Assembly (NCBI GenBank): GCA_016281915.1
Contig: JAEEJO010000053.1
Coordinates: 1-44,435, forward strand
Length of the DNA stretch: 44,435 nucleotides
Direction: 5' to 3'
DNA from: Clostridiales bacterium
GTDB lineage: Bacteria; Bacillota; Clostridia; Oscillospirales; UBA644
Made by a program: the position numbers and the translations under genes
The notes under the pieces: model-generated
What the model was told of the DNA's origin: nothing
The model's input: the letters and a program-made list of their open reading frames with translations, nothing else
Databases searched by the model: none
Part shown: positions 1-44,435 of the stretch, piece after piece
Layout: each line of letters starts with the position of its first letter
How positions within the stretch are numbered: the stretch's first letter is position 1

Positions 1-648
1 ATTCCCGATTTCCATAATACCATAAAAAGATACGAAACACTTGAAAAAGACGTTAAAGACGATCCTTGCGGCAGAGTAAAAGAAGTAAAAAGAGAACTTG
101 ACTGGCTTCTTTCGGTAAAAGACAAAGCATGTAAAATGACCGAAATGAAAAACGCAGGACTTTTACCGCTGCGAGTAACTCATAACGATACAAAGATAAA
201 CAACGTTCTGTTTGATAAGGACACAAAGAAAGCGCTGACGGTAATAGATCTTGATACCGTAATGCCGGGTCTTGTAGGACATGATTTCGGAGACGCCATA
301 CGCTTTGCGGCAAACTACGTGGCCGAAGACAGCAAAGAATATGAAAAAGCGGGAGTAAATCTCAACGTATTCGAAGCTTTTGCCAAAGGCTTCATAAGCA
401 AAACTGCGCATACGCTTACTGAAAACGAGCTTTCCACACTCGCTCTCGGCTGCTTCGTTCTTGCGTGCGAACAGGCGGTTCGCTTTGTTGATGACTATAT
501 CACCGGAGATAAGTATTTCAAAACACTTTATCCAGAACATAACCTTGACAGAACAAGATCTCAGGCAGCTCTCGCAAAAGATATGCTTGATAAGATGGAC
601 ATAATGAACTCGATCGTTCGTAATATCATTACAGAAGTCACGGAGTGA
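1..648 (+). CDS. APH-fold phosphotransferase (sugar/aminoglycoside kinase family), 5' end missing
   Basis: The reading frame is open from base 1, so the N-terminal lobe lies outside the window; about 215 C-terminal residues are present. The kinase catalytic loop appears as HNDTKINN (HxDxxxxN, Brenner motif) and the metal-binding aspartate as VIDLDT, both typical of the aminoglycoside phosphotransferase/choline kinase-like superfamily. This family also contains N-acetylhexosamine 1-kinases (NahK-like). It is probably cytosolic and phosphorylates a small hydroxylated substrate with ATP. The next gene overlaps or almost abuts it, so the two are probably co-transcribed, and the following sugar aminotransferase makes a sugar substrate more likely than an antibiotic. 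The substrate is inference only. Confidence 0.85.
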   Translation: MPDFHNTIKRYETLEKDVKDDPCGRVKEVKRELDWLLSVKDKACKMTEMKNAGLLPLRVTHNDTKINNVLFDKDTKKALTVIDLDTVMPGLVGHDFGDAIRFAANYVAEDSKEYEKAGVNLNVFEAFAKGFISKTAHTLTENELSTLALGCFVLACEQAVRFVDDYITGDKYFKTLYPEHNLDRTRSQAALAKDMLDKMDIMNSIVRNIITEVTE

Positions 649-653
649 ATCGC

Positions 654-1388
654 ATGAAGATAACTTTTTTCGGATCAAGTCACGGCGTTCCCGAACCAAA
701 CAGAAAATGCTCATCCATAATGCTTGAGTGCGGCGGAAAAAACTATATCATCGACATGGGCTGCGATATTACGCCGGAACTTGTAACACGTGGGCTTACG
801 CCTAACGATATCTCTGCGGTATTCATCACACACAAGCATGGCGATCACGTAGACGGTCTGCTTCCTTTCGTCGATCTCTGCTCTTGGTACTACACAAAAG
901 CGGATCCGTATATCATGATTCCCGATATGGATATCCTTGAAGCGCTGAAAAGCTGGTTCAGTCTGGTAGAGCATCTTCGCGATAATATCCGCTTTGCTCT
1001 GATAGAGGAAGGTCTGATTTACGACGACGGCAATATTCGCGTACATGCCATGCATACGGGACATCTGAAAGACTCAAAGTCCTATGCCTTCATGGTAGAA
1101 GGAGAAGGAAAGAAAGCGATCTTTACAGGGGATATAGAGCACAGGGTAGGCGCAGCGACAGACTATGCTCGCTACGTTACTGAGGACGGAACAGACCTTG
1201 TAGTAGCTGAAGGCGCACATATCGATCCTCTGACGTATATCGAGCCGCTGAAACGTCATCTGCCGAAGAGGTTTATTCTTAATCACTATAACGGAGAGTG
1301 GGAAGAAAAAGCCCAACGTCTCATAAACGAAATGAAGAACGAACTTAAGATAGTCTTGGCGACTGACGGACTCGAAGTTCGGTTTTAA
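654..1388 (+). CDS. Metallo-beta-lactamase fold hydrolase (RNase Z-like group)
   Basis: About 244 residues. The N-terminus reads MKITFFGSSHG, the usual first strand of small MBL-fold hydrolases, followed by the zinc-binding signature THKHGDHVDG (HxHxDH), a later HTGH and an FTGDIEH segment that supply further metal ligands. These place it with RNase Z/PhnP-like MBL proteins, which hydrolyse phosphodiester or related bonds. I chose ATG 654 over the in-frame GTG at 645 because GGAG at 642-645 sits 8 nt upstream of 654, and family members usually begin MKI. The frame overlaps or abuts the preceding kinase stop, which suggests translational coupling. The substrate is unknown. Confidence 0.85.
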   Translation: MKITFFGSSHGVPEPNRKCSSIMLECGGKNYIIDMGCDITPELVTRGLTPNDISAVFITHKHGDHVDGLLPFVDLCSWYYTKADPYIMIPDMDILEALKSWFSLVEHLRDNIRFALIEEGLIYDDGNIRVHAMHTGHLKDSKSYAFMVEGEGKKAIFTGDIEHRVGAATDYARYVTEDGTDLVVAEGAHIDPLTYIEPLKRHLPKRFILNHYNGEWEEKAQRLINEMKNELKIVLATDGLEVRF

Positions 1389-1400
1389 CAGATTTTATTA

Positions 1401-1430
1401 AACGTATAACGTGAAAACGTATAAGGTGAA
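1401..1430 (+). repeat. 15-bp tandem duplication creating the ribosome binding site of the next gene
   Basis: Two adjacent 15-nt units (1401-1415 and 1416-1430) differ at one position, C in the first and G in the second. The change turns AACGTG into AAGGTG, so only the second copy carries a usable Shine-Dalgarno, 7 nt before ATG 1434. Confidence 0.6.
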
Positions 1431-1433
1431 ATA

Positions 1434-2729
1434 ATGGATTTTTTAAATGATTCACGATTTTCAGGAATCGAACCGTTTTCTTCAAAGGTATGGCTCAGCA
1501 GTCCCACAATGCACGGAGACGAGCAGAAGTGGGTCGATGACGCTATACAGAAAAACTGGGTAAGCACGGTAGGGGAGAATATAAACGAAACAGAAAAGCA
1601 GATGGCGGAATACATCGGCTGCAAATATGCAGTAGGACTTTCATGCGGTACCGCGTCTCTGCACCTCGCGACAAAGCTTGCAGGAGAAAAGCTTTACGGA
1701 CAGGCAAAGCCCGATAAAGGCACGCTTGCGGGACATAAGGTATTCTGCTCAGACGTCACGTTCGACGCGTCGATCAATCCGGTAGCATATGAAGACGGAG
1801 AAGCTGTATTCATTGATACCGAATACGACACGTGGAATATGGATCCGAAAGCTCTTGAAAAAGCGTTCGAGCTTTATCCCGACGTTAAACTTATTGTTGT
1901 AGCTCATCTTTACGGTACGCCCGGTAAAATAGACGAGATAAAAAAGATAGCAGACGCTCACGGCGCGCTGATAGTCGAAGACGCCGCAGAAAGCCTCGGC
2001 GCAACGTATAACGGTAAACAGACAGGAACGTTTGGGGATTTTAATGCGATAAGCTTCAACGGAAACAAGATAATAACGGGCTCTGCCGGGGGACTTTTCC
2101 TTACAGACAGCAAAGAATACGCTGAAAAGGTCCGTAAATGGTCCACACAAAGCCGAGAAGCCGCTCCGTGGTATCAGCACGAGGAGATAGGGTATAACTA
2201 CCGCATGTCAAATATTATCGCAGGAGTCATCCGCGGTCAGATCCCGTATCTCAACGAACATATTGCCCAGAAGAAAGCTATATATATGCGATATAAAGAA
2301 GGACTCAAAGACCTTCCCGTATCAATGAATCCGTATGACGGAAAAAACTCCGAACCGAACTTCTGGCTTTCGTGTATGCTGATAAACGAAGACGCTATGG
2401 CTCCCATGGTAAGAGGCGAGAATGATTATCTGTATACGAGCGAACACGGCAAAAGCTCTCCGCAGGAAATACTTGACGCCATAGCCGCTTTCAACGCCGA
2501 AGGTAGGCCCTTATGGAAGCCCATGCATATGCAGCCGATATATAGGACGAATCCGTTTGTCACGGTCGAAGGTAATGGCCGAGGCCGCACAAATGCTTAC
2601 ATAAAGGGGTCTGGAATCGACGTAGGGGCTGATATTTTCCGTAGAGGGTTATGTCTTCCTAGCGATAACAAGATGACGCCGGAGCAGCAAGACCGGATTA
2701 TTGAGATCATTCATCGGTGTTTTTTGTAA
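1434..2729 (+). CDS. DegT/DnrJ/EryC1/StrS-family PLP-dependent sugar aminotransferase
   Basis: 431 residues, slightly longer than the usual 370-400 of the family. It shows the DegT landmarks: SCGTASLHLA near residue 70 (phosphate-binding region), VAHLYGTPGKID, the EDAAESLGA segment near 182 that contacts the PLP ring, and the Schiff-base lysine K212 in SFNGNKIIT followed by GSAGG. These enzymes transfer an amino group from glutamate to a keto nucleotide sugar, often UDP- or dTDP-4-keto-6-deoxy sugars, in glycan pathways (PglE or EpsN type). The AAGG at 1423-1426 supports ATG 1434. It precedes the polysaccharide locus but is separated from it by the tandem repeat region, so membership of that pathway is likely but not proven. 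Confidence 0.92.
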   Translation: MDFLNDSRFSGIEPFSSKVWLSSPTMHGDEQKWVDDAIQKNWVSTVGENINETEKQMAEYIGCKYAVGLSCGTASLHLATKLAGEKLYGQAKPDKGTLAGHKVFCSDVTFDASINPVAYEDGEAVFIDTEYDTWNMDPKALEKAFELYPDVKLIVVAHLYGTPGKIDEIKKIADAHGALIVEDAAESLGATYNGKQTGTFGDFNAISFNGNKIITGSAGGLFLTDSKEYAEKVRKWSTQSREAAPWYQHEEIGYNYRMSNIIAGVIRGQIPYLNEHIAQKKAIYMRYKEGLKDLPVSMNPYDGKNSEPNFWLSCMLINEDAMAPMVRGENDYLYTSEHGKSSPQEILDAIAAFNAEGRPLWKPMHMQPIYRTNPFVTVEGNGRGRTNAYIKGSGIDVGADIFRRGLCLPSDNKMTPEQQDRIIEIIHRCFL

Positions 2730-2980
2730 ATCGGTTGGACATGACTGAGGGCTGTAAATAGGGCGATGCTATATCTGCCGGACATGCATTAGGACTGCAG
2801 ATACGCATCTGCCGGATATGCTTGATGGCGTATATGTACATCGGCTGAATATGCATGAGGTGCGTAGATAGAAAATAAGGCATCGGCTGGATATGAATCA
2901 AGCGGTCAGATATACATCTGCTGAGCATGAATCAGGCGGTCAGGCGCATCTGCTCCATATGCATCAGGCAGCCACAAGGC
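2730..2980. repeat. Degenerate tandem array of about 33-bp units (six to seven copies)
   Basis: Units begin at about 2730, 2773, 2807, 2840, 2882, 2916 and 2948, mostly spaced 32-34 bp apart with two longer units of about 42 bp. Each starts ATCTGC or ATCGGC, then a GGATATG-like core (GACATG, GATATG, AATATG, AGCATG, CATATG) and a CATSAGG or AATCAGG segment. The array fills the gap between the aminotransferase and the VanZ-side small gene. No promoter or known element is recognised. On the minus strand the units read as repeated HIQPM/HIRQM-type peptides without any sign of a real protein. Confidence 0.75.
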
Positions 2981-3066
2981 ATGACGAGCAGCGGGCTCCT
3001 GTGTGGGCAACTGCGGCGAATGCAGGCAGACTGGTTGGTGTGGTTGAGAGCGCGGAGGCGCGGGAG

Positions 3067-3288
3067 ATGGATTTTGAGGAGTTATTAGATCGGGCGTGTG
3101 ATTCGGCGAGTCTCCCTGAGATGGCGAGACTATTACTGCCAAGCACGCTGAACGCGGAAACAAAGAATTTGGTGCTGAAGCTCACGCCGGAAGAGTTCGG
3201 GAGAATATTAGCCTCAGCTATAGAAGCTGTGAATCATGGATCGGTTGACACTGTGGATGCGCTGGTGAGAAAGGCTTTGCAAGTGTGA
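3067..3288 (+). CDS. Small conserved-looking hypothetical protein upstream of the VanZ gene
   Basis: 73 residues from ATG 3067, predicted soluble and helical (MDFEELLDRACDSASLPEM at the N-terminus, then LTPEEFGRILASAIEAV). I do not recognise the family. GGAGG at 3054-3058 lies 8 nt before ATG 3067. The frame stays open back to ATG 2893, but that upstream part runs through the 33-bp repeat array and reads as low-quality peptide (for example HLLHMHQAA), so the longer form is less likely. The stop overlaps the GTG start of the VanZ gene (GTGA), indicating translational coupling. Function unknown. Confidence 0.6.
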   Translation: MDFEELLDRACDSASLPEMARLLLPSTLNAETKNLVLKLTPEEFGRILASAIEAVNHGSVDTVDALVRKALQV

Positions 3289-3686
3289 AGAAACGACTGG
3301 GATGGATTCTCTTCGTTGTGTATGTGCTATTTCTTCTCTGGCTAACCATTCTAACGCGGCAACCCAGAACGGGTGCCAGAGTTTTTAAATGGGAACTGCT
3401 CTGGGCGTACCGAGCGTGGATAGCAGGTGAGAGTTTCGGAAAAACTGAAAGCATCCAAAACATAAATAACATTCTTGTGTTCATACCGTTTGGAGCATTA
3501 TTTCCGGGAAAACGGTGGAGAGCCTTACTTCTCACAGCCGTGCTGTTCTCTGTTGGAATTGAAGTCATTCAATACGCTTTTAATCTCGGTTGGTGTGAAA
3601 TAGATGATGTGATCTGCAATGTTCTTGGAGCATCCATTGGGTTTGGATTGTGGAAATTGATAAAGGGGAAGATGCATGCGGTTTGA
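3285..3686 (+). CDS. VanZ-like family membrane protein
   Basis: 133 residues with an N-terminal transmembrane segment (WILFVVYVLFLLWLTI), the VanZ-typical NINNILVFIPFGALFP near residue 60, further membrane segments, and an EVIQYAFNLGWCEIDDVICNVLGASIG segment matching the conserved R/D-rich D-D-xxN-xxGxxxG end of VanZ proteins. VanZ-domain proteins are named from the teicoplanin resistance gene but are common at cell-surface polysaccharide loci, with no defined enzymatic role. The start is GTG 3285, overlapping the previous stop. Its 3' end overlaps the start of the initiating sugar transferase, so it is the second gene of the operon. Confidence 0.85.
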   Translation: MKKRLGWILFVVYVLFLLWLTILTRQPRTGARVFKWELLWAYRAWIAGESFGKTESIQNINNILVFIPFGALFPGKRWRALLLTAVLFSVGIEVIQYAFNLGWCEIDDVICNVLGASIGFGLWKLIKGKMHAV

Positions 3687-4401
3687 AAGAAAGATCGGCT
3701 TTTATGAGAAGTACGTAAAACGGCTTCTTGATATTATTTGTTCCCTCCTCTTCATCATTGTTTTCTGTTGGCTGTATGCAATCATTGCAGTGATTGTAAG
3801 AGTGAAGATGGGAAGCCCTGTGCTGTTTAAACAGCCTCGTCCGGGGATCATAAAGAATGGAAAAGAAACCATCTTCGATATGTATAAGTTCCGGTCGATG
3901 ACTGATAAGCGGGATGAGAATGGGGAGTTGTTGCCGGATGCAGATCGTCTTCCTGCATTTGGTAGGCTTCTTCGCTCCACGTCTCTCGATGAGCTTCCTG
4001 AGGTCTTCTGCATCCTAAAAGGTGAGATGAGCGTAATCGGACCTAGGCCTCAGCTTGTGAGAGACATGGTCTTCATGTCCGATGAGCAGCGAATGCGCCA
4101 CACGGCAAAGCCTGGTCTGACAGGTCTGGCGCAGGTGAAGGGGCGGAACGCGGTTACTTGGGAAGAAAAGTTGAACTGGGATCTGAAGTACATTGAGAAG
4201 GTTAGCTTTCTTGGCGATGTGAAGATCCTATTTGAGACTGTTGCTGTGGTTTTTAAGAGGTCCGGTATTACAGACGGAGAGAACGCCACAGCACTTGATT
4301 ATGGGGATGCGCTGCTGAAGACGGGGAAAGTGTCAAAGTCTCAGTATGACGTTTTACAGGCACAAGCTAGAAACCTAATAGAAGGACACAATAAGAAATG
4401 A
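3676..4401 (+). CDS. Undecaprenyl-phosphate sugar-1-phosphate transferase (initiating glycosyltransferase, WcaJ/EpsL type)
   Basis: 241 residues. One N-terminal hydrophobic helix (LLDIICSLLFIIVFCWLYAI) is followed by the bacterial sugar transferase domain: KFRSM, DELPEVFCILKGEMSVIGPRP and KPGLTGLAQVKGR are the family signatures. It lacks the extra membrane helices of full-length WbaP, so it is a PglC/EpsL-size monotopic phosphoglycosyl transferase. It should move a sugar-1-phosphate from a UDP-sugar onto undecaprenyl phosphate at the inner face of the membrane and so start repeat-unit assembly. AAGGGGAAG just upstream of ATG 3676 is the ribosome binding site. The C-terminal 40 residues after the catalytic domain are hydrophilic and not part of the core fold. 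Confidence 0.94.
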   Translation: MRFERKIGFYEKYVKRLLDIICSLLFIIVFCWLYAIIAVIVRVKMGSPVLFKQPRPGIIKNGKETIFDMYKFRSMTDKRDENGELLPDADRLPAFGRLLRSTSLDELPEVFCILKGEMSVIGPRPQLVRDMVFMSDEQRMRHTAKPGLTGLAQVKGRNAVTWEEKLNWDLKYIEKVSFLGDVKILFETVAVVFKRSGITDGENATALDYGDALLKTGKVSKSQYDVLQAQARNLIEGHNKK

Positions 4402-5393
4402 AAAAAGAACAGCCATTTGTTTCAGCATTACTTGTAACCAGAAATGAGCAAGCTTATATAGAACAGGCGCTCATGTCCCTGATAAACCAGACATATCCGA
4501 AAGATAGCTATGAAATAATTATTATAGATGGTGAATCTACGGATAAAACATTAGAAATTGTACAACAGCTCATCAAGCGATATAAAACGGATTATTTTGA
4601 CATTCGCGTAATTAATAATCCTAAACATATTCTGGCATCAGGCTGGAATCTTGGTATTAAGAATGCTAGAGGAGATTATGTTGTTCGCATAGATGCGCAT
4701 GGTGAAGCGGCCAATGATTTTATAGAAAAAAACGTTGAGACGATTCTTGCTGTTCCTGATGCAATCTGTGTTGGAGGAAGACTTATTACAAAATCGCTTG
4801 AAGGAGACAGTGACATCGTATCAAAAGTTCTTTCCTCTCCATTTGGCGTTGGTAACTCATCATTCCGTGTTTCAGACAAGGCAGGTTATGCGGATACTGC
4901 TGTTTATGGATTGTACAGAAAAGAAATATTCCAGGAAGTAGGATATTTCAATGAAAAGTACGTTCGAAATCAAGATATTGAACTGCATTCAAGAATTAGA
5001 GCTGCTGGAAAGAAATTTTATTTCAATCCTGAAATACAGTGCGTTTATTACTCGCGAAACACTGTAAAGAAGATGGCAAAGCAAGCCTATGGTAATGGCA
5101 AATGGAATATGGTGTTACTTAAGAATCAGAACTCTGCACTCCGCCTAAGGCACCTTGTTCCTTTTGCCTTTGTGCTAGGTATCATAGCTACCATAATATT
5201 AGGATTTTTGCATCGGTTTTTCTGGTATTTAGGCGCAGGAGTGATTATTTTGCATCTTCTTATTGGTCTTTATGCGGCAACAAGAAAGTCGAAGAAACTA
5301 ACTGAAATAATTAAGATGCCATTTCTGTTCCTGCTTCTACACCTTTCTTATGGTACGGGGTACCTTGCGGGCATATTTACTACGATTGATTAA
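4398..5393 (+). CDS. Family 2 glycosyltransferase, ExoA-like, with C-terminal membrane segments
   Basis: 331 residues. The GT-A start VSALLVTRNEQAYIEQAL and the IDGESTDKT segment match the ExoA-like branch of GT2, and VRIDAHGE supplies the metal-binding aspartate. The region from about residue 250 is hydrophobic (FVLGIIATIILGFLH and two more segments), giving the membrane anchoring usual for ExoA-type enzymes. It should add a sugar to the lipid-linked intermediate on the cytoplasmic face. ATG 4398 overlaps the stop of the initiating transferase (ATGA). Donor and acceptor cannot be read from sequence. Confidence 0.9.
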   Translation: MKKEQPFVSALLVTRNEQAYIEQALMSLINQTYPKDSYEIIIIDGESTDKTLEIVQQLIKRYKTDYFDIRVINNPKHILASGWNLGIKNARGDYVVRIDAHGEAANDFIEKNVETILAVPDAICVGGRLITKSLEGDSDIVSKVLSSPFGVGNSSFRVSDKAGYADTAVYGLYRKEIFQEVGYFNEKYVRNQDIELHSRIRAAGKKFYFNPEIQCVYYSRNTVKKMAKQAYGNGKWNMVLLKNQNSALRLRHLVPFAFVLGIIATIILGFLHRFFWYLGAGVIILHLLIGLYAATRKSKKLTEIIKMPFLFLLLHLSYGTGYLAGIFTTID

Positions 5394-5411
5394 TTGAAGG
5401 AGAAAATGAAA

Positions 5412-6722
5412 ATGAAACTGTATGATCAGCTCGTTGATAAGGAAGCAAAACTGTCTCTGGTAGGTCTTGGCTATGTTGGTATGCCTATTGCTGTTGCGTT
5501 TGCTAGAAAGATTAATGTTATTGGTTTCGATCTGAACGCTAAGAAGATCGAATTGTATAAGAATGGTATTGATCCTACTCATGAAGTTGGAAATGAAGTT
5601 ATTTCTAAGACTACTGTGGAATTCACTGCGGATGAAACGAAACTCTGTGAAGCGAAGTTTCATATCGTTGCTGTTCCGACTCCGGTTAATGATGACCACA
5701 CTCCGGATCTTACACCTGTGGAAGGAGCCAGCACCATCCTTGGACGTAACCTGACCAAGGGCTCTGTTGTTGTCTTTGAGTCTACGGTTTATCCGGGTGT
5801 GACTGAAGATGTGTGTGTGCCGATTCTGGAGCGTGAGTCTGGTCTCAAGTGCGGTGTGGATTTCAAGATCGGTTATAGCCCTGAGCGAATCAATCCCGGC
5901 GACAAAGTACATCGTCTGGAAACCATCAAGAAGATCGTCTCAGGTATGGATGAAGAGACCCTTGATTGCGTAGCGAAGGTATATGAACTGGTTGTTGAAG
6001 CTGGTGTTCATCGCGCAGAGTCTATTAAGGTTGCTGAGGCTGCCAAGGTCATCGAGAACAGCCAGCGTGACATTAACATTGCTTTCATGAATGAGCTGTC
6101 CATCATTTTCAACAAGATGGGCATTGATACAAAGAGTGTGCTTGAAGCTGCAGGCACCAAGTGGAACTTCCTGAAGTTCTATCCGGGTCTGGTTGGCGGT
6201 CACTGCATCGGCGTTGACCCGTATTACCTTACCTATAAAGCTGAGATGATGGGATACCACAGCCAAATCATTCTGTCCGGTCGCCGGATCAATGATGATA
6301 TGGGCAAGTACTGCGCAGAGAACTGCGTGAAGAATCTGATCGCTGCTGATAAAGCAGTTAAAGGTGCAAAAGTTGCTATTTTGGGCTTCACATTTAAGGA
6401 AAACTGCCCGGATACCAGAAATACAAAGATTATAGATATCGTTCACGAACTTCAGGAATATGGCATCACACCAGTGATCGCTGATCCAGAAGCAGATGCT
6501 GCTGAAGCTAAGATGCTCTATGGTGTTGAGTTTGTGGATATGAGTACGATTAAGGATATGGATGCTGTGATTCTTGCTGTGGCTCACACTGAATTTAGTC
6601 ATTTCACAATGACTGAGATGGACAAGTTCTTCGGTGAAGGGAAGAAGGTTCTCCTTGACCTTAAGGGCCTTTTGAACCGCAAGGAGTACGAAGCCGCCGG
6701 ATACAGCTATTGGAGACTGTAA
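5412..6722 (+). CDS. UDP-N-acetylhexosamine 6-dehydrogenase (TviB/WbpA-like nucleotide sugar dehydrogenase)
   Basis: About 436 residues. The Rossmann motif GLGYVGMPIA lies at the N-terminus, the PTPVNDDHTPDLTP and ESTVYPGVTE segments are those of UDP-GlcNAc/UDP-ManNAc dehydrogenases, and the catalytic cysteine is C265 in GGHCIGVDPYYL. The enzyme oxidises the C6 hydroxyl of a UDP-N-acetylhexosamine to a uronate using two NAD+. AAGGAG at 5397-5402 is too close to ATG 5406 (3 nt) but 9 nt from ATG 5412, so 5412 is preferred over the upstream TTG 5394. The epimerase gene that follows is the TviC/WbpP type, and the pair predicts UDP-GlcNAcA to UDP-GalNAcA or the equivalent. Confidence 0.94.
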   Translation: MKLYDQLVDKEAKLSLVGLGYVGMPIAVAFARKINVIGFDLNAKKIELYKNGIDPTHEVGNEVISKTTVEFTADETKLCEAKFHIVAVPTPVNDDHTPDLTPVEGASTILGRNLTKGSVVVFESTVYPGVTEDVCVPILERESGLKCGVDFKIGYSPERINPGDKVHRLETIKKIVSGMDEETLDCVAKVYELVVEAGVHRAESIKVAEAAKVIENSQRDINIAFMNELSIIFNKMGIDTKSVLEAAGTKWNFLKFYPGLVGGHCIGVDPYYLTYKAEMMGYHSQIILSGRRINDDMGKYCAENCVKNLIAADKAVKGAKVAILGFTFKENCPDTRNTKIIDIVHELQEYGITPVIADPEADAAEAKMLYGVEFVDMSTIKDMDAVILAVAHTEFSHFTMTEMDKFFGEGKKVLLDLKGLLNRKEYEAAGYSYWRL

Positions 6723-6734
6723 TTCTCTTGGTTC

Positions 6735-6766
6735 TCCTCCCTGTGCACTTACCTGCATGGGGAGGA
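6735..6766 (+). terminator. Intercistronic hairpin between dehydrogenase and epimerase genes
   Basis: A 13-bp stem (6735-6747 with 6754-6766) including two G-U pairs closes a 6-nt loop. No T-run follows, so it is more likely an attenuating or mRNA-stabilising hairpin than a complete intrinsic terminator. Confidence 0.5.
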
Positions 6767-6797
6767 TGCCAAAGTTGAAATAGATGGAGGAAGAAAA

Positions 6798-7772
6798 ATG
6801 GGCTATCAAAATGTGAGTTTTCCTGAGAACAGCACGTTCTTGGTTACCGGCGGCGCGGGATTCATCGGATCGAATCTCTGTGAAGCTATTTTGAAATTGG
6901 GCTATAAGGTGCGCTGCCTGGATGACCTGAGCACTGGTAAGCAGGCGAACGTTGATATGCTCATGGACAATCCAAACTATACCTTTATCAAGGGCGATAT
7001 TAAAGACCTTGATACTTGTATGAAAGCATGTGAGGGAGTGGACTACGTTCTGAACCAGGCTGCATGGGGATCTGTTCCTCGTTCCATCGAGATGCCGTTG
7101 TTCTACTGTGCCAACAACATCATGGGAACTCTGAATATGATGGAAGCGGCGCGGCAGAACGAAGTAAAGAAGTTTGTGTATGCTTCGAGCTCTTCAGTCT
7201 ACGGCGACGAGCCGAATCTGCCAAAAAAGGAAGGCAGGGAGGGCAATCTGCTGTCTCCCTATGCTGTAAGCAAAAGAGCAGACGAGGAATGGGCTAAACA
7301 GTACACTCGACATTATGGTCTGGATACCTACGGCCTCCGTTATTTTAATGTCTTCGGTCGCCGTCAGGATCCAAACGGCGCTTATGCTGCAGTTATTCCG
7401 AAATTTATCCGTCAGCTTCTCCATGGTGAAGTTCCTACCATCAATGGTGATGGTCGTCAGAGTCGTGACTTTACTTACATTGAGAATGTTATTGAAGCAA
7501 ACCTGAAGGCGTGCATGGCTCCGAGCAGTGCCGCAGGTGAAGCTTTCAACATCGCATATGGTGGTAGAGAGTATCTTCTTGACATCTACTACGGCCTCAC
7601 TAAAGCCCTTGGTGTGGATGTCGAGCCTAATTTCGGCCCTGATCGCGCTGGCGACATCAAGCACAGCAATGCAGATATCAGCAAGGCAAAAAAGCTTCTG
7701 GGATATGATCCTGATTGGAGCTTTGACCGTGGCATTCGAGCTGCGATTGAGTGGTATAAGGAGAATCTGTAA
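6798..7772 (+). CDS. UDP-N-acetylglucosamine(uronate) 4-epimerase, WbpP/TviC-like extended SDR
   Basis: 324 residues. TGGAGFIGSNL is the NAD-binding loop, the serine comes from YASSSSVYG, and the tyrosine-lysine pair from SPYAVSKR. YFNVFGRRQDPNGAYAAVIP is a strong marker of the WbpP/TviC/WbgU group, which epimerises N-acetylated UDP-hexosamines or their uronates at C4. It acts in the cytosol with the dehydrogenase upstream, most simply giving UDP-GalNAcA as a donor for the polymer. GGAGG 10 nt upstream supports ATG 6798. A hairpin sits in the 75-nt gap before it. Substrate choice between UDP-GlcNAc and UDP-GlcNAcA is not decidable here. Confidence 0.93.
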   Translation: MGYQNVSFPENSTFLVTGGAGFIGSNLCEAILKLGYKVRCLDDLSTGKQANVDMLMDNPNYTFIKGDIKDLDTCMKACEGVDYVLNQAAWGSVPRSIEMPLFYCANNIMGTLNMMEAARQNEVKKFVYASSSSVYGDEPNLPKKEGREGNLLSPYAVSKRADEEWAKQYTRHYGLDTYGLRYFNVFGRRQDPNGAYAAVIPKFIRQLLHGEVPTINGDGRQSRDFTYIENVIEANLKACMAPSSAAGEAFNIAYGGREYLLDIYYGLTKALGVDVEPNFGPDRAGDIKHSNADISKAKKLLGYDPDWSFDRGIRAAIEWYKENL

Positions 7773-7786
7773 GGGAGAAAAACGGA

Positions 7787-8788
7787 ATGCCTAAGTTTTC
7801 TATAATCACACCAAGCTACAATTCTTGGAAATACATGGAGAAATATTGGAAGTCCTTGGAAAACCAGACGTTTACAGATTTTGAAGTAGTTGTAGTGGAC
7901 GATAGCTCTACAGACGATACTTATATAAGGCTATGTAACTATGTAGAGAATAGTCCGTTAAGAATCAAGCTGCTGAGAAATTCTGAGAACCGTGGGCCTG
8001 GCTATACCAGAAATAGAGGAATGTCTGAGGCTAAGGGTGATTGGATTACATTTGTTGATAGTGATGACAGCGTAGATCTGCATCTGCTTGAAAAGGTCAA
8101 TGGTATTATAGAGTCCAATAATAGAGCAGCCGTACCAATTAACTGTGTAGTATATGACTATAATATTGTAAAGGGTAATGAAGTAAGCCGCGCCTCCTCA
8201 ATGTATGGAAGTTATCGGGGGGGGGTACACGAGATATCTACTTGCATCGCAATGGTGCGGAACCATGTCATAGGGAAGTTTTATAAATCTGAAAGAATAA
8301 AGAAGATTAGTTTCCCAGAGTTGAAGCGATGCGAGGATGTTGCCTTTGTGTGCAGGGCAATTGAAGCCTGCTGCATGGATGGTGATAAAGAGATCGGTTG
8401 TACTTATTATCTCAAAGAGGCCTTATATAATTATGATCAGCGCCCAGGGTCACTATCCAATGATAGCACCTTAGATGCTACTGATATGATTAAAGCTTAT
8501 CAGATTATTACGGAAAACCTAGGAGCTAAATATCCAGAGGAAATAGAAACAAAGGCTATTCCAGATTTGCTCTACGGTGGTGTCCTAATAAAGTGCAAAG
8601 CAAACAAGGGCAATCAGGAGATAAGAAAATATATCGAGGATTTTGAATTTCATTATCCTAATTGGTACAAGAATCGCATCGTGAAACAACTCGGAAAAGC
8701 CAAAATGGTTTTTTTAGTCTGTATCAAATATCGGCATATTAGACTATTAAAATCTTTAGCCAAGATTCATTCAAGGCTTATAGGCTGA
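7787..8788 (+). CDS. Family 2 glycosyltransferase with an internal G9 homopolymer tract
   Basis: 333 residues. SIITPSYNSWKYMEKYW, VVDDSSTDDT and the metal-binding VDSDDSVD segment define a GT-A family 2 enzyme. Its C-terminal part contains no clear membrane helix, so it is probably a peripheral cytoplasmic enzyme. Bases 8217-8225 are nine consecutive G, encoding RGG in YGSYRGGVH. A gain or loss of one G would truncate the enzyme at roughly 145 residues, so the tract could act as an on/off switch. The present sequence is in the ON state. GGGAG at 7773-7777 supports ATG 7787. The next gene is a paralogue of similar length. Confidence 0.9.
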   Translation: MPKFSIITPSYNSWKYMEKYWKSLENQTFTDFEVVVVDDSSTDDTYIRLCNYVENSPLRIKLLRNSENRGPGYTRNRGMSEAKGDWITFVDSDDSVDLHLLEKVNGIIESNNRAAVPINCVVYDYNIVKGNEVSRASSMYGSYRGGVHEISTCIAMVRNHVIGKFYKSERIKKISFPELKRCEDVAFVCRAIEACCMDGDKEIGCTYYLKEALYNYDQRPGSLSNDSTLDATDMIKAYQIITENLGAKYPEEIETKAIPDLLYGGVLIKCKANKGNQEIRKYIEDFEFHYPNWYKNRIVKQLGKAKMVFLVCIKYRHIRLLKSLAKIHSRLIG

Positions 8789-8801
8789 TTTAAGCGGGTG
8801 G

Positions 8802-8832
8802 ACTGTCTTCTTGAAGTATGAAGGAGGACAGT
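8802..8832 (+). promoter_or_regulatory. RNA hairpin covering the ribosome binding site of the next glycosyltransferase
   Basis: 8802-8812 (ACTGTCTTCTT) can pair over 11 bp, with two G-U pairs, with 8822-8832 (AGGAGGACAGT). The 3' arm contains most of the AAGGAGG Shine-Dalgarno of the gene starting at 8838, so folding would hide the ribosome site. Confidence 0.45.
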
Positions 8833-8837
8833 TCAAA

Positions 8838-9807
8838 ATGAAACCATTAGTTTCTGTAATTATACCAGTATTTAATGTAGAACAATACATAGAACGATGC
8901 GTTGAGTCGGTAATTAACCAGGAATATAAAAACATAGAAATAATACTGGTCGATGATGGATCAACTGATCAATCTGGTATGCTATGCGATGAACTTGCAA
9001 CAAAAGATGAACGGATACATGTTATTCACAAGAAGAATGGGGGTTTATCTTCAGCAAGGAACAGCGGACTGGAACATGCCTCTGGTGAATGGGTTACGTT
9101 CATTGATAGTGATGATTGGGTCACTGAAGACTATGTATCGGGTATGTATAATACCGCAGAGATGAGCAAAGCAGATGTTGTAATAGGTGGAGTCGCATAT
9201 ATACGATAATGGAAGTGAAAAATCAGCGGATTCATATGGCCATTTAAATAACGGAGTAGATAATAAAAAAATAGTTGCGCAGTGTAGGTCATATGCATGC
9301 GGACGTCTTTTCAAGAGAGACTTATTTAGTTCTATCGACTTTCCGGAAGACATTCGTAGAAGTGACGATATTGGATCCATTATTCCAGTTTTAACAAAAG
9401 CAAAGAGAATTGCTATATATGAGAAAGTTGTATACCTTTATTATCAAAGAAGCACATCACTTTCTCTTTCCAATAATAATATTGATTTGAGTTTCTATCC
9501 TAAAACTGTAAATCGAATGCTCGAATTGTCGGAAAAAGGATATGAAGAAGAATTGGAGTTTCGATGCATACATGAGTTGTTGTATGGTATGGTTTACCTT
9601 ATGATAATCTCAAAAAAGAGCAGGAAAGAATTTAGGGATCATATTAATTCTTTTAATCGAAACCATAAAGGCTGGGAGTCAAATTCATATATTAATGGCC
9701 TTCCTAAAGCAAAGAAAATCTTTGTGATGCTGGCTGGTCGGAAGCACTTTGGAATGCTTAAGATACTTGTAACTGCAAAAAATATGTTGAGCAGAGGCGG
9801 AGCATAA
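8838..9807 (+). pseudogene. Family 2 glycosyltransferase disrupted by a frameshift near 9200
   Basis: From ATG 8838 (AAGGAGG at 8821-8827) the protein starts MKPLVSVIIPVFNVEQYIE, with VDDGSTDQS and FIDSDDW, a normal GT2 catalytic half, but it stops at TAA 9207-9209 after 123 residues. The remainder (RLFKRDLF, DDIGSIIPVL and so on) continues in another frame to 9807. The break lies in TATATA at 9198-9203; adding one TA unit would restore one frame of about 323 residues, close to the 333-residue paralogue upstream. This may be a real inactivating deletion, a switchable state or a sequencing error. If real, the N-terminal half alone would lack the acceptor-binding region and be inactive. Confidence 0.82.
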
Positions 9808-9809
9808 AG

Positions 9810-11084
9810 ATGAGCTTAGAACAAAAGATTAATTATCAACTGAATAAAATCCCCGCTGTAAAAAAAGTAATCAAGCGGGTTTATCAGCGAACAATGTATG
9901 CCATATCCCCTAAAATTAAGAGTGAAGGAAACATCTCTCGTATCTCGCCTGATGATACTGCTCATGAGTACTTTTTCGGCTATTACGATAAATCTCCCTG
10001 GGATGCATCTGATCGCTACATGCTCTGCATGAGAGCCAATGATACATGGTCTGATGTAAGCCCAAAAGAGAAAGCGGATATACTTCTGATTGATACGTCA
10101 CTTCCTGAAAGTGCTCCGAATAGGGTGATGAAGATCGCAGAAACCAGCTCCTGGAATGTTCAGCAGGCATGCATGGCACAGTGGCTCGGTCCGGACTTTT
10201 CTTCACGTATTCTTTTTAACGATTATCGAGATGGAAGGTATGTGGCTGTTATCAAAGAACTGGCTACAGGAGCAGAGCGAGTCATTGAAGCTCCGGTTTA
10301 CACCGTATCGGCTGATGGAAAGACTGCTCTGACGCTTGATTTCAGCCGTCTCTACAACTTACGCCCTGGTTATGGTTATTACAATGTTCCTGAGAAAACC
10401 AAAGGGGTGGCTTTACCAGATGCAACAGCCGTGTGGAAGATCAATTTGGAGAGCGGGGAGGTAACCGACCTCTTAACATATAAAGATTTCGCCACATTCC
10501 AGCCAAGAACAGAGATGCAGGAAGCGGGGGCTGTCCACAAGGTTAATCATCTTATGATTAGCCCGTCTGGATCTCGTTGCATGGTGCTTTACCGTTGGTT
10601 TGTTGGGCAGAGGAAGTATACAAGGCTTGTTACTTTCGACACAGCGGACGGCAAAAATATGTACGTTCTTTCCGATGATGATATGGTCAGCCACTGTTTC
10701 TGGAAAGATGACGAGCATATCTTGGCCTTTGAAAATAAGAAAGATGGTGGCCCAGGCTATTACTTCATGAAAGATAAGACTCAGGAGTATATCCATTGTT
10801 GGCCTGAATTAAACGGTGATGGGCATCCTAGCTATAGTCCCGATGAAAAACATATTGTGACTGATGCTTACCCCGATCGGGCCCGTGTTGCATCAATTCG
10901 TGTGATGGATGGAACGAACGAGAAAAAGGATGTAACAACTGTTGTAGCTAGGGTATTTGCACCCTTTAAGTACGATAATGACACTAGATGTGACCTTCAT
11001 CCGAGATGGAATCGAAAGGGCGATACTATTTGCTTCGATTCCGTTTTTGAAGGTCACAGAGGATTATATACTGTTAAGCTATAA
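9810..11084 (+). CDS. Beta-propeller (TolB/PD40-like) protein of the polysaccharide locus, function unknown
   Basis: 424 residues. The body is made of repeated strands of the propeller type: YTVSADGKTALTLDF, MISPSGSRCMVLYRW, GHPSYSPDEKHIVTDAYPD and LHPRWNRKGDTICFDS are PD40-like blades with the usual S-P-D/N-G turn. There is no signal peptide and no membrane helix, so the protein appears cytoplasmic. A conserved-looking FGYYDKSPW sits near the N-terminus. Such proteins occur between glycosyltransferase genes in Bacillota polysaccharide loci and are sometimes annotated as glycosyltransferases, but I see no GT fold. Oligogalacturonate lyase has a comparable propeller, so a uronate-acting role is conceivable. 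The function is not established. GGAG lies 8 nt before ATG 9810. Confidence 0.75.
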   Translation: MSLEQKINYQLNKIPAVKKVIKRVYQRTMYAISPKIKSEGNISRISPDDTAHEYFFGYYDKSPWDASDRYMLCMRANDTWSDVSPKEKADILLIDTSLPESAPNRVMKIAETSSWNVQQACMAQWLGPDFSSRILFNDYRDGRYVAVIKELATGAERVIEAPVYTVSADGKTALTLDFSRLYNLRPGYGYYNVPEKTKGVALPDATAVWKINLESGEVTDLLTYKDFATFQPRTEMQEAGAVHKVNHLMISPSGSRCMVLYRWFVGQRKYTRLVTFDTADGKNMYVLSDDDMVSHCFWKDDEHILAFENKKDGGPGYYFMKDKTQEYIHCWPELNGDGHPSYSPDEKHIVTDAYPDRARVASIRVMDGTNEKKDVTTVVARVFAPFKYDNDTRCDLHPRWNRKGDTICFDSVFEGHRGLYTVKL

Positions 11085-11120
11085 AAAGAACTGGAAGACA
11101 AACCAAATGTGAGGGTTGAT

Positions 11121-12191
11121 ATGAGGATTGCTTTTCTTGCGTATCTGGAAGGATACGGCGGAGCAGAAAAACAAATGGTGATGCTTGCTAATGAACTGGC
11201 AAGAAGGGGTCATGATATTCACATGATTTCCATAAGTGTTGATAACAATTGCTATTCATTGGATAAGGATGTCACCTACAGCTATATTCCTGATAGTCAT
11301 GGAAGAGCACTTAGACATATAACTAGATATAGTGATATCAAAAAGAAGTTGGAAAGTATCAAACCAGACATTACTCTGAATTTCTGGTATCAATCTGCTT
11401 ATTTAGCAGCAGGTATGAGTAAGAAGATTACAGGCAAAGTTGTCTATTCAGAGAGGGGAGATCCGGGTGACAAGGAGTACAATGGGCTGCTTGGTATGAT
11501 TCGGAACGTGACCCTTCCTAGAATCGATGGGTTTGTATTTCAATCCAAAGGAGCGCAGCTATATTTTAATGAATCAGTTCAAAATAAAAGCGTTGTCATA
11601 CCTAATCCTGTGTTTGTAAAACGAACAGATTACCCAGAAGTCAAGGAAAGACGTAAGGTCATTGTCACGATAGGCCGCCTTCACCCTCAGAAGAACCACA
11701 AATTGCTGATCGATTCATTTGCATTAATCGCAGATCAGATTAAAGACTTCACTTTGGAAATATGGGGTGATGGAGAACTGAAAAGTGAACTTCAAAGGCA
11801 AATAGATGATTATAATCTGGGTAAGAGGGTATTTTTAAAGGGTACAAGCAACAAGATTCATAGTCATATATACGATACGTTTTTATTCGTACTCAGCTCA
11901 GACTATGAAGGATTACCGAATACTCTTCTTGAAGCAATGGCATTAGGAATTCCTTCTATTTCTACGGATTGCAGACCAGGAGGAGCGCGGGAAATAATTG
12001 AAGACGGTGTGGATGGATTGATAACTCCGCTTGGTGATAAAGAAAAGCTGGCAGAGGCAATGCTTAAGATGATTAAGGAGCCAGAACAATCGCTATTAAT
12101 GGCTAATAGAGCATCTGAGGTAATGTCAAAATATAAACCAGAAGAAATTTACACTAAATGGGAAGAATACTTCCGAAGCTTGGTGAGATAA
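11121..12191 (+). CDS. Family 4 glycosyltransferase (GT-B)
   Basis: About 356 residues. The N-terminal GYGGAEKQMVMLANEL loop, the linker VVTIGRLHPQKNH with its nucleotide-binding region and the C-terminal EGLPNTLLEAMALGIPSIS (E-x7-E motif) are the landmarks of GT4 retaining enzymes that use nucleotide sugars. It is expected at the cytoplasmic membrane face, extending the lipid-linked repeat unit. ATG 11121 is preferred over the in-frame GTG 11109 because GAGGG at 11111-11115 lies just upstream. It is contiguous with the polymerase gene (stop and start adjoin at 12191/12192). Confidence 0.92.
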   Translation: MRIAFLAYLEGYGGAEKQMVMLANELARRGHDIHMISISVDNNCYSLDKDVTYSYIPDSHGRALRHITRYSDIKKKLESIKPDITLNFWYQSAYLAAGMSKKITGKVVYSERGDPGDKEYNGLLGMIRNVTLPRIDGFVFQSKGAQLYFNESVQNKSVVIPNPVFVKRTDYPEVKERRKVIVTIGRLHPQKNHKLLIDSFALIADQIKDFTLEIWGDGELKSELQRQIDDYNLGKRVFLKGTSNKIHSHIYDTFLFVLSSDYEGLPNTLLEAMALGIPSISTDCRPGGAREIIEDGVDGLITPLGDKEKLAEAMLKMIKEPEQSLLMANRASEVMSKYKPEEIYTKWEEYFRSLVR

Positions 12192-13412
12192 ATGCAAGAA
12201 AAAAGCACAGCATCTAGCCGGATAAAGCTGGACATAGTAGCACTTACTTTGTTAGTTACAGCTGAAATCTGCTTTTATAGAATTGGAACTTTAAATCTTT
12301 ACTTTATAATGACCGGCTTCGGAATTGTAGTGGGCCTGTTTATTGCTGGAATTCGTTATATACACAGATCAGTAAACATAAGAAGATTCCCAGTATGGTT
12401 GATTGTGATATATGGCATGTTTGTCATAAATGGTTTTTTTCGCCTTCAAATTGGCACGTTTACATGGGATACAATATTTTATCGTTTTATAGAGAATCTA
12501 GCAATGTATTATTTGTTCAGAGATATTGTCAGAGAAAATAGTAAAAAAATTGTTGGTCCATTTCTTATAGCGGGACTGTTCTCATTTGGATATTTATTGA
12601 TGACAGAAGGCACTTCATTTTTGGCAGGTTATTCTCGTATTGGAAACCTTATGAGTGGAAATGTGAATACTGTCGGGTATAATTTTGGATTGGTATCCAT
12701 GTTCACCATGTGGTGGTATTGCCAAGAAAAGAAATGGTATAAACTAGTTCTTTTTTTACTATTTTCAATCGTTATGCTCCTGACTGGATCGAAGAAAGTA
12801 GTAATAATTCTTTTACTAGATTTTGTATTACTTTTCATGCACGATAGGGGTCACGCTGGCAGATGGCTTAAGTTTGGTCTGGCATTTGTTGCATTAGTTT
12901 ACCTTGTTTTTAACGTTCCCGTTTTTTACGAAATCATTGGACACAGGATCGAGACAATGATCAGTACTATGTTATACGGAAATAATACTGCATTGTATTC
13001 TTATTCAACGGATGTAAGAAATCGAATGATAGAAGAAGGCTTTAAATTATTTCTAAAAAAACCTATTTTCGGTGGAGGCTGGGCATATTTCTATGCTAAT
13101 ACTACAACAAGCTATACATATTCACACAATAATTATATTGAATTGCTTTGTTCGTTTGGCTTGGTTGGTACGTTGATTTACTATAACAAACATATTGCGA
13201 CATTGTTATTTTCACTAAAGAGCTTGATTAAAAGTCATTTCAATGACAGGAGATTCTATTTCCCATTCATCTTGATTCTGGCCACAGTATTATTGGATTT
13301 TGCAGCAATTTCTTTCTCTGCCGTATGCGTATGGTACATACCATTGATATGCTCTTGTGTGATGGTTGAAGATATCAAGTATAATATTCCAAGTGAAAAT
13401 ATGAGGAAGTAA
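12192..13412 (+). CDS. wzy: O-antigen polymerase/ligase-like integral membrane protein (Wzy type)
   Basis: 406 residues and highly hydrophobic, with about ten predicted membrane segments and a long external loop near residues 260-310 rich in polar and aromatic residues (IFGGGWAYFYANTTTSYTYSHNNYIELL). The SHNNYIELLCSFGLVG segment matches the Wzy_C/O-antigen ligase signature (xHNxxxxxxxxxGxxG). Wzy proteins polymerise undecaprenyl-linked repeat units on the outer membrane leaflet. Its position between glycosyltransferases and the flippase fits a Wzx/Wzy-dependent pathway. The gene starts directly after the GT4 stop, with the ribosome site inside the previous gene. Symbol given by role, since Wzy proteins share little sequence. 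Confidence 0.87.
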   Translation: MQEKSTASSRIKLDIVALTLLVTAEICFYRIGTLNLYFIMTGFGIVVGLFIAGIRYIHRSVNIRRFPVWLIVIYGMFVINGFFRLQIGTFTWDTIFYRFIENLAMYYLFRDIVRENSKKIVGPFLIAGLFSFGYLLMTEGTSFLAGYSRIGNLMSGNVNTVGYNFGLVSMFTMWWYCQEKKWYKLVLFLLFSIVMLLTGSKKVVIILLLDFVLLFMHDRGHAGRWLKFGLAFVALVYLVFNVPVFYEIIGHRIETMISTMLYGNNTALYSYSTDVRNRMIEEGFKLFLKKPIFGGGWAYFYANTTTSYTYSHNNYIELLCSFGLVGTLIYYNKHIATLLFSLKSLIKSHFNDRRFYFPFILILATVLLDFAAISFSAVCVWYIPLICSCVMVEDIKYNIPSENMRK

Positions 13413-13432
13413 TAGAAAGAAGAGGATTAGAT

Positions 13433-14368
13433 ATGGGAAAGTTAGGCACATTTCTACATCTGCTCAAAACAGATAGAAGAGGCATTTATGTTGCAGCGTT
13501 TAATAACCTAGCGCATACAAATCTGTTTAACAACGTGTCAGATAGACGTTTTCTTGAAATAGCTTATAGAGTACGTATGGGGAAAAAGCTCGATTTAGAT
13601 AACCCTACGACATACAATGAGAAGCTTCAGTGGTTGAAGCTTTATGATCGTAATCCTAAATATACGGAATATGTAGATAAGTACAGAGTACGTACTTTCG
13701 TAAGAGAGACCATCGGTGAAGAATACTTGATCCCGTTACTTGGCATGTGGGAACATGCATATGATATTAATTTTGAAGCATTACCTGATCAGTTTGTTTT
13801 AAAGTGCAATCATGATTCAGGTAGTGTCATGATTTGTAAAGATAAGAATTGTTTTGACAAACAAAAGGCTGTCGATTGGTTTGAAAGCCGACTCAGTAAG
13901 ACTATGTTCTATCTGACCCGTGAATGGCCATATAAAAATGTAAAGCCTTGTGTGGTAGCCGAGGCGTATATGGAAGATGATGCAACTTCGGAGCTTAGAG
14001 ACTATAAATTCTTCTGCTTTGATGGAGAAGTAAAAGCTTTATTTATTGCTGAGGATAGGCAGGTCGAAGGGGAAGATACTAAATTTGACTTCTTCGATTC
14101 TGATTATAATCATCTGGATTTTACAAATGGTCATCCAAACGCGAAAAGACTTCCTGAAAAGCCGATAAACTTTGAACTAATGAAGGAATTGGCAGGTAAG
14201 TTATCAGCAGGTATTCCACATGTTCGTGTTGACTTTTATGAATGTAATGGGAAAGTATATTTCGGCGAAATGACATTTGCTCACTGGAGTGGTATGGTAC
14301 CGTTTGAGCCGGAAAAATGGGATAGAATAATTGGAGATTGGATTAAGTTGCCTGAGAAGAAGGGATAA
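13433..14368 (+). CDS. TupA-like ATP-grasp protein
   Basis: 311 residues. The N-terminal NPTTYNEKLQWLKLYDRNPKY followed by DKYRVRTFVRETIG, then FVLKCNHDSGS and DYKFFCFDGEVKALFI is the pattern of TupA-like ATP-grasp proteins (PF14305 type), named after teichuronopeptide synthesis. ATP-grasp enzymes join a carboxylate to an amine through an acyl phosphate. Here this could mean amidation of a uronic acid residue, which fits the predicted UDP-GalNAcA supply. HVRVDFYECNGKVYFGEMTF near the C-terminus carries the acidic metal-binding residues. AAGAGGA upstream supports ATG 13433. The reaction in this locus is inference. Confidence 0.85.
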   Translation: MGKLGTFLHLLKTDRRGIYVAAFNNLAHTNLFNNVSDRRFLEIAYRVRMGKKLDLDNPTTYNEKLQWLKLYDRNPKYTEYVDKYRVRTFVRETIGEEYLIPLLGMWEHAYDINFEALPDQFVLKCNHDSGSVMICKDKNCFDKQKAVDWFESRLSKTMFYLTREWPYKNVKPCVVAEAYMEDDATSELRDYKFFCFDGEVKALFIAEDRQVEGEDTKFDFFDSDYNHLDFTNGHPNAKRLPEKPINFELMKELAGKLSAGIPHVRVDFYECNGKVYFGEMTFAHWSGMVPFEPEKWDRIIGDWIKLPEKKG

Positions 14369-14400
14369 TCTTCTCCATAGAATGAAGAGGAAGACTGGTA

Positions 14401-15900
14401 ATGTCATCAACTCGTGGTAAAAGGTTAAAGTGGAATACGATAAGCTCGCTGACTTTTCAGTTGACTACCCTTGCTTGTGGATTCATTCTTCCAAGGCTAA
14501 TACTTGGCACATATGGTTCACAAGTCAATGGATTGGTGAACTCAATCACCCAATTTCTTCATATTATAGCTTTTCTTGAACTAGGTGTAGGTGCAGTCGT
14601 TCAGTCATCACTATATAAACCTCTTGCAGATGGGAATCGATTGCTGACAAGCCAAATAATCAAATCGGCAGGCAACTTTTTTTCAAAAATTGCAATTATT
14701 CTGAGCGTGTATATAGGTATTCTGATTGCTGTATATCCTCTTATGGTCAATCAGGATTTTGACTTCATATATACTGCAACCCTTATTATTGCTATTGGAA
14801 TAAGTTCATTTGCACAATATTATTTTGGCGTTGTAGATAGGCTTCTTCTTGCAGCAGACCAGCATGGGTATATTCAGTATAATGCACAGACAGCAACATT
14901 AATCGTAAATACCTTGCTTTGCGCGCTGTTTATAAAGCTTGGTGCATCGATCCATATCGTTAAATTAACAACATCTTTAGTGTATCTCGTCAGACCGCTC
15001 ATTCTAAGGATTTATGTTAATAAGCATTATGACATTGACAGGAAAATAAAGCTTACCGGAGAGCCTATAAAACAGAAATGGAACGGGATAGCGCAGCATG
15101 TGGCGGCAGTTGTTTTAGACCAAACCGATGTCATTGTATTAACTGCATTATCAACACTAACAAATGTCTCTATCTATTCTGTATACCAGCTTGTAGTTAA
15201 TGGCGTAAAGAATCTTTTGGTATCGCTCACAAGTGGGTTCCAATCGCTGATGGGAGAATATATCGCTAGAGAACAAGAGACAGAATTGAGATCTCTATTT
15301 GACTGGACTGAATGGTTGATGCATACTGGAACAACTATTATTTTTGGTTGTACTGGGATGCTGGTTGTTCCTTTTGTAATGGTATATACGAACGGTGTGA
15401 ACGATGCAAACTATACAGTTCCTCTTTTCGCGGCGTTGATTACCTTGGCCCATGCAGGACATTGCTTAAGACTTCCATATAATCTGCTAATATTAGCGGC
15501 GGGACATTATAAACAGACACAGCACAACTATATAATTGCTGCGACTCTTAATATTGTCATTTCAGTTGCAACTGTTAAAATATGGGGCTTAATCGGAGTT
15601 GCCATAGGAACCCTTGTCGCAATGGTATATCAGACCATATGGATGGCTTTGTATGATTCAAGAGCCATATTGAAAGGTGTCTTTATAAGCTTTTTGAAAC
15701 ATACAGTGGTTGATGCGATAACAGTAGCTTTAGGTGTAATTGCGACCATGAATATTCCACTTTTATCGGTTACATATAGAAGTTGGATAATCCAAGCATT
15801 CTTTGTATTCGTTATCTGGGTAATTATAGCCGCGGGTGTGAATCTGCTATTTTATAGAGAGAAAGTTATGCAGTTAAAGAAGAAATTGCTTCGTCGATAG
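14401..15900 (+). CDS. wzx: Polysaccharide flippase of the MOP superfamily (Wzx-like)
   Basis: 499 residues with roughly 12-14 hydrophobic segments, the usual size for a Wzx/RfbX exporter. The N-terminal KWNTISSLTFQLTTLACGFILPRLILGTYGSQVNGLVNSI pattern, broken by short loops, matches the polysaccharide biosynthesis protein family (the G-x-x-V-N-G-L segment is typical). It would move the undecaprenyl-linked repeat unit across the cytoplasmic membrane for the polymerase at 12192-13412. AGAGGA about 9 nt upstream supports ATG 14401. There is no sign of truncation. Confidence 0.9.
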   Translation: MSSTRGKRLKWNTISSLTFQLTTLACGFILPRLILGTYGSQVNGLVNSITQFLHIIAFLELGVGAVVQSSLYKPLADGNRLLTSQIIKSAGNFFSKIAIILSVYIGILIAVYPLMVNQDFDFIYTATLIIAIGISSFAQYYFGVVDRLLLAADQHGYIQYNAQTATLIVNTLLCALFIKLGASIHIVKLTTSLVYLVRPLILRIYVNKHYDIDRKIKLTGEPIKQKWNGIAQHVAAVVLDQTDVIVLTALSTLTNVSIYSVYQLVVNGVKNLLVSLTSGFQSLMGEYIAREQETELRSLFDWTEWLMHTGTTIIFGCTGMLVVPFVMVYTNGVNDANYTVPLFAALITLAHAGHCLRLPYNLLILAAGHYKQTQHNYIIAATLNIVISVATVKIWGLIGVAIGTLVAMVYQTIWMALYDSRAILKGVFISFLKHTVVDAITVALGVIATMNIPLLSVTYRSWIIQAFFVFVIWVIIAAGVNLLFYREKVMQLKKKLLRR

Positions 15901-15939
15901 AGATAAGAGGGAAACACGAATTGTAATGAGGTCGAAAAA

Positions 15940-16791
15940 ATGAGGAAAAAAGGATTTACGACTGAAGAAATACTCAGCCAAAGTAATGGAAGACTTACTC
16001 TAGACGAAATCCATGGAAGGCTTAAAGAATTGATTTACTACTTTGATCTGTTCTGTAAAGCAAATTCGCTGACGTATTATCCTGCTGGAGGAACTCTGAT
16101 TGGAACTATACGTCACAATGGATTCATTCCGTGGGACGATGATGTAGACTTTTATATGCCTAGGGAAGACTATGAAAAACTCATCAATCATTCACAGATT
16201 ACAAAAGATATAGATGTGGTCACAAGATTTTGCGGAGATAAATACTACCATCCATTCCAGCATTGTAATCTTTCTGATAGCAAGACCATTTTTGTTAGCC
16301 ATCTATTACGTTGGAATACGGGAAAAGGTCAGTATATAGACATCTTTCCGTTGGATAATGTACCGGATGATGATAAAGATAAAGAAAGGCTAATGCAAAA
16401 ATTGTTTAACGATTGTCGCATATGTAGTTATTCCGTTGCAGCAAAGAGAAGGGGCACGACTCTCAAAGACAGCGGAATTCGTCTTGTTTCTTCTGTATTA
16501 AGTCACGCAAACATAGAAGGCGTACTTGATAGAATAGATAAAACAGCACAATCATACAATTCCGTTTCGTGTAAAAGATGGGGGCCCATATCAAGAGAAG
16601 CGCGAGATCGACTCGTGTGGGAAAAGGGTTGGTTTACATCTACTTTTAGACACGCATTTGAGGATATTGAAATTGATGTGCCAGCTGGATATGACTCAAT
16701 TCTCAGACATACATTTGGGGATTATATGCAATTACCTCCTGAAAATCAAAGAGGAAACCAACATGAAATTGAAGTGTATTGGAGAATATGA
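15940..16791 (+). CDS. licD: LicD family phosphotransferase
   Basis: 283 residues. YYPAGGTLIGTIRHNGFIPWDDDVDFYMPREDYEKL, split across residues 50-85, is the LicD nucleotidyltransferase-like core with its metal-binding DDDVD. YIDIFPLDNVPDD follows as in other LicD proteins. LicD enzymes transfer phosphocholine or another CDP-activated alcohol phosphate onto a glycan. No choline kinase or choline transporter is visible, whereas a TagD-like cytidylyltransferase lies three genes downstream, so the transferred group may be another polyol or amino-alcohol phosphate. GAGG before ATG 15940 is the ribosome site. Its stop overlaps the region upstream of the acetyltransferase start. Confidence 0.93.
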   Translation: MRKKGFTTEEILSQSNGRLTLDEIHGRLKELIYYFDLFCKANSLTYYPAGGTLIGTIRHNGFIPWDDDVDFYMPREDYEKLINHSQITKDIDVVTRFCGDKYYHPFQHCNLSDSKTIFVSHLLRWNTGKGQYIDIFPLDNVPDDDKDKERLMQKLFNDCRICSYSVAAKRRGTTLKDSGIRLVSSVLSHANIEGVLDRIDKTAQSYNSVSCKRWGPISREARDRLVWEKGWFTSTFRHAFEDIEIDVPAGYDSILRHTFGDYMQLPPENQRGNQHEIEVYWRI

Positions 16792-16793
16792 CA

Positions 16794-17288
16794 ATGGCTC
16801 TTTACTTGAAACAGCTGTCATTATCTGATTCCCTAGAAACATATGAAATGCTTCAAAGGATCGGTGAAAATGAAAATGAATTTAAGAATACTGCACATGG
16901 TTTGACTGAAGATGAATTCAAAATATGGCTTGTGCAGCAAGATGAATGGTCAAAAGGACTGAATCTTCCAAATGGTTATGTACCGCAAACCATCTATTGG
17001 TTTTATGACAATGACCAAATAGTGGGAATTGGAAAGATTCGACATCGGCTAAATGATAATTCACGCTATATAGGAGGCAATGTTGGGTATGCCATCGACC
17101 CGGTATTTCGTGGTAAGGGATATGCCACCAAATTCCTTGTCTTGTTGATTGAACAAGCAAGACAAAACGAAATAGAGGAGATTCTTCTTACAGTTGAGCG
17201 GTTTAATCCTGCTTCGAAACGTGTTATAGAAAAAGCGGGAGGAATTCTCATAAAAGAGACCTCTGATAGATGGTACTTTAATTTCTAG
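16794..17288 (+). CDS. GNAT family N-acetyltransferase (RimJ/RimL-like)
   Basis: About 164 residues. GNVGYAIDPVFRGKGYATKFL is the acetyl-CoA pyrophosphate-binding region (RxGxGxA form) and VERFNPASKRVIEKAGG is the conserved C-terminal helix-turn of RimJ/RimL-type GNATs. It is expected to acetylate an amine in the cytosol; in this setting the substrate may be an amino sugar or an amino-alcohol used in decoration. GGAG at 16781-16784 lies 9 nt before ATG 16794 but only 3 nt before ATG 16788, so 16794 is preferred. The gene is adjacent to licD and followed by an aminotransferase whose ribosome site overlaps its stop. Confidence 0.88.
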   Translation: MALYLKQLSLSDSLETYEMLQRIGENENEFKNTAHGLTEDEFKIWLVQQDEWSKGLNLPNGYVPQTIYWFYDNDQIVGIGKIRHRLNDNSRYIGGNVGYAIDPVFRGKGYATKFLVLLIEQARQNEIEEILLTVERFNPASKRVIEKAGGILIKETSDRWYFNF

Positions 17289-17302
17289 GAGGGAGCAAGA
17301 AA

Positions 17303-18361
17303 ATGTATTATACAAACCCGACTATAACTGATCTTGTAAGAATATTTGATCAAAATGAACGAAAGGATTATTTGCGTCTTGATCTGAATGAGAATCCTGG
17401 TGGATTGCCGAATGAGTTTATAAAAGAAGTTTTAGCAGATGTGACACCTCAGTTTGTTGCACAGTACCCTGAAACCTTACATTTCACTGAAGTGCTGGCA
17501 AAATATCTTAACACTGATATAAGACATTTATGCCTTGTTAACGGATCTGCAGAAGGTATTCGTTATATAATTCAGGCTTTCACAAGCGAAAATGGACGCA
17601 TTGTGGGTGTCGTTCCGTCTTATTTTATGTTTCAGGTCTATTCTGAAATGTATGGGAGAAATTTTGTTAAGGTATCATATAACGAAGATTTAAGCATGAA
17701 TATTGATAACATTATTCGTGAATTGACAGACGATACTCAATTATTAATACTTCTAAATCCCAACAATCCTATGGGGAATGTGTATTCAGATGAGGAGTTT
17801 GAACGAATAATGAAGGTGGCAAAAGAACGGCATATTAATATTCTTATTGATGAAGCCTATCATTATTTCTATCCTAAAACGTTTATAAAATATGCTCTGG
17901 AGGGAGAGCATGTGTTTGTGACGCGCACATTCTCGAAGCTCTTTTCCATGGCTGGTTGCCGCTTGGGATATGTGGCAGGCTGGCCTGAAGGAATTAAGAT
18001 GGTGCAAAAAATGTGTACTCCACACAACACAAATGCGTTTGCTATGAAATTTGCAGAGGCTATTCTTGAAACACCAGGAATGATAGATACACTTATTCAT
18101 AATTTTAAAGAAGGACGTCAATTCCTAATCGATTGGCTTGATACCCACGAATACTCACATAAAGGAGAAGCGGGGAACTTTATTTTTATTAAGCCCAAGA
18201 CTGACGCACAATCAATCGTGGATCGTATGAAGTCGCAGAAAAAGATTCTGATAAAAACATACCCTAATGTTGGAGAGTTTGGAAACTGCCTTCGTGTTTC
18301 TATAGGCGAGAAAAAGTATATGCAGATATTTGTCGATGCGTTACAGGAATTGGATCGATAG
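17303..18361 (+). CDS. HisC/CobD-like class I PLP-dependent aminotransferase or decarboxylase
   Basis: 352 residues, the size of histidinol-phosphate aminotransferases and threonine-phosphate decarboxylases. DLNENPGGLPN at the N-terminus, LLNPNNPMGNVY in the middle, IDEAYHYFYP and the Schiff-base lysine in RTFSKLFSMAGCRLGY are fold-type I landmarks, and LRVSIG near the end supplies the phosphate-binding arginine. No other his genes are present, so histidine synthesis is unlikely. Placed between licD/GNAT and a cytidylyltransferase, it may make an amino-alcohol phosphate for CDP activation by transamination or decarboxylation. That role is inference. AGGAGGGAG upstream supports ATG 17303. Confidence 0.88.
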   Translation: MYYTNPTITDLVRIFDQNERKDYLRLDLNENPGGLPNEFIKEVLADVTPQFVAQYPETLHFTEVLAKYLNTDIRHLCLVNGSAEGIRYIIQAFTSENGRIVGVVPSYFMFQVYSEMYGRNFVKVSYNEDLSMNIDNIIRELTDDTQLLILLNPNNPMGNVYSDEEFERIMKVAKERHINILIDEAYHYFYPKTFIKYALEGEHVFVTRTFSKLFSMAGCRLGYVAGWPEGIKMVQKMCTPHNTNAFAMKFAEAILETPGMIDTLIHNFKEGRQFLIDWLDTHEYSHKGEAGNFIFIKPKTDAQSIVDRMKSQKKILIKTYPNVGEFGNCLRVSIGEKKYMQIFVDALQELDR

Positions 18362-18376
18362 TGAGGATTGCGCGGT

Positions 18377-19627
18377 ATGGTCAAAGTAATAACCTATGGA
18401 TCATATGATATGTTGCATTATGGCCATATTAGGTTGCTTGAAAGAGCAAAGGCTCTGGGAGACTATTTGATAGTTGGTGTTACCTCGGACGATTATGATA
18501 AAACGAGAGGTAAAATAAATCTTCAACAATCCTTAATGGAGCGGATAGAAGCGGTACGTGCAACGGGCATTCCTGATGAAGTAATTGTTGAAGAGTACGA
18601 AGGTCAAAAAATAGACGATATCAGGAGATATAATATTGATATTTTTACAGTCGGTTCTGATTGGGAAGGCTATTTTGATTACCTAGGGGAATACTGTAAA
18701 GTCATATATTTACCTCGAACAGAAGGAGTTTCAAGCTCGGAAATTAGAGCTGAAAAGAGGCACTTGACCATTAGAATTATAGGGGAATCGGCAATTGGCA
18801 ACAAATTTAAATCAGAATGTAAATATGTTAATGGCGTGGACGTAGGTGAGGAAAATGCTTCTGCATATTATCTCGTATCTGCTCCGGATAGGCATTATGA
18901 TCAAATAGTTGACGCGATTACTGCTGGAAAACATGTATTATGTGAGGCTCCAATCGCTTTGTCGGCTGAGAAATGCGCTAATGCATATCAGTTAGCTAAA
19001 GAAAAAGGCTGTATTTTAATGGAGGGGATTAAAACTGCATATTCTACAGCTTACTCAAGACTGATACTTCTGGCCAAAACAGGAAAAATCGGTGACATAC
19101 TGTCTGTTGATGTTACATGTACAAGTATGAAGTACCTTGGAGATGAAATTGAGAATAACTGGAATAGTATTTGCGCATGGGGACCTACAGCGATGCTTCC
19201 AGTTTTCCACCTCTTGGGAACTAAATATGTAAAGAAAAGCATAGTATCTCATATTCTTGACGATAATAAGAACTTTGACGGTTTCACTAAAATTGACTTC
19301 ATATATAAAAATGCGGTTGCTTCAATTAAGGTAGGTAAAGGCGCCAAGTCAGAGGGTGAATTGATTATTACAGGCACGAAAGGTTACATTTATGTGCCGG
19401 CTCCATGGTGGAAGACAGATTATTTTGAGATAAGATATGAAAACGCTTCCGATAATAGAAGGTATTTTTATCAATTAGATGGAGAAGGCATCCGATATGA
19501 GATTGTGGCATTTACAAAAGCGATTGAAGATGGTAAGAAGGACTTATATATAAGTGAGGAAGTGTCTGAAGCCATAAGTGGAGTTATTGGGGCTTTTTAC
19601 GATAAAGAAGACATAATTTATATTTAA
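18377..19627 (+). CDS. Fusion: TagD-like cytidylyltransferase plus Gfo/Idh/MocA-type oxidoreductase domain
   Basis: About 416 residues. Residues 1-127 form a nucleotidyltransferase of the glycerol-3-phosphate cytidylyltransferase type: TYGSYDMLHYGH with H14 and H17 (HxGH), and RTEGVSSSEIR near 114-124 in place of TagD's RTxGISTT. From about 131 it reads as a Gfo/Idh/MocA protein (HYDQIVDAITAGKHVLCE, then MEGIKTAYS). The Rossmann loop is GESAIG instead of GxGxxG, the region after it is short, and the catalytic EKP motif is EAP (A191). The second domain may therefore be inactive or changed in chemistry. ATG 18377 is preferred over the upstream TTG 18368. It probably makes a CDP-polyol or CDP-amino-alcohol for LicD. 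Confidence 0.88.
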   Translation: MVKVITYGSYDMLHYGHIRLLERAKALGDYLIVGVTSDDYDKTRGKINLQQSLMERIEAVRATGIPDEVIVEEYEGQKIDDIRRYNIDIFTVGSDWEGYFDYLGEYCKVIYLPRTEGVSSSEIRAEKRHLTIRIIGESAIGNKFKSECKYVNGVDVGEENASAYYLVSAPDRHYDQIVDAITAGKHVLCEAPIALSAEKCANAYQLAKEKGCILMEGIKTAYSTAYSRLILLAKTGKIGDILSVDVTCTSMKYLGDEIENNWNSICAWGPTAMLPVFHLLGTKYVKKSIVSHILDDNKNFDGFTKIDFIYKNAVASIKVGKGAKSEGELIITGTKGYIYVPAPWWKTDYFEIRYENASDNRRYFYQLDGEGIRYEIVAFTKAIEDGKKDLYISEEVSEAISGVIGAFYDKEDIIYI

Positions 19628-19659
19628 CCACGAAAAACAATCTTGACTTGGAGGACGAG

Positions 19660-20691
19660 ATGGAACACAATCTCCTAGCAAGCAAGCAAGCAAGCAAGCT
19701 TCAAAATCTGCCTTTAGTAAAGACTGCTTTAATGCTATGTGTCATAGCTGGTCACTCAGTGAACTTCTGGAAGGGAACATGGTTCACAGCAGTTGAACCT
19801 GTAGAACTTAGCACGAGCTTAAGTTGGATATCCGATTTCATGAATGCGTTTCATATTTTTGCATTCACCCTCGTTTCTGGCTATCTATTCTATTATTTGA
19901 AAATCGAACAGGGAAAATATAAGGAGTTCCAGACGTTTCTGATTGGAAAGATGAAGCGGCTCATTGTTCCATATGTTTTTCTATGTATAATCTGGGTCAT
20001 TCCTGTAGCAGAGTATTTCTTCCATTACAGTATAGCAGACGTAATTGACCGGTATGTCCTTGGGATAAATCCTAATCAGCTATGGTTTCTATTAATGCTC
20101 TTCTGGGTGTATGTGATCGCATGGCCGCTGGCAGGAGTCTTTGATAGGAAACCTTTAATAGGCGGAATAGTTGTTGTTGGATTATATGCGGTCGGTATGG
20201 TCGGCAGTAGATTTGTTCCGAATTACTTCTTCATCTGGCGCAGTTGCGAATATGTTTTATATTTCTGGATTGGATTTATGATGCGGAAGTTGGCAGCAGT
20301 CTTTGGACGGATAAAATGGTATGTGTGGCCGACCACATTTATTGTCCTCTTCATAGCGTGGGAGATGTTAAATAGTGGTGCAATCCACAGTCTGCTGGAA
20401 ATTGCAGTTCATGTAACCGGTTCAATTACTGTTTTTGAAGCTCTAGGCACATTAGCAAAGAGAATAGACTGGAACAAAGCTTGGTTCCAACACCTTAGCA
20501 ATAAGACGATGCCTATGTATCTTTTCCACCAGCAGATCATCTATTTCATGATTTTCTGGCTTAACGGAAAGGTTAACCCGTATATTCACGCTGGAATCAA
20601 CTTTATCGTTGCCGTGGTATGTAGCTTCCTGATTAGCTGTTTGCTGATGCGCTGGAAGGTGACAAGATTCCTGATCGGGGAGAAGGCATAA
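19660..20691 (+). CDS. Acyltransferase family 3 membrane protein with a tetranucleotide repeat at its 5' end
   Basis: About 343 residues with around ten membrane segments. LVKTALMLCVIAGHSVNFW contains the catalytic histidine context of acyltransferase-3 proteins (usually near the end of helix 1), and NQLWFLLMLFWVYVIAW is a typical helix of the family. These proteins O-acetylate or otherwise acylate surface glycans across the membrane. GGAGG at 19650-19654 precedes ATG 19660. Codons 7-14 (LASKQASKL) are made by AGCA units at 19677-19699, so slippage would shift the frame very early. The current frame is open. It is the last gene of the polysaccharide operon. Confidence 0.88.
   Translation: MEHNLLASKQASKLQNLPLVKTALMLCVIAGHSVNFWKGTWFTAVEPVELSTSLSWISDFMNAFHIFAFTLVSGYLFYYLKIEQGKYKEFQTFLIGKMKRLIVPYVFLCIIWVIPVAEYFFHYSIADVIDRYVLGINPNQLWFLLMLFWVYVIAWPLAGVFDRKPLIGGIVVVGLYAVGMVGSRFVPNYFFIWRSCEYVLYFWIGFMMRKLAAVFGRIKWYVWPTTFIVLFIAWEMLNSGAIHSLLEIAVHVTGSITVFEALGTLAKRIDWNKAWFQHLSNKTMPMYLFHQQIIYFMIFWLNGKVNPYIHAGINFIVAVVCSFLISCLLMRWKVTRFLIGEKA
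19677..19699 (+). repeat. Tetranucleotide tract (AGCA)5.75 within the acyltransferase coding start
   Basis: Five complete AGCA units plus AGC, 23 bp without interruption, begin 17 bp after the ATG. A unit number change not divisible by three shifts the reading frame, the arrangement seen in contingency genes. Confidence 0.9.
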
Positions 20692-20782
20692 CTCTCAAAA
20701 GTTCCTTGCAACTAATCTTGGCTATGGCGGGGAATCCATACGGGGAAAGCGCACGAGTGAGGAACAGGGAAAGGAGGCCAAA

Positions 20783-21859
20783 ATGATACCGGACCTAGAA
20801 CCATATTGGAAAAAGCTCGTTTCAACAGGTCTCCGCTTCCTCCAAGACCAGGGGAATACTGCTGCGGTTGCAGTCATAAAGAACGCCATCCTTAGTGTTG
20901 ACTTTAACAATCACGATAATTGGGACGGCGGTATTGATTATTGGGATCTGGCCTTCCATCTGAAGTATAGAGATTTTACTGCTATCGCTGGTGAGAAAGA
21001 TAAAATCGAAGGCGAAATACTGACAGTTCTTGAACAGTTTCACACAGATGGAAGAGATCGTCTTGCCAACGTTATAATCCAGCCGATGATTGAACAATAC
21101 ATTGATTGGAACGCAATCCTTCCGGCAACAAAAGAAAGTACCATCGCTCTAATACGGGAAGAACAGAAGATGCTTTCTGATGTGGCGACTGGGAAGATAT
21201 CCTTCAAAGAAGATGGCATTGAGGACGCATACCAAGAGAGGCACCTTCAAATTCTCACTATAGCGGATAAGGCAGGATTTGATTACCCTGTGACGGCAAA
21301 CACTCTTGTTGAATGGTGGGGCGAAGTTAGACTGCTTTCGAGCTATGCAGAGAGACGGGAATACATCTCACAGAAGTTTTCGCCTCTGCTAAAAATGCTG
21401 AGAGAATCTGAAGATAATGGCACAGATGTGAGTTTCCAACAAATAGCTACCAGATCTGGAACAGTTCAAAAAGCGGTAGAAGATGCTGAAGTTTTTATTC
21501 GTGAAGGACGCTACGACTCTGCCGTTGATCGTGTTCACACAGCATTCCATGGCTATTTGAGACAGGTACTCACAGATCATCGTGTGACTTACGGAGCAGA
21601 AGATGGACTACCTGCATTGTTTGCGAAGCTTCACTGGTATTATGGGGATTCAATTCAACCAGCAGATGTCGCGGAGCGATTGAAGACGATTCTTCGTAGT
21701 GCAGGTGGTATGATAAATGCGGTGAATGAACTGCGAAATAACAACACGATTGCTCATCCCAACGGACAGTTGATACAGAAGAGGGAAGCGCAGCTGGTAA
21801 TCAGGTTGGTAAATGCTGTAGTTGATTATATCGAGGACGTAGAAAATGGAATCGCGTGA
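20783..21859 (+). CDS. Abortive infection family protein with C-terminal HEPN-like motif
   Basis: 358 residues, predicted soluble and helical. The C-terminal half (EDAEVFIREGRYDSAVDRVHTAFHGYLRQVL, then LKTILRSAGGMINAVNELRNNNTIAHPN) matches the abortive-infection C-terminal (Abi_C) family. R318-N-N-N-T-I-A-H325 is an R-x6-H motif of the HEPN ribonuclease type. Such proteins are thought to kill or stall phage-infected cells by cleaving RNA; this one has not been tested. AAAGGAGG precedes ATG 20783. It lies between the polysaccharide operon and cas9, and a small ORF overlaps its end. The trigger and the role of the N-terminal half are unknown. Confidence 0.85.
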   Translation: MIPDLEPYWKKLVSTGLRFLQDQGNTAAVAVIKNAILSVDFNNHDNWDGGIDYWDLAFHLKYRDFTAIAGEKDKIEGEILTVLEQFHTDGRDRLANVIIQPMIEQYIDWNAILPATKESTIALIREEQKMLSDVATGKISFKEDGIEDAYQERHLQILTIADKAGFDYPVTANTLVEWWGEVRLLSSYAERREYISQKFSPLLKMLRESEDNGTDVSFQQIATRSGTVQKAVEDAEVFIREGRYDSAVDRVHTAFHGYLRQVLTDHRVTYGAEDGLPALFAKLHWYYGDSIQPADVAERLKTILRSAGGMINAVNELRNNNTIAHPNGQLIQKREAQLVIRLVNAVVDYIEDVENGIA

Positions 21860-22064
21860 GCTATGGATCTCATATCACGAAAGATATTGTTATTTAAAGG
21901 GCATTTGTAGTATTCTCGATAAATGCGGTACTTCTATAGAATTAAAAAACATGGTTGAGAAGATTATTGATTACTACACGAAGTTTCAAAATAATCATGT
22001 TGTTCTTTTAGTTTCAACTACTTATATTCATGCTCTATTATGTGTCGATATCCTCTTGTTATAA
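21846..22064 (+). CDS. Small ORF overlapping the abi gene, function unknown
   Basis: 72 residues starting at ATG 21846, overlapping the last 14 bp of the abi gene, with GAGGA about 8 nt upstream. The first half is charged and helical; the last 20 residues are hydrophobic (VVLLVSTTYIHALLCVDILLL with one break) and could be a membrane segment. The stop lies 4 nt before a terminator stem, so the ORF sits where a second operon gene would. I recognise no family. It could be a partner of the Abi protein or a chance frame. Confidence 0.4.
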   Translation: MESRELWISYHERYCYLKGICSILDKCGTSIELKNMVEKIIDYYTKFQNNHVVLLVSTTYIHALLCVDILLL

Positions 22065-22068
22065 AAAA

Positions 22069-22113
22069 TCCTCCCATGATATATCCTTATAGTGTGTCAT
22101 AGGAGGACTTCTT
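22069..22113. terminator. Intrinsic terminator after the abi operon, possibly bidirectional
   Basis: An 11-bp stem with one mismatch (22069-22079 TCCTCCCATGA with 22097-22107 TCATAGGAGGA) is followed by CTTCTTTT on the plus strand. The preceding ATAAAAAA gives a T-run on the minus strand. Confidence 0.7.
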
Positions 22114-22157
22114 TTAATGACCTTTTTATGGACTTGTTATGTTTTCGAACATTTTTT

Positions 22158-22346
22158 TTATTTTATTTGGTTTACCCGCTTGTCAATCCGGTGATCGATA
22201 TTCGTGAAAATATTCCGCGTATTGAATTGAATGAGGACGCTGTAATACGGAATGTCATACTGTTCCATAGCGGCACCATCATTGGGATTTTCCTCATCCA
22301 AATCAGGTGCTTTTTCATGTTCAAATAAGCGGCAGAGTAATTCTCC
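22158..22346 (-). pseudogene. Unidentified minus-strand coding-like remnant without a start codon
   Basis: After an in-frame TAG at 22347-22349 the minus frame stays open for 62 codons to TAA 22158-22160. The peptide (LLCRLFEHEKAP, then YDIPYYSVLIQFNT and IDHRIDKRVNQIK) looks more protein-like than the plus-strand frames, but there is no plausible start and its 5' end lies inside the CRISPR repeat. I do not recognise it. It may be the tail of a gene displaced or cut during decay of the cas region. Confidence 0.25.
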
Positions 22347-22422
22347 CTATAAAATTACACTACTCTCAAACTTTATGGTGTTAGACCTCATTCGGTGTTT
22401 GTTTAGTTCCATATAAATTACA
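22336..22422 (-). CRISPR. Degenerate CRISPR remnant: one type II repeat, one probable spacer and a partial repeat
   Basis: Read on the minus strand, 22371 to about 22343 gives a type II repeat start (GTTTGAGAGTAGTG, then TAATTTTATAGGGAG). It pairs with the tracrRNA anti-repeat at 26919-26949 over 11 + 9 + 6 bp with the Cas9-type GA/GAGT bulge. Its 3' seven bases look eroded. Upstream on the same strand, 22372-22400 is a 29-nt segment of spacer length, preceded by a partial repeat at 22401-22422 (TGTAATTTATATGGAACTAAAC) whose 5' half is not recognisable. The order spacer then repeat is that of a type II crRNA, so one guide could still be made. Confidence 0.65.
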
Positions 22423-22654
22423 GCCTTTTCATCCTCGAATTTGAGCGGATCCATATCCGTTTTCGACCACTACAAAGTCTAAAATTCCGGGAAGAATGGC
22501 GTAAGAAGAACTAAAAATGAAGATAATATCAAAAGCAGTCTGAACAACTGTCTTCAATAAAGCGTTTTTCAAGGCGTATATAATAATTGCTACATTTTCA
22601 AGCTTATCATATAATCCTTCCTGAATCTGCAAGAGATTACAACTGTTATTCTGA
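22423..22654. other. Short non-coding or decayed stretch between the CRISPR remnant and cas9
   Basis: This is where cas1 would be expected in a type II operon. A minus-strand frame 22429-22632 of 67 codons with a TTG start exists, but its product (LYDKLENVAIIIYALKN and so on) shows no Cas1, Cas2 or Csn2 signature. I see nothing else supportable. Confidence 0.4.
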
Positions 22655-25600
22655 TCATAAAAGCTCCAGAAGATTTCCTGAACGCTTTTCCCATAAGCCC
22701 GAAGGGGAGCGATCTATGATACAGGCTGTATTATACTGTTTTTTCCAGTTCTGAAGATTTGAACTGAAGCTGACTGTCGATCCGGCATGGGCAACGCCTT
22801 CGATCAGGGTCAAATCTATACCCGATGAAACCGAGCCGAAAACCTGGATGATTTTCATAAGCGCTTTTGACTGTTCGATGATTCCGAGGGAGATAAACGC
22901 TTCTCTTCCTCTGATAATTGCCTGTACAGGAGAATTAATGCGCTTTGTATATATTCCGTCTGTCAGTTTGTCAAGGAGAAGATCGTAAAGTTCAATATTC
23001 TGTTCAGAAGTTACTTTATCAAAATCCGGGTCATATTGGTAATTCGGGTTGGCGGAGGATTTCACAACAACGGATTCAAGCTTTTTTATGTATTCTTCAT
23101 GCGCATACGAAAGCTTAAGCTGAACAAACGGAGCCATAACAACAGCCTTTCCTCCGTTTCCGGTGCCAGATAACGTAAACTCAAATCCGTCAAGGGAAAT
23201 AACTGTATTAATCTTTACGGAACGCATTCCAAGCGGAAAAGATATATCTGAAGGTATCTTTCGGAATATTTGGAAAATACGTGTCTTGATATATTCGACT
23301 GCATACGTACTGTCCGTAAGAACCTGATCTGCAGACATAAGCTCAATAGGAACAAGCATTACGTTATTCTTTTTTGATTCTACGTATTTCGTCAAAATGA
23401 AGAACGATATCGAAGGTTTGTTGTATCCACCGTATACTGCGGTATTAAGGCCTTTTTTCCTCGGAACAAGACCTTTAGCTTTTTTTACAGGTAGTTGATC
23501 GAAAAATCCTCCGCGCCTGCAAAACGCGTACTTGGAAGTGTGAATGCTGTTCTTAAGTATGGTCTTTCTGACAGTATTAAAGCTTTCGCTGCCGTTCCAG
23601 ACGACTGTGTCACCATTTTTTACTGTTTTGCCTGAGAATACAGGGTTTCCGTATGCGTCGATAATTGGTTCCCGCACCTGAGCGCGTTCACCTGAAGAGC
23701 GTTTAACGATTTCTTCTTTTGTTTTGAATTCGCCGAAAAGTTTCGATAACTTGATATTGTATTGATCGTTGTTCTGCTTGGTTTTAAGGAACCACTGCTT
23801 TGTGAAATGCTCTGTATACACATTGCCGCAGACAATACTTAGATATGCGTCCTTTGCGTGGTGAAGATCATTTACGCTTCTGCATTTAAGCATACCAAAC
23901 TCTTGACGGAAATCAGAAACGAGGTCTGCTTGGACATAGACAATTTTGGTGCCCGGATATTTTTCCTTGAGAATCGCCGCCATAGCTTTTGTTGACTGTC
24001 TCGTTTCAACAAGCTGACGGTTGATAAAGCCCCATTCTTCATCCTCGGAAAAACCTGTTCGTCTTGTGAGTCTGTTATATTTTTCCGGTTCCATCAGTCC
24101 GTGATCTCTTAGATATTTCCAGAACGGCGTCATTTTATTTCTCCATGCAGAAGGAACTGGATATGAATCGCCTTTATCCTTATTATACGTAGAAAGAACA
24201 AGAACTTTATTATTGAGGATGTTGTCGTCTTTTACCTTAGACTGCGGATAGATATGATCTATGTTGTATGTGCCGTCTGTAAGTTTGTTGATATCGATAG
24301 TCTCGCCAGAATACATGCATTTGCCAAGCTGAAGGTAATAAAGGAAAAGGGCTTCACTCTGAAGACGGCTATCCGCAGCGTCTCCCATTTTTTCAAGATT
24401 CTCAGCAAAAGCTCTTGCTGTCTCATCTTTTATCTGTTTATACAGTTCAATAAGGCGGTCTTTTCTCGAGACGGTTCTCTTACCTTTTTTACTTTCATCG
24501 CCGTCTCTTGCCATTTCAACAAATATTTTTTCAGGTGCGGAGCCTAGAGCCTTTACTACGTCGTCAACGACTGCTAGAGTTCTGAAGATGGGCCTTTTTA
24601 CCGTATTGGAAACACACATCTCATCCAGCCTTTCGTCAAGCGTTATCGGATGCTCTGCATAGTAAGACTGAACATAATTATTTATCTGCTCAAGAAACGT
24701 ATATTTGTCGCTGAACAGCTCCGTAATATTAACGTTGCGATTCCATAAAAAATATATAACAGTTCCGACCTCACCCGAATTCTTTTCAGTTCCTTCTAAT
24801 TCGCATAAAAACTCACCGGAAAGTCTGCCGAAATCGCTGAATTTCTGAGAGCAGATGTATTTTCTGTCATCAGAGGACAACTCGGAGTAGTTCTTATCGA
24901 GCCATTTTCTGAAGCGAAGCCTGTCTTCCGTGTAAGTTAAATGCCTGATGATATCCTCAACATTTTCCTCATTCAATACTTTTCTCTGAAGAATGTTCTT
25001 GAATATTATATGAGACGATAAGGATGATTTTATATTAGAATCGACGCCGGATATTTTGTCCTGATCTTCCTTGGTTATAATGTTATTAGCAAGTAAATAT
25101 TCCCTTATTGAGTTCAGAGATACTTTTTTCTTGGCAAGGAATATGTTATTGTATATATCCTGTTTGACCGAAACAGATACAGGAACACCGTTGATTATCA
25201 TGGTGTTGATTTCGTTAAGGACCTCAAACTTTTCATAAAGCAGAGATCTTTTTGGTAGTACGTCTTTGCCGGGAAGGTATGTACAGGAGTTCGTCATCTT
25301 ATTGATAAAGGCTTGCTCGCTTTCATCAAGATCTACCTTTTCGTCAAAATTCCACGGATATATTTTACCTTCTGCCATTCTCCTGATCCAGGAATATGGG
25401 CTTTTGCCGTTCAGCGGACCGACATAATACGGAACGCGAAATCTCATTATCGACAGAAGCTTATCTTTTGCCGTATATCCGTCAGTATCTTTTTGGGAGA
25501 GGAAGGGGAGGTATTCGGAAGCGTTTTCAAGAATTATCTGAAGCTCTTTGTAATAAAGCTGATACGGGATAACTCTGTTATCGACGGTTACCTGCTTTGG

Positions 25601-26872
25601 CATAAACGAGCCGGATTCAATACGTTCGAGCATATCGTCAAACGCCTGCTTCTCCGAGTCATCTGGCGTTATTTCCTCAACGATTCTTTTGATGTATTTA
25701 CCGAAGTCTTCAGCGCTGTTTGTTTTTTTTAACTTTGAAATATCCCCGTGTGCCTGCTTTGACATTCCGCTGTACGCAACGTAATTGTTGTCTTCAATAT
25801 TTTTGAAGACTTTGTAATACGATTGACGAGGAAGATGGTTTCGAATCAGATTCTTAAGGAATTTCAGATCCGCTTTATGCTGTTCATATTCTTTGACCTT
25901 TGAAAAAGAAATATACTTTTCGCCGCTTAGCATGTCACAAAGAACAGACCAGTCGAAAATGGCTTTGAGTCTGATAAGAAGTTCTCCGTCATCTCCGAGA
26001 TCTGAAAGAACTGAAACGAATTTCTCATCATCCATACTAAGTGAAACAGAGGACGGGTCAATCTCTCCATATTCTTCTTTACCGTAAAGCTCTTTAAGTG
26101 ATACTGTACTGCCCGCAAGAAGCTTGATGATAAGTTCAATGCAGAACGGGAACTCAGTCGGGTCCGGAATGCCTTTAATGCGTTTACTGTCAAATGTTAT
26201 TGCCTTTTTAATCTCGTTTGCTTTTGCTGTTTTTGAATGCCTCTTCTTCAATGCATCGGCAAGATTATTTGTATCTTCACACATCCACGGTGCGCGATAG
26301 TTATCGGTAAGACTTTCGAAATATTCTGTAAGTTCATTGTAAACGACCGAAAAATCGGTTACACGGTCTATATTATCGAGTGAAATGTCGCTCAGAAAAT
26401 GTCCCCTGTGTGCTACAAGCCAAGCGCATGCAAGGTAAACAAGTCTGACATCATGAGGTCTTTTTCCTGTAATCAACTCTGCAATGAGATGATGGATGGT
26501 AGGGTAGAGGACGTGATAATCTCTGTCCGTGAAATCTTCGTCGTTAAAAAGGCAGGAAATATCGTTTTTATCCTCTCTTAAAAGCTGACTTTCCTTAATT
26601 CTCTTGTAAAACAGCGCATCTTTTTTCGATATTTCATCAGCGAATATTTCCTGAACAAGGAGCACTCTCTGCTTTCTGCGCTCAAGTCTTCTTCTTGCTG
26701 TTCTGAAGGCTCTGCGCTCCGCCTTTGTGTTTGCGGGATCGAACAGAGAAACGCCCCAGACAGGCTCTCCAGAATGTTTAATCAGATTGTATTCGGGGGT
26801 GGTACCGGTTGCTGCGTAGCCTATGGAATCGGTACCTATGTCAATGCCGAGATAGTACTTTCTGTTTTGCAT
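22655..26872 (-). CDS. cas9: CRISPR-associated endonuclease Cas9 (type II), full length
   Basis: 1405 residues. RuvC-I is YYLGIDIGTDSIGYA with D11; an arginine-rich bridge helix follows (RRAFRTARRRLERRKQR). RuvC-II is KIFVEMARDG with E786, the HNH domain has NIDHIYPQSKVKDDN with H873, and RuvC-III is HHAKDAYLSIV with H1005 and D1008. All residues equivalent to the known nuclease centres are present. The C-terminal PAM-interacting region ends DRSPSGLWEKR, the usual arrangement near the Cas9 end. GGAGG (plus 26881-26885) lies 8 nt before the ATG. A tracrRNA gene diverges from its leader and a repeat remnant lies downstream. cas1, cas2 and csn2 are absent here, so II-A or II-C cannot be assigned. 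Confidence 0.98.
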   Translation of the reverse strand: MQNRKYYLGIDIGTDSIGYAATGTTPEYNLIKHSGEPVWGVSLFDPANTKAERRAFRTARRRLERRKQRVLLVQEIFADEISKKDALFYKRIKESQLLREDKNDISCLFNDEDFTDRDYHVLYPTIHHLIAELITGKRPHDVRLVYLACAWLVAHRGHFLSDISLDNIDRVTDFSVVYNELTEYFESLTDNYRAPWMCEDTNNLADALKKRHSKTAKANEIKKAITFDSKRIKGIPDPTEFPFCIELIIKLLAGSTVSLKELYGKEEYGEIDPSSVSLSMDDEKFVSVLSDLGDDGELLIRLKAIFDWSVLCDMLSGEKYISFSKVKEYEQHKADLKFLKNLIRNHLPRQSYYKVFKNIEDNNYVAYSGMSKQAHGDISKLKKTNSAEDFGKYIKRIVEEITPDDSEKQAFDDMLERIESGSFMPKQVTVDNRVIPYQLYYKELQIILENASEYLPFLSQKDTDGYTAKDKLLSIMRFRVPYYVGPLNGKSPYSWIRRMAEGKIYPWNFDEKVDLDESEQAFINKMTNSCTYLPGKDVLPKRSLLYEKFEVLNEINTMIINGVPVSVSVKQDIYNNIFLAKKKVSLNSIREYLLANNIITKEDQDKISGVDSNIKSSLSSHIIFKNILQRKVLNEENVEDIIRHLTYTEDRLRFRKWLDKNYSELSSDDRKYICSQKFSDFGRLSGEFLCELEGTEKNSGEVGTVIYFLWNRNVNITELFSDKYTFLEQINNYVQSYYAEHPITLDERLDEMCVSNTVKRPIFRTLAVVDDVVKALGSAPEKIFVEMARDGDESKKGKRTVSRKDRLIELYKQIKDETARAFAENLEKMGDAADSRLQSEALFLYYLQLGKCMYSGETIDINKLTDGTYNIDHIYPQSKVKDDNILNNKVLVLSTYNKDKGDSYPVPSAWRNKMTPFWKYLRDHGLMEPEKYNRLTRRTGFSEDEEWGFINRQLVETRQSTKAMAAILKEKYPGTKIVYVQADLVSDFRQEFGMLKCRSVNDLHHAKDAYLSIVCGNVYTEHFTKQWFLKTKQNNDQYNIKLSKLFGEFKTKEEIVKRSSGERAQVREPIIDAYGNPVFSGKTVKNGDTVVWNGSESFNTVRKTILKNSIHTSKYAFCRRGGFFDQLPVKKAKGLVPRKKGLNTAVYGGYNKPSISFFILTKYVESKKNNVMLVPIELMSADQVLTDSTYAVEYIKTRIFQIFRKIPSDISFPLGMRSVKINTVISLDGFEFTLSGTGNGGKAVVMAPFVQLKLSYAHEEYIKKLESVVVKSSANPNYQYDPDFDKVTSEQNIELYDLLLDKLTDGIYTKRINSPVQAIIRGREAFISLGIIEQSKALMKIIQVFGSVSSGIDLTLIEGVAHAGSTVSFSSNLQNWKKQYNTACIIDRSPSGLWEKRSGNLLELL

Positions 26873-26873
26873 A

Positions 26874-26902
26874 TTGACAGCCTCCGATTTTTATGCTATA
26901 AT
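26874..26902 (+). promoter_or_regulatory. Consensus promoter for tracrRNA
   Basis: TTGACA (26874-26879), a 17-nt spacer and TATAAT (26897-26902) form a perfect sigma-70/A type promoter reading right. The -35 lies exactly between the cas9 ribosome site and its start codon on the other strand. Expected start near 26908-26910. Confidence 0.9.
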
Positions 26903-26907
26903 GTACT

Positions 26908-27023
26908 AAAGTTTATAGCTCCCTATAAATTTACACTACGAGTTCAAATAAGAATTCTTCGAAATCGTCGGTTCTTCCGACTGCACAGTGTGTGCGATGA
27001 AAGCCCTGTATGGGGCTTTTTTT
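26908..27023 (+). ncRNA. tracrRNA
   Basis: The transcript starts after the TATAAT at 26897-26902. The anti-repeat (26919-26949) runs CTCCCTATAAA, T, TTACACTAC, a GAGT bulge and TCAAAT, complementary to the repeat at 22343-22371. It is followed by AAGAATTCTT (26950-26959, palindromic), a GTCGG-CCGAC hairpin (26967-26981), a GCACA-TGTGC hairpin (26983-26995) and a terminator hairpin AAAGCCC-GGGCTTT with a T-run (27000-27023). This is the normal order anti-repeat, nexus-like hairpins, terminator of Cas9 tracrRNAs. The 5' end also contains TTTATAG (26912-26918), which can pair with CTATAAA (26923-26929) inside the anti-repeat. Confidence 0.92.
27000..27023 (+). terminator. Terminator of the tracrRNA gene
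   Basis: Seven-base-pair stem AAAGCCC/GGGCTTT around a 6-nt loop, followed by four further T after the stem's own TTT. Confidence 0.9.
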
Positions 27024-27280
27024 CTTTGCTCTTTCTTGAACGCGAACTGGGAACAAAAAGCTTTATAATACTCTGTTGAATATTATACCATACACAATAT
27101 GCAAAAATCAAGACCTTTGAGACAAATTTTTCCTTGGATAAGCTGCAGAGAAAAGTACAGATTTTCTCGAACTAAATATTTGCGCCAGCGCCCTGAAGCT
27201 CGTGTATCATTCCCGTGCACACCTTGAAACCGATTCTGTAATGATAACGGACATAAATCTGCATATGGTCCAAAATTATT
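27024..27280. other. Gap between tracrRNA and the phage lysis module, no gene recognised
   Basis: No promoter, tRNA or attachment repeat is evident. A minus-strand frame in 27083-27295 reads partly protein-like (NDTRASGRWRKYLV) but has no family match known to me. The edge of the phage module probably lies here. Confidence 0.4.
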
Positions 27281-27311
27281 CAAAAAAATACCCACCGGGG
27301 TATCCGGTGGG
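27281..27311 (-). terminator. Intrinsic terminator ending the phage late operon
   Basis: On the minus strand CCCACCGG (27311-27304) pairs with CCGGTGGG (27298-27291) around a 5-nt loop, followed by TATTTTTTT. It lies 20 nt after the endolysin stop. Confidence 0.92.
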
Positions 27312-27331
27312 GTTTAAGATCGATCATACAT

Positions 27332-27919
27332 TTAAAATTTCAGCAGCATTCTCAACCTCTCCGCAAGAGAGGTTTTCTTTCTTTTTACGTTTTCAACATA
27401 CATAACTTCCGGCACTTTCAGCCAGTACTTCCACCCTGCAGAGGATAGGGGAGTCTTGACTATTCCGTCGCCACGGGATCCGAGCGTACACTCTATTACA
27501 GCTTTGTTTCCGACATAAACACCCACATGTCCAGGTTTCCATAAAACGATTCCGGGGATGTTTGGCATTGTGCCTATCTTTCCTTTTTCTTTGGCGGAAT
27601 CAAACAGTCCTGCTGCGCCTCTGTCAGTTTTCGAAGAATACTTTATCTTCCCGTATATATTGCCGTCAGTCCACAGCGCCCATTTTATCAGCCCTGCGCA
27701 GTCACAGCCTACGGTTGTACCGTCGGTGTATCGTTTCAGAAAAGCGATACGAGCAGGGGAGTATCTGTCCGGATACTGTTTCGCCTTGGATGAAATAAGC
27801 GAGGAAGTAATCGGCTTACCATATGTTCCCCACATATAAAGAGACTTTTTCTTTAAAGCCTGTTCGCAGAAATTTACCAGCATATGATTCGTTATCACCG
27901 TTATTTCACGACCTTCCAT
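27332..27919 (-). CDS. Phage endolysin, NlpC/P60-type peptidase
   Basis: 195 residues. GCDCAGLIKWAL carries the catalytic cysteine C74 (DCxGL/F motif), and KPGHVGVYVGN carries H131 followed by an acidic position near VIEC, as in NlpC/P60 cysteine peptidases that cut stem-peptide bonds of peptidoglycan. No signal peptide is seen, consistent with release through a holin. It is the last gene of the late operon, after two small membrane proteins and before a strong terminator. The ATG at 27919 overlaps the end of the upstream gene; an ATG at 27883 (MLVNFCEQ) is an alternative start. Confidence 0.9.
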   Translation of the reverse strand: MEGREITVITNHMLVNFCEQALKKKSLYMWGTYGKPITSSLISSKAKQYPDRYSPARIAFLKRYTDGTTVGCDCAGLIKWALWTDGNIYGKIKYSSKTDRGAAGLFDSAKEKGKIGTMPNIPGIVLWKPGHVGVYVGNKAVIECTLGSRGDGIVKTPLSSAGWKYWLKVPEVMYVENVKRKKTSLAERLRMLLKF

Positions 27920-28176
27920 TCTTTAACGTCTACTGCTACCTTATCTATAAAACTATTTCCGTGAAGCTTTTTGTACGCCTCATACAGCATACAGAAATTT
28001 TCAAGCTCATACTGAGGTATCTCTTTTGTTTCCGAGTGCTTGTAATATATCTTTAGCATTTCCGAACGCAAAAGACACCTCTGCCCGTCAAACACTTTTC
28101 CTATGGCTACTATCCCTGCTATCACTGTTGCCAGAAGCGCTGCCGTCTGACCAAGGACAGAAATTAACTCACTCAT
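27901..28176 (-). CDS. Small membrane protein of the lysis cassette (holin-like)
   Basis: 91 residues. One N-terminal hydrophobic segment (ALLATVIAGIVAIG) is followed by a charged helical C-terminal part. Gene position between another small membrane protein and the endolysin, with a 4-bp overlap (ATGA) to the gene upstream, points to a holin or a holin accessory protein. The sequence itself does not match a holin family I can name. Confidence 0.65.
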   Translation of the reverse strand: MSELISVLGQTAALLATVIAGIVAIGKVFDGQRCLLRSEMLKIYYKHSETKEIPQYELENFCMLYEAYKKLHGNSFIDKVAVDVKEWKVVK

Positions 28177-28436
28177 TCAGTACCGTCTCCTTTTTCATAT
28201 TCCTTACCGATCCTCGCACCGTGTCCGTATTTATTCATTCCGTATTTATCTGAAGCAGAAGCTACGCAGTAAGAAGCAAACGAGCCTAGTATTGTGTAGA
28301 CGAGAGCGGTATCTACAGAGCTGTCGATTATAATGCCGAAAAGCTCCGCGATGCGTCCGATTGCGATAAATAAAACGGAGAATAAAACAATAAATGTGAG
28401 CGCGATTTTCTTGTATTCGATATGTCGTTTTTTCAT
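28173..28436 (-). CDS. Phage holin-like membrane protein
   Basis: 87 residues from ATG 28436 (MKKRHIEYKK). Two hydrophobic segments (IALTFIVLFSVLFIAIG and VDTALVYTILGSFASYCVASA) flank a short polar turn, and a charged tail follows, the layout of class II holins. A longer frame starting TTG 28490 is possible, but the GGGAAAG just upstream and the charged MKK start favour 28436. It overlaps the next small membrane gene and precedes the lysin, so membrane permeabilisation for lysis is the likely role. Confidence 0.75.
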   Translation of the reverse strand: MKKRHIEYKKIALTFIVLFSVLFIAIGRIAELFGIIIDSSVDTALVYTILGSFASYCVASASDKYGMNKYGHGARIGKEYEKGDGTE

Positions 28437-28515
28437 TTCTTTCCCTAATTTATGACTATCTCCGTTCTCTAAATCCCTTCCGTATAACAAACAAGGGAAT
28501 GCGGCAGACCATCAT

Positions 28516-31005
28516 TTAAACTTCCTCCCAAGAATATACAGGTGTTCCGCCTAAAACTGTTGCCTTTAATCGATATGAACCGTCTTGAGAAGGGGCTTTC
28601 GGTATTTGAAACAGTTCAAGTGACATCTGTGTGCCAGCCTGATTGATTAGATATGAGCCGTCTGCAGACGCAAGTGATGGCAAATGCTGCACCTTGTCGA
28701 GTAGATTCGGCAGATAAACCGTTTTATGAGGAACTGGGACAGGTATATCACGATTATCGATGAATTCCTCTGTTCCCAGGGCGTTTACTATTTGAACCTG
28801 CTGATAAGGTTCTGCCTGTTCGGTGGTCGGGGTGTCAAGTTCATATAAGAGATAGACGCCATTCATAGCCGCTTTGAAGTCTGCCGCTGACGAATAACTG
28901 CTGTCTTTAACGTAAACATAGTGGTTGTTTGAAGCATTTGAAACCGCTATTGATTTATCGTTTGCCGTTCCGTCGTATATGCTTGTAAAGGGAGCGGACA
29001 AATACTTTGCACAGATTGCTCCACTTGTATTGCTAATAACTGAATCAACTACTTGTGAACCGCTAAAATAAGTGCGTTCAGCATTATATGTCCAATTCAA
29101 GGTACCCAGATCAATAACACCGTATCGTCTTGTCACATCACCGTTCGGTGCATACACATCTCCGTCGGCATAAAGATTATTCTTGCCGTCAAGCTTTGCT
29201 ACCCCACGGAGTTCAAGATTGCCGTCTGTCGGATAAATATGTTCAACATAAGGCTCATATTCACCGTTGCGACTATCGTTCGAGATGTTAAAAGAAGCGT
29301 TCTGCATTTTCATTGACGATGAAGTATTTCCGTCCGAGAACACCATTTGGATCCAGTAATAATCATCAAAGACAAAGCCCATTCTTTTATTTGTGTTGTT
29401 TGAACCTTGTCGCCAATAGTTTCGACCCGTTACAAAATTCATCGTTCCACCGATAATTTCAAGTCTAAAAGGCTGTCCAGTTGACACTATCCTGCCGTTC
29501 ATATCCCATATCTTAATGCCTGTTCGCCAACTTGTAGCTGTGCTGATTCCGTCAAAACAGTAGTAATAATGCGTATTCGGGATTACTCTTACAGCTTTTG
29601 TCTTATCAAGCGTAGCTGTAGTTGTAGCATATGCAGGCGAAACAGGGAGAAGATTGAACCCAAAAGTCTTATGTCCGCTCGTCTTAACGCTCATCAGCGT
29701 AGGTGTAGTATAGGGTATATCAAGCGGAATATTGTGTGAGCGTAACCAAGCAACACCTGCACCGCTCTGTGACTGTTCGAGTGAATATACATAGTCAGCG
29801 ATAGAAGCAGAACCGAATAGCTGTGTGAGGTCAACGATTCTAAACTGTGCCGTTGTATTTATTGTGTCTCCACTACTTACGCCTATTAGGGAAATAACTA
29901 TATCAGCAAGTGTACCATCAACTGTATTGATTATTCTTTCTAGGGGATAGGAGCTATTTAGATACCCACCATCGCCCTGTAACCTTACTCGGAACATAGA
30001 GTTATTCGTTGCAATATAGACTTTGTGTCCTACCGCAATCGCAAGGTTTGTATCACCAAGTCGTATCTGTGGCGTTGTAGATGCTGTATTCATCGTTCCC
30101 GCAAAGCTCCAAATATTGTCGGTTGCCGAAATGGTTATTCCTGTTATTGTTGAGCTTGTTTTTGTTGCCTGCGATAGCTGATTCACCACCAAACTCAATC
30201 CGTCAATCTCATTGACCTTTGCCCTATCGCCTACATCAGTTGTTCCTGCTGTCGCTCGGTAAGTATAGGGTGAGCTATTTTCATACCCAGTATTAGCAAG
30301 TAACTGCTGTGCAGAGCCTACCGTCATTCCGTCATATGACCCGTCAATGTTTGCCTTATAGTTAAGCACTACATCACCAGTCATTCCGTCAACAGATGTG
30401 ACAGAGCCGTTCGTGACCGTAAAGCTCGAAGTAGCACCGTCCGTCATTGTTATGGTGTATGTGTCAACATTGCCAACAGTTGAGGTTTTTGCAACAGTTG
30501 CAATACCGGCACCCTCTGCACCGTTAGTAACATTAAATGTCGAGGTCGTTTCGTTTGTATAGTAAATCGTATACGTATCAACAAGACCCGCGGTTGCAGT
30601 CTTATCAATATGGTCGATACCAACGCCATCGAGTGCGCCGTTTTCGATTGCGTCCATTATCTGATTGTAGATGTCTTCGGGAGGCTGAACGTGCTGTCCT
30701 TCTTCGGACAATACTGACTTTCTGCACTCAAACACAGCGACAGCCGTTGCGTGTAAATCTCCCGCATAAATACCGATGCGGATTGAGTTGACATTGTAAA
30801 GCCTCGGGAGCGGGCATTCATCGCCTGTGAAGAGTGTGTCCTCATAGTTGTTGTCAGGATAAATAACCCTCATCGTCTTGGCGTTATATTCGTCCCACTC
30901 GGCATCAAGGTCGAACTTAACTGTGTAGTCCGTGTTATCGCAGACAATAAATTGACCGTCACCTGTCGCTATCTTGTCTACTACTGATACATTCAAGGTA
31001 GGCAT
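28516..31005 (-). CDS. Large phage tail/baseplate protein, probable receptor-binding protein
   Basis: 829 residues. The N-terminal 110 residues (MPTLNVSVVDKIATGDGQF, AEWDEYNAKTMRVIYPD) form a domain often found at the start of Clostridia phage host-contact proteins. Two related stretches of about 32 residues follow, each with VDTYTI and S/T-F-x-VTNG, then a long region rich in Asn, Thr and Ser with jelly-roll-like strands. The gene lies between other tail genes and the lysis cassette, the usual place for receptor-binding proteins. AGGAGG upstream supports ATG 31005. The host receptor is probably a surface glycan, but this is inference. Confidence 0.8.
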   Translation of the reverse strand: MPTLNVSVVDKIATGDGQFIVCDNTDYTVKFDLDAEWDEYNAKTMRVIYPDNNYEDTLFTGDECPLPRLYNVNSIRIGIYAGDLHATAVAVFECRKSVLSEEGQHVQPPEDIYNQIMDAIENGALDGVGIDHIDKTATAGLVDTYTIYYTNETTSTFNVTNGAEGAGIATVAKTSTVGNVDTYTITMTDGATSSFTVTNGSVTSVDGMTGDVVLNYKANIDGSYDGMTVGSAQQLLANTGYENSSPYTYRATAGTTDVGDRAKVNEIDGLSLVVNQLSQATKTSSTITGITISATDNIWSFAGTMNTASTTPQIRLGDTNLAIAVGHKVYIATNNSMFRVRLQGDGGYLNSSYPLERIINTVDGTLADIVISLIGVSSGDTINTTAQFRIVDLTQLFGSASIADYVYSLEQSQSGAGVAWLRSHNIPLDIPYTTPTLMSVKTSGHKTFGFNLLPVSPAYATTTATLDKTKAVRVIPNTHYYYCFDGISTATSWRTGIKIWDMNGRIVSTGQPFRLEIIGGTMNFVTGRNYWRQGSNNTNKRMGFVFDDYYWIQMVFSDGNTSSSMKMQNASFNISNDSRNGEYEPYVEHIYPTDGNLELRGVAKLDGKNNLYADGDVYAPNGDVTRRYGVIDLGTLNWTYNAERTYFSGSQVVDSVISNTSGAICAKYLSAPFTSIYDGTANDKSIAVSNASNNHYVYVKDSSYSSAADFKAAMNGVYLLYELDTPTTEQAEPYQQVQIVNALGTEEFIDNRDIPVPVPHKTVYLPNLLDKVQHLPSLASADGSYLINQAGTQMSLELFQIPKAPSQDGSYRLKATVLGGTPVYSWEEV

Positions 31006-31017
31006 TCTTTATTCCTC

Positions 31018-31635
31018 CTATCCGCGGTGAACTACGACCGTGTAGTAATATGTGCTGCCGTTTCCAAAGCCGCCGGGCGATTGTGTGTTGAAATATACCC
31101 TCGAAGAACTGGTAGAACAACTCGTTGAAACTGTCTTCGGACCCGCGGGTGTAACGCATACGCCTGTTCCCGAGCCGCTCAATCCCGCGGCAAAGTATAT
31201 CTCCCCCGAGCCAGTCGGCCCGGATAAGGTCCAACCCTGAACACTGTCACCACTGTTAAACTGATAGTTGATGATGCTTTCTGAGGTTCCGCCTGTGGCG
31301 GTGAATTGTCCGCTGATCGTTATGTCATCGCCTTCGGAATATGTTCCGGTAACACCGAATATCTGCACACCCGCTTTGATATTGCTTGCTTTCAAGTCAG
31401 AATCGCCTTTGATCGTCTGCTTGCCTGTAAGAAACTGATTCGCCGCGATTGACTGATCCGCTGTTCCCGGCGTGTATGTTGCCGCTGTCTTTACCGGAAC
31501 GGATCCTGTTACGAGTGTGCCGGTAGAGTCATAAAACTTGCGTCCGGTCTTCACATCCGAAGCCGAAGCTGTGACCTTTGTCAGGTCGATACCGTCAGCA
31601 GAGCCGGTGACCGCATTTGTTCTTCCCGTTGCCAT
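31018..31635 (-). CDS. Phage tail fibre/minor structural protein
   Basis: 205 residues. The segment AATYTPGTADQSIAANQFLTG then KQTIKGDSDLKASNIKAGV and IFGVTGTY is a well known repeated motif of Bacillota prophage tail proteins; the rest is Ser/Thr/Gly-rich, suggesting a beta-structured tip. The start codon shares its A with the stop of the preceding gene (TAATG), so translation is coupled. Role: baseplate-attached fibre or its adaptor, by position and motif. Confidence 0.78.
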   Translation of the reverse strand: MATGRTNAVTGSADGIDLTKVTASASDVKTGRKFYDSTGTLVTGSVPVKTAATYTPGTADQSIAANQFLTGKQTIKGDSDLKASNIKAGVQIFGVTGTYSEGDDITISGQFTATGGTSESIINYQFNSGDSVQGWTLSGPTGSGEIYFAAGLSGSGTGVCVTPAGPKTVSTSCSTSSSRVYFNTQSPGGFGNGSTYYYTVVVHRG

Positions 31636-32345
31636 TACAGATGCACCTCGATTCTGTCAATAGTCGCGGTGTTGTTGGTCTTGGAATACACTGTAATGAT
31701 GTCTTCTCCTGTGTCGAATGTCGGTGCTAGATAACCTGTTGCAGCGGATACAATGTTGAATATTACGTCACCCGTCATAGCCGCCGTGCATCCGGGAACG
31801 GGGACGACCTTTTTGTATACATATCCTGCCGTGTAATATGCGCCTGAGCTGTTCGCAACCCAACCCGACACCGTTGTCGGCGTGTTGATGACGATACTGT
31901 CAGAGTGTATCAGACACTTTTCAATGCCACGATAAATCGTCCATCCTTCGTTGTAATACAGATAGCAGAAAGCGTATTCGTAGGTGCCTGTATCAGCACC
32001 GTTGACATCGTTCTGAACAAGAGCGGGAAAGTTGCCTATTGCATCGGAGTTTTCCGTTACAAAAACCGCCTGATTGAATGTTTCTGTCGAAGCCGTCTGC
32101 GTTGTATCAATAACGACTTTAACTCGGATATATCCCGAACCGCTCAATGCGATAGATTCATTCGAGTTTATCTTCATCAAGCGTCCGGCACAAATAAAGT
32201 ATCCCGCGGCTATGTTCAACGTGTTGTCGGCGATTGACAGTGTGCATCCGGCGATAACACCATCGTCAAACGCCTTTTCAAACAATCTGCCGTGGTCTTT
32301 CGACGTTACGACCTGATTGTCAAAAACAATGCCCTTTATTGCCAT
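31635..32345 (-). CDS. Phage baseplate/minor structural protein
   Basis: 236 residues, predicted beta-rich. MAIKGIVFDNQVVTSKDHGRLF and LSIADNTLNIAAGYFICAGR resemble a family of Siphoviridae structural proteins encoded directly after the baseplate hub, with unknown exact role. Both ends overlap neighbouring genes by one base (TAATG), typical of a tightly coupled late operon. No enzymatic motif is seen. Confidence 0.72.
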   Translation of the reverse strand: MAIKGIVFDNQVVTSKDHGRLFEKAFDDGVIAGCTLSIADNTLNIAAGYFICAGRLMKINSNESIALSGSGYIRVKVVIDTTQTASTETFNQAVFVTENSDAIGNFPALVQNDVNGADTGTYEYAFCYLYYNEGWTIYRGIEKCLIHSDSIVINTPTTVSGWVANSSGAYYTAGYVYKKVVPVPGCTAAMTGDVIFNIVSAATGYLAPTFDTGEDIITVYSKTNNTATIDRIEVHL

Positions 32346-33247
32346 TATTGCATCCTCCTGATCTTTTCGGTTAATGTTGTAGCAAGCTCTCCAGAGCGGT
32401 ATTTATAGCGCGTGTCGGATGAACTGCTGCCGATATATGTTATTTGCGATTCGTATACGCTTTCGTTGATTCTGAATCTGACGGTATCATTTAAGCCCCA
32501 TTTGTCAAATGACATCCACTCTATTTTGTGAGAGGCGGTATTCTTTGCGAAGACTTCTTCCGCCGTTCCCGAATCGGTTACTATCCATTCACCGACCACC
32601 CGCTGATTGTCCGCAGGGCGTATTGTGGTGATGCTGCCACCCTTCGTGAGATAGTAAGATGTTGATCCGATCGTGACCTTGCTCACCGTCTCTCTTGAAA
32701 AGGTTTGCGAGAGCAACTGCTCAGATCCGTCAAATGTCACGGTATGACTCGGACGATTGGCTGTCTGAATAGTAAAATTCAGCTCGAAACCGTTACCGTC
32801 AATAGTAACCTCGACCACATTTGCAAACGCCCTTACAAGCTCTTTGAATGTATGAGTGCCGCTGACAGTGCAAGCCGTTGAGTCTGTATTCGTCACCGTG
32901 ATGTATGAATACCGATAGAGCGGATCTGATTGCATCTTGTAGTCGTTGGTGAGGATGTTCGCGAGGATCCCGCCGTAGGTATTGCCTGATAGCGTCACAG
33001 GACGGTCAAAAAAATCAATTATCGAATTAAGCGAGAATGTTGTCAGATTGCTTTCGGGAGCTACGGATTGAATCAGATATATGTTTCCGTCCATCAGAAA
33101 GAAATATCCTTCGAAGCCTGACTGTGAGCCGTATGCCGTAGCCGTTCCCGCTTCGTCTGTGGTCGCCGCAATCGGCAGCTCCCAAGACACGATGTCAAGA
33201 GCTTTAACGGTGGTAAATGTCTGCGGATCCTTTATATATCCTTTCAT
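32345..33247 (-). CDS. Phage baseplate hub/tail protein (Gp37-like, Tal N-terminal type)
   Basis: 300 residues. The start MKGYIKDPQTFTTVKALDIVSWELP and the middle LLSQTFSRETVSKVTIG fit the Gp37-like (ReqiPepy6-type) tail proteins found after Dit in Bacillota siphoviruses. These form the baseplate hub that closes the tail tube. There is no added peptidase domain, so this is the short form. It lies between the distal tail gene and the minor structural genes, with nearly no intergenic space. Confidence 0.78.
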   Translation of the reverse strand: MKGYIKDPQTFTTVKALDIVSWELPIAATTDEAGTATAYGSQSGFEGYFFLMDGNIYLIQSVAPESNLTTFSLNSIIDFFDRPVTLSGNTYGGILANILTNDYKMQSDPLYRYSYITVTNTDSTACTVSGTHTFKELVRAFANVVEVTIDGNGFELNFTIQTANRPSHTVTFDGSEQLLSQTFSRETVSKVTIGSTSYYLTKGGSITTIRPADNQRVVGEWIVTDSGTAEEVFAKNTASHKIEWMSFDKWGLNDTVRFRINESVYESQITYIGSSSSDTRYKYRSGELATTLTEKIRRMQ

Positions 33248-33250
33248 CGT

Positions 33251-34102
33251 TTACACCGTCCTGAAATAGTCATACATAAGCAACTCAACCGATACGTTCA
33301 TATCATCGTCCGAGGAAAGAACAAGATCACATTTCTCCGTATTCGGAACACGAAGCCACGGATCATACGACAAATCGACATATGCCAGGGCATCGTTGTT
33401 GTTGATCGTGACCGAAGTTTCCCCGTAACGCGTGATGACCGTCAGCGTCTGACTTGCAGATGTTGTCGTGTTGAGCTTCATTTTGCCATAGACTTTGCCC
33501 GTGTTCTGCCCGGTGAGAGTGAGTTCGGGGTTTGCAAGGTAGCCCTTAACGGCGAACCTGATTGCCGAGGGAATGTGTCCCTGCCCCTGAATCTCACAGC
33601 TCATTCCGGGAAGTGAAGATGCAGCGTAACGAAGCTCGCTGTCGTAGCGGTAAGTATATCTCATCGCATTGCCTACTTCATCCATTGACAGCGTGGTCGC
33701 CTTTGTTTTATAGAACGGAGTCAGGCACTGAAACGATACCGGACACCTTAGCCACCGTGTGCTTTCAAGCTGTGTCTTTTGCAGGAAGTCAAGCGACACT
33801 CTGCGTCTGTATTCGTCCTTGTCGTTAGGAGAATAAACGAGATACAGCTCTGTCGCCTTGTTTAACCACATTGTGAATGTCCGGTAAAGTTCGTAAGCGT
33901 TGTGAGTGAAAACCAAATCCCCGGTAATTGCTGACTGCGGTTCTACATCTCCCGATATATCTTTGAAGAACCCTTTGTGAATATCCGCAGAAGTGGGAGA
34001 CATCGTTTGTCCGAGTCCCGCGGGATTGTCGAGGAACATTCCGCTGTCTCCGTTGAGCGAATAGCGTTCGCCTTTTTCGTTTTCTATGTAAAACTTCCTC
34101 AT
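33251..34102 (-). CDS. Phage distal tail protein (Dit-like)
   Basis: 283 residues. MRKFYIENEKGERYSLNGD is a typical Dit/phage tail family start, followed by GLGQTMSPTSADIHKGFF and the central LVFTHNAYELYRTF with a galectin-like second half (GNAMRYTYRYDSELRYA). It follows the tape measure gene, overlapping it by 4 bp (ATGA), and precedes the hub, the conserved order of siphovirus baseplates. It should form the hexameric ring at the tail tip. Confidence 0.83.
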   Translation of the reverse strand: MRKFYIENEKGERYSLNGDSGMFLDNPAGLGQTMSPTSADIHKGFFKDISGDVEPQSAITGDLVFTHNAYELYRTFTMWLNKATELYLVYSPNDKDEYRRRVSLDFLQKTQLESTRWLRCPVSFQCLTPFYKTKATTLSMDEVGNAMRYTYRYDSELRYAASSLPGMSCEIQGQGHIPSAIRFAVKGYLANPELTLTGQNTGKVYGKMKLNTTTSASQTLTVITRYGETSVTINNNDALAYVDLSYDPWLRVPNTEKCDLVLSSDDDMNVSVELLMYDYFRTV

Positions 34103-36276
34103 ACTGTCGCTCCCATCTTTGCGTTAAATCTTTGGAAGAGATAGTCAACCGTGCTGTTGTTGAGTTCCTGCGGATAGATGTTGATGACGCTGCTGCCCTT
34201 TGCAAACTTTCCGTTCTTCGTGTCAGACAGTGCAACGCTGCCGCTGATCGTCATTGCCGAAGATATATCCTCTGCAATTCCTGTCACATCGTCCAAAACG
34301 TGCTTTGATTCTTTGTCGATGCCCTTTTCCATACCGAGCATAAGGTTTTTGCCTATGCCGGCAAAGACGGTCGAGGGAGAGTGAATGCCGAAGAATCCGC
34401 AGATACCGTCAACAATGCCGCCAAAGAAGCCGCTGATCTGATCCCAAAGCCATTTGCCCGCGTCCGAGATGCCCTGCCAAAGCCCTTCTATTAATTCCAA
34501 ACCCGCATCGGCGAGCATGCTGAGAGAGTCCGGCGATGTCAGGGCCTCGAATATTCCAATAACTATATCGGGCAGTTTTTCCAAAAGCACTAAAATGACT
34601 TCCGGTATTGCTTTTATCAGACCGCCCAGAAGCTGGATGCCGGCAGCAATGATCATTGGCATCGATTCGATTAGGAAATCGACTATTCCGCTTATGATCT
34701 CAGGCAGTTGAGCGATAAGATCCGGAAGAGCGGCAAGCAGACCGTTTCCAAGACCAACGATCAGCTGAAGCCCCGCATGCAGGATCTCGGGAAGATTATC
34801 TATAAGGGAAGTACAGATAGTAAGAATCGCTCCGACCGCTGCGGGTATGAGTTCCGGCAACGCCTCTGTTATCCCGGTTACAAGAGACTCCACGATCTGT
34901 ATTGCCGAGTTAATGATCTCCGGCAATGAGTCTATGAGCTTGTTTACAATAGTCATAACCGCCTCAAACGCGACGGGAATAAGCTCCGGTAGGTGTGCAA
35001 GCAGCATATCGACAAGGGAGTTGAAAAGCTCGATAACGACATCCATAAGGCTCGGAAACAGTTCTATCAGAGCCGTAAGTATCGTGGATATCATAGGCGG
35101 CAGAAGCTCCACCACCTGGGGCAGTATCCCTGCGATAGTCTCTATAGTTGTCTGAACGCCGTTTTTCAGTGTATTTACGGCATCGTCATTCCCCGCAACA
35201 AGACCCGAGATCCCATCCATGATCATTGTTATTCCCGGAAGAAGCTCGGAAACGAAACTGTTTTTAAGCCCGGAAACGGTATCCTGAAGCCTTGTCAGAC
35301 TGTCGTTAAACGTCGCGCCTGCAGATACCGCTTCATCGGACATGACCATACCGTAGTCATGAGCCTCTTGTTTCATCGCGGCAGTCTCTTCGGCAGACAT
35401 ATTAAGCACAGCCGCCATTTCCGTAGCGGATTTACCGAGAAGATCAGTAGCCGCAGTTGTTCTCGTCGCACCCGATTCCATGCCCTGAAGCGCGGTGATG
35501 ACAGTCTGAAGCTGCTCTGTCTGTGACTTTCCCGCCAAGTCGTCAAGCGAAAGACCTACGGCTTCAAGCTTTGCCGCTGCGGACTCCGAACCGTTGCCTG
35601 CATCGACAATTATGCCCGAAAGCTCTTTCATTCCCGTCTGAAGACCCGATACGTCAGCTCCGGACATTTTGAAAACATAATCCCATTCCTGAAACGCTTC
35701 TGCGGAGATACCTATCTTTTGCGACATTTTATCTATGTTGTCAGCGGTAGAAGAAACTTCATTTGCCATATCGAATATCTTCTTGCCGGCAGTAAGAGCA
35801 GCGGTGCCTACGGCAGCCATAGCAGCGCCCATAACTTTTCCTGCGGTTGCAAGACCGGACCATGCCTTTTCCAGATCGACCGTATGCTTTTTATTATTTT
35901 TAAGTTCCTCTGTGTACTCTTTTGTCTCTTTAGCGTTTTTCTGTTCCTGCGTCTGAAGATCGACAAGCGCGGCTTTCGCTTCGTTCAGCTTTGCCTGATG
36001 ATCGTGCAACTGTACGGAGTTTTCGCCGTATTCATAGCGTACCTTCGCAAGCTGCGTGGAAAGAGAGACGACTTTCTCCTCCTGATTCTTGATCATAGAG
36101 GTGAGAATGCCTGCCTGGTCAGAGAGATATTTCTGCTTGTCTCCCGCATTATCAAACTCCGCTTTCGCTAGCTTCATTTCGGAGTTAAGATCCTTGTATA
36201 CTGCATTGCATTCCTTTATTGCTTCTCTGAACTCTTTTTCTCCGTCGACTTTCAGCTTAACGCCAACATCGGCCAT
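34099..36276 (-). CDS. Phage tail tape measure protein
   Basis: 725 residues. A coiled-coil N-terminal region (about 1-130; LNSEMKLAKAEFDNAGDKQ, then VSLSTQLAKVRYEYGE) precedes a hydrophobic segment near 145-165 and a TMP domain (MSQKIGISAEAFQEWDYVFK, ALQGMESGATRTTAATDLLGKS, split by loops). Residues about 390-560 contain repeated hydrophobic units with LPELIP or LPEII spaced by roughly 30-45 residues. TMP sets tail length and is ejected with DNA. Its position between the G/GT chaperones and Dit is diagnostic. Confidence 0.93.
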   Translation of the reverse strand: MADVGVKLKVDGEKEFREAIKECNAVYKDLNSEMKLAKAEFDNAGDKQKYLSDQAGILTSMIKNQEEKVVSLSTQLAKVRYEYGENSVQLHDHQAKLNEAKAALVDLQTQEQKNAKETKEYTEELKNNKKHTVDLEKAWSGLATAGKVMGAAMAAVGTAALTAGKKIFDMANEVSSTADNIDKMSQKIGISAEAFQEWDYVFKMSGADVSGLQTGMKELSGIIVDAGNGSESAAAKLEAVGLSLDDLAGKSQTEQLQTVITALQGMESGATRTTAATDLLGKSATEMAAVLNMSAEETAAMKQEAHDYGMVMSDEAVSAGATFNDSLTRLQDTVSGLKNSFVSELLPGITMIMDGISGLVAGNDDAVNTLKNGVQTTIETIAGILPQVVELLPPMISTILTALIELFPSLMDVVIELFNSLVDMLLAHLPELIPVAFEAVMTIVNKLIDSLPEIINSAIQIVESLVTGITEALPELIPAAVGAILTICTSLIDNLPEILHAGLQLIVGLGNGLLAALPDLIAQLPEIISGIVDFLIESMPMIIAAGIQLLGGLIKAIPEVILVLLEKLPDIVIGIFEALTSPDSLSMLADAGLELIEGLWQGISDAGKWLWDQISGFFGGIVDGICGFFGIHSPSTVFAGIGKNLMLGMEKGIDKESKHVLDDVTGIAEDISSAMTISGSVALSDTKNGKFAKGSSVINIYPQELNNSTVDYLFQRFNAKMGATV

Positions 36277-36288
36277 ACTCTCTCACCT

Positions 36289-36483
36289 CTAGTCCATAAT
36301 ATCATCGATAAATGTCTCTGATTCCGGTTTAGCCAAACCGTTAAACTGCCTGTATATCTCCCACTGATCAAGGAAATGACCTACGGGCATAACCATTACC
36401 TCGTCATATGAACGGCAAAGAAGCGTAACGCCGATGAATTCAAACCTTGAAAACATCTCTTTGGGCGTCACGCTTCTTCCGCG
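36289..36483 (-). CDS. Tail assembly chaperone T extension, reached by -1 frameshift
   Basis: The -1 frame from 36483 reads RGRSVTPKEMFSRFEFIG and continues to the stop at 36289, 64 residues. Alone it could start only at GTG 36471, with no good ribosome site. It is therefore best read as the C-terminal extension of the G protein, giving a G-T fusion of about 185 residues, as in lambda and many siphoviruses. The fusion and the shorter G protein guard the tape measure protein during tail tube assembly. The tape measure gene follows after 12 nt. Confidence 0.82.
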   Translation of the reverse strand, partial: RGRSVTPKEMFSRFEFIGVTLLCRSYDEVMVMPVGHFLDQWEIYRQFNGLAKPESETFIDDIMD

Positions 36484-36845
36484 TTTTTTGAGTCTGTCTC
36501 TTCGCTATGTATGTATCTTTCCGCGCCTTTGTTCATAGCTGTAAATACTGCATCCCGGAAAAAAACGAAGTCTGACGGTGCGCAGAGCGCTTCGATCATC
36601 TCCTGTGTAATGAACGGGTCTTTTTTCGAGTACCGGTAATTGCAGTACATTATTCCCGCGTTGATAAGCGTAGTCAAAAGCCAGAGGACCGATGCGAGCT
36701 GCTCGGAGTACGATGCGTTCTGCATATCTTCTCCTACCTTTTCAAGACCTCCGAACTTCTCCGCTATCTTTTTTGTAGCGTATATATTCAGCATCATCGG
36801 ATATTCTTTTCCGGATATCGTAATTGCTGTAAGTCTGTCGTCCAT
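36468..36845 (-). CDS. Phage tail assembly chaperone G-like protein
   Basis: 125 residues (MDDRLTAITISGKEYPMMLNIYAT at the start, broken here), matching the small tail assembly chaperones found between the major tail protein and tape measure genes of Bacillota siphoviruses. KKIAEKFGGLEKVGEDM and a WLLTTLINAGI helix fit the usual all-helical fold. A slippery heptamer lies eight codons before the end, counting the stop, so part of the product is extended into the T frame. Cellular role: keeps the tape measure protein soluble until the tube polymerises around it. Confidence 0.82.
   Translation of the reverse strand: MDDRLTAITISGKEYPMMLNIYATKKIAEKFGGLEKVGEDMQNASYSEQLASVLWLLTTLINAGIMYCNYRYSKKDPFITQEMIEALCAPSDFVFFRDAVFTAMNKGAERYIHSEETDSKNAEEA
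36483..36489 (-). promoter_or_regulatory. Programmed -1 ribosomal frameshift slippery site A_AAA_AAC
   Basis: On the minus strand A AAA AAC is in exact X_XXY_YYZ phase with the upstream G gene (36489 is a third codon position). Slipping by -1 enters the downstream frame ending at 36289 before the G stop at 36468-36470. Confidence 0.85.
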
Positions 36846-36910
36846 ACAGTTCTCCTTTTATGTCGATTCACAGAGTCCTGTTGTCAACCGCGGACCCCAC
36901 ATGTAAATTT

Positions 36911-37492
36911 TTAAGTAGTCTGTGCAGCAGGTTCATAGACTGCCGAGAACCATGCCGTAATTGCAGAAGCGTCTACGCCTGATTCACTCTCATCTATGGA
37001 CACTTTCCACGGATGTGTGCCGTTCGAGGCCTTTTCCCTCGAATACACAGTACCCTCTATCGACGGTGTAGAGAATGCTATGGATGAGCCTTTCGTCGCG
37101 GCGTTTTCCGTCGGTACGCCGAACTTTACGCGGTAAAGCCAGACATACTTGTATTTTCCGTCAGATTTCTTTGCGCGAAACCCTACGGCGACATGCGGAG
37201 CGGTGTCTTCAGCGGATGAGACAAGAACGCCGTTTGAATCTACCCTTGCGCCGGTAAGCGCCGACACTACGGAAGAGTCAAGATTTGTAGTAGACAAAGT
37301 AACCGTTCCGCTCTGAAACTCGTGTACCGACTCCGCAATAGCGTCGTCACCGTAAAGCTGACCGTCCGCGTACGTTATCGAGATATCCGCGGATATCGCT
37401 TTCCCTATCAGCGCGGGAGACCCGTATGTCTCTCCGTTTGTTCCGTCCGTAATTGGTGCGTAATACAGCTTGTCCATTCCTATCGTTGCCAT
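36911..37492 (-). CDS. Phage major tail (tube) protein
   Basis: 193 residues. MATIGMDKLYYAPITDGTNG is the typical start of phi13-type major tail proteins, followed by KAISADISITYADGQLYGDDA and VALSTT-like strands and a C-terminal ITAWFSAVYEP. It forms the stacked hexamers of the tail tube. It sits after the tail terminator gene (one-base overlap, TAATG) and before the chaperones. A C-terminal Ig-like domain is not present. Confidence 0.9.
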   Translation of the reverse strand: MATIGMDKLYYAPITDGTNGETYGSPALIGKAISADISITYADGQLYGDDAIAESVHEFQSGTVTLSTTNLDSSVVSALTGARVDSNGVLVSSAEDTAPHVAVGFRAKKSDGKYKYVWLYRVKFGVPTENAATKGSSIAFSTPSIEGTVYSREKASNGTHPWKVSIDESESGVDASAITAWFSAVYEPAAQTT

Positions 37493-37854
37493 TATACTTC
37501 TTCCTCACTTTCATGATTAGCGGTAAATGGATACGGGCTTTCCACGGTGATCTCATAGTGGAAATACCCAGTATCCTCTTCATATTCAATATACCTTCTG
37601 TCGTTTACGGTAAATCCGCATGCAAGAAGCGCAGATATGATTCTGTTCTTTAAGGCGATGTAATTCTCTTTTGTAAAAAGAGAGATCACGCATTCTTCAA
37701 CATTCACGTCAATACCGTCGTCGCCCCACAGGGAGCTTTCACCCACAGGTACCAGCACACAGAATGTGTCAAGCGCTGGAGACGACATCCTGCCGGTTTC
37801 GCAGGATATTGAAAGGGAAGAGAAAAGCGATGTCAGTTCATTAAGTATTCCCAC
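37492..37854 (-). CDS. Phage tail completion/tail terminator protein
   Basis: 120 residues (GILNELTSLFSSLSISCETG near the start; YFHYEITVESPYPFTANHE near the end). By gene order, after the HK97 gp10-like protein and before the major tail protein, it should be the tail terminator that caps the tail tube where it meets the head. Sequence resemblance to a named family is weak, and position carries most of the call. It overlaps the previous gene by 14 bp. Confidence 0.7.
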   Translation of the reverse strand: MGILNELTSLFSSLSISCETGRMSSPALDTFCVLVPVGESSLWGDDGIDVNVEECVISLFTKENYIALKNRIISALLACGFTVNDRRYIEYEEDTGYFHYEITVESPYPFTANHESEEEV

Positions 37855-38272
37855 TGTTTTTCATCTCCGAATCAAATATATCCTGCATTATCTTTTCTGC
37901 GTTCGCCTTTACCTGTCGCGCAGTGGGCTTCGCGAACGGACGTGCAGGCTGATTCGATTTTCCGTGCTCAAGAATGCCCGCTTTCAGTCCGTTTCGCACG
38001 CCTTTGCTGTCGACGCCCGTAACTCCTATCTTAACGTCCCAGTATCCGTCACCGCTTTTCCTTGCCTTCGATATCCCTACTGACGACAAGAGCTCGCCGG
38101 TAGACCTGTCTTTTCCCTTATTCTTTTTCCCGATCGCCTTTTCGAGGTTTTTAACGAATATCGCCTTCACGTACGGAGCCGCGGAAAGAAGCATCTTTTT
38201 TGACAGTGCACCGTCAGACGTGTCTTTAAATTTTAAAAGACCTGAATCAAATGAAATATCCATTCTACCCAA
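37841..38272 (-). CDS. HK97 gp10-like phage protein (head-tail joining)
   Basis: 143 residues. The basic middle (KKNKGKDRSTGELLSSVGI) and the C-terminal ILEHGKSNQPARPFAKPT are characteristic of the HK97 gp10 family, whose members are needed for tail or neck assembly. It overlaps both neighbours by a few bases, as usual in this module. No enzymatic residues are expected. Confidence 0.88.
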   Translation of the reverse strand: MGRMDISFDSGLLKFKDTSDGALSKKMLLSAAPYVKAIFVKNLEKAIGKKNKGKDRSTGELLSSVGISKARKSGDGYWDVKIGVTGVDSKGVRNGLKAGILEHGKSNQPARPFAKPTARQVKANAEKIMQDIFDSEMKNSGNT

Positions 38273-38606
38273 CCGACGGTTCCATCCTTTCTGCCAGTAT
38301 TTCCGTATACATGCCTTTCCCGCGTATATTCTCTACTGAAAATATACGGAAACGTTTGCCCCCGCAGTAAAGGATATCCGATGCCGTTATCTGAACAGAC
38401 GGATCTGTCCGGATTCTGAAAAGATCCGTTACATTCGAAAACGTCGAAAGATTGACCCAGCGCTCGGTCCCGTGCCGGCCTTCGCGGAAGCAGCGGATGT
38501 TTTCCGCTACTATGCTTTCTACCGTCTTTGAAAACCCGTCGCTGTCTATGACCTTTTCAGGACGGCAAACGGTGCAGAAGCATCTGGACATTTTGCCTAA
38601 GCTCAT
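38265..38606 (-). CDS. Phage head-tail closure/adaptor protein
   Basis: 113 residues, beta-rich. CFREGRHGTERWVNLSTFSN and ILYCGGKRFRIFSVENIRGKG are in the style of SPP1 gp16-like head closure proteins, whose WVN/RVxxVxNxxxxG pattern is recurrent. Gene order after the gp6-like connector supports it. It would plug the portal-connector complex after DNA packaging. Confidence 0.78.
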   Translation of the reverse strand: MSLGKMSRCFCTVCRPEKVIDSDGFSKTVESIVAENIRCFREGRHGTERWVNLSTFSNVTDLFRIRTDPSVQITASDILYCGGKRFRIFSVENIRGKGMYTEILAERMEPSVG

Positions 38607-38911
38607 ACTTTCCAGTCCCTCCCCATACGTAAAAGGTTATTGACAGTAACGAACGCGGAAGCAGGGGCGTTTGTATTGTCGCCCCAGAACCCGCCGGTAG
38701 AGCCGTCACGAGACTCGTAAAGAAACGCGGTAAACATTATCACCGCCTGTTCTGTCGTTGAAGACATGGGGTTCAGGTCATAATACCCGTCAGGCAGATG
38801 CTGAAACTCCTCCGCGTACTTTTTTGCGGCGGAAAGATACTCTGAGATAAGTTCGTCGTCGAAGTGGTGCGTTACCATCAGGTTTGCCTTCGCCTTTTCA
38901 AGAAGCGTCAT
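38603..38911 (-). CDS. Phage head-tail connector protein (HK97 gp6-like)
   Basis: 102 residues, all helical. LLEKAKANLMVTHHFDDELISEY at the N-terminus and an AVIMFTAFLYESRD helix fit the gp6-like DNA packaging/connector family, which forms a ring below the portal. It follows the capsid gene and overlaps the next gene (ATGA), the standard order in HK97-like morphogenesis modules. Confidence 0.86.
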   Translation of the reverse strand: MTLLEKAKANLMVTHHFDDELISEYLSAAKKYAEEFQHLPDGYYDLNPMSSTTEQAVIMFTAFLYESRDGSTGGFWGDNTNAPASAFVTVNNLLRMGRDWKV

Positions 38912-38929
38912 TCCGCCGCGCCTCCTTTG

Positions 38930-40111
38930 TTACGACGCTTTCATCTTCAGAAGCTGTATGCCTTCGGGAAGTATCACTTTCCCGTCAACACGTTCCGTAG
39001 CCACATAGCCTATCTGCCCGTTCGTCGCGTAAAGCTCATTAAGACGCTGTACCGTTCGTCCCGCCCTGTCAGCTATCCAGTAATTCTTAAAGTCACCGAA
39101 AGCGACAGCGAATGCTGACGCCGCCATGGAGGGCGCGTAGGGGGAGGTGTAGAGCTCATAGCCTAATATCTTATCAGGCTGCCCTGCCTGTACGGACGGC
39201 TGCCACATATATGATCCGTTAAGATCTTTCAGTTTGCGTATCGCGGCTACTGTAGTATCGTTCATCAGGAACTTCGCGTTTCTGCGGTATGGAGATTTAA
39301 GTGAATATACAAGCGAGACAAGCTCATCCGCCGTAACAGCGTTCGCCGCTGCGGCAGTAACGCCGACAGTGCCTCCGTTCGCGGTGAAGATACCTGTGGG
39401 CTGACCGTTTCCCGTGCCAACGCAAAACGCCTGTTCCTCCGCGACGCCGAAAGCTCTCGCGATCTCGTTGGCAATATACTCTTCAAGCGGGAACGCAGCG
39501 TCCTGCAAAAGCTCCACGCTTATACGTATAAGGTCCGTAAGCTTAAACGTGTCTATCTCTTTCTGTCCGAACGTGGGATTGCTTTCCGTATACGGAGCGT
39601 TTTCCGCTGTCCATGTCGCTACTGAGTGCCCCGCTGCGACGGGGATCTTTCTGTCGTTTGACGTCGGGATCACTTTCGCGAGCGAGCGGATGACGTTAGT
39701 CTCTTCAAGACCGGCAACTATGAACGACTCGAACTCATCCGGTACCAGGTATCCGCCGTCAGCGTCCGTGCTTTCCGAAAGCACGTTATGAAGGAGCGTT
39801 CTGCCTCTGAGATGTCTGCCGAAATCCTCTTTATACTCGTTCGACGCTCTTCCGGGTTTTTCTTTCTTCTGCGGTTCGGGTGTTTCTTTGATGGGGTCGG
39901 ATACCGCTTTGTTAAGCTCCGCCTCTATCGCGTCTTTGCGTTCCGCCCTGCGGACTTCGTTTGACAGATCGTTAAGATCTTTTTCCATAGCGGCGTATGT
40001 CGCGTCGTCTTCAGGTGAAAGAACGCCTTTGTCGTTTCTGTGGGTGTCAAGAAACCCTTCCATCGTTTTCCAGAGTTTCGCTCTTTTTTCGCGTAATTCG
40101 ATTACTGTCAT
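38930..40111 (-). CDS. Phage major capsid protein, HK97 fold
   Basis: 393 residues. The N-terminal 100 residues are charged coiled coil (IELREKRAKLWKTMEGFL, LNDLSNEVRRAERKD) acting as the scaffold delta domain. The mature part begins around NEYKEDFGRHLRGRTLL; IPTSNDRKIPVAAGHS and ELLQDAAFPLEEYIANEIA are typical HK97 capsid segments. The delta domain should be removed by the ClpP-like protease encoded 12 nt upstream. The gene is intact. Confidence 0.96.
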   Translation of the reverse strand: MTVIELREKRAKLWKTMEGFLDTHRNDKGVLSPEDDATYAAMEKDLNDLSNEVRRAERKDAIEAELNKAVSDPIKETPEPQKKEKPGRASNEYKEDFGRHLRGRTLLHNVLSESTDADGGYLVPDEFESFIVAGLEETNVIRSLAKVIPTSNDRKIPVAAGHSVATWTAENAPYTESNPTFGQKEIDTFKLTDLIRISVELLQDAAFPLEEYIANEIARAFGVAEEQAFCVGTGNGQPTGIFTANGGTVGVTAAAANAVTADELVSLVYSLKSPYRRNAKFLMNDTTVAAIRKLKDLNGSYMWQPSVQAGQPDKILGYELYTSPYAPSMAASAFAVAFGDFKNYWIADRAGRTVQRLNELYATNGQIGYVATERVDGKVILPEGIQLLKMKAS

Positions 40112-40123
40112 AAAATACCTCCG

Positions 40124-40882
40124 TTAAATATACTGTTTTATCGTCTCAAGCCGCGCTTTCAGTTCGTCGACTTTCCGTCCGCACGGCTCATTTTCTTTTT
40201 CCTCGACAGGCTTTGGTACGGTTTTTGTTTTGCATTTCGCTGCGATCTTGTCCATAATGGAATCAACGATCTTCGCTTCTGAAAAAAGCATCGAACCGTT
40301 CTCGCCGCCGACGCTCGTGTCTGCGCGGTTCATTATCCCGTCAGCGAAACCGAGTTCGACCGCTTTGTTCGCGTCCATCCATGTCTCGCCGTCCATCAGG
40401 TGCGAGAGCTTTGAACGGGAAAGACCTGTTTTGATTTCGTACGCGTTGATAATGCTTTCCTTTACCTCTGAAAGCATCGCTATCGCTTTTTCCATTTCAA
40501 CGGTATCCCCGAAAGCGACTGTCGCGGGGTTGTGTATCATCATCATAGATACTGGTGACATCAGCACTTTCGTGCCTGCCATCGCTATGACGGAAGCAGC
40601 GGACGCGGCTATGCCGTCTATTTTTACGGTAACATTGCCTTTGTAGTCCATCAGCATGTTATACATCTGCGCCGCGGCTACGCAGTCGCCTCCGGGAGAG
40701 TTTATCCAGACAGCGATATCACCGGAGCCTGACATCAGCTCGTCCTTAAAGAGCTTTGGCGTAACGTCATCGTCAAACCAGCTCTCCTCAGCCACTGTTC
40801 CGTTTATATACAGAACTCTCTCCTCTGCCGTGGTCTCCGCGTTCTCCGTCGCTTCGTTCTTCCATTTCCAGAACTTCTTCAT
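40124..40882 (-). CDS. Phage prohead protease, ClpP-like serine peptidase
   Basis: 252 residues. INSPGGDCVAAAQMY, then GIAASAASVIAMAG with the nucleophile at S94 and MMIHNPATV with H117 match the ClpP-like head maturation proteases. The C-terminal 50 residues are charged and low in complexity. It should cleave the capsid delta domain during head maturation. Its first 95 bp overlap the end of the portal gene in another frame. Catalytic residues are present, so the enzyme appears active. Confidence 0.95.
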   Translation of the reverse strand: MKKFWKWKNEATENAETTAEERVLYINGTVAEESWFDDDVTPKLFKDELMSGSGDIAVWINSPGGDCVAAAQMYNMLMDYKGNVTVKIDGIAASAASVIAMAGTKVLMSPVSMMMIHNPATVAFGDTVEMEKAIAMLSEVKESIINAYEIKTGLSRSKLSHLMDGETWMDANKAVELGFADGIMNRADTSVGGENGSMLFSEAKIVDSIMDKIAAKCKTKTVPKPVEEKENEPCGRKVDELKARLETIKQYI

Positions 40883-42128
40883 CAGAGTTCTCCTTTCCGT
40901 TTTGTGTATCGGTATTAGTGTCTTTCCCGTTTAGCGGGATCATGTTTCCGTTTACAAGATAAAGATCGCCTCCGTCCTCTCCTGGTATCCTGTCAAGATT
41001 CTCAAGCTCGCGTATGTCGTTAGCGCTCATCCAGCCGTTTTGCCTTGCCGTGGCATATCCGTTCATTCTGCTTTGATAGTCGCCGCGAAGAAGACCTTCG
41101 ACATTGAATTTAACGAAATACTTCTGCTTCTCTTCGTTGGAGAGCAGCGATCTCCGTATAGACTGTTCCCAGCGTATGACCCACGGGTCAAGAGTGTATT
41201 TTACGAACTCCAGCGACTGCTGCTCTATATTCGAGAAACTTGATTTTTCAAGATCTCCAACCATATGCGGAGGAACCCTGAATATCCTTGCTATCTCGTT
41301 TATCTGAAACTTCCTTGTTTCCAGAAACTGCGCCTGTTCGGGAGAGATGGAGATAGGCGTGTATTTCATCCCTTCCTCCAGCACTGCGATCTTTCCGCTG
41401 TTTTGCGAACCGCCGAATGTCTGCTGCCAGCTCTCTCTTACGCGCGAAGGGTCTTTTATCGTGCCGGGATGCTCAAGTACTCCCGATGGCGCGGCTCCGT
41501 TCGCGAAGAATTTCGAGCCGTACTCTTCAGTGGCGATTGCAAGCCCGATGGCGTTTTTCGCCATTGCGATAGGGGAGTATCCGACTAATCCGTCAAAACC
41601 GAGACCGGGGATATGCAGAACGTCTGACGGATGCAGCATTACTTCGATGCCGTTATCCTTTATCTTTTCGTCAAATGAACGTGTATAGCGGTAATACAGC
41701 TGACCGTTTTCATCTCTTTCGACTGTCATTTTATTCGGCATTAACGGATAGAGAGCTATTACTTCGCCTTTGCCGTTGCGTATTATCTGAGCGTAGGCGT
41801 TTCCCCATAAAAGAAGATGAGTCATCAGTGTCTCTCGAAACACAAATGAGCTCATCTCAGGGTTCGGTTCATCATGAAGGATATGATACAGTGGATGCGA
41901 CATCGCTTTCTCTTTTCCGCCGTCATCTTTGTATCTGTACAAATGCAGCGGAAGCCCGGCTATCGCTTCAGACAGTATTCGCACGCACGCGTATACCGCC
42001 GTCATCTGCATCGCGGAGCGTTCTGTGACCGCTTTGCCTGACGATGTCTGGCCGAGATAGAACGCGTAGCTGCTGCCTGGGGTCCTGTTTTGAGGTTTGT
42101 CGCGGGATTTTGAAAACAGCTTAAACAT
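40788..42128 (-). CDS. Phage portal protein (HK97 family)
   Basis: 446 residues. The start FSKSRDKPQNRT, the conserved AVYACVRILSEAIAGLPLHLY and RIFRVPPHMVGDLEKSSFSN segments, and NIEQQSLEFVKYTLDP are those of HK97-type portals. The dodecamer forms the DNA channel at one capsid vertex. The last 31 codons overlap the protease gene and encode an acidic and basic low-complexity tail. GAAAGGAT precedes ATG 42128. TerL lies upstream on the same strand, but a repressor gene on the opposite strand is inserted between them. Confidence 0.96.
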   Translation of the reverse strand: MFKLFSKSRDKPQNRTPGSSYAFYLGQTSSGKAVTERSAMQMTAVYACVRILSEAIAGLPLHLYRYKDDGGKEKAMSHPLYHILHDEPNPEMSSFVFRETLMTHLLLWGNAYAQIIRNGKGEVIALYPLMPNKMTVERDENGQLYYRYTRSFDEKIKDNGIEVMLHPSDVLHIPGLGFDGLVGYSPIAMAKNAIGLAIATEEYGSKFFANGAAPSGVLEHPGTIKDPSRVRESWQQTFGGSQNSGKIAVLEEGMKYTPISISPEQAQFLETRKFQINEIARIFRVPPHMVGDLEKSSFSNIEQQSLEFVKYTLDPWVIRWEQSIRRSLLSNEEKQKYFVKFNVEGLLRGDYQSRMNGYATARQNGWMSANDIRELENLDRIPGEDGGDLYLVNGNMIPLNGKDTNTDTQNGKENSDEEVLEMEERSDGERGDHGRGESSVYKRNSG

Positions 42129-42143
42129 TTTTATCCTTTCCTA

Positions 42144-42172
42144 TTGACAAATTATTCTAAGTGGTGTATAAT
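42144..42172 (+). promoter_or_regulatory. Consensus promoter of the XRE regulator gene
   Basis: TTGACA (42144-42149), a 17-nt spacer and TATAAT (42167-42172) read towards the regulator at 42229. Confidence 0.92.
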
Positions 42173-42179
42173 CATTTTA

Positions 42180-42199
42180 TAGAAGGCAATTGCCTACTA
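42180..42199. promoter_or_regulatory. Palindromic operator candidate at the transcription start
   Basis: A perfect 12-bp palindrome AGGCAATTGCCT sits inside a 20-bp imperfect palindrome (18 of 20 symmetric), 8-27 bp downstream of the -10. Its position suits autorepression by the XRE protein. Confidence 0.7.
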
Positions 42200-42228
42200 A
42201 AAACTAAATCAAAATGTAAGGACTGATT

Positions 42229-42567
42229 ATGGATACTACTTCTTTGAGTCTTAATGGGTTTCAAATCGTACATTTCAGCAAGAGCGGCCTTCTTCGCGAG
42301 AGACGCATTACGTTAGGTTTAACTCAGCAAAAGGTAGCTGATCGTGCTAAGATTCCATTGCAAAGTTACCGCGATTTTGAACATGGAAAAAGAGATATCA
42401 TGCGTGCATCATTTTCCATTGCGTGTAGAGTCATTGAAGCGCTGGAGATGAACATATCTGATTTTTATCACGACGAGTACATGTTTGGAGAGAAGCTCTG
42501 CAATTCACCGGAAGGTCTAAGATATCAAAAGACCGGGAAGCTTATTAGCGAGGATGTTGCAGAGTAA
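42229..42567 (+). CDS. XRE-family helix-turn-helix regulator
   Basis: 112 residues. From about 20 to 75 it reads as a Cro/C1-type HTH: LLRERRITLGLTQQKVADRAKIPLQ with a following SYRDFEHGKRDI and helix 5 in ACRVIEALEMNISDF. It is the only plus-strand gene inside the phage module, with its own consensus promoter and an operator-like palindrome between promoter and gene. AAGGA lies 6 nt before ATG 42229. It probably represses its own promoter and may affect the late genes; direct control of terL or portal is not shown. Confidence 0.9.
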   Translation: MDTTSLSLNGFQIVHFSKSGLLRERRITLGLTQQKVADRAKIPLQSYRDFEHGKRDIMRASFSIACRVIEALEMNISDFYHDEYMFGEKLCNSPEGLRYQKTGKLISEDVAE

Positions 42568-42570
42568 CAA

Positions 42571-44214
42571 CTACAAAAACAATAAACCTCTCGAGTCATA
42601 AACACTCTCCTGGTCAGTATTCCCGCACCTTATCGCTCTGTCCAGAGCCATAATAGTCGCGATCGCTCCGTCTATTTTCTCCGTGGATTTTTCCTTGTCC
42701 GCCTTTATGTTTCCGGCAGGGTCTGTACGGATGTATATGTTGTCCATCATCCATCGAAGGACGGGGTGTCCTCCGTGCGCGATCCGCTGCTCAAGCGTAA
42801 GTTTCATCAGTTCCTTGGTGGGCGGGGACATATCTTTGAAGCCCTGACCGAAGGGCACTACCGTAAATCCCATTCCTTCAAGATTCTGGACCATCTGAAC
42901 TGCTCCCCATCGGTCGAACGCAATCTCACGGATATTGAACCGCTCGCCGAGTGATTCGATGAACTTCTCTATATATCCGTAATGAACGACGTTTCCCTCC
43001 GTCGTCATTATATATCCCTGTCTCTCCCACAGGTCATACGGTACATGGTCTCGCCTTACGCGAAGATCGAGCGTTTCCTCCGGCACCCAGAAGTAGGGAA
43101 GAATGACGTATCTCCCTTCATCGTCTTCGGGAGGGAATACAAGAACAAATGCCGTTATATCCGTTGTGGAAGAAAGGTCCAGGCCGCCGTAGCAGATGCG
43201 TCCCTCAAGATCGTCTTCGGAAACGGGGAATGCGCATGCGTCCCATTTATCCATAGGCATCCATCTTACGGACTGCTTGACCCACTGATTAAGCCTCAGC
43301 TGTCTAAAAGCGTTTTCTTCTCCGGGGTTCTGCATAGCGGATTCGCAGGCGGCTTTCACCTTGTCTATGCCGACAGTGATGCCGAGTGAAGGATTTGCCT
43401 TCTTCCATACCTTGGGATCCGTCCAGTCCTCATCCTCTTTCGCTCCGTATATGACGGAGTAGAAGGTAGGATCGTGTTTCCGTCCCTCCTGTATGTCGAG
43501 GGCTTTCTGATGCACCTCATAGCAGATGGAATTTGTATCGTTACCGGCCGTTGTGATAAGGAAGTAAAGGGGCTGCATCCTCGCGTCGCCGGATCCTTGC
43601 AACATTACGTCAAACAGTTTTCTGTTCGGCTGTGTATGCAGCTCATCGAATATAACGCCGTGGGTATTGAAACCGTGCTTGTTTGCCACATCAGCAGAAA
43701 GCACCTGGTATGAACTGTTTGTCGGCTTGTAGACGAGCTTTTTTTGCGATTCAAGTATTTTTACACGTTTAGACAGCGCGGGACAGAACCGGACCATATC
43801 AACCGCTACGTCAAAAACGATCTTCGCCTGATTTCTGTCGGCTGCACAGCCGTACACTTCTGCGCGCTCCTCTCCGTCACCGCAGGTCAGGAGAAGCGCG
43901 ATCGCAGCGGCAAGTTCGGACTTACCCTGCTTTTTCGGAATCTCTATGTATGCCGTATTGAATTGACGGTATCCGTTTTCTTTCAGAACGCCGAACAGGT
44001 CCCGTATGATCTGTTCCTGCCAGTCGATAAGTTCAAACGGCTTCCCCGCCCAGGTTCCTTTCGTATGACACAGGGACTGGATAAATGAAACTGCAAAGTC
44101 TGCGGCGGCCTTGTCATAATGTGATGTTTCCGCCATAAAGCGGGTAGGGGTGTATTTCTTTAGCTTTCGGATAAAGGCTGCCTCCTTTCTTTTCGATCTG
44201 AACACACAAGGCAA
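42571..44214 (-). CDS. terL: Phage terminase large subunit (TerL)
   Basis: 547 residues. The ATPase domain has PKKQGKS (93-99, Walker A) and GVIFDELH with E191 (Walker B and catalytic glutamate). The nuclease domain begins with YGGLDLSSTTDI (D346), with further acidic positions in FDRWGAV and KIDGAIATI. Residues of both activities are therefore intact. It packages DNA into the prohead through the portal. The start is unclear: TTG 44214 is the first possible, while AAAGGAGG in the coding region just downstream suggests a later unusual start; ATG at residue 27 is also possible. No small subunit gene is present upstream. Confidence 0.95.
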   Translation of the reverse strand: MPCVFRSKRKEAAFIRKLKKYTPTRFMAETSHYDKAAADFAVSFIQSLCHTKGTWAGKPFELIDWQEQIIRDLFGVLKENGYRQFNTAYIEIPKKQGKSELAAAIALLLTCGDGEERAEVYGCAADRNQAKIVFDVAVDMVRFCPALSKRVKILESQKKLVYKPTNSSYQVLSADVANKHGFNTHGVIFDELHTQPNRKLFDVMLQGSGDARMQPLYFLITTAGNDTNSICYEVHQKALDIQEGRKHDPTFYSVIYGAKEDEDWTDPKVWKKANPSLGITVGIDKVKAACESAMQNPGEENAFRQLRLNQWVKQSVRWMPMDKWDACAFPVSEDDLEGRICYGGLDLSSTTDITAFVLVFPPEDDEGRYVILPYFWVPEETLDLRVRRDHVPYDLWERQGYIMTTEGNVVHYGYIEKFIESLGERFNIREIAFDRWGAVQMVQNLEGMGFTVVPFGQGFKDMSPPTKELMKLTLEQRIAHGGHPVLRWMMDNIYIRTDPAGNIKADKEKSTEKIDGAIATIMALDRAIRCGNTDQESVYDSRGLLFL

Positions 44215-44277
44215 GAAAGATAATTCACTGATAAAAAAACAGATACAAGCGGGTGCTATATTAATCCTGGTTATCTC
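44215..44277. other. Junction between the phage module and the host lipoprotein gene
   Basis: Only about 60 bp separate the terL frame from the promoter of the next plus-strand gene. No TerS, HNH endonuclease or attachment repeat is seen, so the module ends abruptly here. Confidence 0.45.
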
Positions 44278-44306
44278 TTGACTTTTCGTGAATAATACAC
44301 TATAAT
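44278..44306 (+). promoter_or_regulatory. Promoter of the lipoprotein gene
   Basis: TTGACT (44278-44283), 17-nt spacer, TATAAT (44301-44306), reading right towards ATG 44349. Confidence 0.88.
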
Positions 44307-44348
44307 ATATTCAGATTCGTCTTAATATTGTGAAACGGAGATAAAACA

Positions 44349-44435
44349 ATGAAAAAGTATATTGCTGCGCTTCTTTGCTTTGTTATGTTTTTCACCCTTG
44401 TTTCCTGCTCTTCCCAGAGTGAAACTGTTCCCGAA
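44349..44435 (+). CDS. Lipoprotein, N-terminal fragment (runs off the window)
   Basis: 29 residues are visible. A charged MKK start, hydrophobic core (IAALLCFVMFFTLV) and the lipobox LVSC followed by SSQSETVP define a type II (lipoprotein) signal peptide, so the protein would be anchored on the outer membrane face after Lgt and LspA processing. GGAG at 44337-44340 lies 8 nt before ATG 44349, and a strong promoter precedes it. The mature domain is outside the window, so function is unknown. It appears to be a host gene beyond the phage module. Confidence 0.85.
   Translation, partial: MKKYIAALLCFVMFFTLVSCSSQSETVPE

Follow-up and report, generated by a model that had tools for sequence, protein, structure and literature searches.

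How does a full-length Cas9 with its own tracrRNA gene come to be accompanied by a single spacer and by no complete adaptation gene? This question is raised by the CRISPR locus on contig C68 (44435 bases, analysed as a whole and hereafter called the window) of a 2.18 Mb draft genome (78 contigs, 95.75% complete). Our answer, which we hold with good though not full confidence, is that a locus descended from type II-A most likely lost its adaptation genes in place, and that whatever its intact Cas9 and tracrRNA can still do, if anything, would depend on one fixed guide. To the left of the CRISPR locus lie a polysaccharide gene cluster and an AbiJ-like gene; the latter (20783–21859) encodes an Abi_C-domain protein with an AbiJ-like match and has the polysaccharide cluster on one side and the CRISPR locus on the other.

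The cas9 gene (22655..26872, minus strand) is a single open frame encoding a type II-A-like protein of 1405 aa with a natural C-terminus and stop. The protein matches NCBIfam cas_Csn1, and its Pfam domains are REC, bridge helix, RuvC, HNH and the PAM-interacting domain. A sequence-only reading of the window had described cas9 as full length with D11, E786, H873, H1005 and D1008, and this description held: the catalytic residues are intact, and an alignment of 124 Cas9 proteins, the one studied here among them, shows 100% conservation of all five (P0005, shorter than 1300 aa, was left out). The nearest Cas9 proteins are 55–59% identical to it, and a cas9 match was found in 0 of 9 other genomes of the genus and 1 of 19 others of the family, several of these genomes being incomplete. 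A 34-residue insertion (residues 1048–1081) is common only to this protein, P0002, P0003 and P0004 among the 124. A GGAGG ribosome-binding site, read from the sequence, stands 8 nt ahead of the cas9 ATG (26881..26885, minus strand), and a scan for promoter-like sites gave a candidate cas9 promoter (27082..27111, minus strand; 10/12), in a region with no overall excess of such sites (12 versus 13.0 in shuffles).

The tracrRNA gene is divergent from cas9. According to the same kind of scan, its promoter (26874..26902, plus strand) has TTGACA and TATAAT hexamers at a spacing of 17 (12/12) with a TG before the second hexamer (extended -10), and the predicted tracrRNA (26908..27027, plus strand, ends deduced) contains an anti-repeat at 26919–26949 and a terminator-like site at 26999–27020. 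The position and the core of the gene are common to the relatives; the promoter is found at the same place in two of them (L024 and L002), with a near-match in a third (L003). The perfect promoter, the terminator-like site and the position and core shared with relatives bear out the earlier description of this tracrRNA gene as complete.

The first repeat is found 284 bases past the cas9 stop, and everything that remains of the array lies on the minus strand: a terminal repeat with a divergent 3' end (22336..22371), the only spacer (22372..22400, 29–30 nt, with a predicted 20-nt guide at 22372–22391), and a partial upstream repeat (22401..22422, the 3' part). The partial repeat is plausible but weak (an equally good match is found in 0.4% of 2219 window segments), and with that qualification the single repeat plus partial copy about 280 bp downstream of cas9, as previously noted, stands. 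A second array elsewhere in the genome was also looked for, and the 27-base repeat core was found once, with no second copy at up to 3 mismatches. Paired with the window's own anti-repeat, the terminal repeat reaches -34.5 kcal/mol, and its pairing with each of five foreign anti-repeats is weaker. The corresponding values in intact systems are -34.6 (L024), -34.4 (L002), -34.1 (L025), -40.5 (L006) and -52.1 kcal/mol (L003), the last two being stronger than in the window.

Using tblastn with the relatives' proteins (E up to 1e-4), no cas1, cas2 or csn2 was found in the window, in agreement with what had been read beside cas9, except that the first ~19 codons of cas1 persist at 22658–22602 on the minus strand. 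This remnant (22602..22658; MIRITVVISCRFRKDY..., about 19 codons, with a stop at codon 23) overlaps the cas9 stop and was recognised by an anchored comparison with cas1 starts, which in the relatives lie from 3 bases before to 13 bases after the end of the cas9 stop, mostly overlapping it. Compared with seven cas1 starts, it has a mean of 22.0 of 45 bases identical, a value reached by 0 of 20000 shuffles and by 0 of 1612 other ATG 48-mers of the window; in an earlier anchored test on nine cas1 rows (including two duplicates), 1 of 5000 shuffles came as high, and at the protein level 0 of 1612 did. Without anchoring, nhmmer with a cas1 profile aligned 13–57 to 13–57, in register, at a weak E of 0.18; hmmsearch with a cas1 protein profile gave an E of 0.28 for the remnant, and no NCBIfam match was obtained for it. 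The similarity to cas1 ends after ~19 codons, and 4 of 8 residues invariant in six relatives are changed.

This ~19-codon cas1 start at the cas9 stop, changed at those invariant residues, makes a once-complete type II-A locus most likely. As far as the sequence allows us to judge, the ancestor was most likely an ordinary cas9-cas1-cas2-csn2-array locus, which would have lost the adaptation genes, the leader and all but the last spacer. The DNA between the first ~19 cas1 codons and the array end is gone or no longer recognisable; the stretch where relatives have the rest of cas1, cas2, csn2 and the leader (22423..22601, minus strand) received no support from tblastn, blastn or profile searches. 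Candidate remnants in the 284-base gap were rejected for csn2 (730 of 1000 shuffled peptides score as well), for cas2 (603 of 1000 shuffled peptides) and for a downstream piece of cas1 (81 of 1000 shuffles), and when the gap was aligned locally and unanchored, as DNA, with the operons of five relatives, the scores did not rise above those of shuffles (best score 28, with L006; shuffle mean 22, maximum 30). Elsewhere in the draft assembly, which was searched as well, there is no match to the Cas1 family (the same search was positive in 9 of 14 control genomes). With the cas1 remnant in place, no Cas1 family match and no second array, the earlier proposal that spacer acquisition was lost and one guide fixed is supported.

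The locus is derived from type II-A and is not a complete member of it. It has a Cas9 of the II-A sort (by cas_Csn1 and Pfam domains) and a tracrRNA, and it lacks three defining features: csn2 (none in the window), cas1 with cas2 (a cas1 stub, no Cas1 in the genome and no cas2 in the window), and an array with a leader (one spacer, one full and one partial repeat, and no leader recognised).

To place this loss among related systems, 11 loci were compared, namely the window and 10 relatives with readable downstream DNA, chosen by Cas9 similarity and not by adaptation state (L221, with cas9 cut by the contig start, and L006, with cas9 split in two frames, are among the 11; L005, whose contig ends in cas9, and L222 are not). 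Eight of the 11 loci have full-length cas1, cas2 and csn2 and 7–29 repeats, at a cas9-to-array distance of 1898–2007 bases; the three shortened loci have distances of 284 (the window), 404 (L004) and 1064 bases (L218). csn2 or a piece of it is present in all 10 relatives with readable context, a set that does not include the five nearest proteins, P0001–P0005. Outside the set, L222 (Cas9 28%) has cas1 and cas2 and no csn2 match. Like the Clostridia type II-A cas9-cas1-cas2-csn2 loci L024 (in G011; 52% in the best segment), L002, L003 and L025, the window has the Cas9 architecture, a divergent tracrRNA, 36-nt repeats beginning GTTTGAGAGTAGTG and an array downstream of cas9 in the same direction; unlike them, with their full cas1, cas2 and csn2 and 9–29 repeats, it has a cas1 stub and one spacer. 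L006 decays in the opposite way (7752–11895), with cas9 split into two frames and cas1, cas2, csn2 and the array whole.

Two of the 10 relatives, L004 and L218, have lost most of cas1 and cas2 in place, as seen at the locus, and kept cas9, the tracrRNA/anti-repeat and the array. L004 (Oscillospiraceae MAG, JAILFE010000281.1) encodes an in-frame fusion of Cas1 (1–48) with Csn2 (about 168–221, the last ~54 csn2 codons), followed after about 95 bases by four repeats, the last of them truncated at the contig end, and thus by at least 3 spacers. In L218 (genome G031), cas1 is reduced to 69 codons by in-frame internal loss and cas2 is cut to 35 codons (the last few possibly not original), while csn2 is whole and there are 12 repeats and 11 spacers; we note that the shortened cas1 (6842–7148) retains its start, its end and the overlap with cas2. 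Both loci resemble the window in having a full-length Cas9 with catalytic residues and a retained anti-repeat (repeat/anti-repeat pairing -44.3 kcal/mol in L004 and -43.8 kcal/mol in L218) beside cas1 and cas2 lost or shortened in place, and differ from it in their number of spacers, the window having one.

Whether the remaining parts could still act is a separate matter. In type II systems a crRNA joins the end of a spacer to the first part of the repeat behind it; on paper, the last spacer with its terminal repeat is therefore enough. Between cas9 and the array no promoter-like site facing the spacer was found (only weak 9/12 sites inside cas9), and the minus strand from cas9 to the repeat showed no terminator-like site. 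As the array promoter is gone and no terminator-like site intervenes, we propose that the spacer and repeat would be transcribed by read-through from cas9; the transcript is predicted to pair with the tracrRNA, host RNase III would trim the paired RNA, and Cas9 would cut DNA matching the 20-nt guide. The outcome would then be a single-target defence left over from the full system, or a relic with an effector still undecayed. Given that no promoter-like site faces the spacer and that the leader is gone, the guide may be silent.

No target of the guide was found either. The 29-nt spacer was found only in the window, and the 20-nt guide has no other match in its own genome at up to 3 mismatches. 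In phages, the best protospacer candidate had an E of only 4 (Enterococcus phages, 71% coverage); there was none in plasmids, none in ten genomes of the genus, and no exact 20-nt match in IMG/VR, where exact matches were searched. A lone 17-nt match in L223 was rejected as a protospacer, being indistinguishable from chance.

With no array promoter and no target found, a dead relic is nearly as likely as one-guide use. Such a relic would have the same history and no function left, the loss being recent, no crRNA being made and the locus drifting to extinction; we regard this as quite possible, if somewhat short of probable. It fits the lost leader and array promoter, the divergent 3' end of the terminal repeat and the lack of a target, and also the surroundings, which hold remnants such as an IS-end-like piece (22004–22137, our own reading of the sequence) and the 3' end of a lipoprotein gene (22199–22275). 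Against it, of the anti-repeats compared, the window's own is still the best partner of the repeat, and Cas9 has no excess of changes at invariant positions over six relatives. The protein differs at 21 of 247 columns invariant in these six (L006, with its split cas9, was left out), compared with 6–29 differences when each relative was left out in turn; Cas9 at such positions is, by this sequence comparison, no more altered than in intact relatives. Neither outcome that the sequence-only reading had named as refuting its proposal was seen: no other array or cas1 turned up, and Cas9 showed no surplus of changes. The Cas1 start has changed at 4 of 7 invariant residues (the Met not counted) versus 21 of 247 in Cas9 (Fisher p 0.002). 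A second comparison took the 262 columns in which at least 95% of the 124 Cas9 proteins agree: the window has 6 departures (rank 16 of 124; mean 3.8), and its near sisters P0001, P0002 and P0004 have 7, 11 and 9, respectively. The state of Cas9 and the pairing of the repeat with its own anti-repeat fit either continued use or recent loss, and the loss of the adaptation genes may simply be recent.

On its right, the CRISPR locus adjoins a block of phage late genes (27332–44214, all on the minus strand), which runs from an NlpC/P60 protein (at the 27332 end) to terL (at the 44214 end) and includes terL, portal, Clp-like protease, capsid, tail tube, tape measure, Dit, a holin-like pair and NlpC/P60; related viral contigs share the part from terL to tape measure. 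That this phage carried Cas9 and the mini-array as cargo against rival phages is improbable in our view. The late genes do stand directly beside the CRISPR locus, and the same spot in three inspected related viral contigs is taken by apparent large serine recombinases (read from the sequence). The cas1 remnant, however, points to descent from an ordinary II-A operon, and no Cas9 match was obtained in two IMG/VR scans or in 30 viral contigs (29 of 80 portal relatives and one endolysin relative), these contigs being fragments searched without a positive control. The same late module is present in the species G006, which has no cas9 match, where it is mostly deleted and followed by 2.4 kb of other DNA; no integrase was seen among the scanned proteins of the block in the window, and a host-type lipoprotein gene starts at 44349, at the right end. 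Since no Cas9 match was obtained in these fragments of related viruses, the G006 module is flanked by other DNA and a host gene lies at 44349, the phage genes appear to be a neighbour and not a carrier, and they do not look like the vehicle of Cas9.

Some further features of these surroundings were observed. In G006 (L207, 1881–3553), the phage block has collapsed so that the start of terL is joined to the NlpC end; a toxin-antitoxin-like pair (our reading) lies near the terL start, and over one 277-base part the block matches the window at 98.6% identity despite the different species. Past the collapsed block (L207, 4980–5130) there are three copies of the repeat GGGTTGAGACGAT, perhaps a remnant of another CRISPR array. 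Phage-like holin genes at the same lipoprotein 3' end in G006 first suggested 22199–22275 as a prophage attachment site (attR), an idea that was ruled out: in G005 the lipoprotein gene next to these holins is intact and in G006 it carries an internal deletion, so 22199–22275 is only a gene remnant. A lipoprotein family (L027, 146–1573, and the window's own genome; solute-binding-like by our reading) gives upwards of 50 matches in 7 of the genus's 10 genomes.

Two virus-borne arrangements resemble the locus in part. Phage-encoded II-C2 Cas9, as far as the available text of its descriptions goes (PMC12669027, PMC11656645), is likewise a Cas9 with tracrRNA outside an ordinary adaptive locus; it has an inactive RuvC, whereas the Cas9 of the window keeps the RuvC residues D11, E786, H1005 and D1008. 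Viral mini-arrays or solitary repeats (Racr), in the portions available of PMC11656645, are similar to the window in its one-spacer array beside phage genes; in contrast to them, the array here adjoins its own cas9, and the genome has no other copy of the repeat. It is unlikely that this CRISPR locus lies in a virus.

We also consider it improbable that the assembler skipped cas1 to csn2 and collapsed the array: arrays often break assemblies and this draft genome is in 78 contigs, but the cas1 start is changed at invariant residues and leads into unrelated DNA, a pattern that clean skipping would not create, and no cas1 is found anywhere in the assembly. Also improbable is that Cas9 is retained to control gene expression, in the manner of scaRNA in Francisella or tracr-L in Streptococcus pyogenes; a regulatory role had been raised by the sequence-only reading. 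An intact Cas9 and tracrRNA without adaptation genes and a strong tracrRNA promoter would suit such a role, but it gained no positive evidence: with up to 3 mismatches allowed, the crRNA guide matches nowhere else in its genome, and its last 10, 11 or 12 bases occur in the window only at the spacer. Taken as a whole, the sequence-only reading is supported as to the loss of acquisition and the fixation on one guide, and has no positive evidence as to the regulatory role.

We return to the loss of the adaptation genes in place. According to the available part of a survey of cas loci (PMC5294841), many type I and III loci lack cas1 and cas2 and none do in type II; its definition of a locus, at least 3 cas genes, would miss a lone cas9. 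In the accessible text of the open-licence literature searched, we found no account of II-A loci losing cas1/cas2 in place.

For the organism, the stored guide is likely no longer updatable, and it may or may not still be used. A wider reading, which we put forward as a doubtful one, is that frozen Cas9 immunity is a recurring and selected end state: in II-A loci of Clostridia, cas1 and cas2 would be removed in place time and again, frequently in frame, with Cas9, tracrRNA and a fixed memory still working, and the window would be the extreme case, with one permanent guide. The interesting part is the recurrence of in-place loss, in L004, L218 and the window. If it is widespread, natural Cas9 systems would allow the cost of learning to be separated from the benefit of remembering, and the loci concerned would be ready-made material for measuring that cost.
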